A stretch of DNA of 64,000 nt from Elizabethkingia sp. YR214 (GTDB lineage Bacteria; Bacteroidota; Bacteroidia; Flavobacteriales; Weeksellaceae), in contig NZ_QBUH01000011.1 of the NCBI RefSeq assembly GCF_003058195.1, positions 1 to 64,000 of the forward strand, read 5' to 3'. The notes under the pieces are model-generated. The model was not told where the DNA came from, did not search any database, and was given only the letters and a program-made list of their open reading frames with translations. This document shows, one piece after another, positions 1 through 64,000 of the stretch. Position numbers and translations under genes: made by a program. Each line of letters opens with the position of its first letter. Positions within the stretch are counted from its first letter, which is position 1.

Positions 1-90
1 TGTGTCTCTGTGAATCTTGTCTTTTTCATCTTTTACAGTTTAAAATTAATAAATTTCTCTATTTTTAAACTGTCTGGTTTTTAGGGACAC

Positions 91-525
91 TTACAATTTA
101 TCCCGTAATTCGGAATCAGTGCACTGGATGATTTGCTTCTCGATCAATCCTTTTTTTTCTATAATCTGTAACCATGGCGGTGTCATTACACTGTAGGAAA
201 CAATCTGTGCCCTGTAATATTTGTTAAGGTCTTTTTCCATCCTTAACCCAAACGGGGTAGAGGAAAGGATAAACGCATAGAAAAATAACCCCATTGGAGC
301 CATACTCAGGATAAGTGCAAGTACTATAGCTCCTAAAAATAATTTGGCCAGTATATTTTTCCAAAAGACTATAATAACTGTAATACTTCCCAGAAACCAT
401 AACCAGAAAAGAATAATATCTGCATAATAACCCCGCAAGCTTATTTTATAAAGAGCATAGACCATAATGTCCGTTACCAGAAGTAGAGAAAGAATAAAAT
501 AAATGATTAACAGTTTCTTTTTCAT
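91..525 (-). CDS. Hypothetical multi-pass membrane protein
   Basis: Unrecognised 144-residue protein. It opens with a hydrophobic segment at about residues 4-27, and two or three more membrane segments fall between about residues 33 and 90. A polar tail with several Tyr, Lys and Glu residues probably faces the cytoplasm. It is the last gene of a leftward run of four closely spaced genes (2394 down to 91), separated by 7 bases from its upstream neighbour, which suggests co-transcription. No catalytic motif is visible. The gene call is fairly safe because of the spacing and the coherent hydrophobicity; the function is unknown. Confidence 0.7.
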   Translation of the reverse strand: MKKKLLIIYFILSLLLVTDIMVYALYKISLRGYYADIILFWLWFLGSITVIIVFWKNILAKLFLGAIVLALILSMAPMGLFFYAFILSSTPFGLRMEKDLNKYYRAQIVSYSVMTPPWLQIIEKKGLIEKQIIQCTDSELRDKL

Positions 526-532
526 GAGGTAA

Positions 533-811
533 TCAGGCTTTATTTTTGTGCTTTTTGTATATAATATGCAATATCATAGCAGCGATAAATATCCCGATCA
601 GCCAGCAGCCAATGAATTGAAAGAATACCAGTGTAAATTCTGCTGTATCACCTATGCAGTCTATTGTATAACCCCATATTGTGGTAGCTTCTTCTCCCTC
701 ATAAGCATTTTTGCATGCATAATATTCCGGCAAAACCAGTAAAAAGTCAAAAGCCAGCAATATTACTCCTATTATAAAAAGTATATTTCTAAGAATTCTA
801 AGAATTTTCAA
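533..811 (-). CDS. Small hypothetical membrane protein with two TM segments
   Basis: Unrecognised 92-residue protein with a membrane segment at about residues 8-28 and a second at about 60-84. Between them is an acidic loop carrying two cysteines, and a Lys-rich tail follows. The charge pattern suggests both ends lie in the cytoplasm and the loop in the periplasm. It lies 7 bases upstream of the next gene in the same leftward run and 28 bases after the preceding one, so it is probably part of a four-gene unit. The function cannot be told from sequence. Confidence 0.65.
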   Translation of the reverse strand: MKILRILRNILFIIGVILLAFDFLLVLPEYYACKNAYEGEEATTIWGYTIDCIGDTAEFTLVFFQFIGCWLIGIFIAAMILHIIYKKHKNKA

Positions 812-839
812 GGGTTGTACTATTCAGGTATAGTATATC

Positions 840-1508
840 TTACTGGGCACTATATTTTTTGCGCAATGCATAGTCGAAAGGAATCTGCATAGAAAGATCT
901 TTTGCTTCCCATCTGGAACCTTCCGAAGTCTGGTAAAAATCGTAAGAATTTTTAAGAAAATTTTTACCATCAGGAGCTTCCTGCCAGTCTTTTTTATCAC
1001 GGTTATAAAGAAGTATCATGCAGCTTACACAATTGAAATTTCCTTCAGTATTAGAATTTACATAACATTTGCCCACTTTTATATTGAGCTTCTGGTTGAT
1101 AATAACATCTGTTAACTGGTCTCTTGTAAACCTAATTAACGCGGATTGGGAATCCTCGTCATCAGGCTTGTTTTTTGCGACAATTAGATTTTCGAATTTA
1201 GCTTTTTTTATCTTTTCTATTTCTTGAGCTTTTACAGCAGGTGTTGCAAAATTAGTATCTACAGGATAGATATCATCCTCCTGTTGTGCCTGTACCACTT
1301 CGGTTACATAATTGGCAGGAACAGGTTTTTCGGCTAATAATTTTTGATTTATTTCGTAATTCTCCCAGTCGGCTTTAGAATAGGTTACATACTGCTGGAT
1401 TTTATACAGTAAGCTTTCGTTGGGGGAAACTTTTATAAAGTTGGCTGCCACTAAGAATATTCCGGACAGAATAATTACAGAAACAATAATTTTTAGCGTT
1501 TTTTTCAT
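840..1508 (-). CDS. Hypothetical membrane-anchored protein
   Basis: I place the start at the ATG with end 1508 (MKKTLKIIVS...) rather than at a longer frame that would overlap the upstream gene. This gives 222 residues: one N-terminal signal anchor at about residues 3-22, then a soluble and probably periplasmic domain. Three cysteines (one C...CVSC-like cluster) lie at about two-thirds of the length, followed by an aromatic-rich C-terminus. No family was recognised. It sits between the YwqK-like gene and two small membrane proteins in one leftward run. Confidence 0.65.
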   Translation of the reverse strand: MKKTLKIIVSVIILSGIFLVAANFIKVSPNESLLYKIQQYVTYSKADWENYEINQKLLAEKPVPANYVTEVVQAQQEDDIYPVDTNFATPAVKAQEIEKIKKAKFENLIVAKNKPDDEDSQSALIRFTRDQLTDVIINQKLNIKVGKCYVNSNTEGNFNCVSCMILLYNRDKKDWQEAPDGKNFLKNSYDFYQTSEGSRWEAKDLSMQIPFDYALRKKYSAQ

Positions 1509-1539
1509 AAAGACTTGTTGTAGTATAATATTGGATTTT

Positions 1540-2394
1540 TTATTCAGCAGAGTTGGCTTTCTCTGCACCGGTTTCGGACAAAGGTTTTTTACTTATTTGT
1601 TTCCCGGATTTGTCATAGGTAGATAGCCATAACTCCCCGTTAACACTAGTTACGACTTCTTTTTTCTGAACTTGTCCATTTTCATAATAGTCTTTTACCT
1701 CATTTCCTTCTTTGTTTTTATAAGAACTGGTACTAAGCTTCCCTTTGTAGTAACGGTCGTCATAACGGATATTATTCTTTGTATACTGTTTGTTTTCAGG
1801 GGTTCCGTCTTCATTATAACTTTCGAAGAGGTTTACTCCGGTAACTTCTTTTTTATTTCCATTGGGATAAAAAGAGGTATAACTTACAGTGATATCATTT
1901 TCAATTCCGGTCAATGTGCCATTTTCAGAATATTGTTTTGAAATACCACGGCCGAAATATTTGTTTTTATCCAAAGATACCCAGCCTTCATATTTCAGAG
2001 CTTTATTAGGATGGTAGCCTTTGAAATATGCTTTTTCTTTATCTCTGCGGGCATCGAGTGCTAAGTTGGTGTCATTATACATATTGTAAGCAGTAATATG
2101 TGAATTTTCAATTGTAAAATTAAATTTTACCTGTTCTTCAGTTTCTGTTACAGTACCATTGATCAGACCTTTTTTGATGCTAATATTAGCCTTTTGTTTG
2201 CTGTTATCAATACTGTAATGTCCATCCGTTAAAGCTATTGTCCTCTTATCAGAATCTTTTAAAGTCACTGTATTTATAAATACATTTCCGGTATCTCCGG
2301 AGGTTGGAAGATCTATTTTGATGTTTTCCAGCTTCTGCTGGGCAAAAGCAACATTAGCAGTCAGTATACATAGAGTGAATAATCCTGTTTTCAT
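1540..2394 (-). CDS. Secreted MORN-variant / YwqK-type repeat protein
   Basis: A 284-residue protein with a clear signal peptide (about residues 1-18, ending in an AFAQQ-type cleavage site). The body holds repeated Tyr-x2-Asn-Gly-x4-x-E/T motifs (YPNGNKKEVTG, YSENGTLTG, YYENGQVQKKE), the pattern of the MORN-variant repeats in the YwqK family. In Bacteroidota such proteins are usually annotated as toxin-antitoxin YwqK-like, but the fold is a general beta-repeat and no toxic activity should be inferred. It is the first gene of the leftward unit that continues to position 91. Confidence 0.75.
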   Translation of the reverse strand: MKTGLFTLCILTANVAFAQQKLENIKIDLPTSGDTGNVFINTVTLKDSDKRTIALTDGHYSIDNSKQKANISIKKGLINGTVTETEEQVKFNFTIENSHITAYNMYNDTNLALDARRDKEKAYFKGYHPNKALKYEGWVSLDKNKYFGRGISKQYSENGTLTGIENDITVSYTSFYPNGNKKEVTGVNLFESYNEDGTPENKQYTKNNIRYDDRYYKGKLSTSSYKNKEGNEVKDYYENGQVQKKEVVTSVNGELWLSTYDKSGKQISKKPLSETGAEKANSAE

Positions 2395-2452
2395 TTGTTT
2401 ATTTTTATTTACGGATAAATATAATTATTTTATTTGAGGGGGTGATTTAAAA

Positions 2453-2672
2453 GATTGGATTGATAGAGCTGTAAATTCAGGAGTTAAAGAAATTTATCAT
2501 TTTGCTAAAAGCCAGTGCAGAATATGATTCCATAGAAAATACAATCAGCCTACCTTGGAGTAATGGCCCAGTGGAAGGATTTGTTAATAAGCTTAAAATA
2601 ATAAAAAGACAAATGTATGGTAAAGCAAATTTTGAATTGTTGAGGAAACGGATGATACTAAATACTAATTAA
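2453..2672 (+). pseudogene. ISL3-family transposase remnant (C-terminal end)
   Basis: Translation gives a decayed tail: WIDRAVNSGVKEIYHFAK, a frame break near 2515, then LPWSNGPVEGFVNKLKIIK...MYGKANFELLRKRMIL and a stop at 2670-2672. The S-N-G-x-x-E-G-x-N-x-K-x-K-x-x-K-R-x-x-Y-G block and the following NFELLRKR are typical of the end of ISL3-family DDE transposases. The N-terminal two thirds are missing and the frame is broken, so the element is dead. It lies just upstream of another pseudogene. Confidence 0.75.
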
Positions 2673-2813
2673 CCACCAAAAGTGAGGAAGAACCAATTTC
2701 TATAAATTCTATACATATAGCATGCTATACATTGCTACTACATATTTACAAATTATGAAAAATGCTGTTAATTTGGTTTGGAAATTGTTATTATTCATAA
2801 AAAATACATTCCT

Positions 2814-3724
2814 ATGATGAAACTAAGTAATTTACCTAAATTGTTAGTATTTTTAATAATAACTGTTGTATCAATTTTTAATTCTTGTGCTAGCAAGATT
2901 GGTCAAGAAAAAATTATTTTTCAAGATAACAATGATGACAAATAAGTTAGAGGTTCTATTGTAGCCTATAATATATACAAGAATAATATTTATCTGGATA
3001 AGACTTTTCCAATGCCAGATGATACCTCAGCCTATATAAAAAAAGAAATTTGGGAGAAAGAACAAAAAGCCATTGATGACCATAAGAAAAGATTTAAGTT
3101 ATTTACAGACCTTATTCCTACAGAATATCGAAAAGAAATAACACGTCTCACAATTTTTTATCCGGAACAAGGATCCGATGTGTATGCCTATATGGGTGAC
3201 CGCAAAGAAAATTCATTAAGTCAATTTTCTTTAGGGCTTTCTTATAATCCAAAACCAGTTAAGAGTAATAAAGTCAATACATTAGTTATGATTATACCAC
3301 CTATTCTATGATTCATGAATTTGGGCATTATATAACAAAAAATAAAACACAGTTGTATTTAAGCTATCTTCCTGAAAGTGATAATTATGTAAGTGGTTAT
3401 AAAGAAAGCTCATTTATTAAGCAAATGGTGAATATTTCTTGGAAGAAGATTCCATTAGAATTAGCAACGTCTATGAATCCAAGTAAAATTTTTAATGCCT
3501 TACCAGGAGAGTTTGTAAGTGTTTATGCCTGTTCATCAATTGATGAAGATGGAGCTGAAACCTTTACTCATGTTGTGCTATTAAATTATAAGCCTGAAGC
3601 TGTAGATGGGAAGAGTAAAAAAATACTTCTTTTCTATAAAAATCCGGAGATGGTAAAATTAAGATCCGGAATTAGACAAAATTTACAAAAACTAGGGATT
3701 ACACCAGATAAGCCTAATATGTAG
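2814..3724 (+). pseudogene. Broken HEFGH zinc-metallopeptidase-like lipoprotein
   Basis: The gene starts MMKLSNLPK with a lipobox ending ...FNSC, so it was a lipoprotein. An in-frame TAA at 2943-2945 replaces a GAA seen in the intact paralogue at 63147. A one-base loss near 3287 (TTAGTTATG against TTAGGTTATG) then shifts the frame before the zinc site M-I-H-E-F-G-H (from 3308). The C-terminal part is otherwise well conserved, including D-E-D-G-A-E-T-F, the likely third zinc ligand region. Two independent lesions plus an intact relative in the same window make this a pseudogene rather than two small genes. Confidence 0.85.
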
Positions 3725-3968
3725 TTTGAATAACTAGATGAAAAAGTGACCTATTCGATGGTCTGCTTAATAAGAGAATAACAATCCAAAATGTACTTAA
3801 TTACTTGCGTATTGTATCGTTTGTAACTCAAGGCTCTTTTGCCAGCATTATCTAATCTTTGATTTCAATCTTCTTAGAAAGATTTATAACTTTTTCTAAT
3901 GTAAACAAAGGGAATACTGTAATGATTACTATTTAACAAATGATAAATTTTATCTTGTTTATTCTTGA

Positions 3969-3976
3969 TAATTTTG
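3969..3976 (+). promoter_or_regulatory. Bacteroidota -7 box TAATTTTG for the antiporter gene
   Basis: A perfect TAnnTTTG box lies 22 bases before the ATG at 3998. It falls inside the longer possible reading frame starting at 3965, so it argues for the start at 3998. Confidence 0.6.
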
Positions 3977-3997
3977 CACCGTTTTAAAGTACCAAAT

Positions 3998-5185
3998 ATG
4001 TCAAATCAGATTACAAACAAATCTTTATCCTTAGCAAAAATAATCCCTGTAAGCGTTAGGATCCGCTTAGCAGCTGCGTGGTTAATTACAATTGGATTTA
4101 TTGTTTTTGGACATTCATTTCTAAATGATGCCATGTCATCAACCATTGCTGCACTTGCTTTCTTTATCCTATTATTTACTATCGTTGGAGCTGCATTTGG
4201 TGTTGTAAAAGAAGCGGATAAACTTGCTGAAAAATTGGGAGAACCTTATGGGACACTTATTCTAACATTGTCCATCGTTTCAATTGAGGTGATTTTGATT
4301 TCTGCAGTGATACTTGGCCCCGGAGAAAATCCAACCATTGGTAAGGATTCTATTTTTTCAGTGATGATGATAATTATGAATCTTGTTATTGGATTATGTA
4401 TTTTATTTGGTGGGCTGAAATTTGGAGAACAGGAATACAATGCTCAAGGAACAATCTCTTATTTGGGAATGATAATTATGCTTGGTGGCCTCGGAATGAT
4501 ATTGCCTAATTTCATTGAAGGCGAAGGTGGTGGAATGTTTAGTGGTACACAAGCTATTGTCCTTTCATCATTAATTATTATTTTATATGGCATATTTCTG
4601 GTTCTACAAATGAAAGGCTACAAACATCTTTATATGCAACCCAGGTCAGGTAGTATGGAAATTCCTTTTGAAGAAAGATTATCTGTAAATGAAGGAGGAG
4701 ATGGTCATCATGTGAATAATGAAGGTAATAAAAAAGAGCTATGGATTCGTTCTCTTATTTTGATACTAATGATCTTACCTATTGTATTGCTTTCTCATAA
4801 TATGGCGGTGGTTGTGGATTTTGGTATCAAAGCAGCCAATTTACCACCATTACTGGGGGGGGTACTGATTGCATTTATTGTATTTACACCAGAATCAATA
4901 ACTGCTGTAAAAGCAGCATTAAATAATGAATTTCAACGGGCCATAAATCTTTGCCATGGTGCTTTTGTCTCCACAGTAGGTCTTACCATTCCATCTATCT
5001 TGATCATTGGGCTGATAATGGGAAAAACGGTATTGTTTGGCATGTCTCCCACAGAAACTATTCTTTTTATCATCACACTGCTTTTAAGTGTAATGACATT
5101 CCTGGGAAAGCGTACCACGCCAATGGTGGGAGTTATGCACCTCGTGCTGTTTGCTGTATTCATCATGTTGATTTTTAATCCTTAA
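3998..5185 (+). CDS. chaA: Ca2+/H+ (or Na+/H+) antiporter, ChaA family
   Basis: Inner-membrane cation/proton antiporter of 395 residues with about eleven membrane segments, the usual size for ChaA. Two sodium/calcium exchanger repeats are visible. The first carries GEPYGTLILTLSIVSIEV with the conserved acidic residue at about residue 90. The second carries the FTPESITAVKAALNNEFQRA block and the following HGA...T segment at about 300-325. A hydrophilic loop rich in Gly, Glu and His (about 225-245) separates the halves. The start at 3998 is preferred because the -7 promoter box lies at 3969. The gene stands alone. It probably extrudes calcium or sodium in exchange for protons; the exact ion cannot be read from sequence. 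Confidence 0.88.
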   Translation: MSNQITNKSLSLAKIIPVSVRIRLAAAWLITIGFIVFGHSFLNDAMSSTIAALAFFILLFTIVGAAFGVVKEADKLAEKLGEPYGTLILTLSIVSIEVILISAVILGPGENPTIGKDSIFSVMMIIMNLVIGLCILFGGLKFGEQEYNAQGTISYLGMIIMLGGLGMILPNFIEGEGGGMFSGTQAIVLSSLIIILYGIFLVLQMKGYKHLYMQPRSGSMEIPFEERLSVNEGGDGHHVNNEGNKKELWIRSLILILMILPIVLLSHNMAVVVDFGIKAANLPPLLGGVLIAFIVFTPESITAVKAALNNEFQRAINLCHGAFVSTVGLTIPSILIIGLIMGKTVLFGMSPTETILFIITLLLSVMTFLGKRTTPMVGVMHLVLFAVFIMLIFNP

Positions 5186-5566
5186 AGTAATTAAAAGCTT
5201 TAAACATAAAAATGTTGGATACATAGTGTGGTCACTTGGTTCTTATGTGAAAGCCTTTAGATACTGTTTTCATAATTCTTTACCATACTACAGATGATTC
5301 TCCCTGTGTACAAAACAGAATACGTGAACAAGCACCATTTAAAAACTCAAAAATAATGTTAAAATAGACAGATGAACTATTCTATGTCTTCTTATGATTC
5401 TTGTTCAGATCATATCTGCATACAAAAAGTTATGTAGAAATATTAAATACTGGTTAATCAGATAATTTCATTGAAACCGGATGTTGAAATCATAATTCAT
5501 TTAATGAATAGACCTGATAATGTCAGAATTAATAATGAAATTGATATTAAAAAACATAAAATACTA

Positions 5567-6841
5567 ATGAATAAAAAAATTGTAATTATTGGAGGAGGGT
5601 TTGCCGGGCTTAACTTCATAAAAAATAGTAAAAGTAAGGATTATCATATTACACTTGTAGACAGGAATAATTATACTTTTTTTCCACCCCTTTTATATCA
5701 GGTTGCTACAAGCTTTTTAGAGCCTTCCAGTATAAGTTATCCATTTAGAAAAATGCTGAGAAAAAAAAACAATGTAAACTTTAAGCTGGGTGAAATTGTA
5801 AGAATAATTCCTGAAAGAAAGCAAATCATATTGACGACAGGAGAACTAGATTATGATTATCTTATATTGGCAACAGGAACGGAAACTAATTATTTCGGAA
5901 TAGAAAATGTTCGTAAAAAAGCTATACCAATGAAAACGGTTAATGATTCTTTGGAAATGCGGAATCATCTATTGAAACAACTTGAACATGCAACAATGTT
6001 TGTTGATAATCATGAAATTTTAAGAAAAAAACTAAATATTGTTGTAGCTGGTGGGGGACCTACTGGTGTTGAAATTTCAGGTATGCTGGCTGAGATGCAA
6101 ACCATATTTCGGAAGGACTATCCTGAATTTAATGCAGTGAAACTACAAAGTTCTATCTATTTGGTGGATGGAGCGGCTCAATTATTATCGCCTATGAGTA
6201 AAAAATCACAGGAGAATACCTTTAAGGCTTTAGAAAAAATGGGAGTAAAGATTATTCTTAATGCTCAAGTTCTTAATTATGAAAATGATAAAGTCGTATT
6301 AAGTAATGGCGAAGTCATTGAAACTGAAAATCTAATATGGGCAGCAGGTATTACTTCACAAATCTTTGTGGGATTGCCTGAGAACTGTTATGGAAAAGGT
6401 AAAAGATTATTAGTAGATACCTATAATAAAATTGAGGTACTTGCTGATATCTATGCTATAGGGGATACATGTATACAGATGGCGGATTCTAATTTCCCCT
6501 TGGGACATCCACAAGTTGCGCAAGTAGCATTACAGCAAGGAAAAACGCTTGCTAGAAATTTAGATAATCTATTAGAAAAAAAGCCTCTTTCTCCATTTAT
6601 ATATAAAGACAAAGGTTCAATGGCAATTATTAGCCATAACAAAGCTGTAGTTGATCTTCCTGGAGGAGTTCATTTTAAAGGAACTATTGCCTGGTTGATT
6701 TGGTTATTTATTCACCTGATGTCACTTGTTCATTATAGAAATAGAATTACCACACTATATAACTGGGTAGTTGCTTATTTTACAAAAGATCAGGCTCTAA
6801 GAATGATTATTAGGCCAAAGAATCTCAATTTTAAGAGTTGA
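5567..6841 (+). CDS. ndh: Type II NADH:quinone oxidoreductase (NDH-2)
   Basis: A 424-residue flavoprotein that passes electrons from NADH to quinone without pumping protons, attached to the cytoplasmic membrane. The start ATG at 5567 is chosen because the FAD-binding GGGFAG glycine loop then falls at residues 8-13, as usual. The second dinucleotide motif (VAGGGPTGVE) is at about residue 165-175 and the FAD-contact AIGDTC at about 300. A hydrophobic C-terminal stretch near 375-400, ending H-L-x-x-L-V-H-Y-R-N-R, matches the membrane/quinone element of NDH-2 enzymes. It is monocistronic by spacing. The substrate assignment rests on the family. Confidence 0.88.
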   Translation: MNKKIVIIGGGFAGLNFIKNSKSKDYHITLVDRNNYTFFPPLLYQVATSFLEPSSISYPFRKMLRKKNNVNFKLGEIVRIIPERKQIILTTGELDYDYLILATGTETNYFGIENVRKKAIPMKTVNDSLEMRNHLLKQLEHATMFVDNHEILRKKLNIVVAGGGPTGVEISGMLAEMQTIFRKDYPEFNAVKLQSSIYLVDGAAQLLSPMSKKSQENTFKALEKMGVKIILNAQVLNYENDKVVLSNGEVIETENLIWAAGITSQIFVGLPENCYGKGKRLLVDTYNKIEVLADIYAIGDTCIQMADSNFPLGHPQVAQVALQQGKTLARNLDNLLEKKPLSPFIYKDKGSMAIISHNKAVVDLPGGVHFKGTIAWLIWLFIHLMSLVHYRNRITTLYNWVVAYFTKDQALRMIIRPKNLNFKS

Positions 6842-6989
6842 TATTTTGGATAATTTTATATTGGTCCGTATTCAGATAGCCATTTCTCTAGACTTTTTTT
6901 AATACTAAGTAAAGCTTCATTTATTATGAGGTATTTATTCGTTTATTTTCACATCTCTATTGGTTGATACTTTTAAGCCTATATAAGTT

Positions 6990-7943
6990 ATCCAGAGAGC
7001 GAGGTACCAATGACTTAGGTATATGGTTATCTCCGTATCCCGATACAACAGAGGTTAATTATTTAAAAGATCTCGTTGGTCAGTATAAACATTACCTGCG
7101 TTTTAATAGTATATAACAACAGCTTGAAATGGATACTATTATTGAAATCCGAGATTGTATTTTCCTTATTTCATAAATGGTGAACTCCGCTATGTAGGCA
7201 ATTTTGAAGGTCCACCTACTTTTAGAGATAAAGAAGGTAATATTTTAGAAGGTTAGCATTAAGTATGATGGAATATGCTCAATATATACTTGATAAAACT
7301 TGTGAACATTTAGAAAGGATCAATTACACTTTTGCTAAGAATGAGACTACTCTAGAATATATTGCGATTCTACAATCATCTCTTCTCACGAGAATTTTGC
7401 TTATTGGTTAAATGAAGATTTGCACCAGCTTGCCCTTCCTTTCCTTAAAGCTTATATTCCATCTCAGAAAAAAAAGTAAATCCTACTCTTTATCGGAATT
7501 TCGAATTTTCCATACCAAAAATTGCAGATCTCATCGATAAAAGGCTTACTGAATTAGACTTGGAAGAATTTACCATTAAAACTTTCTTATTAAACAGGAA
7601 TATTTCTGGAGTACCGTTTGAAAAAGAAATTCCTGAAAAACAAAGTAAAGAAGATGTTAAAAATAGTCATGTTGCCAAAATTAAGGTTAATGGCTCTTTG
7701 CAAGCGCTAGGTTTCATTTTTACTGAACTTATTGAAAAAGGATATATAGATCCAATTCGAAAAACCGGAAAAATTAATGTTCAAGGTACAGCATAGTTTT
7801 TACTCGATCATTTCGAGTTTACAAAAGATATGGAACAACCTTCTTTAGAAAGTTTACGACAATCACTTTTTAGTCAGAATAAATTTAGCATGGATAAACA
7901 AAATTTGTTTAAGATTCCTGGACCTAACCAAATTGAAAAATAA
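6990..7943 (+). pseudogene. Decayed gene of unknown family
   Basis: No intact gene is present, but long coding stretches follow one another in shifting frames. One runs LSRERGTNDLGIWLSPYPD...GQYKHYLRFNS, then PYFINGELRYVGNFEG, then MMEYAQYILDKTCEHLERINY, then a helical stretch ending in a run of eight A at about 7472 where a base seems to be lost. The open frame continues through 7560-7793, meets an in-frame TAG at 7794-7796, and runs on to a TAA at 7941-7943. The last part (IDPIRKTGKINVQG...FLLDHFEF) looks like a small helical domain. I do not recognise the family. At least three lesions make it a pseudogene. Confidence 0.55.
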
Positions 7944-8223
7944 CTCCTTTTTATCATTTCCAAATATCAATCAATTCCATAAATCTATTGCAATAATATA
8001 TTTTAATAGATATTATCCTTAACGTGTTTTATATCCCCATTCCGTGGGCTAACCTTACGTATCTATTTTGTCGTTAAACATAAAAGTCCCGGCTTTTTCC
8101 TCCGGTAGGATCGGTGTAGGACATGCTTTTTTTTCTCGTTGCTGTTTTTTAACATAAACTTATTATTGTCAGCAAATCAACGTTGAGATGCATGAATTAT
8201 AAACTAACTAAATTACTTAAAAC

Positions 8224-8943
8224 ATGGAAAAAAAAAATTGCAGGGTATTTCTGTACCTTTGCCTGGTTCTCCTAGGAACAGATTCATTTGCCCAGAACAG
8301 ATTCAAGATTGGTTTAGATGCAGGCTATACCCATACAGTGATGCATGCCAATCTTTCTAATCGAATAGATTCTCAGTACAAAGGTCGCTATGGTTTTGGA
8401 GCTAATCTCTCTGGAGAATATATGATCTGGAACTCGCTTTTTGTTTCTACAGGCGTATCATTTCTTCAGAAGAATTATAGTTATAACAGAACAGGAAGCC
8501 GTTCTGAAGGATATACTAACTACACGAATAATTTTCTGGCGTTCCCTTTAATGATCGGTACTTATGTGCTAAACAATCCCCATGAAAATACAGGCGTATG
8601 GATCAAGCTTGCAGGAGGGATGTTCACAGAATACTGGTTGAGCCAAAAGTACGATGGACAATATCCGGTTTTTACGGAATTACAATGGGATAACAATTTT
8701 CCTTATACCAAAGTATCAGGTACCTATGATTTCAAAAAGAATGAAAACCAGTATAAGCGTTTTGGTTATGGACTCCAAGGGCAGGCTCAACTGGGATATT
8801 CCTTTAAAAAGTTTGATGTATACAGTGCTTTTAATTATCAATATGGTTTATCTGATATTAACAAAACTGAACAGGAGAAAAGCAGTAAGGAGTATAGCCG
8901 GTCTTATATGATTTCTCTAGGTGCCTCTTATAAATTTGATTAA
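8224..8943 (+). CDS. Outer-membrane beta-barrel protein (PorT-like)
   Basis: A 239-residue protein with a signal peptide (about residues 1-23, cleavage after SFA). The body has alternating aromatic and polar residues typical of amphipathic beta strands, and the last strand ends ...MISLGASYKFD, a usual outer-membrane barrel closing strand. Size and pattern fit the small 8-strand outer-membrane beta-barrel family common in Bacteroidota. The S41 peptidase lipoprotein starts 30 bases downstream, so the two are probably one unit ending at the terminator near 10779. No ligand can be named. Confidence 0.8.
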   Translation: MEKKNCRVFLYLCLVLLGTDSFAQNRFKIGLDAGYTHTVMHANLSNRIDSQYKGRYGFGANLSGEYMIWNSLFVSTGVSFLQKNYSYNRTGSRSEGYTNYTNNFLAFPLMIGTYVLNNPHENTGVWIKLAGGMFTEYWLSQKYDGQYPVFTELQWDNNFPYTKVSGTYDFKKNENQYKRFGYGLQGQAQLGYSFKKFDVYSAFNYQYGLSDINKTEQEKSSKEYSRSYMISLGASYKFD

Positions 8944-8973
8944 TATCTGTTTAACACAAAAAAATATTTTGAA

Positions 8974-10671
8974 ATGAAAAATTTAAATCAATATCTAGTT
9001 TTAATCTTAGGACTTTTTCTGACTATAGGAATATTGAATTCCTGTGTAAAGGAAGATGAAGTTTCCATAACAGAACCATCTCGTTATACCCAAAGTGATG
9101 TGAAATCATATGGTGATCTTTTTAAAGTTTTCTGGACAGTAATGGATCGGAACTATAACTATTTTTATGAGCAGAAAAGGCAAGATGGACTGGATTGGAA
9201 TGCAGTATATAAAGAGTATTATCCAAAGTTTTTGGCATTAAAAACATATAACAAGGACACTCAATTTAACGACCAGGATATCCAGGAGGATAGAAAAAAA
9301 GCAATCCAATATTTTACAGATATTATAGATCCTATTATTGACAGGCATTTTACGTTTTCCGTATTTCTACCATCATCTAAAGGAAGTGCTAATACTCAGG
9401 TGAGCTTTAATGGAGGAATGAAAACTAAGAAAAATAATATATATGATTTTTATGATAAGCGAGTATATATGCTGGACAAATTACAAAATGGATATGACAC
9501 TAACACAAATGTCCCTGGGTTGGGAGCATTCATTTTAATGGGGGGAGCTTTAAAATCAAATCCGGATATTCATTATATTTCCTTTAATGCATTTGCTGTA
9601 GTTGCTTCCCAAATTAATTTACAGGACAAATACGCTATTCCTACCCCTGATGATAAAAGTTTATTAACAATTGCAGAGATAGATGCTTCAAAAGAACTAA
9701 ATATGATTAAAGATCTTAGCGAAAGAGAAAAAGGAAGAGCTGAGGTGGTAGGTATTTTGAAACAATATCAAGCGAGCTTAATTTCTGTTGCACCAGAAAT
9801 AAATAATTTTAATGATCAGGTTAGTATATTTAAAACAACTGAAGTTGTCTCGGATACATTTTTAAATGTTACAAACAAAATCTATCCGAACGTTGAAAAA
9901 TTGGTGGATATTGATCCTGCCTCTTTTCTTAATGTGCTTAAAGTAGCGTTAGCAGACCCTAGTCGACGCCCTCTTCTAGTTTGGTTTTTTACACGTATGA
10001 ACGCGGGGGCCTACGCTAGTATGTATAAGTTTCGGGTTGATGTGGAAAAGATTCTTGTAAATGGCCCTTTTTATCAAAAGTTTTTAAATCCTTTACATAA
10101 AGGAAATATTAAAAAACTTATTATTGATCTCAGAGGAAATGGAGGTGGCGCCGTTATTGACTTCCGTTTTTTTGTAGAGCGTTTTGTGACTAAAAATACA
10201 GTATGGGGATATCAGAGAACCAAACAGGGCAATGGTCGGTTTAATTATACGCCATGGGTACCAATGCAAGCGAAACCGCATCAATTTGCTCTTCCTGCTA
10301 ATATACCAATTGTAATCTTAACGGATAAAGGAAGTGTCAGTATGTCTGAAATGTCAACCATGATGCTGAAAAGCCAAGGACCTCAGGTAATTTCTATCGG
10401 AGACTTCAGCTACGGAGGAACTGCGGGCTTAGGTAACTCTGATGATTTTAATAGTGGAAGTAGGGATTTTATCCCGGATGTAATGAGCTTTTATATGCCA
10501 TTAATGGCAACAAAAGATATAAATGGAAATGTTATTGAAGGAATAGGTGTAAAACCGGATATCTATGTAACACCGCCTACAGATGCAGAAGTCGAAGCGT
10601 TGAGAAGTTCACCATCAACTTTTACTGATAGGGTTATGGTTGAAGCTGTAAAATACTTATCGTCTAAATAA
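8974..10671 (+). CDS. S41-family peptidase lipoprotein
   Basis: A 565-residue lipoprotein with a lipobox at ILNSC (cysteine at about residue 24). The C-terminal half contains an S41/CtpA-type serine protease core: LIIDLRGNGGG at about residues 385-395, then IVILTDKGSVSMSEM at about 445-460 carrying the probable catalytic serine, then a GGTAG loop near 485 and GVKPDIYV near 525, as in C-terminal processing peptidases. The N-terminal part (about 30-360) is long and not recognised. The protein should sit in the periplasm or outer membrane. It follows the barrel gene by 30 bases and is closed by a strong terminator. A general processing role is inferred from the family. Confidence 0.85.
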   Translation: MKNLNQYLVLILGLFLTIGILNSCVKEDEVSITEPSRYTQSDVKSYGDLFKVFWTVMDRNYNYFYEQKRQDGLDWNAVYKEYYPKFLALKTYNKDTQFNDQDIQEDRKKAIQYFTDIIDPIIDRHFTFSVFLPSSKGSANTQVSFNGGMKTKKNNIYDFYDKRVYMLDKLQNGYDTNTNVPGLGAFILMGGALKSNPDIHYISFNAFAVVASQINLQDKYAIPTPDDKSLLTIAEIDASKELNMIKDLSEREKGRAEVVGILKQYQASLISVAPEINNFNDQVSIFKTTEVVSDTFLNVTNKIYPNVEKLVDIDPASFLNVLKVALADPSRRPLLVWFFTRMNAGAYASMYKFRVDVEKILVNGPFYQKFLNPLHKGNIKKLIIDLRGNGGGAVIDFRFFVERFVTKNTVWGYQRTKQGNGRFNYTPWVPMQAKPHQFALPANIPIVILTDKGSVSMSEMSTMMLKSQGPQVISIGDFSYGGTAGLGNSDDFNSGSRDFIPDVMSFYMPLMATKDINGNVIEGIGVKPDIYVTPPTDAEVEALRSSPSTFTDRVMVEAVKYLSSK

Positions 10672-10778
10672 TGATACAAAAATGATATCTACTAAATAGA
10701 AAGCTACTCTTATTAACTACTAACTTACTTTCTATAAATAATTGTCTTTTTTTATTATGAAAAGACCAATTTGGATTG

Positions 10779-10811
10779 GACGGGTAATTATTTTATTACC
10801 CGTCTTTTTAT
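10779..10811 (+). terminator. Rho-independent terminator after the S41 gene
   Basis: Ten-base stem GACGGGTAAT / ATTACCCGTC with a six-base loop, followed by TTTTTATTTTA. It is 107 bases after the S41 stop codon. Confidence 0.85.
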
Positions 10812-11124
10812 TTTAGACAATACCCTTTTGAGAAAATAAGTTTGGTAAAGTCAATTTCTATCGCGGTTTTGCTAATGTAAAAGCTCTCGCCTTACTTTAC
10901 TCGCTACTGAATAGGAGCTGTATATCTTGATTTCTCTGCCAGTCAAATTCCAGCTATGTCATACTCCAGAGTTTTATTTTATGGTTTTCAACAGGATACA
11001 TTGTTAACCTTTTTGTCCCCAACCTTTCATAAAAACTATTAATCATATTATCATTGTCTTTTTTCAAAAAAAGGAATTAAATCTGATAATTGTTTATGGG
11101 AAGTATAAATTTGTAGGTAGCAAT
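10812..11124 (+). other. Gene-free stretch with coding scraps
   Basis: No intact gene. Reading leftward, a fragment like NSFYERLGTKRLTMYPVENH is open for about 30 codons and then broken, suggesting another decayed gene. No promoter, RNA or repeat was recognised. Confidence 0.3.
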
Positions 11125-11307
11125 TTAATGATTCAAACAATATTGTAATTGTTCTTTATCCAATTGATTTTCCCAATTTGCAACGACAAGAATTGCAAAA
11201 GAATTTCCTATAAAATTTGTTAAAGATCTACATTCGCTCATAAATTTATCTATTCCTAAAATGAGAGTCATTCCGGTAAAGCAAAGAAGTAATATAGAAA
11301 GTTCCAA
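11125..11307 (-). pseudogene. C-terminal tail of a DctA-type dicarboxylate symporter
   Basis: Sixty residues remain. The block [32 protein letters not shown] is the conserved end of the DctA/GltP sodium:dicarboxylate symporters (typical form GIDRFMSEARALTNxxGNxxA). A full gene needs about 420 residues, and no upstream part exists within the window, so this is a residue of a deleted or rearranged gene. The frame opens at a TTG, not a credible start. It lies in a scrap zone with an IS982 remnant and other fragments. Confidence 0.7.
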
Positions 11308-11564
11308 TTATGTAAAGCAATCGATTAAATACCAACTGGAAGCAAAAATTAATACAACCTCAAAATAATGCTACAACAGTCTATAAAATACAAAACCAAC
11401 CATGCAGTTCATTATTTATTTTCATTAATATATAATATACTGGTTAGTTGCAAAATAATTCTGGGATATAAGTGTAAAACTCATTCAACGGAGTATATTA
11501 ACTTTTAGTCTTTAGCTTAAACTTCATCATTCTCTCATTCGTTTTTACATTTATTAGTATAACT

Positions 11565-11580
11565 TAACCCGTTGTGCATT
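11565..11580 (+). repeat. Solo 16-bp copy of the IS982 remnant end
   Basis: TAACCCGTTGTGCATT here matches TAACCTGTTGTGCATT at 12163-12178 in 15 of 16 bases and in the same orientation. The second copy directly abuts the 3' end of the IS982 transposase remnant, so this is probably an isolated insertion-sequence tip. Confidence 0.6.
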
Positions 11581-11763
11581 ATGAATTAAAAAATAAAAAA
11601 TTTTATTTTGTATACTATTATCTAGTGTTCATATATTTGTGGTAGGTTTTGGTATCTATTCTTTAGGAATTAATATAAATTATTGTTCTAAGAATACTAA
11701 AAAATAAGATTTGCATATTGATTCTTTTCCTAAATTGCATATAAAAAATAAAACACGCTTGTC

Positions 11764-12087
11764 ATGAGAAAAATAACATTTTATTTTCTGTTTTTATTGA
11801 TATTCCTCAACTCGTGTGGTTCTACTTATATGGGAGATCAATATGCAGTTACAGCTCAAGTTGATGTATTCTATTCAGAAAAAGACATTAAAAAGCCATA
11901 CAAAACAATTGGTCATATTTCTACATTGGAAAGAATAGATACTGATACTACAAAAGAAGCAATACTTAATAAAGCAAAAAAAATAGGTGCTGATGCTGTA
12001 GTAATCTTAGGATTAATTAATATGAAATCAGGAAGACATTCAGATACTTTTCGACAGGCCCAAGCCATTAAATATATAGATAAATAG
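11764..12087 (+). CDS. Small hypothetical lipoprotein
   Basis: A 107-residue lipoprotein: signal peptide with lipobox FLNSC, mature part beginning C-G-S-T-Y-M-G. The middle reads KKPYKTIGHIS and later KAKKIGADAVVILGL, the K-A-x-x-x-G-A-D-A-V-V pattern found in several small bacterial lipoproteins with a YbjQ-like or heavy-metal-binding-like fold. No residues point to a specific ligand. It is isolated between two direct copies of an insertion-sequence end (11565 and 12163), so it may have travelled with, or been left by, that element. Confidence 0.65.
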   Translation: MRKITFYFLFLLIFLNSCGSTYMGDQYAVTAQVDVFYSEKDIKKPYKTIGHISTLERIDTDTTKEAILNKAKKIGADAVVILGLINMKSGRHSDTFRQAQAIKYIDK

Positions 12088-12162
12088 AATATCTATATAA
12101 AGAAAAACATAAAGTATTCTTTTTTGTAAATGGAAACTTCGCATGAACAATAAATAATAATA

Positions 12163-12178
12163 TAACCTGTTGTGCATT
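12163..12178 (+). repeat. Terminal repeat of IS982 remnant (3' end)
   Basis: TAACCTGTTGTGCATT ends where the transposase stop codon begins (12179), as expected for the element end. It pairs in direct orientation with the copy at 11565. Confidence 0.6.
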
Positions 12179-12652
12179 TTAAATAATACTGACTTTTAAG
12201 TTATTGATATTTCTATTGTTTAGTTTATTAATGAATTGGACAACGGTCAGGGCTGTTATTTTAGCTAATAATCTGGTTTTAAATCCTTCAAAACTCTTTG
12301 CGTAATTACGTCTAATCATAAACTGGTCGCAAAGCTGGGAGAAGAGTGTTTCAGTTCTTTTGCGCCTATTTTTGAAAAGATAAAACTGCGGTTTATAATC
12401 CTTTTGATTAACTCTTTTTGGAGTTTCCAATTCAATGTGTGCGTAATTAAACAAATCAATTTGCATTTCAGACGACAAATATCCCTTGTCACCAAGTAAT
12501 GTACAATCTGATAATTGTTCTCTAATAGCTTTCAAATAATGAATATCATGAACAGAAGCAGGGCTCAAGTATACACTCTGAAAACTGTCGAACATGATAC
12601 AACAATAAAGGCTTTTATGTCCGAGTTTTCTGAATTTGCAGAAAGTTCTCAA
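12179..12652 (-). pseudogene. IS982-family transposase, 5'-truncated
   Basis: The 157 readable residues are the C-terminal half of an IS982-type DDE transposase: ASVHDIHYLK, LLGDKGYLSSEMQIDLF, then ETPKRVNQKDYKP, then RKRTETLFSQLCDQFMIRRNYAKSFEGFKTRLLAKITAL. Intact members are about 290 residues, so the N-terminal half, including the first catalytic Asp region, is gone. The first 15 residues do not fit the family, suggesting a frame break or junction near 12640. No matching terminal repeat exists on the 5' side. The element cannot move by itself. Confidence 0.8.
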
Positions 12653-13004
12653 TTTCTAGTTACCGAATACGTACTTAGTGTGTAGTATTTATTCGTTCGA
12701 AACATGCTATATGGCGTAAGGAACCGTGTGATTTTTCTATCAGGAGATAATGAAGATGCAAAAAAAGTGGGTAATGGAGATGCTGGAAAGAATGTATTTT
12801 GCAGGAATTGATTTAGGGGGACTTACTGGGAGTGCCATTCAGTAGGCTGGGGATCCCTTAATTACCAGAAAAATTATCAGGTTAGCAAAGTAAAAGCGGC
12901 CTATCCTTCAAGATAAATATGAACGAATTTGTAGGATATTTTAAAAAATTATGTAGCAAAATAGACAAACTTATTTATGTAGCTATAGTATCTTTTACCT
13001 GTAG
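12653..13004 (+). other. Scrap region with rightward coding remnant
   Basis: No intact gene. A rightward frame reads RNMLYGVRNRVIFLSGDNEDAKK..., is interrupted, and resumes as WGSLNYQKNYQVSKVKAAYPSR before a stop near 12915. The family is not recognised. Confidence 0.3.
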
Positions 13005-13045
13005 AACTCGCTTCCAAGGCTATTAAACAAACCTGGAAGCGAGTT
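13005..13045 (-). terminator. Long hairpin downstream of the SDR gene
   Basis: Twelve-base perfect stem AACTCGCTTCCA / TGGAAGCGAGTT just after the SDR stop codon (leftward). No clear T run follows, so termination strength is uncertain. Confidence 0.5.
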
Positions 13046-13051
13046 AGGTTA

Positions 13052-13792
13052 TTAAGAAATACTTATACCTCCGTCTATCGGAAGAAGGACACCTGTTGCC
13101 CAATCCGAATCGGAATCCAAAAAGAATACTGCTGCTGCAACAATATCCTGAATCCGTCCTCTTCGTTGCAAAGGAATAGCGGCCCTTTCGCCTTCATTGG
13201 CAATGCGAATTGTTTCCTCATCAAAACCAGCTGATTTTAATATGTCAGTATCTGTGGGACCAGGTGCTATCGCATTTACACGTATTCCAAGCGGAGCGAG
13301 CTCAAGTGCCCATATCTTTGTAAGCATATTTAGGGATGCTTTTGCAGCCCCGTAAGCGCTGCTATTGGGGTATGCTTTTATTCCGCCGCTACTGCTGGTA
13401 TTTAAAATTTGACCTTTTGCTGCAGTTAGGAAGTCAAGGCATGCTGACGCCAGTAAAGTTGGTCCCAATACATGAGATCTAAACATATCCTGCATGGATT
13501 CGCTACTAATGTTCTGTAATGGACCAATGGTTATATTTCCTGCGTTATTCACAAGGATGTTCAGCTTTCCCTGCCAATTTTCTTTTACAAAAGCAGCTAT
13601 GGGTAAATGATCATCTTCTTTTGCGCTGTCAAATACCATTATATTTATTCCTGGCATTTTCAAAGCGACCTGTTCGAGCTTGGCAATGTTTCGACCAGTG
13701 ATTAACACTTTCCATCCCTTTTCATAGAAATAATTTGCTATTCCGAGACCTATTCCGGATGAACCACCGGTTATAATTATACTTTTATCCAT
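13052..13792 (-). CDS. Short-chain dehydrogenase/reductase (SDR)
   Basis: A 246-residue classical SDR enzyme, a cytoplasmic NAD(P)H-dependent oxidoreductase. The cofactor loop TGGSSGIGLG is at about residues 8-17, NNAGN at about 85-89, the catalytic serine in NTSSSGG near 135, and the Y-x-x-x-K pair in AYGAAKASL near 150. The PGPTDTD block follows at about 178-184. Length and motif spacing are standard. It is divergently transcribed from the HxlR gene at 13914, with 121 bases between. That arrangement is typical of HxlR regulators controlling a neighbouring redox enzyme, so induction by an electrophile or quinone-like compound is a reasonable guess. The substrate is unknown. Confidence 0.88.
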   Translation of the reverse strand: MDKSIIITGGSSGIGLGIANYFYEKGWKVLITGRNIAKLEQVALKMPGINIMVFDSAKEDDHLPIAAFVKENWQGKLNILVNNAGNITIGPLQNISSESMQDMFRSHVLGPTLLASACLDFLTAAKGQILNTSSSGGIKAYPNSSAYGAAKASLNMLTKIWALELAPLGIRVNAIAPGPTDTDILKSAGFDEETIRIANEGERAAIPLQRRGRIQDIVAAAVFFLDSDSDWATGVLLPIDGGISIS

Positions 13793-13837
13793 ATTTTTTT
13801 TTACAAAGGAATGTAGAAATCAATTAAAAAACAATAA

Positions 13838-13853
13838 CTTACGTCTCCGTAAG
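13838..13853. promoter_or_regulatory. Candidate HxlR operator (inverted repeat)
   Basis: Perfect inverted repeat CTTACG-TCTC-CGTAAG centred in the 121-base divergent region between the SDR gene and the HxlR gene, 61 bases before the HxlR ATG. Confidence 0.5.
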
Positions 13854-13913
13854 AAGCTTACCCTGAGGTAGGTATAGCTGATATTCAGCTACTTATTTTT
13901 TTAAAAAAATGAA

Positions 13914-14294
13914 ATGGCATACAATAGAAAACCAACATTAGAATGTGAAACAAATCCCAGCGCCGATTGTGCTGTGGAAGCAGCAATGGCAGTACTTAGT
14001 GGTAAATGGAAGCTTAAAATTTACAAGATGCTCCGATCAAATGACGCGCTGCGATTTCATGAGATAAAAACTGAAATAGGTGCTATTTCGGATAAAACGC
14101 TTACCGCGCAGTTAAAGGAAATGGAAGAAGATAATCTGCTGACTAGGACTGTTTATCCTAAAGTGCCACCACGTGTAGAATATAACCTTACTCCACTTGG
14201 AAAGAAACTGAATAATGTTCTCTTTGCTCTTGATCAGTGGGGTCGAGCTTATGTATATGAAATGCGGGGAGGCATATTGCCTGAGCTTGATTAA
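13914..14294 (+). CDS. HxlR-family transcriptional regulator
   Basis: A 126-residue winged-helix DNA-binding protein. The family hallmarks are present: a cysteine near residue 20 (NPSADC), L-S-G-K-W-K-L-K-I at about 29-37, LRFHEIKTEIGAISDKTLTAQLKEME at about 46-70 as the recognition helix region, and VPPRVEYNLTPLGKKL at about 85-100 as the wing. The cysteine could be a redox sensor, as in HypR/QorR relatives. Divergent orientation to the SDR gene and an inverted repeat between them point to local control of that gene. A truncated paralogue lies at 16790. Confidence 0.88.
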   Translation: MAYNRKPTLECETNPSADCAVEAAMAVLSGKWKLKIYKMLRSNDALRFHEIKTEIGAISDKTLTAQLKEMEEDNLLTRTVYPKVPPRVEYNLTPLGKKLNNVLFALDQWGRAYVYEMRGGILPELD

Positions 14295-14537
14295 GTGCTT
14301 ATTTATTATGTAATGGTTAAAGATGCATTGAAAACATTGAAGACTTAAATTAAATATAGTAAGAGCCTTCAAGATGAGCGTTTTAGAAACTGTAATCTGA
14401 GCTTTTTAGAAAGTTGAATTTTGTTTTCGGAAATTTGAATTGAAAGATAAAGATTATGGGTATTTTAAAACTAGGTAGGGAATAGGCCCAAGGAGAGTTA
14501 TTTTCTGCTAAAATCGTGTGGATGTTCAGTCTTATTA

Positions 14538-14840
14538 TTAATAAGGGTTTAAAATTTCAACAATACTACGATATCCTGGGTGATAGGAGGGTGTATATTT
14601 GATGTAATTGTAATTCTGTAGCTCCTTAAAATATTTGTGATAGGTGGGGGCAGTATTTATATGTGACATTGTCATGAGTTTACTTCTGCTAACCCGTATA
14701 ATTTTATCCTCATTTTGTCGGTATGCTAATCGGGCAATAGCAAGGAGTAAGCTGATATGCCAAACAGTAAGACGAGGATCATGACAAACATTGTCAAGGT
14801 AAATCAATCCTTTTTTTGCTATATCAGTTTTCATCTTCAA
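14538..14840 (-). CDS. Mobile-element-type winged-helix-like protein
   Basis: A 100-residue protein reading KKGLIYLDNVCHDPRLTVWHISLLLAIARLAY, then KIIRVSRSKLMTMSHINTAPTYHKYFKELQNYNYIKY, with a helix-turn-helix-like middle and a beta tail. I recognise the layout from small proteins beside excisionase-like genes on Bacteroidota integrative elements (recognition by memory, not a search). The start overlaps the upstream 87-residue gene by 17 bases, so the two are translated together. No integrase or relaxase accompanies them here, so this may be a leftover of a mobile element. Confidence 0.65.
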   Translation of the reverse strand: MKMKTDIAKKGLIYLDNVCHDPRLTVWHISLLLAIARLAYRQNEDKIIRVSRSKLMTMSHINTAPTYHKYFKELQNYNYIKYTPSYHPGYRSIVEILNPY

Positions 14841-15087
14841 ACAATTTTTGTAAATCAGTTTTATTGTAATAATAAGAGCCCAGGATCTTTTTGTGACGAA
14901 TTTTGCCTGTTATTCTTAAATTCTGCAATGTTGCAGGAGAAATATCCATCATTTTCCGGATAGCCTTGCTGCGTAGCCAATCCAATTCGCCCTTTGATTG
15001 ATTAAGATTACTCTCCAATAACCGTTCGATATCGGCGAGTATTCTAATTCTGAATATTTCCAGGTCTTGTTTTGATAATATTTCCAT
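14824..15087 (-). CDS. Helix-turn-helix excisionase-like DNA-binding protein
   Basis: An 87-residue protein: an amphipathic N-terminal helix (about residues 1-40), then LRSKAIRKMMDISPATLQNLRITGKIRHKKILGSYYYNKTDLQKLF. The M-M-D-I-S-P-A-T-L-Q-N-L-R segment is the recognition helix of a MerR/excisionase-like winged HTH, followed by the typical aromatic wing (SYYYNKTDL). Such proteins are common on integrative and conjugative elements of Bacteroidota. The first gene of a two-gene leftward unit overlaps 14538-14840. The target site is unknown. Confidence 0.75.
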   Translation of the reverse strand: MEILSKQDLEIFRIRILADIERLLESNLNQSKGELDWLRSKAIRKMMDISPATLQNLRITGKIRHKKILGSYYYNKTDLQKLFEDEN

Positions 15088-15707
15088 ATCTTAAATTTTG
15101 TATGGATCAAAAATCTATACGAATTATAATGGGACAGGAGAATGTTCTTCCCGGTGCTTATTTTTGCCTAATATTTCCGTAGAGCGAACTTGGCAAGATT
15201 ATTCTCGAATTACTCAAATGATGTTGAATGGATTCGGATTTTATTTTGCGGAATTTCAATTGATTAATATTGTAAAAAAGTTAGATTCCTGTTAATATGT
15301 AGCTTTTTGCACACCTTCTCCTGCCCAACAGATTTCTGATGGTACATTCTGCCATATTTAATTAGGTAGACCTTTCATCAATTAAATCAGTAATTTTAGT
15401 TATCGATAATTTAAAATTCCGATACAGAAAAGCATTTACTCTTTTTCTGATATTGGAATGTATGCTTTAAGGACATGAAGAGCTAGTTGGTTAAGATGGT
15501 TGCTTACTTGATGAAACCTGGTACTTCATTTTAAAGTATGAATTTATTTCATACAACTATGATATATAGGTTCTTATAGATAATTCAAATGATTTTCTTC
15601 GGTACAATTATTGCTCATTACCTTCGAAGCTGTATGAATTAAGATTTTCACAAAAAATGAAGATCGAAAAACTGAGCAGAGCCAATCAATCACACACACA
15701 CATTAAT
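15088..15707 (+). other. Long gene-free region before the propeller lipoprotein
   Basis: A rightward frame of 65 codons (15098-15295) opens with VRTWQDYSRITQMMLNGFGFYF-like text but lacks context and is not called. Fragments near 15420-15480 look like decayed coding sequence. No RNA or terminator was recognised. Confidence 0.3.
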
Positions 15708-16757
15708 ATGAAATTACACTATCTCATCCTTTCCACCATGTCTATACTGGCTTTATTTCTTGTCGGTTGTAGTAGAGATAAATCTGATGAGTCCAATGAA
15801 ACAGAAATGCCTGATATTCCCGTATCTGAAATATATGTGTCAGGTTATGAAAATGGAGCCGCAAAATATTGGAAAAATGGAACGGTTACTAATCTTGCAA
15901 GTGCACCAGGCAATAGGGGATATGCCACAGGGATTACTGTTTCAGGCAATGATATCTATGTAGCGGGATGGGAAGATATTCCTGGTGGAAGAAAACTCCA
16001 ATACTGGAAAAATGGTATTGGAAAACAACTGGCTGTTGGTGATCATAATACATTGACAGGAGGGATTGCTGTAAGTGGTAATGATGTTTACGTCACAGGA
16101 GCACAAACCGATGCTAACGGGACTAAAGTTGGGAAGTATTGGAAAAATGGTGTGGCGACCAATCTTTCTGATGGTACTCTGGGCCATCATACCAATGCAG
16201 GTGGAATAGTTGTAGTAGGGAACGACGTCTATATAGCTGGAGGTGAATTTAACGGAAGCCGGGGTGTTGCCAAGTATTGGAAAAATGGAGTAGCTGTACC
16301 CCTTACCGATGGTACCAAATCAGCACATGCCTATGCCATTGCTGTTGATGGCAATGATATTTATGTTGCAGGATATGAAGCTAAAACAATTGATGGTGGA
16401 AGTACTCCAGTTGCTAAATATTGGAAAAATGGCGTAGCGGTATCACTTACTGACGGAGCAAATTATAATATCGCAACTGGCATTGCCATTTCAGGTAACA
16501 ACGTATATGTTTGCGGATACCAAAATAATGGAAGTAGTGGAAACATAGGCAAATATTGGAAAAATGGTGTGGCTAAAGATCTTACCAACGGTTCTCAAAA
16601 TTCCCAAGCTAATGCGATTGCCCTTTCCGGAGGCACGGTATATATTGCCGGCAATGATGGCAACTTCGTAACTTATTGGAAAAACGGTGTTGCAACCCAC
16701 CTGTCTAATAGTGCAAGTAGCAGTTCTGAGGGCCTGGCCATTTTTTTGAAAAAATAG
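15708..16757 (+). CDS. Lipoprotein with seven beta-propeller-like repeats
   Basis: I use the ATG at 15708 (MKLHYLILS), which places the lipobox FLVGC in a normal signal peptide; an upstream in-frame ATG at 15657 would add 17 polar residues. The mature part is built from seven repeats of about 42-48 residues. Each has the core Y-V-A-G-x(6-12)-K-Y-W-K-N-G-V-A-x2-L-(T/S)-x-G-x(5)-A-x-G-I-A-V-x-G-N-D-(V/I). Seven such units are what a closed seven-bladed beta-propeller needs, and the last repeat ends with the chain. The product is probably a surface or periplasmic binding or adhesion protein; no enzyme residues are evident. A truncated HxlR gene follows. Confidence 0.8.
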   Translation: MKLHYLILSTMSILALFLVGCSRDKSDESNETEMPDIPVSEIYVSGYENGAAKYWKNGTVTNLASAPGNRGYATGITVSGNDIYVAGWEDIPGGRKLQYWKNGIGKQLAVGDHNTLTGGIAVSGNDVYVTGAQTDANGTKVGKYWKNGVATNLSDGTLGHHTNAGGIVVVGNDVYIAGGEFNGSRGVAKYWKNGVAVPLTDGTKSAHAYAIAVDGNDIYVAGYEAKTIDGGSTPVAKYWKNGVAVSLTDGANYNIATGIAISGNNVYVCGYQNNGSSGNIGKYWKNGVAKDLTNGSQNSQANAIALSGGTVYIAGNDGNFVTYWKNGVATHLSNSASSSSEGLAIFLKK

Positions 16758-16789
16758 AAATTGAATTTCGGTGCTTTTTAAATTTTTAG

Positions 16790-16999
16790 ATGAGTGGACT
16801 TTTCAAAGGCCCGGTAGAAAGATGCCTTCGAACTAAAATCAGCCTGTTGGATGGAATATTTATTCGTACTGCCTATCTGGTAGTTCCACATAGAGTGGAG
16901 TATTCTTTATCTGCAAAAGGAGAATCGCTTAGACAAATTATTGATTTGTTATCCGTTTGGAGTATGGAAAATGTAGCAATTGCGGAACAGATAAAATGA
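16790..16999 (+). pseudogene. Truncated HxlR-family regulator
   Basis: The 69 residues correspond to the C-terminal half of an HxlR protein: LLDGIFIRTAYLVVPHRVEYSLSAKGESLRQIIDLLSVW aligns with the wing and final helix of the intact gene at 13914 (DNLLTRTVYPKVPPRVEYNLTPLGKKL). The N-terminal half with the GKWKxxI and recognition helix is missing, and the frame begins with unrelated text. It is a non-functional fragment. Confidence 0.75.
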
Positions 17000-17463
17000 G
17001 ATTTAATTTAATGTCTTTTTGCTATGTATTATTTTAGGCTGATGACCTACTATCTATCGACACAGATCTTATTCACAAATGCACCGTAGGTAACACGTTT
17101 TGTGCAGGCGGGTTGACGTATAAAATTAAGTCTTTGGAATCCTGCGGTTATTTTAGATACACGATTCTAGCCAAACTGCTCCATACAAAGAATATTATCA
17201 AAGCAAGGCTAAACATAAAATACCTGACCAAATAATTTGATGAATGCCGAAATGTACAATCTAAAACCCCCAATACATCGGTCAAAAGAATATATTTAAA
17301 TCCCGAAGATTTTGGGATGACTCAAATAGGATATTTGGGTACCTTTCAGGAGAAATCAAGAGCTAAAATATGGGATATACTATTGAGAGAAATCGAAATA
17401 TGATCATAGGGATAAAACAATCTTAACGTAGAAACTATTTATGAGTAGAACAACATTATTGAT
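17000..17463 (+). other. Gene-free region with a hydrolase-like scrap
   Basis: The frame ending at the TGA near 17402 reads NPEDFGMTQIGYLGTFQEK...IWDILLREIEI, reminiscent of the tail of an alpha/beta hydrolase, but it lacks a start and is short. Nothing else was recognised. Confidence 0.3.
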
Positions 17464-18498
17464 GTGATGACAAAGAAACTGTTAACAGGAATATTATTAT
17501 TCTTAAGCGCCATGATCATATGGCCTGTCTTAGCCCAGAATCGGACCTCGCTGACTAAAAAATCTACGGAAGTTTATTCAACAGGAATGAAACAATATGA
17601 GAAGGGAAATTATACTGAAGCCATAAAAATGTTTTCGGCAGCGTTAAAGTTGAATCCTGCGGATACGATTTATTATAGTCTTGCCTCCGCTTATTATGCC
17701 ATCCGAGATTATGAAAATGCAGTGCAGGCCCTGAATGCCGGAATCGGATTGAAGCCCAGGCAGGTAGATTCTTATTATCATCTCAGGGCTTCTGCGTACG
17801 CCGCTTTAAATGAGTCCAAAAAAGCAATAAATGATCTTTCTTTAGTCATTTCCCGAAATCCGGATTGTCATACCTGTTATAGCTTCCGGGGGAATATCTA
17901 TTTTTTAAGCAAACAGCCGGATTCGGCATTTGCTGATTTCAATATGGCCATTCAATTGGCTGGGGATAAAAATGTATCCGCTTACCTGGGTAGGGGTACG
18001 ATCAACCTCATCAGAAACAATTACGATGCCGGGATTGAAGACCTCACAAAGGTGATCTCACTGGATCCGAAAAATAGCCAGGCTTATCAGGCCCGTGCTG
18101 CAGCCTATTACAGTAAAGATAATTATGAAGCTGCCATTAAGGACTTTGGAAAAGTGATGGAATTAGAGCCTGGATTGGAGGATGCGGTATACAACCGCGG
18201 GGCCGTTTATTACAAAAATAAACAGTATCAATTGGCCGTTGATGATTTTACCAAAGCCATTTCTTTAAAACCGGAGCTGGCCCGACATTATCGAGGAAGG
18301 GGAAAAGCATATACAGAGTTGAATATGAATCAATTGGCCGTTGATGATTTTAACAAGGCAATATTACTTGATCCCGAATATCAGGAAGCTTATCAGGGCA
18401 GGGCTGAAGTTTATAAACGAATGGGGAAAGTAGCATTGGCTGATGCTGATTTCGAAAAAGCGAAAGGACTGACTGCAAAAGATCCTGTGGAGCATTAA
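17464..18498 (+). CDS. Secreted tetratricopeptide-repeat (TPR) protein
   Basis: A 344-residue protein with an N-terminal signal peptide (about residues 1-25, cleavage near VLAQ). About eight TPR units of 34 residues fill the rest, each with the W/Y-x2-G/A-x2-Y...A-x2-D-F/Y...L/I-x-P pattern (for example YEKGNYTEAIKMFSAALKLNP and YSKDNYEAAIKDFGKVMELEP). TPR arrays are protein-protein scaffolds; export suggests a periplasmic role. There is no catalytic domain. The gene is monocistronic by spacing. The second codon is also ATG-like (MMTKK); one residue of ambiguity remains at the start. Confidence 0.85.
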   Translation: MMTKKLLTGILLFLSAMIIWPVLAQNRTSLTKKSTEVYSTGMKQYEKGNYTEAIKMFSAALKLNPADTIYYSLASAYYAIRDYENAVQALNAGIGLKPRQVDSYYHLRASAYAALNESKKAINDLSLVISRNPDCHTCYSFRGNIYFLSKQPDSAFADFNMAIQLAGDKNVSAYLGRGTINLIRNNYDAGIEDLTKVISLDPKNSQAYQARAAAYYSKDNYEAAIKDFGKVMELEPGLEDAVYNRGAVYYKNKQYQLAVDDFTKAISLKPELARHYRGRGKAYTELNMNQLAVDDFNKAILLDPEYQEAYQGRAEVYKRMGKVALADADFEKAKGLTAKDPVEH

Positions 18499-18622
18499 CG
18501 GTGTCTTCTGAACGAGAAGCTGTTTATGGGAGAGTTGCAATAAAAGGTAATTACAACTGCAATATCTATCGGTGAAATCCATAGTATCCCGGTATCAGCT
18601 ATAATTTACTGTGCTAAGTCCG

Positions 18623-18973
18623 TCAACTTTGGTCATACCTCGTTGGTGGATCATATAAGGGGCAGCCAAATTTCAGCATTACGTCAATGATCCTGTTCAT
18701 GTCGTCTCCCGTCATTCCATAACAATCGAACCGGACAAATTGAGAAGTAGATTCCATTATTAATGCTCCCTTACCATTGGGATTTTCCCAACTGCGATCG
18801 CTGTCTTCCATTTCCCATTCCCGGAATTCATCAGCAATCTCCTGGTGGATTTGTTCTATAGGCAATTCTTCCAGGCCTTCAATTATTTCTCCATTGGAAC
18901 CTTTTTTATAGACCTCCTGATTATTGAGGTAAATCCCTTTTTTATATATCCAGAAATTAAGATCATAACCCAT
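18623..18973 (-). CDS. Hypothetical cytoplasmic protein, immunity-like size
   Basis: A 116-residue acidic soluble protein beginning MGYDLNFWIYKKG. It has no signal peptide or membrane segment. The M-x-Y-D-L-x-F-W opening occurs in small bacterial proteins of the polymorphic-toxin immunity type, but nothing in this window is a matching toxin, so I only note the resemblance. It stands alone between the TPR gene and the fucosidase gene. Confidence 0.6.
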   Translation of the reverse strand: MGYDLNFWIYKKGIYLNNQEVYKKGSNGEIIEGLEELPIEQIHQEIADEFREWEMEDSDRSWENPNGKGALIMESTSQFVRFDCYGMTGDDMNRIIDVMLKFGCPLYDPPTRYDQS

Positions 18974-19160
18974 ATGTCATTATTTGATGTGTTGTTTGTC
19001 TTACATGTATACAAATATATGTTAAAAATAAAGAGTTAAAATATAAAGATGGATGATAAAATAAGAGTTAGATACCTCATAGATATTAATTTATAAATAA
19101 GACAACTGTATGGAGAGTTTTATTACAAAGAAACTTTATGAATCTAATCAAAAAATATAA

Positions 19161-19195
19161 TTCCGTTACAAGATGTACCTGTAACGGAATATATT
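19161..19195. terminator. Hairpin terminator beyond the fucosidase gene
   Basis: Ten-base stem TTCCGTTACA / TGTAACGGAA, nine-base loop. On the leftward strand it is followed by TTATATTTTTTG, fitting the end of the fucosidase transcript. Confidence 0.65.
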
Positions 19196-19281
19196 TAGTA
19201 GTTTTAAAAAATCAGTGTGATAACTGTTTCTAATCTTTTGGAGAGTGGAAAATCATAATAAAATACTATCCGGATAATGTT

Positions 19282-20340
19282 TTATGGTTTCTGTTTTAAT
19301 TTTTTGCCTACCTCTTGTAATGTGTCTATACTAGGTAACGGAACATTACCATTGCCGTCTGGGCCTATATTCAACAGAAGATTACCACCCTTATTATTAA
19401 TGTCATTAAGCTTATTTATGATGTTTTCTGGGCTTTTCCAATTATTATCAGATTTCTTATATCCCCATGAATTATTCATTGTATAGCAGGCTTCCCAGTC
19501 ATAATCGGGAGTAGACTCCGGATGTTCCTGCTCTGGTGTACCAAAATCTTTTTTAAACTGATCCGTTTTAGCAACGCGATTGTTAATAATGATAGATGGT
19601 TTAAGAGATCTTATATATTGATATAAATCTTTTCCGGATTCCATATCCCACCAACTTGCCCAGCTTCCATCAAACCAGATGACTTCAGTATTGTACTTGT
19701 CTATAAGTTCTTTGATCTGGTTTTTTATATAGGTGACATATTCCGCTTTTTTTTCAGGTTTCATGCTGATTTGCCCCCAGTGATCTGCAATGTTTTTTGT
19801 ATTAGGATTCCGGTATTGTGAGTCATGGTGCCAGTCAATAATGCTATAGTAAGTGCCAAATTTTATTCCGTATTTTTTACAGGCATCGGCAAACTCTTTC
19901 AGAATATCCCGTCCTTTCATAGGAGATGATGCAATGTCGAAATCTGTATAAGCAGAATCCCACAGGCAAAACCCCTCATGGTGCTTAGTTGTAATAACAA
20001 GGTATTTCATTCCGGCATCTTTAGCCAGTTTCACAATTTTATCGGGATTCAGATCTTTAGGATTCCATGTTTTTATGAGTTTTGCGTATTCATTACTTGG
20101 AATATCCAGGTCTGCTTGTATCCATTCGGCGTAACCGCCTCCTGGCTTCCCTTTATACTCACCGCCTAACTGGCTGTATAAACCAAAATGGATAAACATG
20201 CCGAATTTGGCTTCTTTAAACCATTTCATTCTCTTATCGAAATCCTGCTTTGATTCATTCAGGTATATAACCTGTGCTTTTAGTAATCCAGAGATGCACA
20301 TTAATAATGCGAAAATCAGGATAAAATTTGTTTTTTTCAT
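19282..20340 (-). CDS. Alpha-L-fucosidase, glycoside hydrolase family 29
   Basis: A 352-residue exported enzyme that should remove terminal L-fucose from glycans. The signal peptide spans about residues 1-22 (GLLKAQ). The GH29 core is clear: KWFKEAKFGMFIHFGLYS at about 39-56, YLVITTKHHEGFCLWDS with the substrate-binding His pair near 118-119, and VIWFDGSWASWWD near 220-232, where the Asp of W-F-D-G is the catalytic nucleophile of the family. It lacks extra C-terminal domains, so it is a minimal GH29 catalytic unit. In Bacteroidota such enzymes act in the periplasm or at the surface on host glycans. It is transcribed alone. Confidence 0.92.
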   Translation of the reverse strand: MKKTNFILIFALLMCISGLLKAQVIYLNESKQDFDKRMKWFKEAKFGMFIHFGLYSQLGGEYKGKPGGGYAEWIQADLDIPSNEYAKLIKTWNPKDLNPDKIVKLAKDAGMKYLVITTKHHEGFCLWDSAYTDFDIASSPMKGRDILKEFADACKKYGIKFGTYYSIIDWHHDSQYRNPNTKNIADHWGQISMKPEKKAEYVTYIKNQIKELIDKYNTEVIWFDGSWASWWDMESGKDLYQYIRSLKPSIIINNRVAKTDQFKKDFGTPEQEHPESTPDYDWEACYTMNNSWGYKKSDNNWKSPENIINKLNDINNKGGNLLLNIGPDGNGNVPLPSIDTLQEVGKKLKQKP

Positions 20341-20547
20341 GGTGTGTATTTATTAGTTTTTATAGATTTTTCACATGTAATTGCCTGTAAATGTGTACGA
20401 TGATTAAAGGTAAACAAAAAATATAAACAGGATTGATAATAAAAATTATTATACCAAATTTCAGGTACTACATATATCCTACAGAGGCATTTTATAGTTT
20501 TTATTTTGATTGCACATCTCACATGATAGGCACTTTAAATCACTCGT

Positions 20548-20603
20548 GAGTGTAAATGAGTGTAAGTCTATTGCTGAATTCTCATGTGTAATAAATACGT
20601 TTG
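20548..20603 (+). promoter_or_regulatory. Promoter with GAGTGTAA direct repeat and TACGTTTG box
   Basis: The 8-base repeat GAGTGTAA occurs at 20548 and 20558 (10-bp spacing), and TGTA again at 20587. A perfect TAnnTTTG box is at 20596-20603, 54 bases before the regulator ATG at 20657. Confidence 0.6.
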
Positions 20604-20656
20604 TCTAAATTAATGAGGGATACTTTCAACTAATTATCATAGAAGAGGACTAAAAA

Positions 20657-21667
20657 ATGAAAATGAGCAAAGGCTATTTTTCAAAAACTGTAAAAGGTAT
20701 ATATGAGAAAATTTCTTTCTGGGGGATTGATCATAATGCCAGTGAAATTGAAAAAGATTTTACCATTTTAATTAATCAATATCTTGCTTTACTAACACTT
20801 ATTTTTTTTTCACATGGGATTGCTATTTATACTTTTATAGCCTTTACTGTTGATAGTCTCTTTTTACTCTCAATATCCTTGTTATTTGCACTTTCTTATG
20901 CTATAAAAGAATACAGAAAGAACAAGTACGTTATCCTCGTCACTTTCATATTACTCAACTTTATTATAACCTATTATTCATCCTTTTGTGGTGTTGAGAG
21001 TTGTGTTTTTTTATTTTATTTTCCATTATTTTTGGCTATCCCCTTTTTTTTAAATTACCCTAGAAATAAAACTGAAATTTTTATTATTTCCATTATAATA
21101 TTAGGGAGTTTGTATTTATCTGCTATCTATAATTTTAACCTTATACCACAGTCGGATCTTGTTGTAAAATATCACTATCAAAACAAGTTATTGATAATGA
21201 ACATTACATTTAGTTTACTGATATTCAGAATAACCTATTATTTTGTTGGTGAAAAAAAGAGAGAAGATTATATGCTGGTTGATTTTAACGTTACTAAAGA
21301 TCAGTATATTAAAGATTTACAGATTAAGATTGAGACTTTAGAAGAACAACACAAGAAAGAAAAATTATCAGAAGCCGATATCAGCGAAATGATAAGTCTG
21401 GCACAGACCAATGATTCCATTTTTATCGAACGTTTTGATTTGTATTTTCCTAGTTTCTTTGATACCATAAGAAGTGTATCAAAAACAACACTTACTGTGT
21501 CAGATTTATATTTATGTGCAATGCTAAAACTTAATTTTAGTAATAAACAAATTGCCTTATATAGTAATTCTACAGTTAAATCAGTCGAAAGCAAAAAGTA
21601 TAGGTTAAGAAAAAAAATTGAAATTCCTGCTGATCAGGATTTCACTATTTGGATAACATCTGTATAA
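20657..21667 (+). CDS. Six-TM membrane protein with C-terminal LuxR-like HTH
   Basis: A 336-residue protein with about six membrane segments between residues 35 and 195, a short coiled-coil linker (about 215-245), and a C-terminal helix-turn-helix (about 270-336). The HTH reads SDLYLCAMLKLNFSNKQIALYSNSTVKSVESKKYRLRKKI. This HTH is shared with the neighbour at 21811 and with the TPR-anchored regulators at 51512 and 53779, so the module was combined with different sensors. The protein is probably a one-component regulator working from the membrane. It has no kinase or receiver domain. The peptide/lipoprotein cassette at 23130 lies downstream and may be its target. Confidence 0.8.
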   Translation: MKMSKGYFSKTVKGIYEKISFWGIDHNASEIEKDFTILINQYLALLTLIFFSHGIAIYTFIAFTVDSLFLLSISLLFALSYAIKEYRKNKYVILVTFILLNFIITYYSSFCGVESCVFLFYFPLFLAIPFFLNYPRNKTEIFIISIIILGSLYLSAIYNFNLIPQSDLVVKYHYQNKLLIMNITFSLLIFRITYYFVGEKKREDYMLVDFNVTKDQYIKDLQIKIETLEEQHKKEKLSEADISEMISLAQTNDSIFIERFDLYFPSFFDTIRSVSKTTLTVSDLYLCAMLKLNFSNKQIALYSNSTVKSVESKKYRLRKKIEIPADQDFTIWITSV

Positions 21668-21810
21668 AGTTTTTAAGTATTATTAAAATTTAATTTCAGA
21701 CAGTAAATTATTACTGTAATATTTCAGAATATACTTTTATATTTAATTATATATATGTAATATTTATATTATTACTTTCATTTCCATTTTAATCATTGTC
21801 CGTAAAAAAT

Positions 21811-22773
21811 ATGCAAAACAGAATTATTGATGAAGAAGAAAGTATTCATAGCCTATATGTAAGTTTGATCAACAAATATTTGTACTTCCTGTTTTGTGTA
21901 TTTCTTGTTTTCTTCTTATTTCTTGTATTTTTTTTAAACAATATATCAACATCCTTATCCTTCATTTTTATTTCATTGAATTTCCTTTTAATTGGAAAAA
22001 TTAAGAAATCAGGATATTCTCCAAAAGTGTTAAATACACTAGTGAGTATTGTCGTTATAGCTCTTACTTTTCATATCAGTTTTTTCCATGTTTATAATTA
22101 CAGAGATGTTGGAGATGAGTATTTCTATTTTTCTTTACTCTTTGTACTTCCTTTTTTATTTGATTATAAACTCACAAAAAACATTGTTTATGTTTTACTA
22201 TTAGTTATTTTATTAAATTTTGCTGTTGTTGAGTCTTTTGATTTAAATTTTATTCCAAGAAATAAGTTTTTAGCAGGCAAAGATTATAAAGTATTAAAAA
22301 TTGTAAACATTATATTTTCAGTAACAATAATTTTTTTTCATATTGTTTTTATTGCTGAAAAAGACCGTAAAATAAAGTACCTTATAAGAAGCATTAATTC
22401 AAATAATTTGAGGATTTCAGATTTAATTGCTGCTAATAAAGAGCTAAACAAAAAAGTCATTCTTATTGATGATCTTATGCAGAATAAGGTTAAAGAAATT
22501 ATTGATCTGGCTGAACAAAAATCACCTCTTTTTCTGGAAAAATTTCAATTATTTTTTCCTGATTTCATACCTGCACTTCTTAGAATCAATCCGGATCTTG
22601 TTTCGTCTGAACTGCAAATGTGTGCATTGATAAAACTAGAATTCAGAACAAAAGATATAGCAGTATGTACCGATTCTACAGTAAAATCTGTTGAGAGCAG
22701 AAAATACAGAGTAAAGAAGAAACTAAATATACCAAGCAATGTAAATATTGATTGTTTTTTAAATCAGTTGTAA
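21811..22773 (+). CDS. Paralogous six-TM / LuxR-like HTH regulator
   Basis: A 320-residue paralogue of the preceding gene with the same plan: six hydrophobic segments (about residues 25-190), a coiled-coil linker, and a C-terminal HTH reading SELQMCALIKLEFRTKDIAVCTDSTVKSVESRKYRVKKKLNIP. I choose the ATG at 21811 over a TTG five codons earlier. It lies 143 bases after its paralogue and directly before a peptide/fimbrillin cassette. The phrase STVKSVES is identical in both, so both may bind similar sites; related TGTAA repeats lie upstream of each unit (20548 and 22933). Confidence 0.8.
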   Translation: MQNRIIDEEESIHSLYVSLINKYLYFLFCVFLVFFLFLVFFLNNISTSLSFIFISLNFLLIGKIKKSGYSPKVLNTLVSIVVIALTFHISFFHVYNYRDVGDEYFYFSLLFVLPFLFDYKLTKNIVYVLLLVILLNFAVVESFDLNFIPRNKFLAGKDYKVLKIVNIIFSVTIIFFHIVFIAEKDRKIKYLIRSINSNNLRISDLIAANKELNKKVILIDDLMQNKVKEIIDLAEQKSPLFLEKFQLFFPDFIPALLRINPDLVSSELQMCALIKLEFRTKDIAVCTDSTVKSVESRKYRVKKKLNIPSNVNIDCFLNQL

Positions 22774-22932
22774 TTCATAAAATACTCTTCAAATCTCATT
22801 ACAACGTGTTGTTGTGTCTGAGAGAAGAAAATATATGATATATAATTTCTTCACGACGTTCTTATCTGTTCATGATGATATTTTATTCCTTTCCTTTTTG
22901 CTGAAATATACCTTTTTGCACTCGTGAGTGAA

Positions 22933-22980
22933 TGTAAGGGTGTGTAAATGATATCTGGCTGGTTAATGGATATAACTTTG
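22933..22980 (+). promoter_or_regulatory. Cassette promoter with TGTAAGGG/TGTAAATG repeats
   Basis: TGTAAGGG at 22933 and TGTAAATG at 22943 (10-bp spacing), then a perfect TAACTTTG -7 box at 22973-22980. The short peptide gene starts at 23130, giving a leader of about 140 bases. Confidence 0.6.
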
Positions 22981-23129
22981 TACAGCAATACGATACAGGA
23001 TGTTAAGTACCTGTTCTAAAAAACTCAAAAACACAATAGATTCTCCTCTTATAATAGTAATTCTCTGTATTGTATAGTACCGATAATATACTAACAGTTT
23101 GCTGAAAACCTTTAAAGAATATAAATACA

Positions 23130-23327
23130 ATGAGAAAAAATGACAAACAATTGATGAATCAAACTGAAAAAAAAGATTATAGACCTCCTGTTATAGATGT
23201 TTTGTATGTGACAATGGAACAGGGGATTGCAAGTTCTTCGGCACAGATTGTTCCTGGTGGCTCCACCAATACACCAACCATTACAGACTGGGACGAAAAA
23301 AAAGATGAACAAAACTGGGAATTTTAA
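23130..23327 (+). CDS. Short cassette peptide (EMExGIA-type)
   Basis: A 65-residue peptide whose N-terminal half (TEKKDYRPPVIDVLYVTMEQ then GIASSSA) matches peptides at 36908, 48377, 56737 and 59408, while the tail (ITDWDEKKDEQNWEF) varies but stays acidic and Trp/Phe-rich. There is no classical signal peptide and no cysteine. The gene lies 23 bases before the lipoprotein gene. The conserved-leader, variable-tail layout resembles a precursor peptide, with a possible processing point at the Gly-Ile-Ala-Ser junction, but no maturation enzyme is adjacent. The function is unknown. Confidence 0.75.
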   Translation: MRKNDKQLMNQTEKKDYRPPVIDVLYVTMEQGIASSSAQIVPGGSTNTPTITDWDEKKDEQNWEF

Positions 23328-23350
23328 AAATACAACAAATACGATCGATT

Positions 23351-25399
23351 ATGAATAATACAACTACATATGGAAGCTGTAGCAAGATATTCTCAGCATT
23401 GTTCTCGGCCTTACTTTTAATGTTCTCTGTAGCAAGTTGTTCACCAGATAATAATGGGGCCACATCTGCAGGAAGTGAAGGAATGAAAATGGTGATAAAG
23501 GTAGATGGAGTAATAGGTACGGAGGTGGTCCAACCCGTTAGTAAAATGGCAGTAGCATCAGTAAATAGTAGCATGTCCCTTACAGGAAATACCTCCGGAC
23601 TAAATACAGTTAGTGGATTTATTGCAGATGCCAAAGCGGAACAAGTACCTATGGACGCAACAACAGGTAATCAGATCCTGAGGTCTGCAGTTGCAAGCAC
23701 TGGTAATTTGAATAATAATCTTATAGCAGCAACACAACCAATGCCGGCAGGTTATACTTACCGTATATTAATCTATGATAAAGCTACAGGATTATTATGG
23801 AAAACTTTGCAGGCTACTTCCGGAACACCAGTATCTCTGGATGCGGTAAAAGGAGGTACCTATACGTGGTATGCATACTCTTACAATAATAATGAGGCTA
23901 TACCAGAACCTGCAAATACAGCAAACCCTGCAATAGATACGGCAATAGATAAAGATTTACTCTACGCGACAGGAGAGGTAGTAGTTGCTAAGACACCTCA
24001 AAATCAGCAAGACACTTATAATGTAGCCATTACATTTCAGCACAAAGTAGCGCAGGTTAGTGTTAAAGTGGATGCTTCAATATTAGCAGAATATGCAACC
24101 ATTAACAGTTTCAAGGCAAGTTTTGCACAAAATAATTATCTGAAAAAGGGAACTTTTGATATTAAGGGAGGCAGTATAAGTAATTTACAGGTAATTCCGA
24201 CAACGGATATTTTCACAACGCTATCACCTACAAATGTATGGGAAGCTAATTATTACACTGCGGATCCTGCAACTTTAACCTCATATAAAGTGAATATAGA
24301 TGATCTTCAGGTTCACTTCACTGATGCTGCACCCGCTGTTGCAGACAGAAACCTGGCAACTTACAACGGAGCTGCGAATAAGCCTTCATTCACTTACAAT
24401 TTTACCTCTCCAGCTTCCGGGCAGCAATTATTGGGAGTTGCCAATCTATGGTATATGCTTACTTCAAAAAGAATTCTGCATATTTCAAATAATACAAGTT
24501 ATGGTTATGCTTTGGAACAGGGGCGCTCATGGGCCTTTTTGAATGCTAAAGAAAATTTCGGGAATCTGTCTACAAGTTTAGTGAAAATGGCACCGTGGAC
24601 ACCTGGTGGGGGCGCCTGGATTGGAGGTAATGCCACCGATGATAAATCAGAAAACTGGGTAAACTATAGTGCCAGTACCACCGGTGATAATAATATTATC
24701 AATAAAATTAATCCTGCAGATGCATCCAAAAAGCCGGATATTATAATTCTGGGATATGATGTTCTTTATATCAGACCAGCTGTGGCCACTGCTTTAATGG
24801 ACTATATTAACAATAACGGAATCGTAATAATGTTGCTTCAGGACAGTGTAGGTACTGAAAACAGAAGCTTCTTTAATAGTTTGTTCGGAGTATCAAATAT
24901 TACTTTGGACTCCAATGGTAGTGCCGGAGCAATGTATCCTTTAGTTGGAACAGATCCTAATGATAAAATACTGAATGGCCAGGTAGGAGATGCACGTGGA
25001 CAATACTGGGGAGAAGATGCAGGTACAACTCTTGGAATTGTAAATGTTCCGTTAAGCCAGGTAACCGTATATTCCTATGGACAGGCAATTAACAGAACGG
25101 GTTCTAATTCAGGTATTACAATGTTTAAGCACAATACTAAAAACTTTTTCTATATAGGAGATGGAGGCTTTGTTTCCAACGGGGATCTTACTTCGGCCGT
25201 TATATGTCCTTTTAATTATGATGCGACAACTAAAAGACCATTACCAAAACCATACGGAGATGGAGGAAATGGCTATACTGCTCGGAGTAAGAGTGCGTAT
25301 AACAGTGTTGTAATGGGGAATATCATGGTATGGGCTGCAAGAACTTCTGAATTTAATGGCTTTAAACCATGGAAATATGCAGCTCCTCCAACTCCGTAA
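23351..25399 (+). CDS. Fimbrillin-like lipoprotein with C-terminal ThuA/GATase-like domain
   Basis: A 682-residue lipoprotein with signal peptide and lipobox FSVASC (Cys about residue 30). Residues about 40-330 follow the fimbrillin-like plan: TYRILIYDKATG, GGTYTWYAYSYNNNEAIP, DLLYATGEV and FQHKVAQVSVKVDAS, as in other cassette lipoproteins here. The C-terminal half differs: PDIIILGYDVLYIRPAVATALMDYINNNGIVIMLL, FFYIGDGGFVSN and NSVVMGNIMVWAARTSE suggest a Rossmann-like class I glutamine-amidotransferase/ThuA-like fold, without an obvious catalytic Cys. It is probably anchored at the cell surface, co-transcribed with the peptide at 23130 and ended by the terminator at 25522. Confidence 0.75.
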   Translation: MNNTTTYGSCSKIFSALFSALLLMFSVASCSPDNNGATSAGSEGMKMVIKVDGVIGTEVVQPVSKMAVASVNSSMSLTGNTSGLNTVSGFIADAKAEQVPMDATTGNQILRSAVASTGNLNNNLIAATQPMPAGYTYRILIYDKATGLLWKTLQATSGTPVSLDAVKGGTYTWYAYSYNNNEAIPEPANTANPAIDTAIDKDLLYATGEVVVAKTPQNQQDTYNVAITFQHKVAQVSVKVDASILAEYATINSFKASFAQNNYLKKGTFDIKGGSISNLQVIPTTDIFTTLSPTNVWEANYYTADPATLTSYKVNIDDLQVHFTDAAPAVADRNLATYNGAANKPSFTYNFTSPASGQQLLGVANLWYMLTSKRILHISNNTSYGYALEQGRSWAFLNAKENFGNLSTSLVKMAPWTPGGGAWIGGNATDDKSENWVNYSASTTGDNNIINKINPADASKKPDIIILGYDVLYIRPAVATALMDYINNNGIVIMLLQDSVGTENRSFFNSLFGVSNITLDSNGSAGAMYPLVGTDPNDKILNGQVGDARGQYWGEDAGTTLGIVNVPLSQVTVYSYGQAINRTGSNSGITMFKHNTKNFFYIGDGGFVSNGDLTSAVICPFNYDATTKRPLPKPYGDGGNGYTARSKSAYNSVVMGNIMVWAARTSEFNGFKPWKYAAPPTP

Positions 25400-25521
25400 A
25401 TGGATAATTAGAATATCAACTAAAAAATCATCATTCATTTGTTTGTAAAACTGTTAACTAATTTCCGAATGGTAGTTAAATAACAATATTGTCATCACTT
25501 TTTTGTTTGTTAACAAGTTTT

Positions 25522-25555
25522 ATCGGGTAGTCCTAAAAGGGTTACCCGATTTTTT
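25522..25555 (+). terminator. Terminator between convergent genes
   Basis: Stem ATCGGGTA / TACCCGAT with a 13-base loop and TTTTTG following; serves the lipoprotein gene and possibly the AraC gene. Confidence 0.8.
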
Positions 25556-25572
25556 GATTTAGGCATTATTCA

Positions 25573-26418
25573 TTATTTCTGCTTTCTGTATTCTCCCGGG
25601 GTTATACCTCTGTGCTTTTTAAAAAGTTTTGAAAGATGGCTTTCGTCACTAAACTGTAATTCATAAGCAATTTCGCTCAGGCGGATACTACTGTGTCTCA
25701 GATAGTTTTCTACAAGCTTCAAACGATAATCCAGTAAATAGTCCTGATAAGAGATACCTGTCTGCTGCTTGAAATACTCACCAAAATAATTTTCGGAAAT
25801 TCGGAAGTTATCAGCAATTATTGGGATCCGAAGTTTTTCTTTGTCCTTTATGTGTTGCTGGATATAAGTGATGATTTTCATAATAGAAAATGCTTTTCGG
25901 TTTTTTTCTATATCAGACGTTTCACTTTTAATGATATTTCGGGTAATAAGATTCAGTAGAATAGAAATGCTGTTTCTGATGATGAGATAGTCCTCCGTTT
26001 TGTTTCTGTATTCTCGGGCTATTTGCAGAATAAGAATTTCCGCAAAAGACTCATCATTTTTATTACGGAATACGCATCCTGCACGCGAGTGATGGTTGTT
26101 GCTGATGTACTGTAGTTTATATAGATTTTCACAACTTTCTATACGGTCAGCTTCGAGGCGTATTTTGTCGATAAACTCAACAGGGCACTGAATGGCTATC
26201 AGTTCTGCATTTGCACTTTTGAAATGGTAAATCTGGTGCTGAGGAATTATAATGAGCTTTCCTTTTGCGAAATTTATTTTATGCTCCTCGTAAGAGAGCT
26301 CTCCTTCACCTTTCCCAATATAAACAAAACTAAGAAAAGCCTGAGTCCGAAATTGAATGGATTCATTAACTAGTTTTAATTCTTTTACCGTAATATTTTC
26401 TATATGTAGGTTTTTCAT
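25573..26418 (-). CDS. AraC-family transcriptional regulator
   Basis: A 281-residue regulator. The N-terminal cupin-like ligand domain includes FLSFVYIGKGEGELSYEEH and GKLIIIPQHQIYHF (residues about 28-70). The C-terminal double HTH (about 185-281) includes IPIIADNFRISENYFGEYFKQQTGISYQDYLLDYRL and LSEIAYELQFSDESHLSKLFKKHRGITPGEYR, the family signature. It is divergent from the MFS exporter at 26492 with only 73 bases between, so it most likely controls that exporter in answer to a small ligand. It converges with the cassette lipoprotein. Confidence 0.9.
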   Translation of the reverse strand: MKNLHIENITVKELKLVNESIQFRTQAFLSFVYIGKGEGELSYEEHKINFAKGKLIIIPQHQIYHFKSANAELIAIQCPVEFIDKIRLEADRIESCENLYKLQYISNNHHSRAGCVFRNKNDESFAEILILQIAREYRNKTEDYLIIRNSISILLNLITRNIIKSETSDIEKNRKAFSIMKIITYIQQHIKDKEKLRIPIIADNFRISENYFGEYFKQQTGISYQDYLLDYRLKLVENYLRHSSIRLSEIAYELQFSDESHLSKLFKKHRGITPGEYRKQK

Positions 26419-26473
26419 ATCCGGGCACTATATATTCCTCCAAAAGTACAATTTTAACCGTATTAAAAGCGGG

Positions 26474-26481
26474 TATTTTTG
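26474..26481 (+). promoter_or_regulatory. -7 box TATTTTTG of the MFS gene
   Basis: A perfect TAnnTTTG box 10 bases before the ATG at 26492, implying a nearly leaderless transcript and excluding the longer upstream reading frame. Confidence 0.55.
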
Positions 26482-26491
26482 TGTCAAAAAA

Positions 26492-27871
26492 ATGTATACT
26501 TATTCGAAAAGATGGCAGGCACTAGGTTTTTTGGTTGCAGGGGCTTTTTTGTCGCCATTGGATTATTTTATTGTTAATATGGCTTTGCCAGCTATACAAA
26601 AGGCTTTTAATGCAAGTGATCAGCAATTGCAGTTAGTTGTTGCTATTTATGGGCTAACTTATGCTGCGTTGGTTGTATGTGGCGGAAGATTGGGGGATAT
26701 CTACGGAAGAAAGAAAATATTTATTCTCGGATTGTATATTTTCCTGTTTTCCTCTATAGCCTGTGCTTTCTCACCTGATATTTCTGCGCTTATTACCGCC
26801 AGACTTTTTCAGGGAGTGGGAGCTTCCCTTTTGGCTCCACAGGTACTGGCGTCTGTTCGGGTATTATTCAGTAGTACCGAGCAGCCAAAGGCAGTAAGTA
26901 TTTTTAGCGCTGTATTTGGCTTAGCTTCCGTTGCAGGACAGTTATTGGGGGGACTTCTGCTTAATCTGCATTGGGCTGGACTTTCATGGGAAATGGTGTT
27001 TTTAGTAAATGTCCCGGTTACCATTGTTTGCATTACAGGTATTCATTTTACTATGGATAATAATAGAGAATCAAAATTATTGGGTATTGATTATAAAGGA
27101 GCATTGCTGCTCATTCTTGCCTTGTTATTCTTTATTTGCTCACTTATTTTTGGAAGAGAATACCATTGGGTATGGTGGATCTTTTGCACTATGGTGGCAG
27201 GATTAGGACTTCTTGTAGTATTTTTTAGATATGAAGTGAGAAGGCATCGGCAGAATAAATCAGTTCTTATAGATCCAAGTTTGTTAATGGATAAACAATT
27301 TTCACTAAGTCTTCCGGTTATATTTTTCTACAACTTTACAGCGGGTTTATTTATTTGCTATCCATACTATTTACAACAATTTCTGCATTATTCGCCAATG
27401 GATACAGGGCTAGCTATTGTTCCTTACGGATTGGCATTTTTCCTTGGTCCCTTAATTTCTCAAAGAGTAAAAATTCCTGTCAATACTTTAATTTATATAG
27501 GTTTGGGATTACTTATAGTAGGTTTTTCAACGAGTTCAATGCTCTTTTATCTATGGCAGAAACCTTCATTGGCAACGAATATTTCATTGTTTCTGGCAGG
27601 GTTTGGGCATGGTGTTATTATGCCGGTTATGATGCGAACCGCTATTGCACTGGTGAATAAAGAAAGGGCAGGGCAGGCCTCTGCTTTGGTAAGTATCAGC
27701 ATGCAGGTTGGTGGGGTAACTGGTGGAGCTATTATCGGAACCATATTTTTTAGTACAATAGATATCCTAAGCTTTCCAAAAGCTTTTGCATTGGCCATTT
27801 TAATGATTGCTTTATTTCAGGTTACCGGACTCTATATTAATGCTAAGCTGACAAAATATATCAAGAAATAA
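26492..27871 (+). CDS. MFS multidrug-type exporter (DHA2, 14-TM)
   Basis: A 459-residue major facilitator with about fourteen membrane segments. Segment 1 carries LSPLDYFIVNMALPAIQKAF, the D-x-F-I-V-N-x-A-L-P motif of the EmrB/QacA drug:H+ antiporters. The loop after segment 2 carries GGRLGDIYGRKKIF (motif A), and segment 5 carries the antiporter motif C-like GLASVAGQLLGGLL. The start at 26492 follows from the promoter at 26474. It is divergent from an AraC regulator and followed after 20 bases by an NTF2-like protein, probably co-transcribed. It probably exports a toxic organic compound; the substrate is unknown. Confidence 0.88.
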   Translation: MYTYSKRWQALGFLVAGAFLSPLDYFIVNMALPAIQKAFNASDQQLQLVVAIYGLTYAALVVCGGRLGDIYGRKKIFILGLYIFLFSSIACAFSPDISALITARLFQGVGASLLAPQVLASVRVLFSSTEQPKAVSIFSAVFGLASVAGQLLGGLLLNLHWAGLSWEMVFLVNVPVTIVCITGIHFTMDNNRESKLLGIDYKGALLLILALLFFICSLIFGREYHWVWWIFCTMVAGLGLLVVFFRYEVRRHRQNKSVLIDPSLLMDKQFSLSLPVIFFYNFTAGLFICYPYYLQQFLHYSPMDTGLAIVPYGLAFFLGPLISQRVKIPVNTLIYIGLGLLIVGFSTSSMLFYLWQKPSLATNISLFLAGFGHGVIMPVMMRTAIALVNKERAGQASALVSISMQVGGVTGGAIIGTIFFSTIDILSFPKAFALAILMIALFQVTGLYINAKLTKYIKK

Positions 27872-27891
27872 CAACTAAATATTATAATAAG

Positions 27892-28278
27892 ATGAATAAC
27901 AAAGAAAAAATCGTTGCGGAACTAAACGGGTTCTGCGAAAATATCGAAAAATGGTTCAGAGGAGAAGAATACCAGGAAACACTTTATAATAAAATACTTT
28001 CAGGATTTTCCCAAGATTTCAGGATGGTTAATGGTGATGGTAATACTGTATCATTTCATATGTTTTCCGATTGGTTGCCTACTGTATACGGGAAGTTTCC
28101 GACACGGACTGTTGCTCTGGAAAATATAGATATTCAGTATTCCGACAGACATGGTATAGCAACCTATACCGAAATACAAATTACCGGAGATATAACTAAT
28201 CAGAGAAAGGCATCTGCTGTTTTCCTTTTAGAGGAGGATAAAGCATTGTGGTTGCATCTTATTGAAGAGTGGATTTGA
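27892..28278 (+). CDS. NTF2-like (SnoaL/DUF4440-type) small protein
   Basis: A 128-residue soluble protein with an N-terminal helix pair, then alternating strands (FSQDFRMVNGDGNTVSFHMFSDWL, ALENIDIQYSDRHGIATYTEIQ, ALWLHLIEEWI) that fit an NTF2-like cone fold. The closing L-H-L-x-E-E-W is typical of DUF4440/SnoaL members. It lies 20 bases after the exporter gene and ends in a clean terminator, so the two form one unit under the AraC regulator. A binding or small-molecule role is possible; no catalytic residues were assigned. Confidence 0.7.
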   Translation: MNNKEKIVAELNGFCENIEKWFRGEEYQETLYNKILSGFSQDFRMVNGDGNTVSFHMFSDWLPTVYGKFPTRTVALENIDIQYSDRHGIATYTEIQITGDITNQRKASAVFLLEEDKALWLHLIEEWI

Positions 28279-28303
28279 TTCATTGCTAGATGAATAAATT
28301 GAT

Positions 28304-28329
28304 AAAGCCCTCAACAGAGGGCTTTATTT
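28304..28329 (+). terminator. Terminator after the NTF2-like gene
   Basis: Perfect nine-base stem AAAGCCCTC / GAGGGCTTT, four-base loop, followed by ATTTAT; lies between convergent genes. Confidence 0.8.
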
Positions 28330-28357
28330 ATAAATAGAATTGAAATTTTATTGAATA

Positions 28358-29386
28358 CTATACCAGGACTCCGTTTTTAGAAGTGATACCTTCAGGTAGA
28401 TCATCTTTATTCTCACCAATCATCTGGAGCATGTCTATTTCAATGGTTCTACAGATGGAAAGCATCGGAATGTCAAACATTAGCCCGGCGAAAGGATTCT
28501 CGGAATAATCACCTACCAATTCCATTACAATATAAATCCAGCCAATTACCACACAAAAAGGAATACTGAGTAATATACCCCAGTTTCCAAGCTTGGCAAA
28601 CTCATTTACAAGTCCCAGTGGCAACAACATCATAAATATAATATTGAAGATAAAAGCAGTACTGGCAAACTGCCTTGGGGAAGGGAACTTTTTAATTCTT
28701 TCAGCTTGTCCCTGATAGTCGTAAAACAGATTCAGGCATTCCTGAAGTTGCATCTGGTTGAAATCTGAAATATCCTTGCTGTTTTTTAGTTCATTGACCT
28801 CCTTAGCCTGTTGGGATATCAGATAGGTGGCAAAGTTTTTATACTCCGATTGTAATGCGACTTCTTCTTCAGAAAGATATTTGTTTAAGAAAATAGGTGT
28901 TCTTCCATAATCCGGGAATCCGGCCTTAATAATTCTGTTACGTCTTTGGTCTACATTAACGCCATGTTTCTCAATACTGATGTGTTCCCATTCTGTAGGA
29001 ACAAGAAGCTGCTCCCGAAAAGTATACAGCCATGCAATATGGCGATAGGCTAATTTTTTTCTTTTTTTCTCCAGTTGCAGATCGCTTTCATCTGCGGTAT
29101 TAAAGGCATAAAGCATGGAGGTGAAAGAACGGCTGGAGTTAACAATACCACCCCATATTTTTCTTGCTTCCCACAACCTGTCATATGCCTGATTGTTTTT
29201 AAAGCCTACATAGAATGCCTCGGCAGTACCAATAAGTGCTACAGGTACCCACGGAATAACCATCCATTGCCATTTAAAAAAATAAAAAAGTGCAGCTACC
29301 AGAGTACACCATACTGTAAGTATAATAACATGGAGCCCTGAGAGGTTAAGAATTTGTTTATAATTAATGTATTTGGTTGTAATCAT
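28358..29386 (-). CDS. Bestrophin-family ion channel
   Basis: A 342-residue membrane protein of the bacterial bestrophin (UPF0187) family, which forms pentameric anion or cation channels. Two N-terminal membrane segments (about residues 18-60) lead into the signature VALIGTAEAFYVGFKNNQAYDRLWEARKIWGGIVNSSRSF (given here in part: NNQAYDRLWEARK, WGGIVNSSR). Two later membrane segments (about 235-285) are followed by DYSENPFAG near 300. The length is standard for bacterial members. It is monocistronic and convergent with the exporter unit. The ion selectivity is not predictable here. Confidence 0.88.
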   Translation of the reverse strand: MITTKYINYKQILNLSGLHVIILTVWCTLVAALFYFFKWQWMVIPWVPVALIGTAEAFYVGFKNNQAYDRLWEARKIWGGIVNSSRSFTSMLYAFNTADESDLQLEKKRKKLAYRHIAWLYTFREQLLVPTEWEHISIEKHGVNVDQRRNRIIKAGFPDYGRTPIFLNKYLSEEEVALQSEYKNFATYLISQQAKEVNELKNSKDISDFNQMQLQECLNLFYDYQGQAERIKKFPSPRQFASTAFIFNIIFMMLLPLGLVNEFAKLGNWGILLSIPFCVVIGWIYIVMELVGDYSENPFAGLMFDIPMLSICRTIEIDMLQMIGENKDDLPEGITSKNGVLV

Positions 29387-29611
29387 AAAGATAAATGTGT
29401 ATTGGTGTAAACAAAATAAATACCAAAATAGTGAAATTATGGTGAGTTAATAGCTATAAATTGTACATCATTCAGGTTGTCAGATTATAATAGTTTACAA
29501 ATTAAAATTAGAAATTATAATCATACACTACTAAATATATTTTGTTAATATTTAGGGAAATTCTTCTGATATCATTAACTAACTCCAAAGAATAAATATT
29601 AAATTATTTTC

Positions 29612-29619
29612 TATCTTTG
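29612..29619 (+). promoter_or_regulatory. -7 box TATCTTTG upstream of a 37-residue frame
   Basis: A perfect TAnnTTTG box 21 bases before the ATG at 29641. The following transcript would include both 29641 and 29765. Confidence 0.55.
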
Positions 29620-29640
29620 GATTTCCTAAAATCAACATCA

Positions 29641-29754
29641 ATGAACTTATTAAACATTTTGCCCGTGTGGTATGGTGACGGTATTGGAAACAACCGTAAA
29701 CGCCCAATGTTGAGCGTTAGGACACCTAAGCCGTTCGGGCTTTATTATTCCTAA
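29641..29754 (+). CDS. Possible 37-residue leader or small peptide
   Basis: A short frame directly under a perfect promoter box: MNLLNILPVWYGDGIGNN then RKRPMLSVRTPKPFGLYYS. Composition is protein-like (aromatic, Pro, Arg) and unlike the AT-rich surroundings; the GC content is visibly higher. The stop is ten bases before the next gene. The sequence around both starts is similar (CCTAAAATCAA-CATC/TATT-ATG). It could be a regulatory leader, a small protein, or part of a structured RNA, because the 3' part can form short hairpins (TTAGG-ACA-CCTAA; AAGCC-GTTC-GGGCTT). Confidence 0.45.
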   Translation: MNLLNILPVWYGDGIGNNRKRPMLSVRTPKPFGLYYS

Positions 29755-29764
29755 AATCAATATT

Positions 29765-30064
29765 ATGACACCAATGAAAACCGCCGTTACTCTAAACGGT
29801 AAAGAAATTGACCTTGCAAGTTATTTTGAAACTTTAAGCCGGGGTCCTAATAACTCAAGCTTTCATATCAAAATGGAGATCAGTAGCTATGAGGAAATAG
29901 GCTATCTGCAACACTCTATTTTATCGGTATGCAGACAGGCTTTAGAAGCGAGCGAGCAAATCGCAGACGGCTTGGACTTTTCCCGTTTGCTGGAACTTGT
30001 GCAAAAGCTTATTCCGCATACTGAATTAGAATTACTAAGTAGAATTCAACGATCTATATTGTGA
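29765..30064 (+). CDS. Conserved-looking hypothetical protein, 99 residues
   Basis: A soluble protein of 99 residues: a beta strand (TAVTLNGKEIDLASYF), then helices containing SSYEEIGYLQHSILSVCRQALEASEQIADGLDFSRLLELVQKLI. No signal peptide, no membrane segment and no known motif. It lies ten bases after the 37-residue frame and is probably on the same transcript. A hairpin with 13-base arms (30081-30123) follows. I do not recognise the family. Confidence 0.65.
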   Translation: MTPMKTAVTLNGKEIDLASYFETLSRGPNNSSFHIKMEISSYEEIGYLQHSILSVCRQALEASEQIADGLDFSRLLELVQKLIPHTELELLSRIQRSIL

Positions 30065-30080
30065 AAAAATGAAATTTAAT

Positions 30081-30123
30081 AATTGAAGACTTCTTGTAAA
30101 TCATCGGCAGGAAGTTTTCAATT
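30081..30123 (+). terminator. Terminator-like hairpin after 29765-30064
   Basis: AATTGAAGACTTC pairs with GAAGTTTTCAATT (one wobble); no long T run follows. Confidence 0.45.
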
Positions 30124-30382
30124 AAATCAAGTAGATAGAGCTACATGTATTTTATATGCTATAAATGTATATGTAGTTAAAAAAAAATATAATATTTTCT
30201 AAATACTAAATTAATATTATATTTAAAAAGGTATGTTTTATGACATATTTAAACTATGGTAAGTATTATTTAAATGAAGAATTAGAGATTCCTTATTTTA
30301 TTTCTGAGCTTAAGATTATTTTAAACTGATAGAAATATAGAAAATTTAATATCGTTTTTTGCTGTCAGTTGTTGATTACTAA

Positions 30383-30583
30383 TTATTCAATGGATGCTTC
30401 CAAAACAATATTTGCAATATAAAATAATAATGAAAGTGCTTTATAGCTATTAATAGGATTTTCTCCATAATCATAGCTCTGGCCATGTAATATATCGTGT
30501 CTATTAATTCCGATAGGGTTATCAAAATCTTGTACTTTTCTATTTGAGGAAATTATTTTTAACGGATTAAGAAGGTTTTCCAT
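30383..30583 (-). pseudogene. C-terminal fragment, HEPN/abortive-infection-like
   Basis: The 66 residues contain NPIGINRHDILHGQSYDYG then NSYKALSLLFYIANIVLEA. The R-H-x-I-L-H-G followed about 15 residues later by a hydrophobic helix is typical of the end of HEPN-like or Abi-type domains. The open frame continues upstream (SFAENYIGTDL before the ATG) without a start, so an N-terminal part has been lost. The flanks (30124-30382 and 30584-30891) contain no intact gene, only a 29-codon frame at 30241 that I do not call. Confidence 0.5.
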
Positions 30584-30891
30584 TAAATCTGTACCAATAT
30601 AGTTTTCTGCAAAACTGATTAAAAGAATAATTTATATATAGCATCCTTAATTTAGGAATAAAGATGTTGATGAAATAAAAAAAAATTAAAGAATTTTAGA
30701 TTATAAAATAAAGTGGCTTAAACATCGCTTAGGCCTTTTCCATACTCACTTTTTGTCTTATTGCATGATGAGCAGTTAATGGGCATAAAAAAGAGAAAAA
30801 CGTATTTCTTGATGTATGTTAATGAAACCGCAATCAGGTTTTTCTATTTTTGTCTCCGAAAAACAACAGAATTTATAAATAGTATAATAAT

Positions 30892-31563
30892 ATGAAAAAA
30901 ATTAGTGTATTAGCATTAGTAGGAGTAGGATTGCTTGCAGCATCATGTAACAAAGCAAAAACGGATACATCAGTAGCTTCTGAGCAGTCAGTTGCAGAAA
31001 GCAAAGGAGAAAAGTTGGCAGTAGATACAGTAGCATCTGTAGTAAACTGGAAAGCTTTCCATAAAGGAGGATTTGCACCTCGTTGGGGAACTCTTAATGT
31101 AAAATCAGGAGATCTGAGCATTGAAGGTGGACAGGTTGCTGCTGGTAACTTTATTATTGATATGACTTCTATTAAAGTAGATCCGGCTTCAGTAACAGAA
31201 GCAGATAAAAAGCCAGCAGAACTTGAAGCTCACTTGAAGAATCCTGACTTCTTTAATGTAGAGAAAAATCCTGTTTCTGATTTCAAAATTACAAGCGTAG
31301 CAGATTTGAAGGAAACTCCAAAAGATGCTGTTGCAGGAGCTAATAAAATAATAAGCGGAAATCTTACTTTGTTAGGAAAAACTATGAACGTTACTTTCCC
31401 TGCTAAAGTAGATGTTACTGCTGATGCTGCGGCTATTCAGGCTAAATTTATTGTAAACAGAACAGACTGGGGAATTAAATTCGGTACTACTGAATCAGAT
31501 CCGGCTGAATGGATGATCAGCAAAGACATCGAAATCGCAATTGATGTAAAAGCTAAAAAATAA
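30892..31563 (+). CDS. YceI-family lipoprotein
   Basis: A 223-residue lipoprotein: lipobox LLAASC (Cys about residue 19), then a YceI lipocalin-like barrel. The family marks are SVVNWKAFHKGGF near residues 48-60, GNFIIDMTSIKVD near 85-97, LEAHLKNPDFFNVEKNPVSDFKI near 110-132, and GNLTLLGKTMNVTFPAKV near 155-172. YceI proteins bind isoprenoid-like lipids in the periplasm. It stands alone with its own terminator. The role (lipid or quinone binding, stress response) is taken from the family. Confidence 0.9.
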   Translation: MKKISVLALVGVGLLAASCNKAKTDTSVASEQSVAESKGEKLAVDTVASVVNWKAFHKGGFAPRWGTLNVKSGDLSIEGGQVAAGNFIIDMTSIKVDPASVTEADKKPAELEAHLKNPDFFNVEKNPVSDFKITSVADLKETPKDAVAGANKIISGNLTLLGKTMNVTFPAKVDVTADAAAIQAKFIVNRTDWGIKFGTTESDPAEWMISKDIEIAIDVKAKK

Positions 31564-31594
31564 GTTATTATATTTATTTAAAATTTTATACAAC

Positions 31595-31630
31595 AAAAAA
31601 GGCTTAAACATTGTTTAAGCCTTTTTCTTT
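31595..31630 (+). terminator. Terminator after yceI-like gene
   Basis: Stem GGCTTAAACA / TGTTTAAGCC preceded by A6 and followed by TTTTTCTTTTT; works in both directions. Confidence 0.85.
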
Positions 31631-31671
31631 TTATAGAGCTGCTGCTTTGCAATTCTATCATTGTATAATAT

Positions 31672-31833
31672 TTAATTACAATGTTCTTGTTCTATTAGAT
31701 GTTCGGGTACTATACATCTTCCATTACAATTGATCTGATTTTTTGGACAGACATTATCTCCAGCTTTAATTTCTTTTAACTCTTTTTTAATTGGTTGATA
31801 TGTAAATGTATATATAATTCCTTTTACTGTGAT
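31672..31833 (-). other. Short cysteine-rich open frame without a clear start
   Basis: A 53-codon open stretch with no ATG at its head. It ends KEIKAGDNVCPKNQ then INCNGRCIVPEHLIEQEHCN. Four cysteines are packed in the last 27 residues (C-x6-C-x3-C-x11-C), unusual for this region. It could be the end of a decayed gene or a very short secreted protein; I cannot decide. Confidence 0.3.
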
Positions 31834-31904
31834 TTAACATAAAAAATATTTTGAAATAGATAGAATAACCAATAAAGCATTAAATAAGCGACTCTATCCG
31901 GATA

Positions 31905-31941
31905 ATAAAGAAGATCCTGCAAACAGTCATTTGCAGGATCT
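31905..31941 (-). terminator. Terminator of the TonB receptor gene
   Basis: Twelve-base perfect stem AGATCCTGCAAA / TTTGCAGGATCT with a six-base loop, T-rich on the leftward strand, about 110 bases past the receptor stop codon. Confidence 0.65.
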
Positions 31942-32048
31942 GTGTCTTTAAAGTAAGAGATCTGTGACTAATGAAGCAAAAATCTTCTTTAAAGAAGTGA
32001 AAAAATGATATATATGTACTTTTCTGACAACATGAAATCTGTCTGTTC

Positions 32049-34490
32049 TTATTTTAGTTTTTTTCCTCTCATATGCTTGTCATCTCCTTCATCCGAAAAA
32101 CGACTTTCCCTGTCATGAGCCGGCTTCAAGCCTCCAAATTGCCAGCTGAAAGTAAGCGTTGCAGCTCTGTTATAATATCTGTTTATACTTGTACTCTGGA
32201 AAGTGGGTGCAAATGCATACACATTTTCTCTAAATGCTTTCTGAAAAGGATTGATAATAGCAAGGGTAAGGCTCGCTTTATTGTCCAGAAGTTGTTTACT
32301 TATTGCAAAACGGTAAGAATAATTAGCAGAATTTTTTCCCTGAAGTGTAATAAATCCGTTTCCGTAATCCCCCGATATACTTAGACTTAAATTATCTGGT
32401 AGTGATACGGTATTGCTCAAACTTGTGGTGAAAAAAGTTCCGGTATTGTTCAACCCTAAAGATTTACTACGGAACTGAAGATAAAAAACTTCGACATTGG
32501 CATTTACAGTCCATTTTTTTACAGGACTAAAAATTGTACTGATATTAGCTCCCAAACGGTTATTCTCTCCAATATTTGAAGGTGTGGTATAAGATATTCC
32601 GTCCTTATTAACTATGGTAACCGGCTCAATAGAGTTTTTGTTGAAATTGTAATATACACTACTCGTTAATGATGCTTTCTTAATAGTTGTAAACACATGG
32701 GAAAGTTCTATATTCCTGGTTTGCTCAGGCTCCAGATAAGGATTTCCGGAAGTAATATTCAGCGGGTCACTGGCATTGCTATATGGATTGAGATCCATAA
32801 TCCACGGACGTCGTATCCTTTCTGTATAATTGAATTTAAGTTCATGGTTTTCATTAAGCTTTTTTACAATCAGTAAATTTGGAATCCAATTTGTAAAGTT
32901 TCTTTTAAAAGGAGATCCGGACTGGAAATTAGCATTTACAAATGTCTTCTCCAATCTTATTCCGGGACGGAAAGTCCAATCGTTATCCGTTTCGAAATTC
33001 AATGTCATATAGGCTGAAAATACATCCTGTATATACTTTATATTACCTAAACGTGAAGGATCTACGGGAATATGACTGTTAATAACTTCATACGAGCTTT
33101 GGGATCTGTTTTTATAATAACGAACCCCGGTCTCCAACAGGATCTTTCCGGAAGTGTTTAACGGCTGAGCGTAATCCGCCTGTATGCTCCATTCTTTCTC
33201 AGACCCTCTGTTGGGACCGGTTTCGCGGAAAGCCAGTTTACCGTCCATTTTATATTGTTCAGTCAGATAGTCTGAGAGCTCAGTAGAGTAGGATGTTTGT
33301 GCTACCAGTTGCAATTCCTGTCCTTCGGGGCGGAATTTTTTCTGGTAGTTTACAACCCATTCTTTGTAATCGAATCTTCCGGATTGTTTTATTTTCTGGA
33401 GGTATTCATCTGTAACTGAGTTATTGTTATAGCGATTGTACAGGTTTCCATTTTGTGGCAAGGATCCTTTCCAATAAGAGAAGCTGGTTTCTATAGTCTG
33501 AAGGGAATCCGGCTGATATTTAACGGTAAGTCCTGCCGAACCGCCTTTGTCGGTCTGAAGAGAATTTTTCTTCTGAAAAAGATGACTTGTTTGCTGCTGA
33601 CCAGACAGAGATATACGTTCCATTTCAGCAGTTGATTCTTCACGCTCTTCACTATAGTTGCCCATAGCCGAAATAGTAAATTTTCCCGTTGCAATATTCA
33701 AAGCAAGATTTCCGGATTGTTCCAGATTTCCTCCGGATAAATCGAGTGACCCACTGGTTCCTTTCAGCTTTTTCTTTGTGATAATATTAATGACACCACC
33801 GGCGCCTTCGGCTTCATATTTTGCTGATGGATTTGTAATTACTTCCACTGAAACAATAGAGCTGGCCGGAATCATTTTCAGCGCTTCTTTTAGATTTTTG
33901 GCCATTATTCCTGAAGGAATACCATTAATCAGAACTTTAATATTAGAGTTACCTCTCAGCTTAAGTTCTCCGTTGGCTCCTACTGTAAGCATCGGTGCTT
34001 TACGAAGGACATCTGTTGCATTTCCCGATTTGTTACTAATATCGGAATCTGCATTGTAGACTATTTTGTCTTTTCCATTTTGGATAAGAGGTTTCTTTCT
34101 GCTTCCCGCAATTACAACTCCTTTAATGTTGCTGCTCTTTTCTTCTAAAGAGATTCTTCCGAGATCAAGGTCTTCATTTTCCAGACTTGTGGTTTCATAA
34201 GTATAGTCATTATAGCCTAAATAGCTGATTTTAATGTTTATTTTCAAGTGTTTGGGAATCGAAGCTGAAAATGAACCATCTGCAGATGAGGTAATGGTGT
34301 GCAATACTTTTCCGGTTTCAGATTTTAAAACAATAACAGAACCTGAAAGTGCTTTATTATCCGCACTGTTGACTACAATACCTTTTATCTTTACAACTTT
34401 CTCTGGTGTTGTTTGTGAGAATAGTTTGCCGGGAGTTACTACAAAGCCTAATATCAGACAGTACCACCAAAATATCTTTATCGTTTTCAT
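32049..34490 (-). CDS. TonB-dependent receptor with beta-barrel (OMP_b-brl_3 type)
   Basis: The start is placed at 34490 (MKTIKIFWWYC) so that the signal peptide ends near KLFSQ; 813 residues. Order: carboxypeptidase-like regulatory domain (about residues 30-115, VKIKGIVVNSADNKALSGS...), plug domain (about 125-225, with ATDVLRKAPMLTV and GAGGVINIITKK), then a 22-strand-type outer-membrane barrel (about 230-800). The GVINI-type plug and barrel resemble the outer-membrane beta-barrel receptor family, not the SusC group; no SusD partner is present. It is divergent from a LytS/LytTR pair, suggesting control by it. The cargo is unknown. Confidence 0.88.
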   Translation of the reverse strand: MKTIKIFWWYCLILGFVVTPGKLFSQTTPEKVVKIKGIVVNSADNKALSGSVIVLKSETGKVLHTITSSADGSFSASIPKHLKINIKISYLGYNDYTYETTSLENEDLDLGRISLEEKSSNIKGVVIAGSRKKPLIQNGKDKIVYNADSDISNKSGNATDVLRKAPMLTVGANGELKLRGNSNIKVLINGIPSGIMAKNLKEALKMIPASSIVSVEVITNPSAKYEAEGAGGVINIITKKKLKGTSGSLDLSGGNLEQSGNLALNIATGKFTISAMGNYSEEREESTAEMERISLSGQQQTSHLFQKKNSLQTDKGGSAGLTVKYQPDSLQTIETSFSYWKGSLPQNGNLYNRYNNNSVTDEYLQKIKQSGRFDYKEWVVNYQKKFRPEGQELQLVAQTSYSTELSDYLTEQYKMDGKLAFRETGPNRGSEKEWSIQADYAQPLNTSGKILLETGVRYYKNRSQSSYEVINSHIPVDPSRLGNIKYIQDVFSAYMTLNFETDNDWTFRPGIRLEKTFVNANFQSGSPFKRNFTNWIPNLLIVKKLNENHELKFNYTERIRRPWIMDLNPYSNASDPLNITSGNPYLEPEQTRNIELSHVFTTIKKASLTSSVYYNFNKNSIEPVTIVNKDGISYTTPSNIGENNRLGANISTIFSPVKKWTVNANVEVFYLQFRSKSLGLNNTGTFFTTSLSNTVSLPDNLSLSISGDYGNGFITLQGKNSANYSYRFAISKQLLDNKASLTLAIINPFQKAFRENVYAFAPTFQSTSINRYYNRAATLTFSWQFGGLKPAHDRESRFSDEGDDKHMRGKKLK

Positions 34491-34645
34491 AATGCCTTGT
34501 TTTAGAACTGCAAAGCAATCACAAAGCCCATAGAAACTGAAATTTAAATGATGAATCGTCTGATAAACGTGTTGTAATGTGTTTGTCATTTAGTATTTGC
34601 ATATTCCGTGAAAATGAATCTACTTTGCTGTATAATAAAAGGTTA

Positions 34646-35689
34646 ATGGCTAAGGCAGAAAAATGGTATAAGAAGCGATATTTCGACGAAATAATTTTCT
34701 TTGGCGCAATATTCATATTGACGATGGTTCCGGATTTCATCAAACCCGTCTCTATGATGTACCTTGTCAAGAATATGGTTTTCCTTGCATTGCTTTATGG
34801 CCAGGCTATCTTACATCGTTATTTTATATTTCCTTTTTTTATAACCGGACAATATGTGCGCTATTATCTTAGTGGTACATTGTTTATTATTCTGGGGGCA
34901 ATATTACTATTAGCAGTTGACTATTACTGGATAGATCCTGAATATTACAAAACTGCAGATGTAATACTTTTTAAGGATTTTTTGTATAATGTTGTTCTGT
35001 GTTCAATTAGTATAGCTGCATTCCTCTCATTATTTCTGATACGTAATTATTCCAGGGAGCTTGAAAAGAAAAATAAAGCCCAGCTGATGCTAAGTGAGAT
35101 GAACATCAAATATCTTCATGCTCAGCTTAATCCACATTTTTTCTTTAATATGCTCAATAATCTTTATGGCGTTAGCCTGGCGGAACCATCCAGAACTCCG
35201 GAACTCATCCTGAAGCTTTCTGATTTAATGCGGTATCAGCTGGAAAATGCAAATAAGGATATTGTAAATCTAAAAGAAGAGCTTTCTTTTATCCGAAATT
35301 ATATTGCTATGGAAAAGGAGCGGGTAGGTAAACGCTGTGTGATAGAATATAATATTGAGGATAAAGAAATGAATGCTCATAATTACCAGATTGCTCCTCT
35401 AATACTTATTACTTTGGTAGAAAATGCTTTTAAACATAGTTTGACCACTGAGCGGGAATGGTTTGTTAAGATAGTAGTTCAACTTGAAAACGGAGTCCTC
35501 AGAATGAGTGTGCATAATTCTATGCCGGATCAAAGTCTTAAAACAAGTTCTACTGGTATTGGCTTACTTAATATTCGTGAACGCCTGGAACTTCTCTATA
35601 GTGAACATTATATGTTGGATATTTTAGAAGAATCTGAGGAGTATCAGACTAATTTGGTTTTAAGTTTAAAATATTATAATCATGAGTAA
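34646..35689 (+). CDS. LytS-type membrane sensor histidine kinase
   Basis: A 347-residue sensor kinase. The ATG at 34646 is chosen because it gives a normal short cytoplasmic start; a frame from 34577 would add 23 residues. Four membrane segments lie between about residues 15 and 140, a short coiled coil follows, then the His_kinase domain with KYLHAQLNPHFFFNMLNNLYGVSL (phosphorylated His in Q-L-N-P-H-F-F-F-N, about residue 168). The ATPase domain has VENAFKHSL near 255-263 and GIGLLNIRERLELLY near 310-324. It overlaps the response regulator by 8 bases, so the two are translated together. It probably regulates the divergent receptor gene. Confidence 0.9.
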   Translation: MAKAEKWYKKRYFDEIIFFGAIFILTMVPDFIKPVSMMYLVKNMVFLALLYGQAILHRYFIFPFFITGQYVRYYLSGTLFIILGAILLLAVDYYWIDPEYYKTADVILFKDFLYNVVLCSISIAAFLSLFLIRNYSRELEKKNKAQLMLSEMNIKYLHAQLNPHFFFNMLNNLYGVSLAEPSRTPELILKLSDLMRYQLENANKDIVNLKEELSFIRNYIAMEKERVGKRCVIEYNIEDKEMNAHNYQIAPLILITLVENAFKHSLTTEREWFVKIVVQLENGVLRMSVHNSMPDQSLKTSSTGIGLLNIRERLELLYSEHYMLDILEESEEYQTNLVLSLKYYNHE

Positions 35690-36401
35690 AATTCTTAAAT
35701 GCATTATTATTGATGATGAAGAAGGTGCTCATCTGGTACTTCGTCACTACATTAAAGATTTGAAACAGCTGCAGCTAAAGGAATCTTTTTATAATCCTGT
35801 TGAAGCTATGGATTATATGTACAGTAATCCTGTCGATCTCGTTTTTTTAGATATTAACATGCCAGGAATGAGTGGTTTACAGATGCTGAAAGCACTTCGG
35901 AATCCACCTTTTGTTATTCTAACCACTGCTTATAAAGAGTATGCCTTGGAAAGTTATGAATACAGGGTTGTAGATTATCTGGTAAAACCAATTGATCTTG
36001 CCAGATTTATGGCAGCGATAGAAAATGTTTTTTTCAGGCTTCCACAACCTGTTGAATCATCAAAGGCCCCGGAAAGCGAATTGATTTTGCAAGAGCCTTT
36101 TATCATCCTAAAAGTTGACGGTAATGTAATTAAAGTCAGTTATGATGAAATTGCACATATCCAAAGTTGGGGCAATTATGTGAAAGTTTTTACTACGAAT
36201 GGCCACTACCTAAGCCTTACAACAACCACAGAAACAGAGCAGAAGCTGGATAAAAAACTGTTTATGAGAATTCATAAATCATATATTATAGCGCTGAAAC
36301 GCATCAGTAAAATTTCAGGTGGTCAGGTAGAACTAGATACAGGAATTGTTTTGCCTATAGGTAATACTTATCGACGGGAGCTTCTTGAATATTTTCAGTA
36401 A
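35682..36401 (+). CDS. LytTR-type response regulator
   Basis: A 239-residue response regulator. The receiver domain (about residues 1-120) shows acidic residues in IIIDDEEGAH near 8-14, the phospho-acceptor Asp in LVFLDINMPGMSG near 57, and the conserved Lys in YLVKPID near 103. The C-terminal LytTR DNA-binding domain (about 140-239) has HIQSWGNYVKVFTTNGHYL and FMRIHKSYIIALKRI then LPIGNTYRRELL, the family signature. It is the partner of the LytS kinase with which it overlaps. Its likely target is the TonB receptor promoter region at 34491-34645. Confidence 0.92.
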   Translation: MSKILKCIIIDDEEGAHLVLRHYIKDLKQLQLKESFYNPVEAMDYMYSNPVDLVFLDINMPGMSGLQMLKALRNPPFVILTTAYKEYALESYEYRVVDYLVKPIDLARFMAAIENVFFRLPQPVESSKAPESELILQEPFIILKVDGNVIKVSYDEIAHIQSWGNYVKVFTTNGHYLSLTTTTETEQKLDKKLFMRIHKSYIIALKRISKISGGQVELDTGIVLPIGNTYRRELLEYFQ

Positions 36402-36907
36402 GAACTCCTTTAATCAACAACTAGTGTTTAGATAATCTGAACTCTTTCCCTATCTCTGTTTTCTTTGCATCATTTTTTATGTTGTGAAATATCCTGTACA
36501 TGTGTAATAAAATGTTTAATACTCCTGCCGAAGGTGGGGTTAAAAAACAAACTTATTCTAAGAGATTAATTCTTACAAAAAATAACTTTTTGATTTGCTT
36601 TTTTTGCCATTCATATTAATTGCTGTATCAAGAAATGGTGGATATTATTTACTATATATTGAGAATAATCAATTAGTAAAATCTTATTTTAATACATATA
36701 TCGTTGTAATGTATTTATTTTTAATACAATAAGATAATATTTGTAAATTTGCAGTCGTTTTTTTAATTATTAAAACTGCTGATTTTTAAATAGTTATATA
36801 TTATTTATTGTTTGAAAATTGCTTTTATTAAATTAAGATGTATAATGTAATAGGCTATTTTGTTTATTATCATTAAAGAAAATAAAGAAAGATTAAAATG
36901 TATATAA
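36402..36907 (+). other. Long leader region of the second peptide cassette
   Basis: No gene. An AATATTTG -7-like box lies at 36736-36743 and TGTATT...AATACA inverted arms near 36710-36725. The TGTAGGG direct repeat of the 47-59 kb promoters is absent, so this cassette is probably controlled differently. Confidence 0.4.
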
Positions 36908-37081
36908 ATGAATGATTTGAAAAAACAGGAGTATATAACTCCAAGAGTAAGCTTGCTTCTTATGGAAATGGAGCAGGGGATAGCTGCAGGATCTGCCAGA
37001 GTATTACCCTCAAATTCTGGTGGACAGGTTCAGGAAGAATGGACAACAGATCCGGATGATAACCGAACAATTGAATGGTAA
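36908..37081 (+). CDS. Short cassette peptide (57 residues)
   Basis: The 57-residue peptide reads MNDLKKQEYITPRVSLLLME then MEQGIAAGSARVLPSN, then a tail ending DPDDNRTIEW. It has the shared Y-x2-P-x-V...EMEQGIAAGSA half of the cassette peptides at 23130, 48377, 56737 and 59408. It has no cysteines and no classical signal peptide. Its stop lies 44 bases before the lipoprotein ATG at 37126, so they are almost certainly one transcript. The last residues are repeated nearly exactly (DPNDNRTIEW) in the decayed duplicate at 43318. Confidence 0.75.
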   Translation: MNDLKKQEYITPRVSLLLMEMEQGIAAGSARVLPSNSGGQVQEEWTTDPDDNRTIEW

Positions 37082-37125
37082 GTAAACTTTTTGACTATGA
37101 TGTAAATCTATTAATTCACAAACAA

Positions 37126-38706
37126 ATGAGAAATTTCAAACGAACTACTACAATTGTAGGGCTATCATATTTATTTTTGGTAACTTCATGCAGAAGTACT
37201 GATAATATATTGGATAATCCCAGAGATAATTTAATTACCAATGGTTCTGCTGCTTTAAAATTCAATCTTTCCGAAGATGATTATACAACCGAGACTATTG
37301 ACCCAACGGCTTCTCTTCAACATAAGGTGTCTCTTTCAACAATAAAGGTACAGGAGATAAAATTCATGAGTGATGATCAACCTTTTATTGCTACGCTTAC
37401 TCCTGTTTCCTCTATATCTAAACAAGCTGGTATAAAAAACACTTTGGCTGATGTTGTAAATAATCCATTAAAAGGCCCTAATGTAAAATATAGAGTTATT
37501 GCCTACAGAAGAACTGATGGAACCAAAGCTGCTACCAAAGTATATACAATAGATGCTGCCGGGAACTCTACTCCCGACGATGGCATTGCAATGACACTGG
37601 ATGGTGATACAGAAACAGTTAACAAATATGATTTTGTAGTATTGTCCTATAATTCTTCAACGGCTCCGGCAGATATTTCAGGCAATCTTTCATCTGCTGT
37701 TTTAACTCCTGTTTCCGGAAATAATGATTTGATGTATTTCAGAGCTAATAATATAAGAGTTACAAAAGGAGATAATCTTCTAAGTGTTGTTTTAAAGCAT
37801 AAATTCAGTCAGATTACAACCATTGTTGATGCCTCGGATGTTGCGTCTGGAAATGGAATTAAAGTAATTGATACTCCGATTGTGACTAATCAGCGTGCCA
37901 CAGGAAATAGTATAAAGCTATCCGATGGGGTTGTTACCTACGGAGCAACGGGGAGTTCTAAAGCAGTGGATTTTAGTGGGAACCCTACTACAAATCCTAT
38001 ATGGACGAGTAAACCTCTGTTGATTGCTAATCCAGGGATTGCAGCAAGCGATATGGCTACTTTAACGTTTAACTCTATGACAGTTGGTACAAAGGTGAAA
38101 ACAAATATATCGGTTCCTAATCTTGTCATTAGCCCGGAAGTTAGGTATAATCTTAATTTAAAATTTGCTTGTACAGCTATTTCTACGCCGTCATATGATT
38201 TCAATATGTATGAACCTGCTACATCTACTAAAGATAGAATTTCGCAGGGTTTTGCCTTTCCGGCAGCAAATGCAGGTTTTACTTTTGAGGTTTACGAATT
38301 GGATAATTCCTTTAATCTTAAAATTAATGGTGTAGATTTGGCGAATCAGGAGATTCAGTTTGAATCGGGAATTAGTGGCTTACCTCAGAATATTCGTTTT
38401 AAATCGGATAAAACTTTATGGGGGGCATCCGGAAATTCACAGATATATAATATAAATGGATCTACAACAAATCCTAAGACAGCAGTTGTCAGAATAAAAA
38501 TAGGACCAGATGGATCTGTATCGATGATGGGAAGAAGAAACTTGTCCAGCCCATTGGAGCTTTTAGAGCTATTTGGTGGCGCTCAGTTCAACAGGATTAC
38601 CTGGAAATCTGATACAACTAATGATGTTGTTGCAACAATGAAGGTTACCAGATTAACACAGTTAGTTGGTTATGGAGAAGGACGGAAGGTTGTTCCGTGT
38701 CCATAG
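37126..38706 (+). CDS. Fimbrillin-like lipoprotein (second cassette)
   Basis: A 526-residue lipoprotein; the start at 37126 (MRNFKRTTT) gives a normal signal peptide with lipobox FLVTSC, followed by C-R-S-T-D as in the lipoproteins at 48633 and 59631. The fimbrillin-like N-terminal region has VKYRVIAYRRTDGTKAA, KYDFVVLSYNSSTAPA, NDLMYFRANNIRV and LKHKFSQITTIVDAS. The C-terminal part (about residues 380-526) has no FISUMP domain; it contains FNMYEPATSTKDRISQGFAFP and ends GEGRKVVPCP. It should be exported to the outer membrane as a surface or pilus-like component. A decayed duplicate lies at 43394-44962. Confidence 0.78.
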   Translation: MRNFKRTTTIVGLSYLFLVTSCRSTDNILDNPRDNLITNGSAALKFNLSEDDYTTETIDPTASLQHKVSLSTIKVQEIKFMSDDQPFIATLTPVSSISKQAGIKNTLADVVNNPLKGPNVKYRVIAYRRTDGTKAATKVYTIDAAGNSTPDDGIAMTLDGDTETVNKYDFVVLSYNSSTAPADISGNLSSAVLTPVSGNNDLMYFRANNIRVTKGDNLLSVVLKHKFSQITTIVDASDVASGNGIKVIDTPIVTNQRATGNSIKLSDGVVTYGATGSSKAVDFSGNPTTNPIWTSKPLLIANPGIAASDMATLTFNSMTVGTKVKTNISVPNLVISPEVRYNLNLKFACTAISTPSYDFNMYEPATSTKDRISQGFAFPAANAGFTFEVYELDNSFNLKINGVDLANQEIQFESGISGLPQNIRFKSDKTLWGASGNSQIYNINGSTTNPKTAVVRIKIGPDGSVSMMGRRNLSSPLELLELFGGAQFNRITWKSDTTNDVVATMKVTRLTQLVGYGEGRKVVPCP

Positions 38707-38735
38707 TTGTTTATAAATAGTTAATGATAGATAAA

Positions 38736-38778
38736 AATCGAATATCAGATATAATTACTACCTGATATTCGATTTTTT
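38736..38778. terminator. Bidirectional terminator
   Basis: Thirteen-base stem AATCGAATATCAG / CTGATATTCGATT with TTTT after it, between the convergent lipoprotein and HAD genes. Confidence 0.85.
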
Positions 38779-38799
38779 GATTTTGTACAGTTATGAATC

Positions 38800-39441
38800 T
38801 TAGATTAAATCACTTAGATTATCGGAGATTTTAACATATGGATAGACAAGAAGTTCTTCTCTTGTAGTGATGCCGTTTAGAGCTCCGTAAAAATCGACCC
38901 CAATTGCCTGTGCCGTTTTTGCATCGATGATGCTGTCACCTATATATAAACACTTTTCCAAATCTGATTGTAGGCTATTGATTGCTAAAACCAATCCGGC
39001 AGGATCCGGTTTATGTGCAGTCACATCTTCAGCTCCTATAATAATGTCAAAGAATCCCTTTGAGAACTCTTTATCTACAAATTCCATGATACGATAACGA
39101 TACTTCGTAGATACAATGCCTATTTTAGCGCCACGCTCCTTTAATGTATTCAAAACAGATAAAGTTTCTGGAAAAAGTACAGTATTGGCTGTCATCCAGT
39201 CATCGGCCTTTTTTACATATTCTTTTGTGTATGAAGTAAGTGTTTCTTTATCTGTAATGCTTGTCAGTATACTAAAAGATTCTTCTAATGTTTTTCCGAT
39301 CGTGAGTTTTATTTGATGATCACTTACATCATGATATCCATGGTTTTCCAAAACATAACGAAAACACATAATAATCCCTTTGGAAGAATCAGCCAGGGTA
39401 TAATCGAAATCAAAAATATAAGCGTTGTATTTGTTCATCAC
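38800..39441 (-). CDS. HAD-superfamily phosphatase (PGP/PpaX-like)
   Basis: A 213-residue soluble HAD hydrolase. Motif I is FDFDYTLADSS (nucleophile Asp, about residue 10, with the acid Asp two residues on), motif II is IGIVSTKYR near 110, motif III uses the Lys in TAHKPDPAGL near 145, and motif IV is CLYIGDSIIDAKTA near 165-178. A helical cap domain between about 20 and 85 fits the phosphoglycolate phosphatase/pyrophosphatase subgroup. The substrate cannot be fixed. It is transcribed alone, leftward. Confidence 0.88.
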   Translation of the reverse strand: MMNKYNAYIFDFDYTLADSSKGIIMCFRYVLENHGYHDVSDHQIKLTIGKTLEESFSILTSITDKETLTSYTKEYVKKADDWMTANTVLFPETLSVLNTLKERGAKIGIVSTKYRYRIMEFVDKEFSKGFFDIIIGAEDVTAHKPDPAGLVLAINSLQSDLEKCLYIGDSIIDAKTAQAIGVDFYGALNGITTREELLVYPYVKISDNLSDLI

Positions 39442-39547
39442 GGAGAATCTTTTTAATTATATGATTTAGCGAATAAAGTTGTAATAGCTATCACAAAGAT
39501 AATGACTTGATATAAGAAAATAGCTGACAAATGCTTAATATGAAGCG

Positions 39548-39569
39548 ACAACAACAACAACAACAACAA
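39548..39569 (+). repeat. Trinucleotide repeat (ACA)7
   Basis: Seven ACA units plus one A lie in the 240-base divergent region between the HAD gene (start 39441) and the AraC gene (start 39682). Confidence 0.9.
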
Positions 39570-39681
39570 TTCTTAGATTCAGTACGAAATATGTGTTTTA
39601 AATTGCCATTTTTTGTAATTTAGTTTTTAGTGAATTAAGACTAAATAATATCAGAAGTTCCCATTTTAATAAGGTTAATAA

Positions 39682-40470
39682 ATGATTGAAATAATAAGAT
39701 ATTTTCATCAGGCAGGACATCCTGAGCCAAGACGGGTCGTGAAGTATACCTTGTTTTGGTGTAAAGAGGGAAGTGCAGAAATCCTGATTGATGAAAATAT
39801 TTTTATACTGAAAGCTTCACAATTGGTTACCATAACTTCCGGACAGTTTCATCAGTTAATCTCTGTAGAAGGAGAACTTATGGCTCTTGAATTTACTTTG
39901 GATTTTTTCTCTAAAAGCGACAGCGATATTGAGCTGATTTTCCATAATGGACTTTTCTGTCATTTTGGAATGAATGAAGTCATCAGTATTCATCATCCTG
40001 TATTTTTCACTGAAACACTTAGCCTGATTGAAAAAGAATTAGATGAAAAACCTTATCAGTACCTTATTTCTACTCATTCTATGGTCGAACTTTTATTGGT
40101 GGAAATTAACCGGAGCAAAATTGCTAATGGAGGTGAAATATGGAAACCCGATGCTTTGTTTTTGAATTTCCTGGAAAGTGTCCGAAATCATTTTTCTGAA
40201 AACTATCCTGTCTCCCGATTTGCAGATCTTCTGGGTACTACAGAAGCTAAATTGAATGAAGTTTCAAAGCTTCATACCAATAAAACAGCTCAAAATGTAA
40301 TTTACAGTCTCATTATTTCTGAAGCAAAAAGATTGTTACTGTATGAAAAATTGAGCGTAAAGGAAATTGCTTATCAGCTTGGTTTTAATGATCCTTTTTA
40401 TTTCTCTAATTTCTTCAAGAAGCATACTTCCCTTTCTCCAAAAGACTATCAAAAGGCAATCCGGAATTAA
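39682..40470 (+). CDS. AraC-family transcriptional regulator
   Basis: A 262-residue regulator. The N-terminal cupin half reads KYTLFWCKEGSAEILIDENIF and SQLVTITSGQFHQL (about residues 20-65). The C-terminal AraC domain (about 160-262) has VSRFADLLGTTEAKLNEVSKLHTNKTAQNVIYSLIISEAKRLL (in part) and KEIAYQLGFNDPFYFSNFFKKHTSLSPKDYQK. It lies upstream of DoxX and cupin genes in the same orientation, with 192 bases between, and may regulate them. A seven-unit ACA repeat lies in its upstream region. Confidence 0.88.
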   Translation: MIEIIRYFHQAGHPEPRRVVKYTLFWCKEGSAEILIDENIFILKASQLVTITSGQFHQLISVEGELMALEFTLDFFSKSDSDIELIFHNGLFCHFGMNEVISIHHPVFFTETLSLIEKELDEKPYQYLISTHSMVELLLVEINRSKIANGGEIWKPDALFLNFLESVRNHFSENYPVSRFADLLGTTEAKLNEVSKLHTNKTAQNVIYSLIISEAKRLLLYEKLSVKEIAYQLGFNDPFYFSNFFKKHTSLSPKDYQKAIRN

Positions 40471-40662
40471 CCTATGGAATAGATGTAACTAAACCTTATA
40501 TCTACTTCTTTCCGGTGTTTATACAGATCCGGTGGATATATTCTTATTACAAAAATTCGCATCATCTTCAAATATTATATGCTTTTCTAAGAATTGTCTA
40601 TTCTTTAGGAATACACTTTCCCAGAACTTTGTACCTGTCATTAAGAACTAAAAATTACTCTT

Positions 40663-41082
40663 ATGAAAGTGAGACAAGATATCGCTGTTTTTCTACTGAG
40701 AATAGCACTGGCAGTGGGATTTTTATCCGCTGTATCAAGCAGATTAAACCTTTGGGGAGCACAGTCTTCGGGATGGAACAAATTTGTCCAGTATACGGCT
40801 GAAGTAAATTCGTTTTTACCTCATTCGTGGATTCCATGTCTTTCAGTACTATGTACCCTTGCAGAATCTTCCATTGGGATCTTACTTCTCATAGGTTATC
40901 GGGTACATAAAACTGCTTTATGTGCTGCAGTTCTCACTATTCTATTTGGCATTGCAATGAGTATTTCCTTTGGTTGTAAAGAGCCATTGGACTATTCTGT
41001 TTTTGTATTCAGTGCCGGGGCATTCTTGCTGAGTACTTTTTCTCATTATTTATGGTCCTTGGATCAGCTTTTACATCAATAA
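40663..41082 (+). CDS. DoxX-family membrane protein
   Basis: A 139-residue membrane protein with four segments. It starts KVRQDIAVFLLRIALAVGFLSAVSSRLNLWG (family motif A-x-G-F-L-x-A-x-x-x-R), has SVLCTLAESSIGILLLIGY in segment 2, and further segments at about 85-105 and 110-130. DoxX/MauE-like proteins are often linked with quinone or thiol-stress systems. The cupin gene begins 20 bases downstream, so the two are one unit, probably under the AraC regulator just upstream. Confidence 0.8.
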   Translation: MKVRQDIAVFLLRIALAVGFLSAVSSRLNLWGAQSSGWNKFVQYTAEVNSFLPHSWIPCLSVLCTLAESSIGILLLIGYRVHKTALCAAVLTILFGIAMSISFGCKEPLDYSVFVFSAGAFLLSTFSHYLWSLDQLLHQ

Positions 41083-41101
41083 CAATTTAACATTCAATAT
41101 C

Positions 41102-41455
41102 ATGAACACAAACATCTATGACTACATTGTAAAGACAGAAAAAAAAGACTGGCACCCTTTAATTGAAAAAGGAATTCATTATGAAGGTATTTTTGTGAAA
41201 TCCTTAAAATTTGATCCTGAGAAAAACCGCTCTACAACAATCCTTTTAAAATTTGAGCCGGGAGCAAGTTATCCCTATCACAATCATCCTGCAGGTGAAG
41301 AACTCTTTATAATGGAGGGAAAAGCTACTATTGCAGGAGCAGAGTTGGAAAAAGGTGATTATTTGTATACGCCGTCTAATTTCAAGCATTCTGTAAAATC
41401 AGAGAATGGATGTATGATTATGTTTATAGTTCCGGAAGAAGTGGAGATTCTTTAA
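41102..41455 (+). CDS. Small cupin-domain protein
   Basis: A 117-residue single-cupin protein. The metal-site motif is GASYPYHNHPAGEELFIMEGKATIAG at about residues 57-82, with the G-x5-H-x-H-x(3-4)-E-x6-G spacing of cupins (His62, His64 and Glu near 69), and a later GDYLYTPSNFKHSVKSENG motif with a further His near 99. It could be a ChrR-like anti-sigma sensor fragment or a dioxygenase-like protein; size favours a simple sensor or isomerase. It is co-transcribed with DoxX. A decayed partial copy is at 43144. Confidence 0.85.
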   Translation: MNTNIYDYIVKTEKKDWHPLIEKGIHYEGIFVKSLKFDPEKNRSTTILLKFEPGASYPYHNHPAGEELFIMEGKATIAGAELEKGDYLYTPSNFKHSVKSENGCMIMFIVPEEVEIL

Positions 41456-41476
41456 TCCGATTATCTATTTATGATA

Positions 41477-41515
41477 AAAGCCCGTGATAATAATTTGATC
41501 ACGGGCTTTATTGTT
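41477..41515 (+). terminator. Terminator after the cupin gene
   Basis: Stem AAAGCCCGTGAT / ATCACGGGCTTT with a nine-base loop and an A/T tail; bidirectional between convergent genes. Confidence 0.85.
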
Positions 41516-41527
41516 GCCGATTTATTC

Positions 41528-42847
41528 TTAGAATAATCTGTTGTGCAGTGATCTTAGTGCTTCAATTTTATAACTTGTCGGAACTAATAATGAAATATTA
41601 TTTTCACTCCCACCATAAGAAATCATTCGTACCGGAATATGCTTTACAGCTTCAGAAACTATAGTTGCCAGTCCATGATTGTTTTTTTTGAAATCACCAA
41701 CAATACAAATGATAGATTGATCATAATCAGTGTCTACAGTTCCGAAAGTTTCTAATTTTTTTATTATATCTGAAAGAAACTCAGTCTGGTCGATCGTCAG
41801 AGAAACTGCTACCTCAGAGGTAGTAATCATATCAATTGGAGTTTTATGGGTTTCAAAAACTTCAAAAATTTTCCTCAAAAATCCATAAGCCATTAACATT
41901 CTGGAAGACTGAATACGAATTGCAGTAATATTATCTTTGGCAGCAATAGCTACAATTTGATTTAGATTTTTTGTCTCTCCCGAAATCAATGTTCCCGATG
42001 CACTGAGATTCATGGTGTCCAATAACCGAACGGGTACATTATATTTTCTTGCCGGAAAGACACTTTGAGGGTGCAGAATCTTTGCTCCGAAATAAGACAG
42101 TTCGGCAGCTTCATCAAAATTTAGATGGGCAATAGGTTTAGTGTTTGGTACATAGCGGGGATCATTATTATGAAACCCGTCAATATCTGTCCAAATCTGA
42201 ATTTCTTCCACCTGTAACGCAGCTCCTAATAAGGATGCTGTATAGTCTGAGCCTCCTCTTCTCAAATTATCAATTTCACCTTGTGCATTTCGGCAAATAT
42301 ATCCTTGGGTTATAAATAATTTTTCATCAGGGAATTTTGCCATTTCAGTAGTGGCATGTTCTCTTATGTATTCTATATCAGGTTCACTTTCTTTATCAAT
42401 AAGCATAAAGTCTAATGCTGATAATAATACTGAAGAAATACCTTTTTCTTTTAGATGCAGATGAAATATAGTTGTGGAAATAATCTCACCCTGAGCTAAG
42501 ATAATACGCTCTTCTTTAGTAGTGAAATTTGCACTGTCAAACCTATACAATAACTGAAACACATTATCGATAAAAGCCAATGCTTCTAAAACTCCTGACT
42601 CTGTTTTGAATAGTTCTTTTACAAATTTTTTATATTTATCGTAAAGTATATCAATATGTTTTTGAGCAACTTTGTCTTCTTTTTTGGCATATAGCTCGGA
42701 TAATGTAACGAGATCGTTTGTGGTTCCGGAAACGGCAGACAATACAACCAGATGTTTATCTGCAGCCTGAGATCTGATAATAGGTAATAGTTGTTCAATT
42801 CTTTCCGGGCTTCCTACTGATGTTCCTCCAAATTTTAATACTTTCAT
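41528..42847 (-). CDS. lysC: Aspartate kinase
   Basis: A 439-residue monofunctional aspartate kinase, first step of lysine, threonine and methionine synthesis. The start at 42847 gives the canonical opening MKVLKFGGTSVGSPERI. Kinase motifs include GRGGSDYTA-like LRRGGSDYTASLLGAAL near residue 205-220 and IWTDIDGFHNNDPRYVPNTKPI near 230-250. Two C-terminal ACT domains (about 300-439) provide allosteric control. The upstream region holds a short Lys-rich leader frame (42945-43001) and a perfect terminator (42879-42909) before the start, indicating transcription attenuation in response to lysine supply. Confidence 0.9.
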   Translation of the reverse strand: MKVLKFGGTSVGSPERIEQLLPIIRSQAADKHLVVLSAVSGTTNDLVTLSELYAKKEDKVAQKHIDILYDKYKKFVKELFKTESGVLEALAFIDNVFQLLYRFDSANFTTKEERIILAQGEIISTTIFHLHLKEKGISSVLLSALDFMLIDKESEPDIEYIREHATTEMAKFPDEKLFITQGYICRNAQGEIDNLRRGGSDYTASLLGAALQVEEIQIWTDIDGFHNNDPRYVPNTKPIAHLNFDEAAELSYFGAKILHPQSVFPARKYNVPVRLLDTMNLSASGTLISGETKNLNQIVAIAAKDNITAIRIQSSRMLMAYGFLRKIFEVFETHKTPIDMITTSEVAVSLTIDQTEFLSDIIKKLETFGTVDTDYDQSIICIVGDFKKNNHGLATIVSEAVKHIPVRMISYGGSENNISLLVPTSYKIEALRSLHNRLF

Positions 42848-42878
42848 AAATATATTTAAATTGTTAATGATTATAAGC

Positions 42879-42909
42879 AAAAAAAAGAGCTTGTCGTGAT
42901 GACAAGCTC
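42879..42909 (-). promoter_or_regulatory. Attenuator terminator in the lysC leader
   Basis: Read leftward: perfect nine-base stem GAGCTTGTC / GACAAGCTC, five-base loop, then eight T. It lies 31 bases before the lysC start and downstream of the lysC promoter, so it must be read through for expression. The leader segment TCGTGA (minus strand, 42945-42950) can pair with TCACGA in the loop and 3' arm, a possible antiterminator. Confidence 0.75.
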
Positions 42910-42944
42910 CTTATATATTTCAATTCTAACCAAAGGAAAATGAC

Positions 42945-43001
42945 TCACGAAGTTCTACGCAAGTTCTGTTTCTTTCCCTTTTTTAAGTTAGACAATATCA
43001 T
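42945..43001 (-). CDS. Lysine-rich leader peptide of lysC (18 residues)
   Basis: The peptide is MILSNLKKGKKQNLRRTS. Four of five consecutive codons are lysine (AAA AAG GGA AAG AAA). It lies between a TATATTTG promoter and the attenuator hairpin of lysC. Stalling at the Lys codons would cover ACTTGCG, which otherwise pairs (with wobbles) with CGTGAGT just downstream. This is the usual logic of ribosome-mediated attenuation. It is too short for homology evidence; the call rests on position and composition. Confidence 0.6.
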   Translation of the reverse strand: MILSNLKKGKKQNLRRTS

Positions 43002-43020
43002 TTCTTATTTTTTGTATTGG

Positions 43021-43028
43021 CAAATATA
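43021..43028 (-). promoter_or_regulatory. lysC -7 box TATATTTG
   Basis: A perfect TAnnTTTG on the leftward strand, 20 bases before the leader-peptide ATG. Confidence 0.65.
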
Positions 43029-43143
43029 GCTTTTTTTTTGATTCGCGCATTATGTGTCTCATAGAAATTAACCAACTGATTTTACAATTGCCATAGGTGA
43101 TAGATATAAGTTTACTACACAAATTCTGTTATCTGTAAATAGA

Positions 43144-43298
43144 TGAAAAATCGCTCTACAACAATCCTTTTAAAGTTTGAGCAGGAAACAAGTTATCCAC
43201 ATCGCAATCATCCTACAGTCGATGAACTTTTTATAATGGAAGGTAAAGCTACTATTACAGGCGTAGAGTTAGAAAAAGGTGATTATTTATATACGACT
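43144..43298 (+). pseudogene. Partial duplicate of the cupin gene
   Basis: About 155 bases nearly repeat 41221-41375, keeping the NH-x-H and EELFIMEG-like part (YPHRNHPTVDELFIMEGKATITG) and ending in GDYLYTT then a stop. Both ends of the gene are missing. It is fused directly to a cassette-peptide tail at 43318. Confidence 0.85.
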
Positions 43299-43317
43299 GG
43301 ATAAACTGTAATAAAAA

Positions 43318-43350
43318 GACCCGAATGATAATCGTACTATTGAATGGTAA
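43318..43350 (+). pseudogene. Tail of a duplicated cassette peptide
   Basis: Encodes DPNDNRTIEW and a stop, against DPDDNRTIEW in the intact peptide at 36908-37081. Only the last ten codons remain. Confidence 0.8.
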
Positions 43351-43393
43351 TTAAATTTCAATATATGATGTAATTCTATTAATTCACAAACAA

Positions 43394-44962
43394 ATGAGAA
43401 ATTTCAAAAAACAACTACAATTGTTGGATTATCATATTTATTTCTGGTAGCTTCATGCAGAAGTACGGATAATATAGCAGATAATCCCGGAGATAATTTA
43501 ATTACCAATGGTTCAGCAGTTTTAAATTTCAAGCTTTCTGAAAGCAACTTTACAACAGAAACTATTGAACCATCGGCATCCCTTAACCATGAAAGTGCAA
43601 TTTACAGCGGCAAAGAACAGGAGGTGAGATTTATGAGTGATGATCAACCTTTTATAGCTACCCTTACTCCTGTTTCTTCATTAGCCAAACAAACTAATGT
43701 AAAAAATACAATAGCAGATACTAACCCTTTAAAGGGATTTAATGTAAAGTATAGCGTTATAGCTTACAGAAGAAGTGATGGTAGTAAAGCTGCTACTAAA
43801 GTCTATACAATAGATGCTGTCGGAAACTCTACTCCGGATGATGGTACTTCGATGAGCTTAGATGGTGACACAGAAATGGTTCACAAATATGATTTTGTTG
43901 TTCTGTCTTATAATTCATCAACAGCACCTGCGGATATTACCGTAGCCTTTCTTCGGCAATTTTAACACCTGTTTCAGGTAATGATGATTTGATGTATTTC
44001 AGAGCTGATAATGTTAGGGTTGGAAAAGGTAATAACCTTTTAAGTGTTATATTAAAACATAAGTTTAGTCAGATTACAACGGTTGTTGATGCAACGGCTG
44101 TTGCTTCTGGAAATGGTATTAAAGCAATTGATACACCTGTTATCACCAATCAGCATGCCACAGGAAATAGTATAAAACTTTTTACTGGTGTTATTACCTA
44201 TAGGACGGCTGGAGTAACCAAGTCGCTGGATTTCACCGAAAATTCTACTTCAAATCCTATATGGAGAAGTAAGCCATTCTTAATGGCAAATCCAGGTGCT
44301 GCAGCAAGTGATATGGCTACTTTAACTTTTAGTTCTTTGACAGTTGGAACGAAAGTGAAACAAATATATCAGGTCCAAATCTTGTAATTAGCCCGGAGGT
44401 TAGGTATAATCTTATTTAAAATTTGCTTGTACAGCTATCTCTACACCCTCATATGATTTCAGCATGTATGAACCTGCGACTTCTAGTAAAGACAGAATAT
44501 CACAAGGCTTTACTTTTCTGCCAGCAAACGCTGGTTTTACGTTTGAAGTTTACGAGCTCGATAATTCATTTAATCTAAACATCAATGGTGTAGATCTGGC
44601 AAATCAGGAAATTCAGTTTGAGTCCGGGATTAGTGGACTACCTCAGAATATTCGTTTTGAATCGGATAAAACTCTATGAGAATCTTCGGGAAATTCACAG
44701 ATCTATAATATAAATGGTTCTACAACAAATCCTAAGACAACTGTATCAGAATAAAATAGGCCTAGATGGGTCTGTATCTATTATGGGAAGGAGGAATTTA
44801 TCCAGTCGATTGGAATTATTAGAGCTTTTTGGCGGAACTCAGTTTAATAGGATTACCTGGAAGTTTGATACAACTAGCGATGTAATAGCTACAATGAAGG
44901 TTACAAGATTAACCCTGTTAGTCGGTTATGGAGAAGGGCGAAAAATTGTACCATGTCCATAA
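43394..44962 (+). pseudogene. Decayed duplicate of the second cassette lipoprotein
   Basis: Matches 37126-38706 throughout: MRNFK, then a one-base loss that breaks the signal peptide, the SCRSTDN lipobox region, FMSDDQPFIATLTPVSS, VHKYDFVVLSYNSSTAPAD, MYFRADNVRV, MYEPATSSKDRISQGF and GEGRKIVPCP at the end. At least four frame breaks (near 43408, 43955, 44362 and 44745) and a TGA at about 44677 prevent translation. Many differences from the parent are synonymous, so the copy was probably functional for some time before decay. Confidence 0.88.
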
Positions 44963-44990
44963 TTTAATTAAGGTTGCTAATTATAATAAA

Positions 44991-45026
44991 CGAGTGTAAG
45001 AGATTTCTTACACTCGCTCTTTATTT
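44991..45026 (+). terminator. Terminator retained after the decayed cassette
   Basis: Ten-base stem CGAGTGTAAG / CTTACACTCG followed by CTCTTTATTT. Confidence 0.75.
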
Positions 45027-45259
45027 ACAGAGCCGATATACATTGTTATGACTTTAGATAAGATTAGTTTTAGATCTAAAAATACTTTGCAAAAAATGAA
45101 TACTATTTCTGTTTATACTAAAGGAAGGATATCATAAACATATTGTAAATACTAAGTTAGTAAATTATCCAAATAGTAGTGGAAATAGGATGTTAGCATT
45201 GTGTTTGTGAGTTTAAAAGCAACGAATACCAAATTATTAACACTTAAAAATTATAAATT

Positions 45260-45391
45260 ATGGGCATACTAACGTGGATTATATTCGGATTAATTACAAG
45301 AACAATTGCGAAAGCTATTCACTCAGAACCAGACCCAGGAGGCTGGATTTCAACAATTATTATCGGTATTATTGACGCAGTTGTTGGATAG
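45260..45391 (+). pseudogene. GlsB/YeaQ/YmgE-family membrane protein, nonsense-truncated
   Basis: MGILTWIIFGLITRTIAK then PDPGGWISTIIIGIIDAVVG matches the start of the small three-TM GlsB/YeaQ/YmgE (transglycosylase-associated) proteins. At 45389-45391 a TAG stands where family members have W or G in AVVGGW; the frame continues VLKSL, also family-like, before losing similarity. Intact members have about 80-90 residues, so the 43-residue product lacks the last two membrane segments. It could be a recent nonsense allele. Confidence 0.6.
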
Positions 45392-45472
45392 GTTCTTAAA
45401 TCACTGCATATGATTTACCCTTGTATATGTCTCTCTGATAAATTACTTATTGAATATCTATAAAAAAAGCAC

Positions 45473-45480
45473 TATATTTG
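45473..45480 (+). promoter_or_regulatory. tRNA-Arg promoter, -7 box TATATTTG
   Basis: A perfect TAnnTTTG box with a TTG at 45450-45452, 20 bases upstream of it, and the tRNA 13 bases downstream. Confidence 0.75.
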
Positions 45481-45493
45481 CAAACCTTTAAAC

Positions 45494-45567
45494 GGGTGTG
45501 TAGCTCAATTGGATAGAGCGTTAGATTACGGCTCTAAAGGTTGGGGGTTCGACTCCTCCCACGCTCA
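45494..45567 (+). tRNA. tRNA-Arg (anticodon ACG)
   Basis: A 74-base cloverleaf: acceptor GGGTGTG / CACGCTC, D stem GCTC/GAGC, anticodon stem TTAGA/TCTAA with loop TTACGGC (anticodon ACG), T arm GGGGG-TTCGACT-CCTCC and discriminator A. CCA is not encoded. The ACG first base is normally edited to inosine and reads CGU, CGC and CGA. Confidence 0.95.
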
Positions 45568-45573
45568 CTCGAT

Positions 45574-45606
45574 AAGCGAAAACTAAATTAGTTTTCGCTT
45601 TTTTAT
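45574..45606 (+). terminator. Terminator of the tRNA-Arg gene
   Basis: Complementary arms AAGCGAAAACTAA / TTAGTTTTCGCTT with T-rich sequence after, seven bases past the tRNA. Confidence 0.85.
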
Positions 45607-46325
45607 TTTTTCATCGGATTTAATTGCTTTCACTCTTTCTGTCATATCAATTTTTCATTCCCTATTTTTGTAATTAAATCACCTTTTTTAATAAAGAGAT
45701 TGTTTCTAGCGTCTTATTATTATGATAATTCAAAATATTTTTATTTAAAATTTTAATAATATATACTTTATATAGATGCTTTCTAATCTCAACCAGATTT
45801 TATAATTGGTTTAAAGCAATAAAAATGCACAAAATATCATTACAAAATCATATAGCTGCAATACTAGTTTGATGAATGTAGGGTACATGTAGTATATTGT
45901 TTAATCACATTTTACAGAAGATAAAGGAGAAAGCTTATTACTTTTACTCCATAAACTTAGCCTTTAAATTAGATTTGATTATAACATAAAATCACTGTAA
46001 TTAAGAGACCCGGTAAATGAGTGGGTACTGAACTCTTAATATTTGCAAATTAATTAAAAGATATTTAAAAATTTCGGATAGGTATGAGGGACATTATGGA
46101 GTATTGCAAAAGTATGGAATGAAAGAAGCTTCAAAAGCATTTCGATGCCAATTACCTACAGTTTTAAATTTTTGGAGAAAGAATCTTTATCTTAAGAAAT
46201 AATTAGTAAAGTATGTTATTTATACAATCAAAAACAATTCTCCATCATTCTATATATCATGTATAAATAAATGTCTTAAGAGCAATAAGGAATATTCATT
46301 TAAAATAAATAAGAAACTAACTGGA
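45607..46325 (+). other. Long non-coding region with repeat element and HTH-like scrap
   Basis: Contains a copy of the cassette direct repeat (TGTAGGG at 45877, TGTAGTA at 45888) without a TTTG box at the expected distance. An AATATTTG box sits at 46038-46045. Then a frame ends YGVLQKYGMKEASKAFRCQLPTVLNFWRKN (in part) at about 46201, resembling the HTH of a transposase or integrase. Probably relics of a lost cassette and a mobile element. Confidence 0.4.
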
Positions 46326-47222
46326 ATGAAATATTTTAAAATTATAATTCTGTCGATTGGGCTAGTAGCTGTAAATTGTTCGACGCAAAATATAGGTACT
46401 AAGAGTACAAAAAAAATATATGATAGTAAACATGAAGAAGCACTCCTCAATGTAAAATATGGCCTATATAAAAGAAATGTTATGGATGTTTATCTCCCTG
46501 CTAACAGAAGTATCCAAACCGCATTTTTGATTAGTATCCACGGAGGAGCATGGACAACGGGAGATAAAAGACAATTGACAGAGCTTTCTAAATATCTTCT
46601 TTCACAGGGGATTGCGGTAGCGAATCTAAATTACCGTTATGCAAACTCTACAGATACTCATCTTCCTGAGCTTTTAGATGATATAGAGAATGTTGTAAAA
46701 TATCTTGCATCCCACTCTAAAGAATGGAATATCAGAAACGAAGGTTTTTCAATTTTAGGAGGTAGTTCAGGTGCGCATGTTTCAATGATGTATGCCTATA
46801 CAAGAAATCCTCAGATTAAAAGCATAGTAGACATATGTGGCCCTACAGATTTTACAAATATACAAACCTTGGAGAAAATAAGGGCTAATCTTTTTGGAGG
46901 TCTCCTCTTTAAAACCCTGAATAAAATGTCAGAAAACAAAGTCGTCTGGAAACCTGGAAACGAAATACCGGAAGCTTATATAATGAGCAGTCCCGCAAAA
47001 TTTGTAAGACAAATTCCTATTATGATTGTTCATGGGGATAAGGATAATATTGTTCCCATTGAACAGGCTTATACCCTCGAAAATGAACTTAAAACAATAA
47101 ATGTCCAAAATAAATTGATCGTAGTTTCTGGAGCAAGACATAATCCTTTAAAACGTACAAAAGATAAGCAGTCTATATTTGCTGATATAGTTAGATGGCT
47201 TAAAGAATATGGTGTAAATTAA
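46326..47222 (+). CDS. Alpha/beta-hydrolase lipoprotein (BD-FAE/esterase-like)
   Basis: A 298-residue lipoprotein: lipobox VAVNC near residue 19. The hydrolase fold shows the oxyanion motif SIHGGAW near 70-76, the nucleophile elbow GGSSGAH near 155-161 (catalytic Ser), an Asp in the HGDKDNIVP segment near 240, and a catalytic His in SGARHNPL near 270. The HGGxW and G-x-S-x-G-A-H combination is typical of the BD-FAE/carboxylesterase subgroup. Export as a lipoprotein suggests action on extracellular esters. It lies just before the cassette-rich region but carries no obvious functional link to it. Confidence 0.85.
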   Translation: MKYFKIIILSIGLVAVNCSTQNIGTKSTKKIYDSKHEEALLNVKYGLYKRNVMDVYLPANRSIQTAFLISIHGGAWTTGDKRQLTELSKYLLSQGIAVANLNYRYANSTDTHLPELLDDIENVVKYLASHSKEWNIRNEGFSILGGSSGAHVSMMYAYTRNPQIKSIVDICGPTDFTNIQTLEKIRANLFGGLLFKTLNKMSENKVVWKPGNEIPEAYIMSSPAKFVRQIPIMIVHGDKDNIVPIEQAYTLENELKTINVQNKLIVVSGARHNPLKRTKDKQSIFADIVRWLKEYGVN

Positions 47223-47471
47223 TTGGGTTTATTGATAGATTTCCCTCTGTTTTTATTTTCATATATTTTTTTATTGTAATAGTTGTCCTTCTTATATGAG
47301 TATTGAATTATACTGTGGATTTATTGACTTTAGCACTATTTATATTTGGTTGGTGTAAAATGTTTTTCAATTGATCTAATGGTCTCACATGGTCCAATGA
47401 AGATACTGGAGTTTGTACTAAAGGGTCTTTTCACGAGTGTTATAGGTGAAAGTTTTTTAATTTTAATGAGA
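47223..47471 (+). other. Gene-free stretch after the hydrolase gene
   Basis: No credible gene. A leftward frame of 62 codons (47336-47524) overlaps the promoter element at 47472 and is not called. Confidence 0.3.
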
Positions 47472-47529
47472 TGTCGGGTATATGTAGGATTTTTATTTTT
47501 GTAATTAATATTAAAATTATTCAATTTTG
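47472..47529 (+). promoter_or_regulatory. Direct-repeat promoter 1 (TGTCGGG-N4-TGTAGGA)
   Basis: Repeats at 47472 and 47483 (11 bp apart), TTG at 47499-47501, and a CAATTTTG -7 box at 47522-47529. The first repeat is 50 bp from the -7 box. It drives a short unit ending at the double hairpin 47722-47779; a 16-codon frame (MNYYKINKILKCPVNN) lies inside from about 47590. Confidence 0.6.
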
Positions 47530-47721
47530 CAAAGCAATTAGTAATAAATATAAGAAGTGTTTATGTGTGTTGGTTGTCAAGAATAAACAATGAATTACTA
47601 TAAAATAAACAAAATTCTAAAATGTCCCGTAAATAATTGATTTTTTATAGTTAAAATAGAAATACATAAGTGTGAAAGTGTATAATAAGCTTTCATCTTT
47701 GTATTTATTTTTTTGTAAAAT

Positions 47722-47779
47722 AAGTCTTTATGACTTTCCGGTCGATTTTATGCCCAATATTAAATCGACCGGTTTTTTC
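47722..47779 (+). ncRNA. Double-hairpin RNA end, copy 1
   Basis: Hairpin 1 is AAGTC-TTTAT-GACTT. Hairpin 2 is CCGGTCGATTT / AAATCGACCGG followed by TTTTTTC. The same two-hairpin layout recurs at 55864-55921 with compensating base changes in both stems, so the RNA structure is conserved. It ends a roughly 240-base transcript without a clear gene. Confidence 0.65.
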
Positions 47780-48261
47780 GGGAATAAGCTAATCATGGAC
47801 GCTATACTTGTCTATATTTTAAATAGTTTAAGTTAAATAAATCCATTGATAATGGGTATGGAAAAGTCTTATGAGATTGCTATCAACTATTCTCATTCAT
47901 AAATTAATTCTATAGATAGTCTACCATAAAGATAATTAGAGATATCGATTTAGATAATGAGAGTGTAAGGTTTTCACTCAAAGGTATACAAGTAATTGTA
48001 TTTTCATACAGCAGTTCTACTGTCAGACTCTCGAGATGTATTTGACGTTATTTCTTTTAGATGCATTGATTTGTGCACCTGACTTAGGATAGCTTTAATT
48101 TTTTTTAAATATTTTTTCTTTACTTCTGTTAATTTACCGTAATATTCATGAAAGGTGGCCATTGGTTTTATTAGAATTTTTACTAAAGCTGCTTCTATTT
48201 AATTTTTCCCTAAATGCCTAACAGATTAGATAATCTGTTGCTAATCAAATTATTGTTGAGT
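47780..48261 (+). other. Gene-free stretch before cassette three
   Basis: A leftward 52-codon frame (48004-48162, MATFHEYYGKLTEVKKKYLKK...) is helical and Lys-rich but has no supporting context. A GAGTGTAA-like string occurs near 47960. No intact gene is called. Confidence 0.3.
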
Positions 48262-48320
48262 TGTAGCATCTATGTATGATGCTAATTTTATTATTGTCTC
48301 GAAATAAGTATTGAGCTTTG
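48262..48320 (+). promoter_or_regulatory. Direct-repeat promoter 2 (TGTAGCA-N4-TGTATGA)
   Basis: Repeats at 48262 and 48273, GAGCTTTG -7 box at 48313-48320 (51 bp from the first repeat). The peptide gene begins 57 bases later. Confidence 0.65.
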
Positions 48321-48376
48321 CCTTATAGTTTGTATCAGCTTTAGGCTTTATTATTTAAACAGAATAAATTTCACAA

Positions 48377-48589
48377 ATGATTAATATGGAAGATAATAAC
48401 AAAAAACAAACAACAAAGAAGTTGCATGAGAAAAAAGATTATATGCCACCTCTAATAAGTCTTAGTTTTATAGAAATGGAGGGAAGCTTTTTAGCAGCTT
48501 CTGCAGTTATTATTACAACAGATGTTAATAGCCAGATAACCGGTGAATGGAACACAGGCACTGATATGACTGATGATCTTAGCTGGTAA
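48377..48589 (+). CDS. Short cassette peptide (about 70 residues)
   Basis: A 70-residue peptide with the shared half HEKKDYMPPLISLSFIEMEG and then FLAASAVIITTDVNS, and a variable tail GEWNTGTDMTDDLSW. The usual EMExGIA is here EMEGSFLAASA, a divergent form. A second ATG at 48386 (MEDNN) is an equally possible start. It lies 57 bases after the direct-repeat promoter and 43 bases before the FISUMP lipoprotein. It lacks a classical signal peptide and cysteines. The product is unknown. Confidence 0.72.
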   Translation: MINMEDNNKKQTTKKLHEKKDYMPPLISLSFIEMEGSFLAASAVIITTDVNSQITGEWNTGTDMTDDLSW

Positions 48590-48632
48590 AATAAGTAAAG
48601 ACTAATATTTTTAATTAACAAATAGGATTAAG

Positions 48633-50306
48633 ATGTTAAAAAGAATTTTTACAATTATAGACCCCATTATAAGAGAGAGTGCTACATTGCTATTTGTATT
48701 TTTTATGTTAATTTCATGTCGTAGTACCGATACTGATCACTCTAATACAGATAATACTAATGCAGTGGTTAAAATAAATGTGCAAGGCGAGATGTTTGAT
48801 CGTGTACAAAATATAGAGAATCAAGCGGCAGTTTCAGTAGTTAAGCCGGATTCTTCATTACTGATTTTTCAAGATGAAATTCCATTTAATGATGATTTTA
48901 CGCTAATTGCTAGAGTATCATCTGATGTCTTACCCGTTCAAAAAGCTACTGTATCATTATCAAATATAAGTTCGGTGCAGGCTGATACTGATGTAAGTAC
49001 TATCCCCTTAGGAATCAGATATAAGCTAATAGTATATAAAGCAACAGGAGAATATATTACAGAGAGAAATTATATATACGGTCAGGAAAGCAGTACACAG
49101 GCTCTTAATCTGGACGGAGGAAACAATTATACATTTGTTGTGTATTCTGTTAACAGCCCAGCGACCCTTCCGGTCGTTACATTCACGAACTCTCAGAATA
49201 AAACTCTTTCTACTTCGATTATTTCAGGACTAAGTGGGATTTCGGACTTTATGTATTTCAAGAAAGAGATGCAGTTGGTTGGTAATCAGCCTAACTATCT
49301 AAATGTGGTATTTAATCATAAATTCAGTCAGATTATTACACATATTGATGCTTCCCTAAGTGGATATAATGTTAGTGCCACAGATCTTTCCTATGATTCC
49401 CATTTTCCTACAGCTGGTATAAAACTTGAGGATGCAGCTATAACACGTACTGGTACTGTGGGGCGTTCTAATATTATTTTTCAGACACTTAATTTGTCTA
49501 CTATTGTTAGTAATCCAACAATTATAAACGGAAATACTTCTACAGGCTCTCTTGTCATAAATTCTATAACTATTGGGAGTATAGTGCGCACTAAACTCAC
49601 TGCATTTGCAAATAAATTAATGATCACCCCTGGTGTAAAGTATAATGTAACATTAAACATTGTGCCCACAGATACCTACCTTGATTATATGGGGCAGAAG
49701 GCCGTTCGTATTAATGGAGAAATATGGATGCGTCACAATCTTGGAGCAGATACCAATCTTAATCCGGATCAAGATCCTTCAGTTCAGGGACTTCATGGAA
49801 ATTACTACCAATGGGGAGAAATCCAAGAAGTAGCCAATGCCTATACAGCATCAGAAGCTATTTCTGGGTGGAGAGGAACAGGGTATCCGTGGAAAGCTAA
49901 CAATGCATGGAATAGTGGAACAGAAACTTCTCCTGTAAAGGTAATGGCTAATGACCCGTGTCCTAATGGTTTTCGTATTCCGACTAAAACAGAATATGAT
50001 GCACTTATAGCTTCTACTGTACAAGGAAATGTAGGGATATGGAGTAAAGGAGAGACCAATTTTTCAGCAGCAAAAGTATTTGTAAGTAAACGAAATAAAA
50101 ATGTTCATTTGACTTTTCCCGCAGCTGGATTCCGTGATGCCTATGCAGGTTCACTTTTTGATTCTTCATATAAGATTCGGGGTGAAGGTGGATATTACAG
50201 AACAAGTACAGCGAATTATGAGATGAGTATTTATGCAGGGCAGGTAGTTTTATATTCAGATGCATATAAATCTTGGGGGGAATCGATTCGTTGTATTGCT
50301 GTTTAA
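48633..50306 (+). CDS. Fimbrillin-like lipoprotein with FISUMP C-terminal domain
   Basis: A 557-residue lipoprotein; lipobox MLISC followed by R-S-T-D (Cys about residue 29). The N-terminal fimbrillin-like region includes GIRYKLIVYKATGEY, GNNYTFVVYSVNSPATLP, DFMYFKKEMQLV and FNHKFSQIITHIDAS. From about residue 345 a Fibrobacter-succinogenes major paralogous (FISUMP) domain runs to the end: GEIWMRHNLGADT, GNYYQWGE, DPCPNGFRIPTKTEYDAL, LTFPAAGFRD, GYYRTS and ESIRCIAV. FISUMP domains are carbohydrate-surface or adhesin-like in Bacteroidota. The gene is transcribed with the peptide upstream. Confidence 0.82.
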   Translation: MLKRIFTIIDPIIRESATLLFVFFMLISCRSTDTDHSNTDNTNAVVKINVQGEMFDRVQNIENQAAVSVVKPDSSLLIFQDEIPFNDDFTLIARVSSDVLPVQKATVSLSNISSVQADTDVSTIPLGIRYKLIVYKATGEYITERNYIYGQESSTQALNLDGGNNYTFVVYSVNSPATLPVVTFTNSQNKTLSTSIISGLSGISDFMYFKKEMQLVGNQPNYLNVVFNHKFSQIITHIDASLSGYNVSATDLSYDSHFPTAGIKLEDAAITRTGTVGRSNIIFQTLNLSTIVSNPTIINGNTSTGSLVINSITIGSIVRTKLTAFANKLMITPGVKYNVTLNIVPTDTYLDYMGQKAVRINGEIWMRHNLGADTNLNPDQDPSVQGLHGNYYQWGEIQEVANAYTASEAISGWRGTGYPWKANNAWNSGTETSPVKVMANDPCPNGFRIPTKTEYDALIASTVQGNVGIWSKGETNFSAAKVFVSKRNKNVHLTFPAAGFRDAYAGSLFDSSYKIRGEGGYYRTSTANYEMSIYAGQVVLYSDAYKSWGESIRCIAV

Positions 50307-50316
50307 TCGAAACTAT

Positions 50317-50368
50317 CAACCTATAATTTCTGTTGAATATGTTTTTATACAACAGAAATTATAGGTTG
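50317..50368. repeat. Perfect 19-bp inverted repeat after cassette three
   Basis: CAACCTATAATTTCTGTTG pairs exactly with CAACAGAAATTATAGGTTG across a 14-base loop, 11 bases past the lipoprotein stop. No T run on either strand; it probably protects or ends the transcript. Confidence 0.75.
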
Positions 50369-50521
50369 GAAAAGAATCAGTATTTCTAGGAATTTAGATA
50401 TAAGGTTATTTTGTGGTTAGTGCTCTATCAGCTTATCATATGAAAAAAAAAGTGTCAATGTAGCACTCCTGTCTTTTTTTGTTCATTATAATTTAAGCTA
50501 GATAAGATTTAAGTAGGGTGC

Positions 50522-50692
50522 TATCTTTGCCTTAGATCAATTTAGTTTATACAATTTTGTATTGTATAATTGATGTTTGTAAAAAGAAAAAGCCACTATA
50601 ATATAATCATCATATTTTATTTGTTTGTATAAACTAAAACTTAAGTGTTTTGGCAGGTAATTAATTGGTGTGATAATTACCTGCATTTATTT
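50522..50692 (+). ncRNA. Candidate structured small RNA
   Basis: A perfect TATCTTTG -7 box (50522-50529) is followed by about 160 bases without a gene. Within it TTTAGTTTATACAA (50541-50554) is exactly complementary to TTGTATAAACTAAA (50625-50638). The inner part TATACAAT (50549) can instead pair with ATTGTATA (50561). The unit closes with the hairpin GCAGGTAATTA / TAATTACCTGC and ATTTATTT. Two exclusive folds upstream of a terminator suggest a regulatory RNA. Confidence 0.5.
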
Positions 50693-50872
50693 GGGCTTGT
50701 TATAATAATAATGGTTTTCTAAAAGTTTTTTACTTTTTCTTACAAGTACCAGCCCTTTGCTAATAACAAGTTTGTATCTTAAAGTAAGATTTGTTTTATT
50801 TCTCTATGCCTATCCTTATATAAGGTATAGGATATTTCCCTCGTTATTTTTTAATTCATTGACTGTCAGTAA

Positions 50873-50932
50873 TGTAGGGTCTATGTATGGTGTATGGTTT
50901 TGCATATGTTTCAAATATATTATTGATTTTTG
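50873..50932 (+). promoter_or_regulatory. Direct-repeat promoter 3 (TGTAGGG-N4-TGTATGG)
   Basis: Repeats at 50873 and 50884, TTTTG ending 50902 as -33-like element, GATTTTTG -7 box at 50925-50932 (52 bp from the first repeat). The peptide gene starts at 51008. Confidence 0.65.
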
Positions 50933-51007
50933 CGGCTATTATAATTAAGTATTCAAGTAGTATATGGGTTTGAAACTTTAAAATATAACATTAAGAAACA
51001 ACACAAC

Positions 51008-51196
51008 ATGATGAAACTAAAGCAAAACACAGACTTATTGAAAAGGAAAAAAGTATATCTCGCACCTAAAGTGGAAACAATCCTTGTCGAAACAGGTAAA
51101 GATGATTACATTTCATATTTTGCATCCGTAAAATTGGCTACTTGCAATAATCAAGAAAACAGTAAACAAAATCCGATATCCAAAAGGATTTTGTAA
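51008..51196 (+). CDS. Divergent cassette peptide ahead of the TPR-HTH regulators
   Basis: A 62-residue peptide with LLKRKKVYLAPKVETILVET, matching the K-K-x-Y-x2-P-x-V/I-x3-I-V/I-E half of the other cassette peptides, but then GKDDYISYFASVKLATCNN instead of GIAAxSA, one cysteine, and a Lys/Arg-rich tail. The leader AAACAACACAAC-ATG is like those at 55634 and 59106. It is the only peptide followed by a regulator (51512) rather than a fimbrillin lipoprotein, which makes it a candidate signal for that regulator. The function is unknown. Confidence 0.6.
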   Translation: MMKLKQNTDLLKRKKVYLAPKVETILVETGKDDYISYFASVKLATCNNQENSKQNPISKRIL

Positions 51197-51511
51197 ACCA
51201 ATTTCAACTATTGGTGATATCAGGATCGTAAGTTTTATTTGTACTTGCACTGCATAAACAAGTATCCGGATTATATGAGCCAACTAAGCTACTACGCTTT
51301 GGTAATTCTCCTGTATACGGATATATGGTGTAATTGAGGTTTTCTTAAGAAAAAATAGATGTTTTTATTATTAATGAACGCTTTCAGGGTTGATAATTTG
51401 ATAATTCTATTTTTTAAACTCAATGGTCATTTTACAGTCAATTATTTACATACCTGTATAACTATTACAATTACAAACAAAGCTGTAAATTTTAATTCTT
51501 TTTATTGAAAA
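51197..51511 (+). other. Leader region of the first TPR-HTH gene
   Basis: No gene. Weak hairpin arms (AAGTATCCGGATTATAT with TATACGGATATATGG) are present; no TGTAGGG repeat or TAnnTTTG box was seen. Confidence 0.3.
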
Positions 51512-52978
51512 ATGATGCCCAACATATTTAATATTTGGATAATTATTATAAAATATATTGTACCTATAATTAGTATACTTTTACTATTTTCATGTCATTC
51601 TGTTTCTGAAGAAGAATCTTTCAAGACTTTTGATTACCCTCTTATCAAACAAAATGAGCAAATACGTTTGTCTGGGGATTATAAAAGCATTACTGAACTC
51701 AATTTAAGATATTATAAAAGTGCTCATAAGAAAGGTTATGAGGACGGCAAGGCCATTTGCTATATTAATCTGGCATTTGTAAATAGTGTAGTTGGTAATT
51801 ACAGGCAAGCATTATTTTTATTGGAAAAGGCGGACAAAATTGTTAATAAATCTAAAAATAACCTGCATAAAGCCTGGTTGTATGATGGGTACAGTGATCT
51901 TAATTATTTTCTGGGCCTTTACAATAATGCGCTGAGTTATAATACCCGTGCATTTTCTGCTCTCGAAAAAATAAATAATAACAATATAAAGAGAGAGTAC
52001 CTTTCTCAATTTTATATTAAAAGAGGACAGGTTTTATTTGAAAGCCCTGACTATAATAAAGCTTTGTCTAATTTCCATAAAGCCTTAAAAATAAAAAAGC
52101 AGGCCTATACGGCGGGGTGGCTTGTAAATTCTTATGTGAAAATTAATAAACGGGATTCTGCCTTATATTATTTAAAACAAGCACATTATATGATGGGAAG
52201 AGAAAAAATAACCCATTATAATATCCTTGGTAGTGTGATCTATTTTTTTTCCGGTAATTATTATAGCTTGATTGGGCATTACAAAGATGCAGAGAATGCT
52301 TATATAAAAGGGTTGGAAATCAATGCTATGACAAGAAATATTTACAAGCCATATTTTAGTATGGAGGTTTATAAGGCTATGGCGGAGGTGTATCATAAAG
52401 CTGTTAATCCGGAAAAAGAACATTTTTACAGAACGCTATATAGTTATAATAAAGAACATTTTTACGAAAAACAAAAGGGAGCGATTAATCTGGCTACTGA
52501 AGAGTTTATTTCTGAGGCTAAAGAAAGTGAACAGTATGAGAAATATAAAATGTACTGGTTTGCCGGATTACTAGTTGTTATTACGCTGATTATAAATATT
52601 TATACCTTTAAAAAAATAAGGAATTTAAAGAGGAAAAAAATGCTTCTGCAGCATAGGACACAAAATTTGGAACGGCAAATGGACCAAAATAGATTTATTG
52701 AAATTATTGAGCTCGCGAAAAAAAATGACTCTGCATTTTTAGTTAAATTTGAAGAAGTATATCCCGATTTTACCCCCAGTTTAAAAAAAATAAATCCGGA
52801 AATTGAATATTCTGAGATTGCTTTTTGTGCCATGATCAGATTAAATTTTACTTCAAAAGAAATTGCAACCTATACTTATATACAACATGCTTCTGTACAA
52901 CAGCGCAAAAGACGGATCAGGAAAAAACTTAATATTCCAAGTGATGTCGATTTATATCAGTTTTTTAACAATTTATAA
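51512..52978 (+). CDS. Membrane-anchored TPR / coiled-coil / LuxR-like HTH regulator
   Basis: A 488-residue protein. The N-terminus has a hydrophobic signal with a lipobox-like LLFSC at residue 28. About six TPR-like helical pairs follow (residues 60-320, for example KGYEDGKAICYINLAFVNS, NALSYNTRAFSALEKI and YNKALSNFHKALKIKKQA). A membrane segment at about 347-366 (YWFAGLLVVITLIINIYTF) leads to a coiled coil, then an HTH from about 415 (SEIAFCAMIRLNFTSKEIATYTYIQHASVQQRKRRIRKKL). The TPRs would face the periplasm and the HTH the cytoplasm: a one-component transmembrane regulator. A close paralogue is at 53779. Confidence 0.82.
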   Translation: MMPNIFNIWIIIIKYIVPIISILLLFSCHSVSEEESFKTFDYPLIKQNEQIRLSGDYKSITELNLRYYKSAHKKGYEDGKAICYINLAFVNSVVGNYRQALFLLEKADKIVNKSKNNLHKAWLYDGYSDLNYFLGLYNNALSYNTRAFSALEKINNNNIKREYLSQFYIKRGQVLFESPDYNKALSNFHKALKIKKQAYTAGWLVNSYVKINKRDSALYYLKQAHYMMGREKITHYNILGSVIYFFSGNYYSLIGHYKDAENAYIKGLEINAMTRNIYKPYFSMEVYKAMAEVYHKAVNPEKEHFYRTLYSYNKEHFYEKQKGAINLATEEFISEAKESEQYEKYKMYWFAGLLVVITLIINIYTFKKIRNLKRKKMLLQHRTQNLERQMDQNRFIEIIELAKKNDSAFLVKFEEVYPDFTPSLKKINPEIEYSEIAFCAMIRLNFTSKEIATYTYIQHASVQQRKRRIRKKLNIPSDVDLYQFFNNL

Positions 52979-53099
52979 TTTTGCCCTTTTCAAAATAGGT
53001 GTTATTGTATTGTTAAATTCTTTATGTTATTATTAATATTATTTCAAGAACTAAAGAAATATTCGGATTTTTCTTTATTGCAAGAATGTGTAAGTCGTT

Positions 53100-53650
53100 G
53101 ATAAATCTTTATAGAAATACGGCTGATCCAGTAAGGAAAAACAATACAAGGATTGTTATTATGCAGAAATGGACAAGTTGTAAAGTGCTCGAAAATATAC
53201 CGTTAATATTGCTGCTGCATAGTTTTAACAACGTCAAAAAGAGAGTAAAAGGCAGAAGCAAAAATTTGGCTTTATATTGCTATACTTAGTATGGTTGTGG
53301 GATTAATATCTGAAAATAAGAGGCCTAAGATAAAAAAACAGTCATTACAAACCCACAGAACCAAATTAACAGAGCGTGTGAGCAGGAATTTGTTTAACAA
53401 AACAGCTGGCTGGCTAAAGCTTTTGATCCTGAGTTTTACTATGATTTCAGGAATTAAATCCTGAGTTTATTCAAAATTAAAAATACTTAATCCTAGTTTG
53501 GAAGTCTCGGAAATTAGCATCTGGCTGAATTTTACTTCTATAGAAATTGCAAATATCATGGATACCCAACATGCTTTTATACAGCAATGGAAAGGAAGAA
53601 TCATAAAATAATTAATATTCCAAGTGATGTGAATCTGTATCAGATTTTTG
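53100..53650 (+). pseudogene. Decayed third TPR-HTH regulator (C-terminal part)
   Basis: Base-level similarity to 54685-55230 is plain although all frames are broken. AAATCTTTATAGAAATACGG aligns with the LYRDTNEHF segment; the coiled-coil part is recognisable near 53320-53390. QELNPEFIQ..., SLEVSEISIWLNFTSIEIANIMDTQHAFIQQWKGRI corresponds to the HTH of the paralogues. The N-terminal lipobox and TPR region are absent. It lies between the two intact genes, so the array once held three. Confidence 0.8.
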
Positions 53651-53778
53651 TAGTTTGCAATTTTAGTATATTTTATTTAATCATTTTTTAATAATAGTTA
53701 ATTGTTATTATTTTGCTGGTATTTACAATTTATTTGTATTAAATTTATGTTATCAATAAGCAATAATTAATTGTAGAT

Positions 53779-55233
53779 ATGTCAGGTGTTAAAATGCTAA
53801 ACTTGAAAGGTTTTACAATGATATTCGTTGTATTTCTGTTTTTTTCCTGTGAGCCTTCCTCCCAGGACAAGTATCTTAAAAGCTTTGATATTCCACTATT
53901 GGAGCAAAATAATAAAATTCGCTTATCCGGTGATTACAGGGATTTTACAGTGTTGAATACCAAATATTATAAGGAAGCTCAGAAAAAAAAATATGAAGAC
54001 GGAAAAGCCCTCTGCTACATCAACTTATCATTTATCAATAGTGCATCTGGTAATTCCAAACAAGCTTTATTTTTGTTAGAAAAGGCTAAAGAAATTCTTA
54101 AGCAGTCTAACAATAAACTTCATATTGCATTGTTGAATCATGGTTATGCTGATCTCAACTTTTTTCTTCAGCTTTATAACAGTGCTCTTAATTATAATAC
54201 TCTGGCATTACAGGCTATTGAAGAGGTTGATAATGATAAGATAAAAGAAGAATATCTCTCCGAGTTTTATATCCAAAGAGGTGAAATTTTGTTCGAAGCT
54301 ACTAATTACAAGGAGGCATTAAAAAATTTTCATAAGGCTGAAAAAATAAAAAAACAGGCTTATACAGAAGGGTGGCTCACTAATGTATATATTCAGGTTA
54401 ATAAACTGGATTCTGCTTTTTATTATCTTAAGCAGTCGCATCAGAGCATGTTAAAAGAAAAAGAGATTATTCATAGTACCACGGGAGCCGTTGTTTATTT
54501 TTTTTCCGGCAATTATTATAATGTGGTCCAAAATTACCCAGAAGCTGAAACATTGTATTTAAAAGCTTTGAAAATAAATTCAGAAGTGAAAACTGTTTAC
54601 AGCCCGTTCTTTGATATGGTTATGTATGATATTATGGCAGATATGTATAAGAAAGCAGGTGATAAGGAAAGGGAGAGCCATTACAAATCTTTATATCGGG
54701 ATACTAATGAGCATTTTTATAAACAACAAAAAGAAGTCGTTAATCTCGCCACTGAAAAATTTATCACTGATATTCAAAACAGTGAAAGAGCAGAAAGAAG
54801 AAAAATGTGGTTGTTTATAGGTTTTTTAGTAGCAGGAGTTGTGGGGCTGGTAGTGTTTACTTATATTAAAATCAGGCATTTGAAATTTAAAAAACAAGTA
54901 TTACATATTAAGACCAATAAGTTAAAGGAGCAAATAGAAAATAATCTATTTAATGAGGTAATTGAATTGGCGAAAACCAATGATTCAATGTTTTTATCAA
55001 GATTTCAGGAGCTATATCCGGAATTTATTCAGAAACTAAAATCCCTGAGCCCTGAACTCGAGACTTCAGAAATGACTTTCTGTGCAATGATCAAACTGAA
55101 TTTTACTTCTAAAGAAATTGCCAATTATACTTTTGTACAACATGCTTCTGTACAACAACGAAAAAGAAGAATTAGAAAAAAGTTCGCAATTCCTAGTGAT
55201 GCAGATCTTTATCAATTTTTTTCTGGCCTTTAA
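53779..55233 (+). CDS. Second membrane-anchored TPR / HTH regulator
   Basis: A 484-residue paralogue of 51512 with the same order. Lipobox-like FLFFSC (Cys 24), TPR helices (about 55-315, for example KKYEDGKALCYINLSFINSAS and YKEALKNFHKAEKIKKQAY), a membrane segment at about 343-362 (MWLFIGFLVAGVVGLVVFTYI, in part), a coiled coil, and an HTH from about 410 (SEMTFCAMIKLNFTSKEIANYTFVQHASVQQRKRRIRKKF). The sequence HASVQQRKRRIRKK is identical in both genes, so both should read similar DNA. The direct-repeat promoters around them are the best candidate sites. No kinase or receiver domain is present. Confidence 0.82.
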   Translation: MSGVKMLNLKGFTMIFVVFLFFSCEPSSQDKYLKSFDIPLLEQNNKIRLSGDYRDFTVLNTKYYKEAQKKKYEDGKALCYINLSFINSASGNSKQALFLLEKAKEILKQSNNKLHIALLNHGYADLNFFLQLYNSALNYNTLALQAIEEVDNDKIKEEYLSEFYIQRGEILFEATNYKEALKNFHKAEKIKKQAYTEGWLTNVYIQVNKLDSAFYYLKQSHQSMLKEKEIIHSTTGAVVYFFSGNYYNVVQNYPEAETLYLKALKINSEVKTVYSPFFDMVMYDIMADMYKKAGDKERESHYKSLYRDTNEHFYKQQKEVVNLATEKFITDIQNSERAERRKMWLFIGFLVAGVVGLVVFTYIKIRHLKFKKQVLHIKTNKLKEQIENNLFNEVIELAKTNDSMFLSRFQELYPEFIQKLKSLSPELETSEMTFCAMIKLNFTSKEIANYTFVQHASVQQRKRRIRKKFAIPSDADLYQFFSGL

Positions 55234-55547
55234 TTTTCTCTTTTATCTAATTCTGTATTTTTTTAGTCTTCCCTTATCATGAAATACAAAAATCTTGTTT
55301 GTTTCTCTATACAGGGAAGCTTTGGTGTATAGCAGTTATGTGTAATTAAAGTAGCTGGATAATCTCAGTTAGAATTTAAGCATTAGTATATTACTTAGCT
55401 TTTAGTCTTTGGAAAAAATTAATTGAGGATCATGATTCAGCTAATCGGAATAATGAAATTTTAAATAGCTTTAATGATTGTTCATGATGTCTCATTTATA
55501 AAGCGATTTGTAAGGGTTGAAATGCTGTGAAAAAGTCTAAATAGCAA
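55234..55547 (+). other. Gene-free stretch after the regulators
   Basis: No gene, RNA or strong terminator recognised; a lone TGTAAGGG occurs at 55509. Confidence 0.35.
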
Positions 55548-55606
55548 TGTAGGGCTCGTGTAGGGTGTTGTTTTTAGGTGAATTGGATTATTTTGTCCAA
55601 TATTTG
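55548..55606 (+). promoter_or_regulatory. Direct-repeat promoter 4 (TGTAGGG-N4-TGTAGGG)
   Basis: An exact 7-base direct repeat at 55548 and 55559, with an AATATTTG -7 box at 55599-55606 (51 bp from the first repeat). The leader AAACACAAAGAG-ATG follows. Confidence 0.7.
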
Positions 55607-55633
55607 CAAATCAAATTAAAAAAACACAAAGAG

Positions 55634-55730
55634 ATGAAAAATTTAAAATTTCGTAATACCCAAAAGTACTAAGGCCAGAGTCAAGTTCTGTAGTATTTGT
55701 ATAGTGTAAGGTTATATCAAAACCATAGAA
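55634..55730 (+). pseudogene. Degenerate cassette peptide
   Basis: Begins MKNLKFRNTQKY and stops; one base on, another frame continues KVLRPESSSVVFV, like the K-K-Y-V-x-P-E-I-x-V-x-x-V-E half of cassette peptides. It occupies the usual peptide position after the direct-repeat promoter and before the double hairpin at 55864. Confidence 0.4.
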
Positions 55731-55863
55731 AATTCCAGAGTCCAACGACCTTGGTATTTACCATAAAAAAACAGCAAGTTTAGATAACATCCATTGGGCT
55801 TCTAGATTACAGGTTAGACAATGCCCATAGGACTCATCGTTAGTTGTTATTTGTTTGTGAAAT

Positions 55864-55921
55864 AAGCCTTACTGGCTTTCCGGACGGTTCATCAGATTGG
55901 TATAAATCGTCCGGTTTTTTC
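55864..55921 (+). ncRNA. Double-hairpin RNA end, copy 2
   Basis: Hairpin 1 AAGCC-TTACT-GGCTT; hairpin 2 CCGGACGGTT pairing with AAATCGTCCGG (G-T wobbles), then TTTTTTC. Compared with copy 1 at 47722, paired positions changed together (T-A/C-G in stem 1, T-A/A-T in stem 2). Confidence 0.65.
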
Positions 55922-56049
55922 AGAATACACATTTAATTAGATATCAGTAGACATTTTATAATTCTATCCCTGTTTGTGATTATAATAATTTAAGAAAATC
56001 ATACTTGATGAAATCATTAACAGGGATAATTTTTTAACAAAATAAAATT

Positions 56050-56604
56050 ATGTTAATTAATAATTTTGCTATTTCTATTAAGGGATGTTATTTCCCTCTT
56101 ATAAGTGGCATATTATCTTTATTTGTTGGGTTTATCATTTTATTTGTTCCAGCAATATCTAAGATAATGTTCAGTTTGAGCATTGTATCCTCTGCATTGT
56201 TACTCATTACATTTTCTTTGATTAATCGTAGCATCATTAATTTGTGGAGTTGGTATGTTGCTTATGGGGTGATGATCCTTTTAATGGGAGGTTATTTTAT
56301 AGTGCATGCAGAGGATTCTTATATACCATTTGTAATGGGGTTCGTTTTGCTTTTCCGTTTTATACTTTTAGTAGGAATAGCTGTGGATATAAGAGAAGTA
56401 AGAGCCAGGGGTTGGAAAAAACTGATGTTAATGGGAAGTATGGGGGGGCTCCTTTCCTTTTTTATCATTCTTAATTTGAACAGTACTTTTTTAGTACTGC
56501 TCACATTTATCTGCCTTGGTGTAAGTTCTATGTTATTGTCATGGGTTTTGAGAAAAATGAGAAGGTTTCAGAAGTTACAACAATTTCAAGCATTATCATT
56601 ATAG
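56050..56604 (+). CDS. HdeD/DUF308-type six-TM membrane protein
   Basis: A 184-residue membrane protein with six regular hydrophobic segments. The first reads YFPLISGILSLFVGFIILFVPA, the W-x-x-x-x-x-G-x-x-x-x-x-x-G-x-x-x-x-x-x-P spacing of the HdeD (DUF308) family, and a second repeat with WSWYVAYGVMILLMGGYFIVHAE follows. A basic linker (DIREVRARGWKK) and two last segments complete it. HdeD proteins are acid-stress-linked membrane proteins in enterics; the role here is unknown. It lies between the double-hairpin RNA and the peptide at 56737, in the same orientation, and may be transcribed into that cassette. Confidence 0.75.
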   Translation: MLINNFAISIKGCYFPLISGILSLFVGFIILFVPAISKIMFSLSIVSSALLLITFSLINRSIINLWSWYVAYGVMILLMGGYFIVHAEDSYIPFVMGFVLLFRFILLVGIAVDIREVRARGWKKLMLMGSMGGLLSFFIILNLNSTFLVLLTFICLGVSSMLLSWVLRKMRRFQKLQQFQALSL

Positions 56605-56736
56605 AAGTCTAAGAAGATGTATAACATTATTTTATAATATCCTTAATTGATGGAATAGTTACAGTATTTCATTTTTTTTTAATGAATCCAAATAATTATC
56701 AAGCGTATAAAATAAACAACTTTAAAACTATTGGTT

Positions 56737-56946
56737 ATGTTAGATGATAAGAAAACAGAACCTATTCTTCAAATAAAAAAAGAATACGTAAAACCTTTAA
56801 TAAAATTATTATGGGTGGAAATGGAAAATGGGATTGCAGCTCAATCTGCAAGTCTGAACCCTGGTGATATTAATTCACCAGGCACTCCCAAGGTTGAAGA
56901 CTGGAATGATGGCGGAAGCCTTGGAAATAAAGATTTTGATCTATAG
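56737..56946 (+). CDS. Short cassette peptide (69 residues)
   Basis: A 69-residue peptide: KKEYVKPLIKLLWVEMENG then IAAQSASLNPGD, tail PKVEDWNDGGSLGNKDFDL. The ATG at 56737 is used; a TTG two codons earlier is less likely. It shows the complete shared half with EMENGIAAQSA. The acidic tail with one Trp fits the other cassettes. It lies 33 bases before the FISUMP lipoprotein ATG. No export signal or modification enzyme is visible nearby. Confidence 0.75.
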   Translation: MLDDKKTEPILQIKKEYVKPLIKLLWVEMENGIAAQSASLNPGDINSPGTPKVEDWNDGGSLGNKDFDL

Positions 56947-56979
56947 ATTTTTAAAAATAATCACATTAAATATACAAAG

Positions 56980-58728
56980 ATGAATATCATTTTATCTACT
57001 AATGTAATAAAGTCAACAAGATCTTTATTACTGGTCTGTACTATTTTTATAAGTATTATTTCTTGCTCTTCCAGAGATGAAGACCCCACTACGAATTCTA
57101 AAAATAGTATAATTCCTGAAGGTACGATGCTGATTGTTAATATTGAAGGAATAGCAGAAGACAATAATGTAATACCTCTTGCCAGTGCTTCTCTTAATAC
57201 GGAAAAATCAAATACCCTTACAGGTAAAACTATTATTGCCAAGGAAAAAATGGTTTCTGTAGGAAATTTCGATGCACTTGTAAGTGCGGAAGGAGGAATG
57301 AGGGTTGAAAACAATGCAAATGCAATGGCTTATCAGCCTTCTAATTTGCTACCTATAGCCGCGTTAACTCAATCACCTGTTGCATCTGGAATTCAGTATC
57401 GTATACTTATTTATGATGCTACAGGGACTCAATTAATATCAAATACACCGGCTTTGTCGGGCACTAATCCAAATATCAAAGTAGATGCCGGTAAAAGATA
57501 TCAATGGTATGCTTTCTCAACCAATGAAAATTCGGTTCCGGATATTAATGCACAAGGTGTCGTTAGTGGAAATAATCTTTCCAACAAAGATGTATTATAC
57601 AGTCAGGGGATTATTGACACACAGTATGGACAAAACTATCTTAATGTTGTATTCAAACGCAATACTGCACGAATTGCACTGGATCTGGATACCAGAGGTA
57701 TGTTTGGTACAATCAATAATACAACTTCAGTAGAATTGGGTACAGGTACAGGAAGTGGTTTTACCAGTATTATTCAAACTGGTGATCTTAATATATTTAC
57801 GGGTCAGTACTCAAATCTGCAAAATATTAGCCCAATTACCGGAAGCAGTATGACAAATAAAGCCGGAGCCGGTGGTGCAGCAGGTGCAACAAAAACAGCT
57901 GTATTTTATACCGTAAGAACGACAAATATTCCCGTGAATAATCTCAGATTCAGGTTAAATCAGCTGGATATTACGATGGATAATAGTAGTACAAGAAGTT
58001 TTAGCAATAGTATTATCCCGTATAATAACACAGCCCTGACTCCGGCATTGGGAAATAATTATTCGCTGAATGCCCGTTTAATAGAATCCGGAATAAGAGT
58101 TAAAGGACTATTATGGGGACGCACGAACTTACTCTATTCATCATCGCAAAGTGATGCTTACAGATTTAGAGTAGATAACGAATATTCACAGCCGGATATG
58201 AATACCGAATACTGGAATTGGATGTCTGCTACACCTACAGGGGCTTCATCGGATAATGTTGACCCTTGTTCCAAAGTTTACCCGGCGGGCGAATGGAGAA
58301 TGCCAACAAGTGCAGAATTCAGCAGCCTTGGACAACCTGATGATAAAAAGGAAAACTATGGTTTATTTTTAGGCGCAACATTTAGTGCCGTGTATAATCT
58401 GGATGCAGGAAACAGTCTTAATACTTCCTATCCGGTAAATTCTCAAAATTTATTTGTCGCATTTTATGGCTACAGAACAAAATCAATATTTGGTAACACG
58501 GTAATCTCCGATTCACCTGGTGGACTTCTTGGGGGGGCTTTAGGATCCGGATCTGGTTATTACTGGTCTTCTACGCAAGTTAATGCCAGTAATGCGAACT
58601 ATTGGTACATGAATTATACCCGGCTTCTTATCCTTGCAAACTGGAGTACTGCAGATATCAGATCCGGAGCGAAATCTGATGGGCGTATGGTTCGTTGTGT
58701 AAGATCGGTACAAGCATCTAATACTTAA
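56980..58728 (+). CDS. Fimbrillin-like lipoprotein with FISUMP-like C-terminus
   Basis: A 582-residue lipoprotein; lipobox ISIISC near residue 29. The fimbrillin-like region has SGIQYRILIYDATGTQL, GKRYQWYAFSTNENSVP, DVLYSQGII and VFKRNTARIALDLDT. From about residue 365 the C-terminal domain shows KGLLWGRTNLLY, then DPCSKVYPAGEWRMPTSAEFSSLG, SGYYWSSTQ and GRMVRCVRSVQ, a divergent FISUMP-type fold (W-R-x-P-x-x-x-E-x-x-x-L, Y-Y-W-S-S, V-R-C-V). It should be surface-exposed. It is co-transcribed with the peptide at 56737 and closed by the terminator at 58820. Confidence 0.8.
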   Translation: MNIILSTNVIKSTRSLLLVCTIFISIISCSSRDEDPTTNSKNSIIPEGTMLIVNIEGIAEDNNVIPLASASLNTEKSNTLTGKTIIAKEKMVSVGNFDALVSAEGGMRVENNANAMAYQPSNLLPIAALTQSPVASGIQYRILIYDATGTQLISNTPALSGTNPNIKVDAGKRYQWYAFSTNENSVPDINAQGVVSGNNLSNKDVLYSQGIIDTQYGQNYLNVVFKRNTARIALDLDTRGMFGTINNTTSVELGTGTGSGFTSIIQTGDLNIFTGQYSNLQNISPITGSSMTNKAGAGGAAGATKTAVFYTVRTTNIPVNNLRFRLNQLDITMDNSSTRSFSNSIIPYNNTALTPALGNNYSLNARLIESGIRVKGLLWGRTNLLYSSSQSDAYRFRVDNEYSQPDMNTEYWNWMSATPTGASSDNVDPCSKVYPAGEWRMPTSAEFSSLGQPDDKKENYGLFLGATFSAVYNLDAGNSLNTSYPVNSQNLFVAFYGYRTKSIFGNTVISDSPGGLLGGALGSGSGYYWSSTQVNASNANYWYMNYTRLLILANWSTADIRSGAKSDGRMVRCVRSVQASNT

Positions 58729-58819
58729 AAATAAAATAAAAGAAATAAGAGGTATTATTTTTGACAGAAATACTTAAATCTGATCAAATAGAAAAAATTA
58801 TTATCATTTGTTTTTATAG

Positions 58820-58857
58820 GCGGGCAACACAATTGTTTTTGTTGTCCGCTTTTTTTT
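58820..58857 (+). terminator. Terminator after cassette five
   Basis: Stem GCGGGCAACA / TGTTGTCCGC (one G-T pair), ten-base loop, eight T. Confidence 0.85.
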
Positions 58858-59018
58858 GTCATGGCTATCCATTTTAACAAGTAAAAAAAACACATAATTA
58901 AATTTTAGGGTGTAATTATAGACCTATAATATAAGTATCAAAGGATGGTTCATATATATTCTATTGAAAAATATAAAAATATTGTGTGAAAGTGAGCCTG
59001 AAAAGAGCGTTATTATGA

Positions 59019-59077
59019 TGTAGGGTCCGTGTATGGTGTTAGTATTGTGTGTTTTATGCCTTTTTTTTTGATATTTG
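59019..59077 (+). promoter_or_regulatory. Direct-repeat promoter 5 (TGTAGGG-N4-TGTATGG)
   Basis: Repeats at 59019 and 59030, TTG at 59045-59047, GATATTTG -7 box at 59070-59077 (51 bp from the first repeat). The leader AAACAACACAAAAAG-ATG follows. Confidence 0.7.
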
Positions 59078-59105
59078 CAGCGTTAAAATAAAACAACACA
59101 AAAAG

Positions 59106-59204
59106 ATGAAAATTAATTTTTGCAACATAAAAAAGTGCAAAGGCTCCGAAATATCTGTTAGGTATTTTATCAAAAACAGATTACAAATTACTCTTAAGAA
59201 ATAA
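59106..59204 (+). CDS. Possible small basic peptide after promoter 5
   Basis: A 32-codon frame at the place where 51008 and 55634 begin relative to their promoters: MKINFCNIKKCKGSEISVRY then FIKNRLQITLKK. It is very basic with two cysteines. KKCKGSEISVRYF vaguely follows the KKYVSPEIDVIRI half of the next peptide, so it may be a worn duplicate. About 200 bases without a gene separate it from 59408. Confidence 0.35.
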   Translation: MKINFCNIKKCKGSEISVRYFIKNRLQITLKK

Positions 59205-59407
59205 CCAAAATTTTGAAGAAAGCCCGGAATTAATATTTATTCATTTCCAGCATTAAACTTTTTTTCAAGTTTAACTTCTGGGAAGTACATAAATATTTTT
59301 TAGATGCTCTACAAGTATACTTTATAAAGGAGTATATAATCTCCTATGGCTTTACTTCAAATCCCTCCGCAATTATTTACATAAAGATGAACTATAAATT
59401 GACAATT

Positions 59408-59617
59408 ATGAGAAATGATGAAAAAAAACAAATTCTATTTCAGACTGAAAAAAAGAAATATGTTTCGCCTGAAATAGATGTAATACGAATAGAAATGGAG
59501 AGTGGAATTGCTGCCGCATCCGCTTCTGTTACTCCCGTTACGGTAAATGGTGCAGCTGATCAGGTACCTACAGACTGGGAAGGAACAGATGATACGACAA
59601 TTAATACTGGATTTTAA
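59408..59617 (+). CDS. Short cassette peptide (69 residues)
   Basis: Start chosen at 59408 (MRNDEKKQ), which aligns with the peptide at 23130 (MRKNDKQ); an ATG seven codons upstream is also possible. The shared half is TEKKKYVSPEIDVIRIEMES then GIAAASASVTPV; the tail is DQVPTDWEGTDDTTINTGF. It lies 13 bases before the lipoprotein ATG. This and the 23130 copy are the most alike, although they lie 36 kb apart with different lipoproteins. No cysteine and no signal peptide. Confidence 0.75.
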   Translation: MRNDEKKQILFQTEKKKYVSPEIDVIRIEMESGIAAASASVTPVTVNGAADQVPTDWEGTDDTTINTGF

Positions 59618-59630
59618 AACTTTAATAAAG

Positions 59631-61241
59631 ATGAAAAAAATATTTATTGCAAGTATATACTTGGTGTTGGGAACCACTGGTCTTTTGTTAACTTCATGTC
59701 GCAGTACTGATACAGAGAGTAATCTGGTAAGTGGTGCTCCTACTGCTGTTAATTTTAATTTGACAGGTACGGAATTTTCAGGCGGAACAGCAACTGCCCA
59801 GGCATCTGTAGAGGGAAAGGGAGTTGCATTTACTGAAGCTTCTGTTCAGAAACAAACTGTAATGGTTGATCCCAGTACAGTGATCGTTGCAGAATTATCA
59901 CCGGTTTCAGGTAGTATAAAATCTTCCACGCAGGCTTCTGTAGGGAAAGCTGCATTAGCTGCTGTACCTGGCAATGCTTTAGGAGCGGGTATTCAATTCC
60001 GTGTTATCGCCTATAATCAGGCTGATGGTTCTTTTCAGGCTTTTCAGGATTATACGGTAGGGCAACAGGCTGTACCGATGATGCTGAATGTGGGAGCGAC
60101 TTATACCATGGTCGTTTACTCTTATGGAACTATGACATTACCAGCTATTACATCAGGAGAAAAAACAAGTATCAATAATGCACAGGTAAACTATGATGAT
60201 GCAAACCGGGATTTTATGTATTACAATCAAAGCAATTATATTCCTGTAAAAGGATCTAATGTTTTAAATATTACATTAAGGCATAAAGTTGCTCAGATCA
60301 CTACCATTATAAATTCAAACGGAATGGGGAATATAGCATCAGTTGCAAATGCTGTTCTTACCCCGCATTATAGTAATGGTACAATTCCTTTATCCAGTGG
60401 GGTAATGACGGGAAGAAGTACCTTAACTGCAGGAGTACCTCTTCAGTTTTCCAATACCTCTCCTACCACTAGTGTTGCTGCGCCTGTATTTATCAATGCA
60501 GATACCGGTGGTAACAAAACAGGATCTTTCTCGGCAGATATAAGCCTTGGAAGTACAACTGTAACTAAAAATCTTGCAAACACATTTAAAATTACACCAG
60601 GTTATAAAAGTAATTTAACAATTAATATAGAAAAATGTGGTGCCATGGTCAATGGGGTATGGCGTACGTTTATGTGCCATAATCTGGGGGCAGAAATTGC
60701 TGCAGATCCTTTTACACCGGCGGCAGCTATACATGGAGCCAAATACCAGTGGGGTGCTCAGACAGGAGAAGCCGGAAGATATGTATCTCAGACTGATGAT
60801 CAGTCCATGACATCTGTAAGTGGTTGGAATACAACAATGAATACTGATAATAGTTTATGGGGAGATACTACTAAAGGACCTAATGATCCTTGTCCGAGTG
60901 GATTTAGACTGCCTGCACAGACTGAATGGGCTGCAGTTATTAATGAAAATACAGGGGCACGTGTAGGAAATTGGGTTTTTAATGTAACTACATATGGTTC
61001 AGCATATTACTTTAGCTCGGCATCAAGGCCTAATAGTCTTATGTTACCAGCGGCAGGGTACCGCCCTGACGGACTTATTTTGTCACGTGGAAAAGAGGCT
61101 AATTATTGGAGTGGAACAACACTGGATGGGATAAATTCTAAGAGGTTGAGTATTACTGGATTCACTGTAACAGCCGATACAAATTTCAATGGACAACCTA
61201 GAACAGATGGACTTAGCGTTCGTTGTATTTCTGTCAACTAA
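59631..61241 (+). CDS. Fimbrillin-like lipoprotein with FISUMP C-terminal domain
   Basis: A 536-residue lipoprotein starting at 59631 (MKKIFIAS), with lipobox LLLTSC and the C-R-S-T-D sequence shared with 37126 and 48633. The fimbrillin-like region shows GIQFRVIAYNQADGSF, GATYTMVVYSYGTMTLP, DFMYYNQSNYIPV and LRHKVAQITTIINS. The FISUMP domain (about residue 340 to the end) shows GVWRTFMCHNLGAE, GAKYQWGA, DPCPSGFRLPAQTEWAAV, LPAAGYRPDG, EANYWSGT and LSVRCISVN. It is probably displayed on the cell surface. The thioredoxin-like gene at 61350 follows in the same direction. Confidence 0.83.
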   Translation: MKKIFIASIYLVLGTTGLLLTSCRSTDTESNLVSGAPTAVNFNLTGTEFSGGTATAQASVEGKGVAFTEASVQKQTVMVDPSTVIVAELSPVSGSIKSSTQASVGKAALAAVPGNALGAGIQFRVIAYNQADGSFQAFQDYTVGQQAVPMMLNVGATYTMVVYSYGTMTLPAITSGEKTSINNAQVNYDDANRDFMYYNQSNYIPVKGSNVLNITLRHKVAQITTIINSNGMGNIASVANAVLTPHYSNGTIPLSSGVMTGRSTLTAGVPLQFSNTSPTTSVAAPVFINADTGGNKTGSFSADISLGSTTVTKNLANTFKITPGYKSNLTINIEKCGAMVNGVWRTFMCHNLGAEIAADPFTPAAAIHGAKYQWGAQTGEAGRYVSQTDDQSMTSVSGWNTTMNTDNSLWGDTTKGPNDPCPSGFRLPAQTEWAAVINENTGARVGNWVFNVTTYGSAYYFSSASRPNSLMLPAAGYRPDGLILSRGKEANYWSGTTLDGINSKRLSITGFTVTADTNFNGQPRTDGLSVRCISVN

Positions 61242-61349
61242 AAGAAGATATGATATGAGAGTATAATTCATACTAATTATGCTCTGGGTGTTATGTTCCT
61301 GTAAAAACATGACCACCGTTATTCTTATATACAATACAAACAAAGAACA

Positions 61350-62723
61350 ATGATGTATAGTAAAATCAAAATAATGTTGATGTTGTTTTTAGCAGGCTTA
61401 GGTCTCATGAAAGGACAAAATATAGAGATGTATTTTCCTTATTTAACAGGGAAGTCTTATGAGTTTATTATTTTTCAGGGAGCTGAACAAAAGGTTATTA
61501 TGAAAGGAATAATTCCCAGAGAAGGAAAGTTTAGGCTCACAATCCCGAAAGAGTATGCACCTTATACCGGAATGAGCCGTTGGCTGATCACAGGAACTAA
61601 AGAAGGCGGGGGATTGGATATGTTTATTCCGGGAAAGGATTTTTCAGTATCCAATGAAGCTCCGGTTCCTGATGAACAAAATATCATATATTCAGGGAAT
61701 ACCGGGAATAAGGATTTAAACGAGCTGTATAGGGCTCAGAATAACATCATGCGACGTTATGAGATTATGCAGCAGGCAATAAAACTCTATTCTCAAAGCG
61801 ATATAAACTACAACGTTTTTAAAGAAGAAGCCGGGAAGCAACAAAAAACCTATGAAAGGTTTCAGAATAACCTAAAAGAAAAATCGGACTACATAAGCCA
61901 TTTTGTCCCTATTCTGAATCTTCCGGACGGTAAAGGTACCCGGCTTTTTGAAAAAGAGGAGGATAGGGTTGATCATATTGCCCGATATATTGCTGAAGAG
62001 CTAGACTGGGAAGTCTTATATACATCCGGTTATTGGAACAGGATTGTAGATACATGGGTAAGTATTCATTTGCAGTTATTAAAAGATAAAGATAGATTTA
62101 CCAGGGAGTTTAAAAAAATCAGTTCACGAATAAGTACACCAAAAAACTATACGGGATTTGTTGAAAGAGTCGCTTATAACTTAAATCTGTATGGAGAAGA
62201 TGAATATATTGGTGCTATTGCACCTCAAGTGTCTTCATCGGATAAAATAACTAGTTATAAAGGCCCTTTGGCAGTTTTCATTAAAGGTGTTATTGGTTCA
62301 GAAGCTCCGGATCTTGTACTATCCGGGTATGTAACAGGAGCAGGTGAAGTTTCTAAAACTTCCCGTCTTAAGATGGATAAGCAAATGAATGAGATGTTTG
62401 ATAGTAGCCTTATAGTTTTTTATCAATCGGATTGTAAAAGCTGTACAGACTTTTTACAACAACTATCCGAACATTATGCTGATCTCAGAGCAAAGAGCAT
62501 CCGTGTTATTGCAATTTCTGCAGACCGAGATAGTGAAGTGTTCAAAAGTAAAGCACAATCATTCCCGTGGAAAGATAATACTTACTGTAATTACAAAGGA
62601 GTGGAAGGTGATAATTTTCAAAATTATGGTGTATCTGGAGCTCCCACTTTGGTATGGGTTGATAATAATGGTAAAATTCTCTCCAGGGGTAGTTCTTTTA
62701 GTCTTTTAAGCAACACAAATTAA
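61350..62723 (+). CDS. Secreted thioredoxin-like protein (TlpA-type C-terminus)
   Basis: A 457-residue exported protein with a signal peptide (about residues 1-22, ending MKGQ). The N-terminal strand-rich part (about 25-110) and a helical middle (about 120-300) resemble the DUF4369-like head of Bacteroidota thiol reductases. The C-terminal thioredoxin-like domain (about 320-450) has LIVFYQSDCKSCTDFLQQL with the redox C-K-S-C at about 362-365, IRVIAISADRDSEVF, and YGVSGAPTLVWVDNNGKIL with the cis-Pro. It is probably a periplasmic disulfide reductase. It lies 108 bases after the last FISUMP lipoprotein and ends in a terminator at 62833; co-transcription is likely. Confidence 0.8.
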   Translation: MMYSKIKIMLMLFLAGLGLMKGQNIEMYFPYLTGKSYEFIIFQGAEQKVIMKGIIPREGKFRLTIPKEYAPYTGMSRWLITGTKEGGGLDMFIPGKDFSVSNEAPVPDEQNIIYSGNTGNKDLNELYRAQNNIMRRYEIMQQAIKLYSQSDINYNVFKEEAGKQQKTYERFQNNLKEKSDYISHFVPILNLPDGKGTRLFEKEEDRVDHIARYIAEELDWEVLYTSGYWNRIVDTWVSIHLQLLKDKDRFTREFKKISSRISTPKNYTGFVERVAYNLNLYGEDEYIGAIAPQVSSSDKITSYKGPLAVFIKGVIGSEAPDLVLSGYVTGAGEVSKTSRLKMDKQMNEMFDSSLIVFYQSDCKSCTDFLQQLSEHYADLRAKSIRVIAISADRDSEVFKSKAQSFPWKDNTYCNYKGVEGDNFQNYGVSGAPTLVWVDNNGKILSRGSSFSLLSNTN

Positions 62724-62832
62724 TAGCTAATAAAAAAGTAAAGCATTCACTTATTAATTAATCTATATTTAAGCTGCTAATATTTTTATGAAGTAGTATC
62801 TTCATCATAATTTTGTTTCTATATTAGCAGTT

Positions 62833-62870
62833 GACGGATAATTCTAATAAATAAGAGTTATCCGTCTTTT
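62833..62870 (+). terminator. Terminator after the thioredoxin-like gene
   Basis: Stem GACGGATAA / TTATCCGTC with a loop of about 16 bases and TTTT. Confidence 0.8.
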
Positions 62871-63146
62871 ATCCTTCAATGAAATATTTTTTTATTATTT
62901 ATATCAGGATACTTAACTTTTATTTTCCTATGGAACTGATGAATTGAGATTCTTGCAGTTCTGTATCTGTTCTTATTAATCAAATCAAGGATTAGAGATT
63001 CTATTACTTCTTAATCTCCCAAAGAGTTTTTCCGTATTTCATTTAGGAATTGTTATTAATTAAATATTTTAAAAATAAAAAAATTAACAAGAAATAATAC
63101 TTAATAAATATTGCATCAAGTGATATTTATTACTATAAAACTATCT
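62871..63146 (+). other. Intergenic stretch with leftward coding scrap
   Basis: A leftward frame ending near 62878 reads EVIESLILDLINKNRYRT then ARISIHQFHRKIKVKYPD; it is interrupted upstream and not recognised. No terminator or RNA was seen. Confidence 0.3.
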
Positions 63147-64000
63147 ATGATGAAACAAAGCAATTTGCCACAATTATTATTATTATTATTAACAGTAACT
63201 ACTACATCAATTTTTAATTCTTGTACCAGAGAGACTATTGAAGAGAAAATTATTTTTCCAAATAGTTATGATGATAGAGAAAGTAAGAATACTATTGTAG
63301 CATATAATATATTCAACGATAATATTTATCTGAATAAAACTTTTCCAATGCCAAGTAATGCACCAACGTATATAAAAAAAGAAATCTGGGAGAAAGAACA
63401 AAAAGCAATTGAAGAACATAAGAAAAGATTTAAATTATTTACAGACATTATTCCTGCAGAATATCGAAAAGAAATAACACAGTTCACTGTTTTCTATCCG
63501 GAAGAAGGATCCAATGTATATGCTTATATGGGAGATCGTAAAGAAAACTCTTTAAGTCAATTTTCTTTGGGGCTAGCTTATGATATAAATAAAGGTAAGA
63601 AGCAGATTCCTTCCTTTTCTGCATCAGATGATAAACTCAATACATTAGGTTATGATATGGCAACTTATGTGATGATTCATGAGTTTGGACATTATATAAC
63701 AAAAAATAAAACACAGCTGTATTTGATTTATCTTCCTGAAAGCGATAACTATGTAAGCAATTATAAAGAGAGCTCATTTATTAAGCAAATGGTAAATATT
63801 TCTTGGAAGAAAATTCCATTAGAATTAGCGATGTCTATGAATCCAAGTAAAATTTTTAATGCCTTTCCAAAGGAGTTTGTAAGTGCATATGCGTGTTCAT
63901 CAATGGATGAGGATGGCGCCGAGACATTTACTCATTTTGTGTTATTAAATAATAAACCTGAAGATATAGATGGGAAGAGTAAAAAAATGCTTCTTTTCTA
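63147..64000 (+). CDS. HEFGH zinc-metallopeptidase-like lipoprotein (partial, runs off the window)
   Basis: At least 284 residues are open to the window edge. The start is MMKQSNLPQ with lipobox IFNSC near residue 26. The zinc site is V-M-I-H-E-F-G-H at residues 175-182 (HExxH, two His ligands and catalytic Glu). A downstream D-E-D-G-A-E-T-F near 253-260 probably supplies the third ligand (Glu), the layout of putative zinc-binding lipoprotein peptidases in Bacteroidota. It closely matches the broken copy at 2814-3724 over the whole length, including a 12-residue stretch (GKKQIPSFSASD) lost there. It is probably active at the cell envelope; the substrate is unknown. Confidence 0.82.
   Translation, partial: MMKQSNLPQLLLLLLTVTTTSIFNSCTRETIEEKIIFPNSYDDRESKNTIVAYNIFNDNIYLNKTFPMPSNAPTYIKKEIWEKEQKAIEEHKKRFKLFTDIIPAEYRKEITQFTVFYPEEGSNVYAYMGDRKENSLSQFSLGLAYDINKGKKQIPSFSASDDKLNTLGYDMATYVMIHEFGHYITKNKTQLYLIYLPESDNYVSNYKESSFIKQMVNISWKKIPLELAMSMNPSKIFNAFPKEFVSAYACSSMDEDGAETFTHFVLLNNKPEDIDGKSKKMLLF

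Follow-up and report, generated by a model that had tools for sequence, protein, structure and literature searches.

Members of the NarL/LuxR family mostly bind inverted repeats, and RNPP/Rap sensors are cytosolic TPR receptors for re-imported peptides, with an N-terminal HTH in those that bind DNA. Direct repeats occur in other systems. The operators of OmpR/PhoB-family response regulators (Mycobacterium tuberculosis PhoP, the Escherichia coli pho box) and the boxes of Streptomyces SARP proteins span 22 bp, in which a 7-bp sequence is directly repeated after a 4-bp spacer, and are read by a tandem dimer near the -35 region (PMC4832192, PMC5930380). In Bacteroides, SusR-like regulators span the membrane, with a periplasmic sensor and a cytoplasmic C-terminal HTH, and have direct-repeat operators with 67 or 77 bp between the centres of the repeats (PMC3878776).

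Here, a tandem-repeat geometry of the PhoB/SARP kind is paired with the LuxR-type HTH of a predicted membrane-bound regulator. As in OmpR, PhoB and SARP sites, a heptamer is directly repeated after a spacer of 4 bp, whereas the linked regulator is of the GerE/LuxR type, has neither a winged helix (Trans_reg_C) nor a receiver domain and contains a predicted membrane span; the promoters are of the Bacteroidota TTTG type. The predicted layout (periplasmic sensor, cytoplasmic C-terminal HTH) and the proposed direct-repeat operator are SusR-like, but the period is 11 bp, the sensor is a TPR array and there is no SusC/SusD context. The HTH fold of the TPR-HTH tail is shared with NarL/LuxR proteins (GerE: VraR, LiaR, DosR and EvgA); in contrast to their usual sites, all those found here are direct repeats 11 bp apart and not palindromic, and in place of a receiver there is a TPR array, predicted to be anchored in the membrane. 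Finally, the TPR superhelix resembles NprR and Rap by fold search, and small peptide genes lie nearby as in RNPP/Rap systems, yet the HTH is C-terminal and follows a TM helix, the prediction of which argues against a cytosolic protein.

TPR-HTH proteins are a large and little-studied regulator family for which we found no described DNA site. Our search of the largely open-access literature on TPR/LuxR operators in Bacteroidota returned none of this form, in agreement with a preliminary description of the locus. We propose, with a probability of roughly 75%, that membrane-anchored TPR-HTH regulators have their operator in this element, which they would bind through tandem LuxR-type HTH domains to activate sigma-A promoters.

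Repeats and -7 boxes in the window

The window is a stretch of 64,000 nucleotides from Elizabethkingia sp. YR214 (GCF_003058195.1, contig NZ_QBUH01000011.1, positions 1-64,000, forward strand). The preliminary description had reported the motif TGTAGGG-N4-TGTAnGG (13 specified bases in a 22-base element with 11-bp spacing) at five promoters, and its coordinates, the 11-bp spacing and the 50-52 bp between the first base of the repeat and the start of the NAnnTTTG 8-mer at these five sites are all correct (Table 1). The motif as written occurs exactly at 50873, 55548 and 59019, but carries two mismatches at 47472 and three at 48262. The sixth copy, at 45877, does lack a box at that distance, as had been noted, and probably has no function.

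Table 1. Features of the repeat-bearing region, with putative operators and promoters, in window coordinates; TTTG distances are counted from the first base of the repeat.
Feature	Coordinates	Strand	Sequence	Remarks
Orphan half-matching repeat	45877..45894	+		2 mismatches; no TTTG at usual distance
Degenerate operator	47472..47493	+	TGTCGGGTATA TGTAGGATTTT	TGTCGGG/TGTAGGA, 2 mismatches; TTTG at 54 bp
-7 box	47522..47529	+	CAATTTTG	Follows operator 47472
Short transcript unit (predicted)	47530..47790	+		Intrinsic terminator at end
Operator variant	48262..48283	+	TGTAGCATCTA TGTATGATGCT	TGTAGCA/TGTATGA, 3 mismatches to the preliminary motif; TTTG at 55 bp
-7 box	48313..48320	+	GAGCTTTG	Upstream of peptide gene 48377 and FISUMP lipoprotein 48633
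Small peptide gene (Y.PP.IEV..EME.G.AA.SA family)	48377..48589	+		Putative target of 48262 promoter
FISUMP-domain lipoprotein	48633..50306	+		Downstream of peptide gene 48377
Operator, exact	50873..50894	+	TGTAGGGTCTA TGTATGGTGTA	TTTG at 56 bp
-7 box	50925..50932	+	GATTTTTG	Promoter of 62-aa peptide-like ORF preceding TPR-HTH gene 51512
Divergent 62-aa member of small-peptide family	51008..51196	+		Putative target of 50873 promoter; E 0.0012
TPR-HTH regulator 1	51512..52978	+		TPR array, TM ~345-369, C-terminal LuxR-type HTH
TPR-HTH regulator 2	53779..55233	+		TM ~341-368, HTH 405-483
Operator, exact	55548..55569	+	TGTAGGGCTCG TGTAGGGTGTT	Heptamers 7/7 identical; 315 bp 3' of TPR-HTH gene 53779; TTTG at 55 bp
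-7 box	55599..55606	+	AATATTTG	Follows operator 55548
Short transcript unit (predicted)	55607..55925	+		12-aa ORF; terminator block in common with 47530 unit
Operator, exact	59019..59040	+	TGTAGGGTCCG TGTATGGTGTT	Duplicate at contig position 114111; TTTG at 55 bp
-7 box	59070..59077	+	GATATTTG	Follows operator 59019
32-aa ORF	59106..59204	+		Start of predicted 59019 transcript
Small peptide gene	59387..59617	+		Downstream of 59019 promoter
FISUMP-domain lipoprotein	59547..61241	+		True start near 59631 likely

A T-run of the -33 region lies immediately 3' of the repeats. Compared with the Bacteroidota sigma-A box TAnnTTTG, the boxes in the window are incomplete, of the form nAnnTTTGC, with TTTG(C) retained and TA mostly absent, although the A and the TTTG were presupposed by the box scan around the repeats. 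The repeat at 69320, on the minus strand of the same contig, has TTTTA where the others have TTTG, and the variant at 48262 resembles an E. occulta TPR-HTH promoter (TGTATGATCTG TGTATGATGTG).

The element is genuine, and chance falls far short of explaining it. At up to two mismatches, the window contains five matches where 0.83 are expected, a count reached in 0 of 100 shuffles; 48262 is not recovered in the window at this setting. In the 4.05-Mb genome, the 13 specified bases are matched exactly six times. Five of these matches belong to this contig: 50873, 55548, 59019, 114111 and, on the minus strand, 69320. The sixth (C7:102736), with a TTTG at 53 bp, falls at an ORF's 3' end and precedes a Wza-like lipoprotein; it was set aside as possibly due to chance, about 0.05 exact matches being expected per genome by a hand estimate. 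When extended to TGTAGGGN4TGTANGGTG, the motif has five exact matches in the genome, all on this contig and around two TPR-HTH genes; the reversed pattern has none in the same genome, and across 296 Weeksellaceae genomes no exact match exists besides these five. We also ran the check, suggested with the original motif, of whether the element is equally frequent inside genes, which is not so.

Outside this genome, searching the literal TGTAGGG motif across the 296 Weeksellaceae genomes yielded only scattered one-mismatch singletons. The sequence is therefore species-specific, the variant found on this contig being restricted to one sequenced species, and the search was consequently turned to geometry.

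A shared geometry with variable half-sites

The preliminary description missed that the geometry is general, that the sequence differs from regulator to regulator and that several of the listed copies are degenerate. Other loci of Elizabethkingia, Chryseobacterium and Epilithonimonas carry, next to TPR-HTH genes, direct repeats that have a period of exactly 11 and start 54-57 bp ahead of TTTG; their half-sites vary around TGTAGTA. Among 102 non-redundant Elizabethkingia region clusters beside TPR-HTH or peptide genes, period 11 combined with this offset is found in nine, as opposed to 0-2 for other periods and a mean of 0.48 (maximum 3) in dinucleotide shuffles of the clusters. The other 93 have no site at the stringency used, so that for many paralogues the sites are weaker or of another kind. 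A separate set of 72 loci from other genera gave 32 matches at period 11, compared to 0-16 when the period was changed and 2-15 when the offset was; these counts are non-independent because the loci form 33 DNA clusters with orthologous sites. Up to 700 bp from a TPR-HTH gene there are 24 period-11 matches (0-5 for other periods), which stem from 5 of the 33 clusters.

We then scanned 148 whole genomes with the pattern TGTNGTAN4TGTNGTAN{36,38}TTTG, and found 24 matches, compared to four for the reversed pattern, one for a period of 12 and one with the box moved by 6 bp. Nineteen of the 24 are no further than 1.5 kb from a TPR-HTH gene, where about 0.5 would be expected. As a search pattern, the predicted operator has hardly any background, judging by the altered controls, and, given its strict geometry, it makes TPR-HTH regulons predictable and their promoters testable. 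The original proposal of a phased activator site for a TPR-HTH regulator or paralogue pair is thus supported in its link to the family, by both the enrichment and the 148-genome scan; either paralogue may bind, presumably as an activator. Five looser genus-pattern matches were discarded as background, as they fall inside apparently two conserved coding genes (recognized by near-identical sequences, with annotation unused).

In four Elizabethkingia genomes, the repeat, T-run and -7 box that directly follow orthologous TPR-HTH genes are conserved, and site sequences differ among paralogous TPR-HTH loci of one genome. The recognition helix, QQRKRR in the type of this contig and QQKKHR in the TGTAGTA type, covaries weakly with the half-site (Spearman 0.28, p 0.038, n 15, kinship ignored), and at this weak significance we do not take the covariation as proof. 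Near a 325-aa TPR-HTH variant there is a period-10 repeat, which was left out of the counts.

The TPR-HTH regulators

The two regulators in the window are 55% identical, and the N-terminus of regulator 1 has a hydrophobic, lipobox-like segment ending in Cys. The GerE profile matches 10 of 12 TPR-HTH members (best E 2.1e-5), the tail matches the EvgA profile at 7e-6, and Foldseek superposes it on the C-terminal domains of VraR and LiaR (rmsd 1.6-1.7 A), with that of DosR also matched. In the structural models, the tail is an all-helical, four-helix HTH of the GerE/LuxR type, and this genome has 19 matches to the HTH family.

A proposed tandem operator and its alternatives

We infer that two LuxR-type HTH domains bind head-to-tail to two half-sites one helical turn (11 bp) apart, with a general half-site of about TGTAGTAT and TGTAGGGT/TGTATGGT on this contig. 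The pair would occupy the same side of the DNA helix, immediately 5' of the -33 region. As the -7 box of F. psychrophilum lies at -12 to -5 (PMC9723704), transcription starts of the same geometry would place the operator at about -63 to -42, from where the bound HTH pair could recruit sigma-A RNA polymerase to weak promoters with an incomplete -7 box. The sensors in the window would be the products of 51512 and/or 53779, each probably with a periplasmic TPR array, one TM helix leading into a long coiled coil and a cytoplasmic HTH. Elsewhere, each paralogous regulator would have its own half-site variant with the geometry unchanged.

With several genes on both sides of the regulators, the same proteins might bind the element as repressors or alternate between roles. 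We consider this unlikely, as the repeats precede the -33 region, leave the -7 box uncovered and accompany boxes that are incomplete, as those of activated promoters would be.

It is less probable still that an OmpR/PhoB-family response regulator or a SARP-like protein binds the element and the TPR-HTH proteins are mere neighbours. Whereas the repeat geometry is identical to that of PhoP/PhoB (PMC4832192) and SARP sites (PMC5930380), this contig has no PF00486 gene, all nine OmpR-type DNA-binding domains of the genome being encoded elsewhere. Moreover, the site tracks TPR-HTH genes across genera and differs between paralogous TPR-HTH loci of one genome, unlike that of a single global regulator.

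Duplication of a promoter-peptide cassette could account for the likeness, since the regions of 59019 and 114111 are duplicates with 93.6% identity and the transcript unit at 47530, which follows site 47472, has homologues behind site 55548 and at contig position 68245. That the copies are alike merely for this reason, with no selected operator, is nevertheless very improbable: unrelated loci and genera keep the geometry but differ in half-site and flanks, the repeat block stands out in orthologous intergenic regions and patterns of altered geometry are nearly absent. The fixed distance to the -7 box would also suit an extended upstream element of the promoter, recognized by RNA polymerase itself or by some special sigma factor. 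This reading is scarcely credible, as a sequence-varying 11-bp tandem repeat tied to one regulator family is atypical of sigma elements and the general sigma motifs of F. psychrophilum have no such repeat (PMC9723704).

Putative targets and small peptides

Under control by TPR-HTH activators, the targets would be small peptides, FISUMP lipoproteins and short RNA units; an Rfam search of the latter matched no family. A more speculative extension, which we regard as unlikely, is that the TPR-HTH proteins are periplasmic receptors for the small peptides, which would be secreted ligands, the two forming insulated channels that control surface lipoproteins. If true, each sensor would have a private half-site variant within the common 11-bp geometry, and the Bacteroidota would have their own equivalent of RNPP quorum sensing. 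The small peptides, of which there are about 24-28 genes per Elizabethkingia genome, have a conserved N-terminal leader ending in GIAAGSA, followed by a variable acidic/Trp tail.

Copies of the element in the window and genome

The preliminary description placed TGTAGGGN4TGTANGG at five promoters with fixed spacing. The 11-bp repeat spacing holds at all five box-bearing sites, as does the box distance, with TTTG starting 54–56 bp after the first repeat base (50–52 bp to the 8-bp box), but the motif itself is exact at only three of them (see table). Two site variants are present, the TGTAGGG type and the 48262 type. Across the 4.05-Mb genome, the 18-bp pattern has six exact matches, five on the 119.8-kb contig C11, whose first 64 kb form the window, and one on contig C7. 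Two bases longer, TGTAGGGN4TGTANGGTG retains only the five C11 copies and the reversed pattern has none; no further exact copies occur in the 296 family genomes scanned.

Features around the predicted operators (C11 coordinates unless stated)
Feature	Position	Detail
Site	47472	2 mismatches
Site	48262	3 mismatches
Site	50873	exact
Site	55548	exact
Site	59019	exact
Site, no box	45877	2 mismatches
Site	69320 (minus strand)	exact
Site	114111	exact
Site	C7:102736 (L034 7737–7880)	exact, within ORF 3′ end; TTTG at 53 bp; immediately upstream of Wza-like lipoprotein and Wzc-like kinase gene
Small protein	23130–23327
Small protein	36908–37081
Small protein	48377–48589
Small protein	56731–56946
Small protein	59387–59617
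Short unit	47530–47790
Short unit	55607–55925
Short unit	L031 8310–8590	degenerate operator CATAGGACTTATGTAGGG
Duplicated block	58934–60897; 114028–115961	93.6% identity; operator, 32-aa ORF, peptide, FISUMP gene start
TPR-HTH remnant	53465–53660	third C-terminus, broken, between two intact TPR-HTH genes
RNA	29661–29742	Rfam c4-2, score over gathering threshold
Repeated small-ORF region	45196–45388; 102782–102973	80% identity; adjoins tRNA-Arg gene

A geometry shared by divergent repeats

Other peptide and TPR-HTH genes are preceded by repeats that differ in sequence and keep the layout (period 11, TTTG at 54–57 bp), with half-site pairs TGAAGGA/TGAAGGA, TGTAGTA/TGTAGTA, ATGGGGA/ATGGGTA and TGTATGA/TGTATGA. 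Within the genus set, 9 of 102 regions left after removing redundancy have this geometry, where control periods of 8–24 (excluding 11) gave 0–2, other offsets 0–4 and dinucleotide shuffles a mean of 0.48 (maximum 3). The commonest order is TPR-HTH gene, site, −7 box and predicted target; 3′ of an orthologous TPR-HTH gene in four Elizabethkingia genomes, a conserved TGARGTATGTGTGTAGTAYT precedes a T-run and then ATATTTGC. At this stringency, the majority of TPR-HTH genes lack a site.

Profile searching with 12 TPR-HTH proteins across bacterial genomes gave 79 loci, and the 72 outside Elizabethkingia, from which the rule was not derived, served as the test set. Period 11 at 54–57 bp matched 32 times, compared to 0–16 for other periods and 2–15 for other offsets; 24 of the 32, deriving from five DNA-similarity clusters, are outside TPR-HTH genes at a distance of no more than 700 bp, compared to 0–5 for other periods. 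Across 148 whole Weeksellaceae genomes, TGTNGTAN4TGTNGTAN{36,38}TTTG has 24 matches and its reversed control 4, while a period-12 version with the same letters and a version with TTTG moved 6 bp closer have one each. Nineteen of the 24 have a TPR-HTH gene no more than 1.5 kb away (about 0.5 expected), matches in related species being non-independent. Site counts include orthologous sites.

At 24 sites the half-sites have the consensus TGTAGTAT. Next comes a strongly conserved T-run, the −33 region, which lies 28–31 nt ahead of TTTG, and the base after TTTG is mostly C; conservation of A..TTTG is not evidence, because it was a scan condition. Given the geometry of the Flavobacterium psychrophilum sigma-A box, TAnnTTTG at −12 to −5 (PMC9723704), the repeats would span about −63 to −42. 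Most −7 boxes lack the first T of TA.

The linked regulator and known systems

The TPR-HTH paralogues at 51512 and 53779 (55% identical) are interspersed with the sites. The model of 53779 (pLDDT 87.7) has TPR helices at 27–293, an HTH domain at 405–483 and, at 296–399, a single 104-residue helix holding the predicted transmembrane segment. Cys24 is nearly invariant behind a hydrophobic N-terminus, which suggests that the signal is of lipoprotein type and that the TPR domain is probably periplasmic. The TPR part is similar to general TPR proteins, NprR and Rap included. The HTH domain (pLDDT 94.6 modelled alone) is GerE/LuxR-like: its profiles match EvgA and VraR, with GerE matched by 10 of 12 members, and Foldseek returns VraR, LiaR and DosR domains.

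Direct repeats are also found with Bacteroides SusR-like regulators, at a distance of 67 or 77 bp (PMC3878776) rather than 11. The OmpR/PhoB family (PMC4832192) and SARP regulators (PMC5930380) have as their signature directly repeated heptamers separated by 4 bp; although the DNA layout is alike, the linked TPR-HTH protein lies outside that family, and C11 carries no OmpR-type genes. The literature searched yielded no published operator for Bacteroidota TPR-HTH regulators.

Half-site differences correlate weakly with recognition-helix differences (Spearman 0.28, p 0.038). GGG-type half-sites go with QQRKRR helices and GTA-type half-sites mostly with KKxR helices, a pairing we treat as a lead only.

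Predicted targets and short transcript units

Downstream of the sites lie small proteins of 57–80 aa (common core Y.PP.IEV..IEMEQGIAAGSA), FISUMP-domain lipoproteins and short units closed by an intrinsic terminator. The small-protein family, with 24–28 genes in each of the better-assembled Elizabethkingia genomes, mostly adjoining FISUMP or TPR-HTH genes, has no matches among the Pfam and NCBIfam models scanned. Its conserved leader-like N-terminus ends in GIAAGSA and its tail is variable and acidic/Trp; the family looks like secreted peptide precursors.

What follows the promoters depends on the type of locus: small lipoproteins and secreted proteins in Chryseobacterium loci and C6-type Elizabethkingia loci, and in Epilithonimonas-type loci a short unit that heads toward a convergent gene and has no ORF of annotated size. 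Short-transcript control may thus recur across loci. The three homologous short units in the table share GTTTGTGAAATAAGTCTTTATGGCTTTCCGGTCGATTTT and an intrinsic terminator and match no Rfam family. At six loci (L250, L256, L261, L276, L306 and L307), a conserved short unit lies past the predicted operator, directly 3′ of a TPR-HTH gene. It carries the blocks AAATTTATTG and GATTCTGAAAACACA, lacks a sizeable ORF, stops at a convergent gene and is a candidate small RNA.
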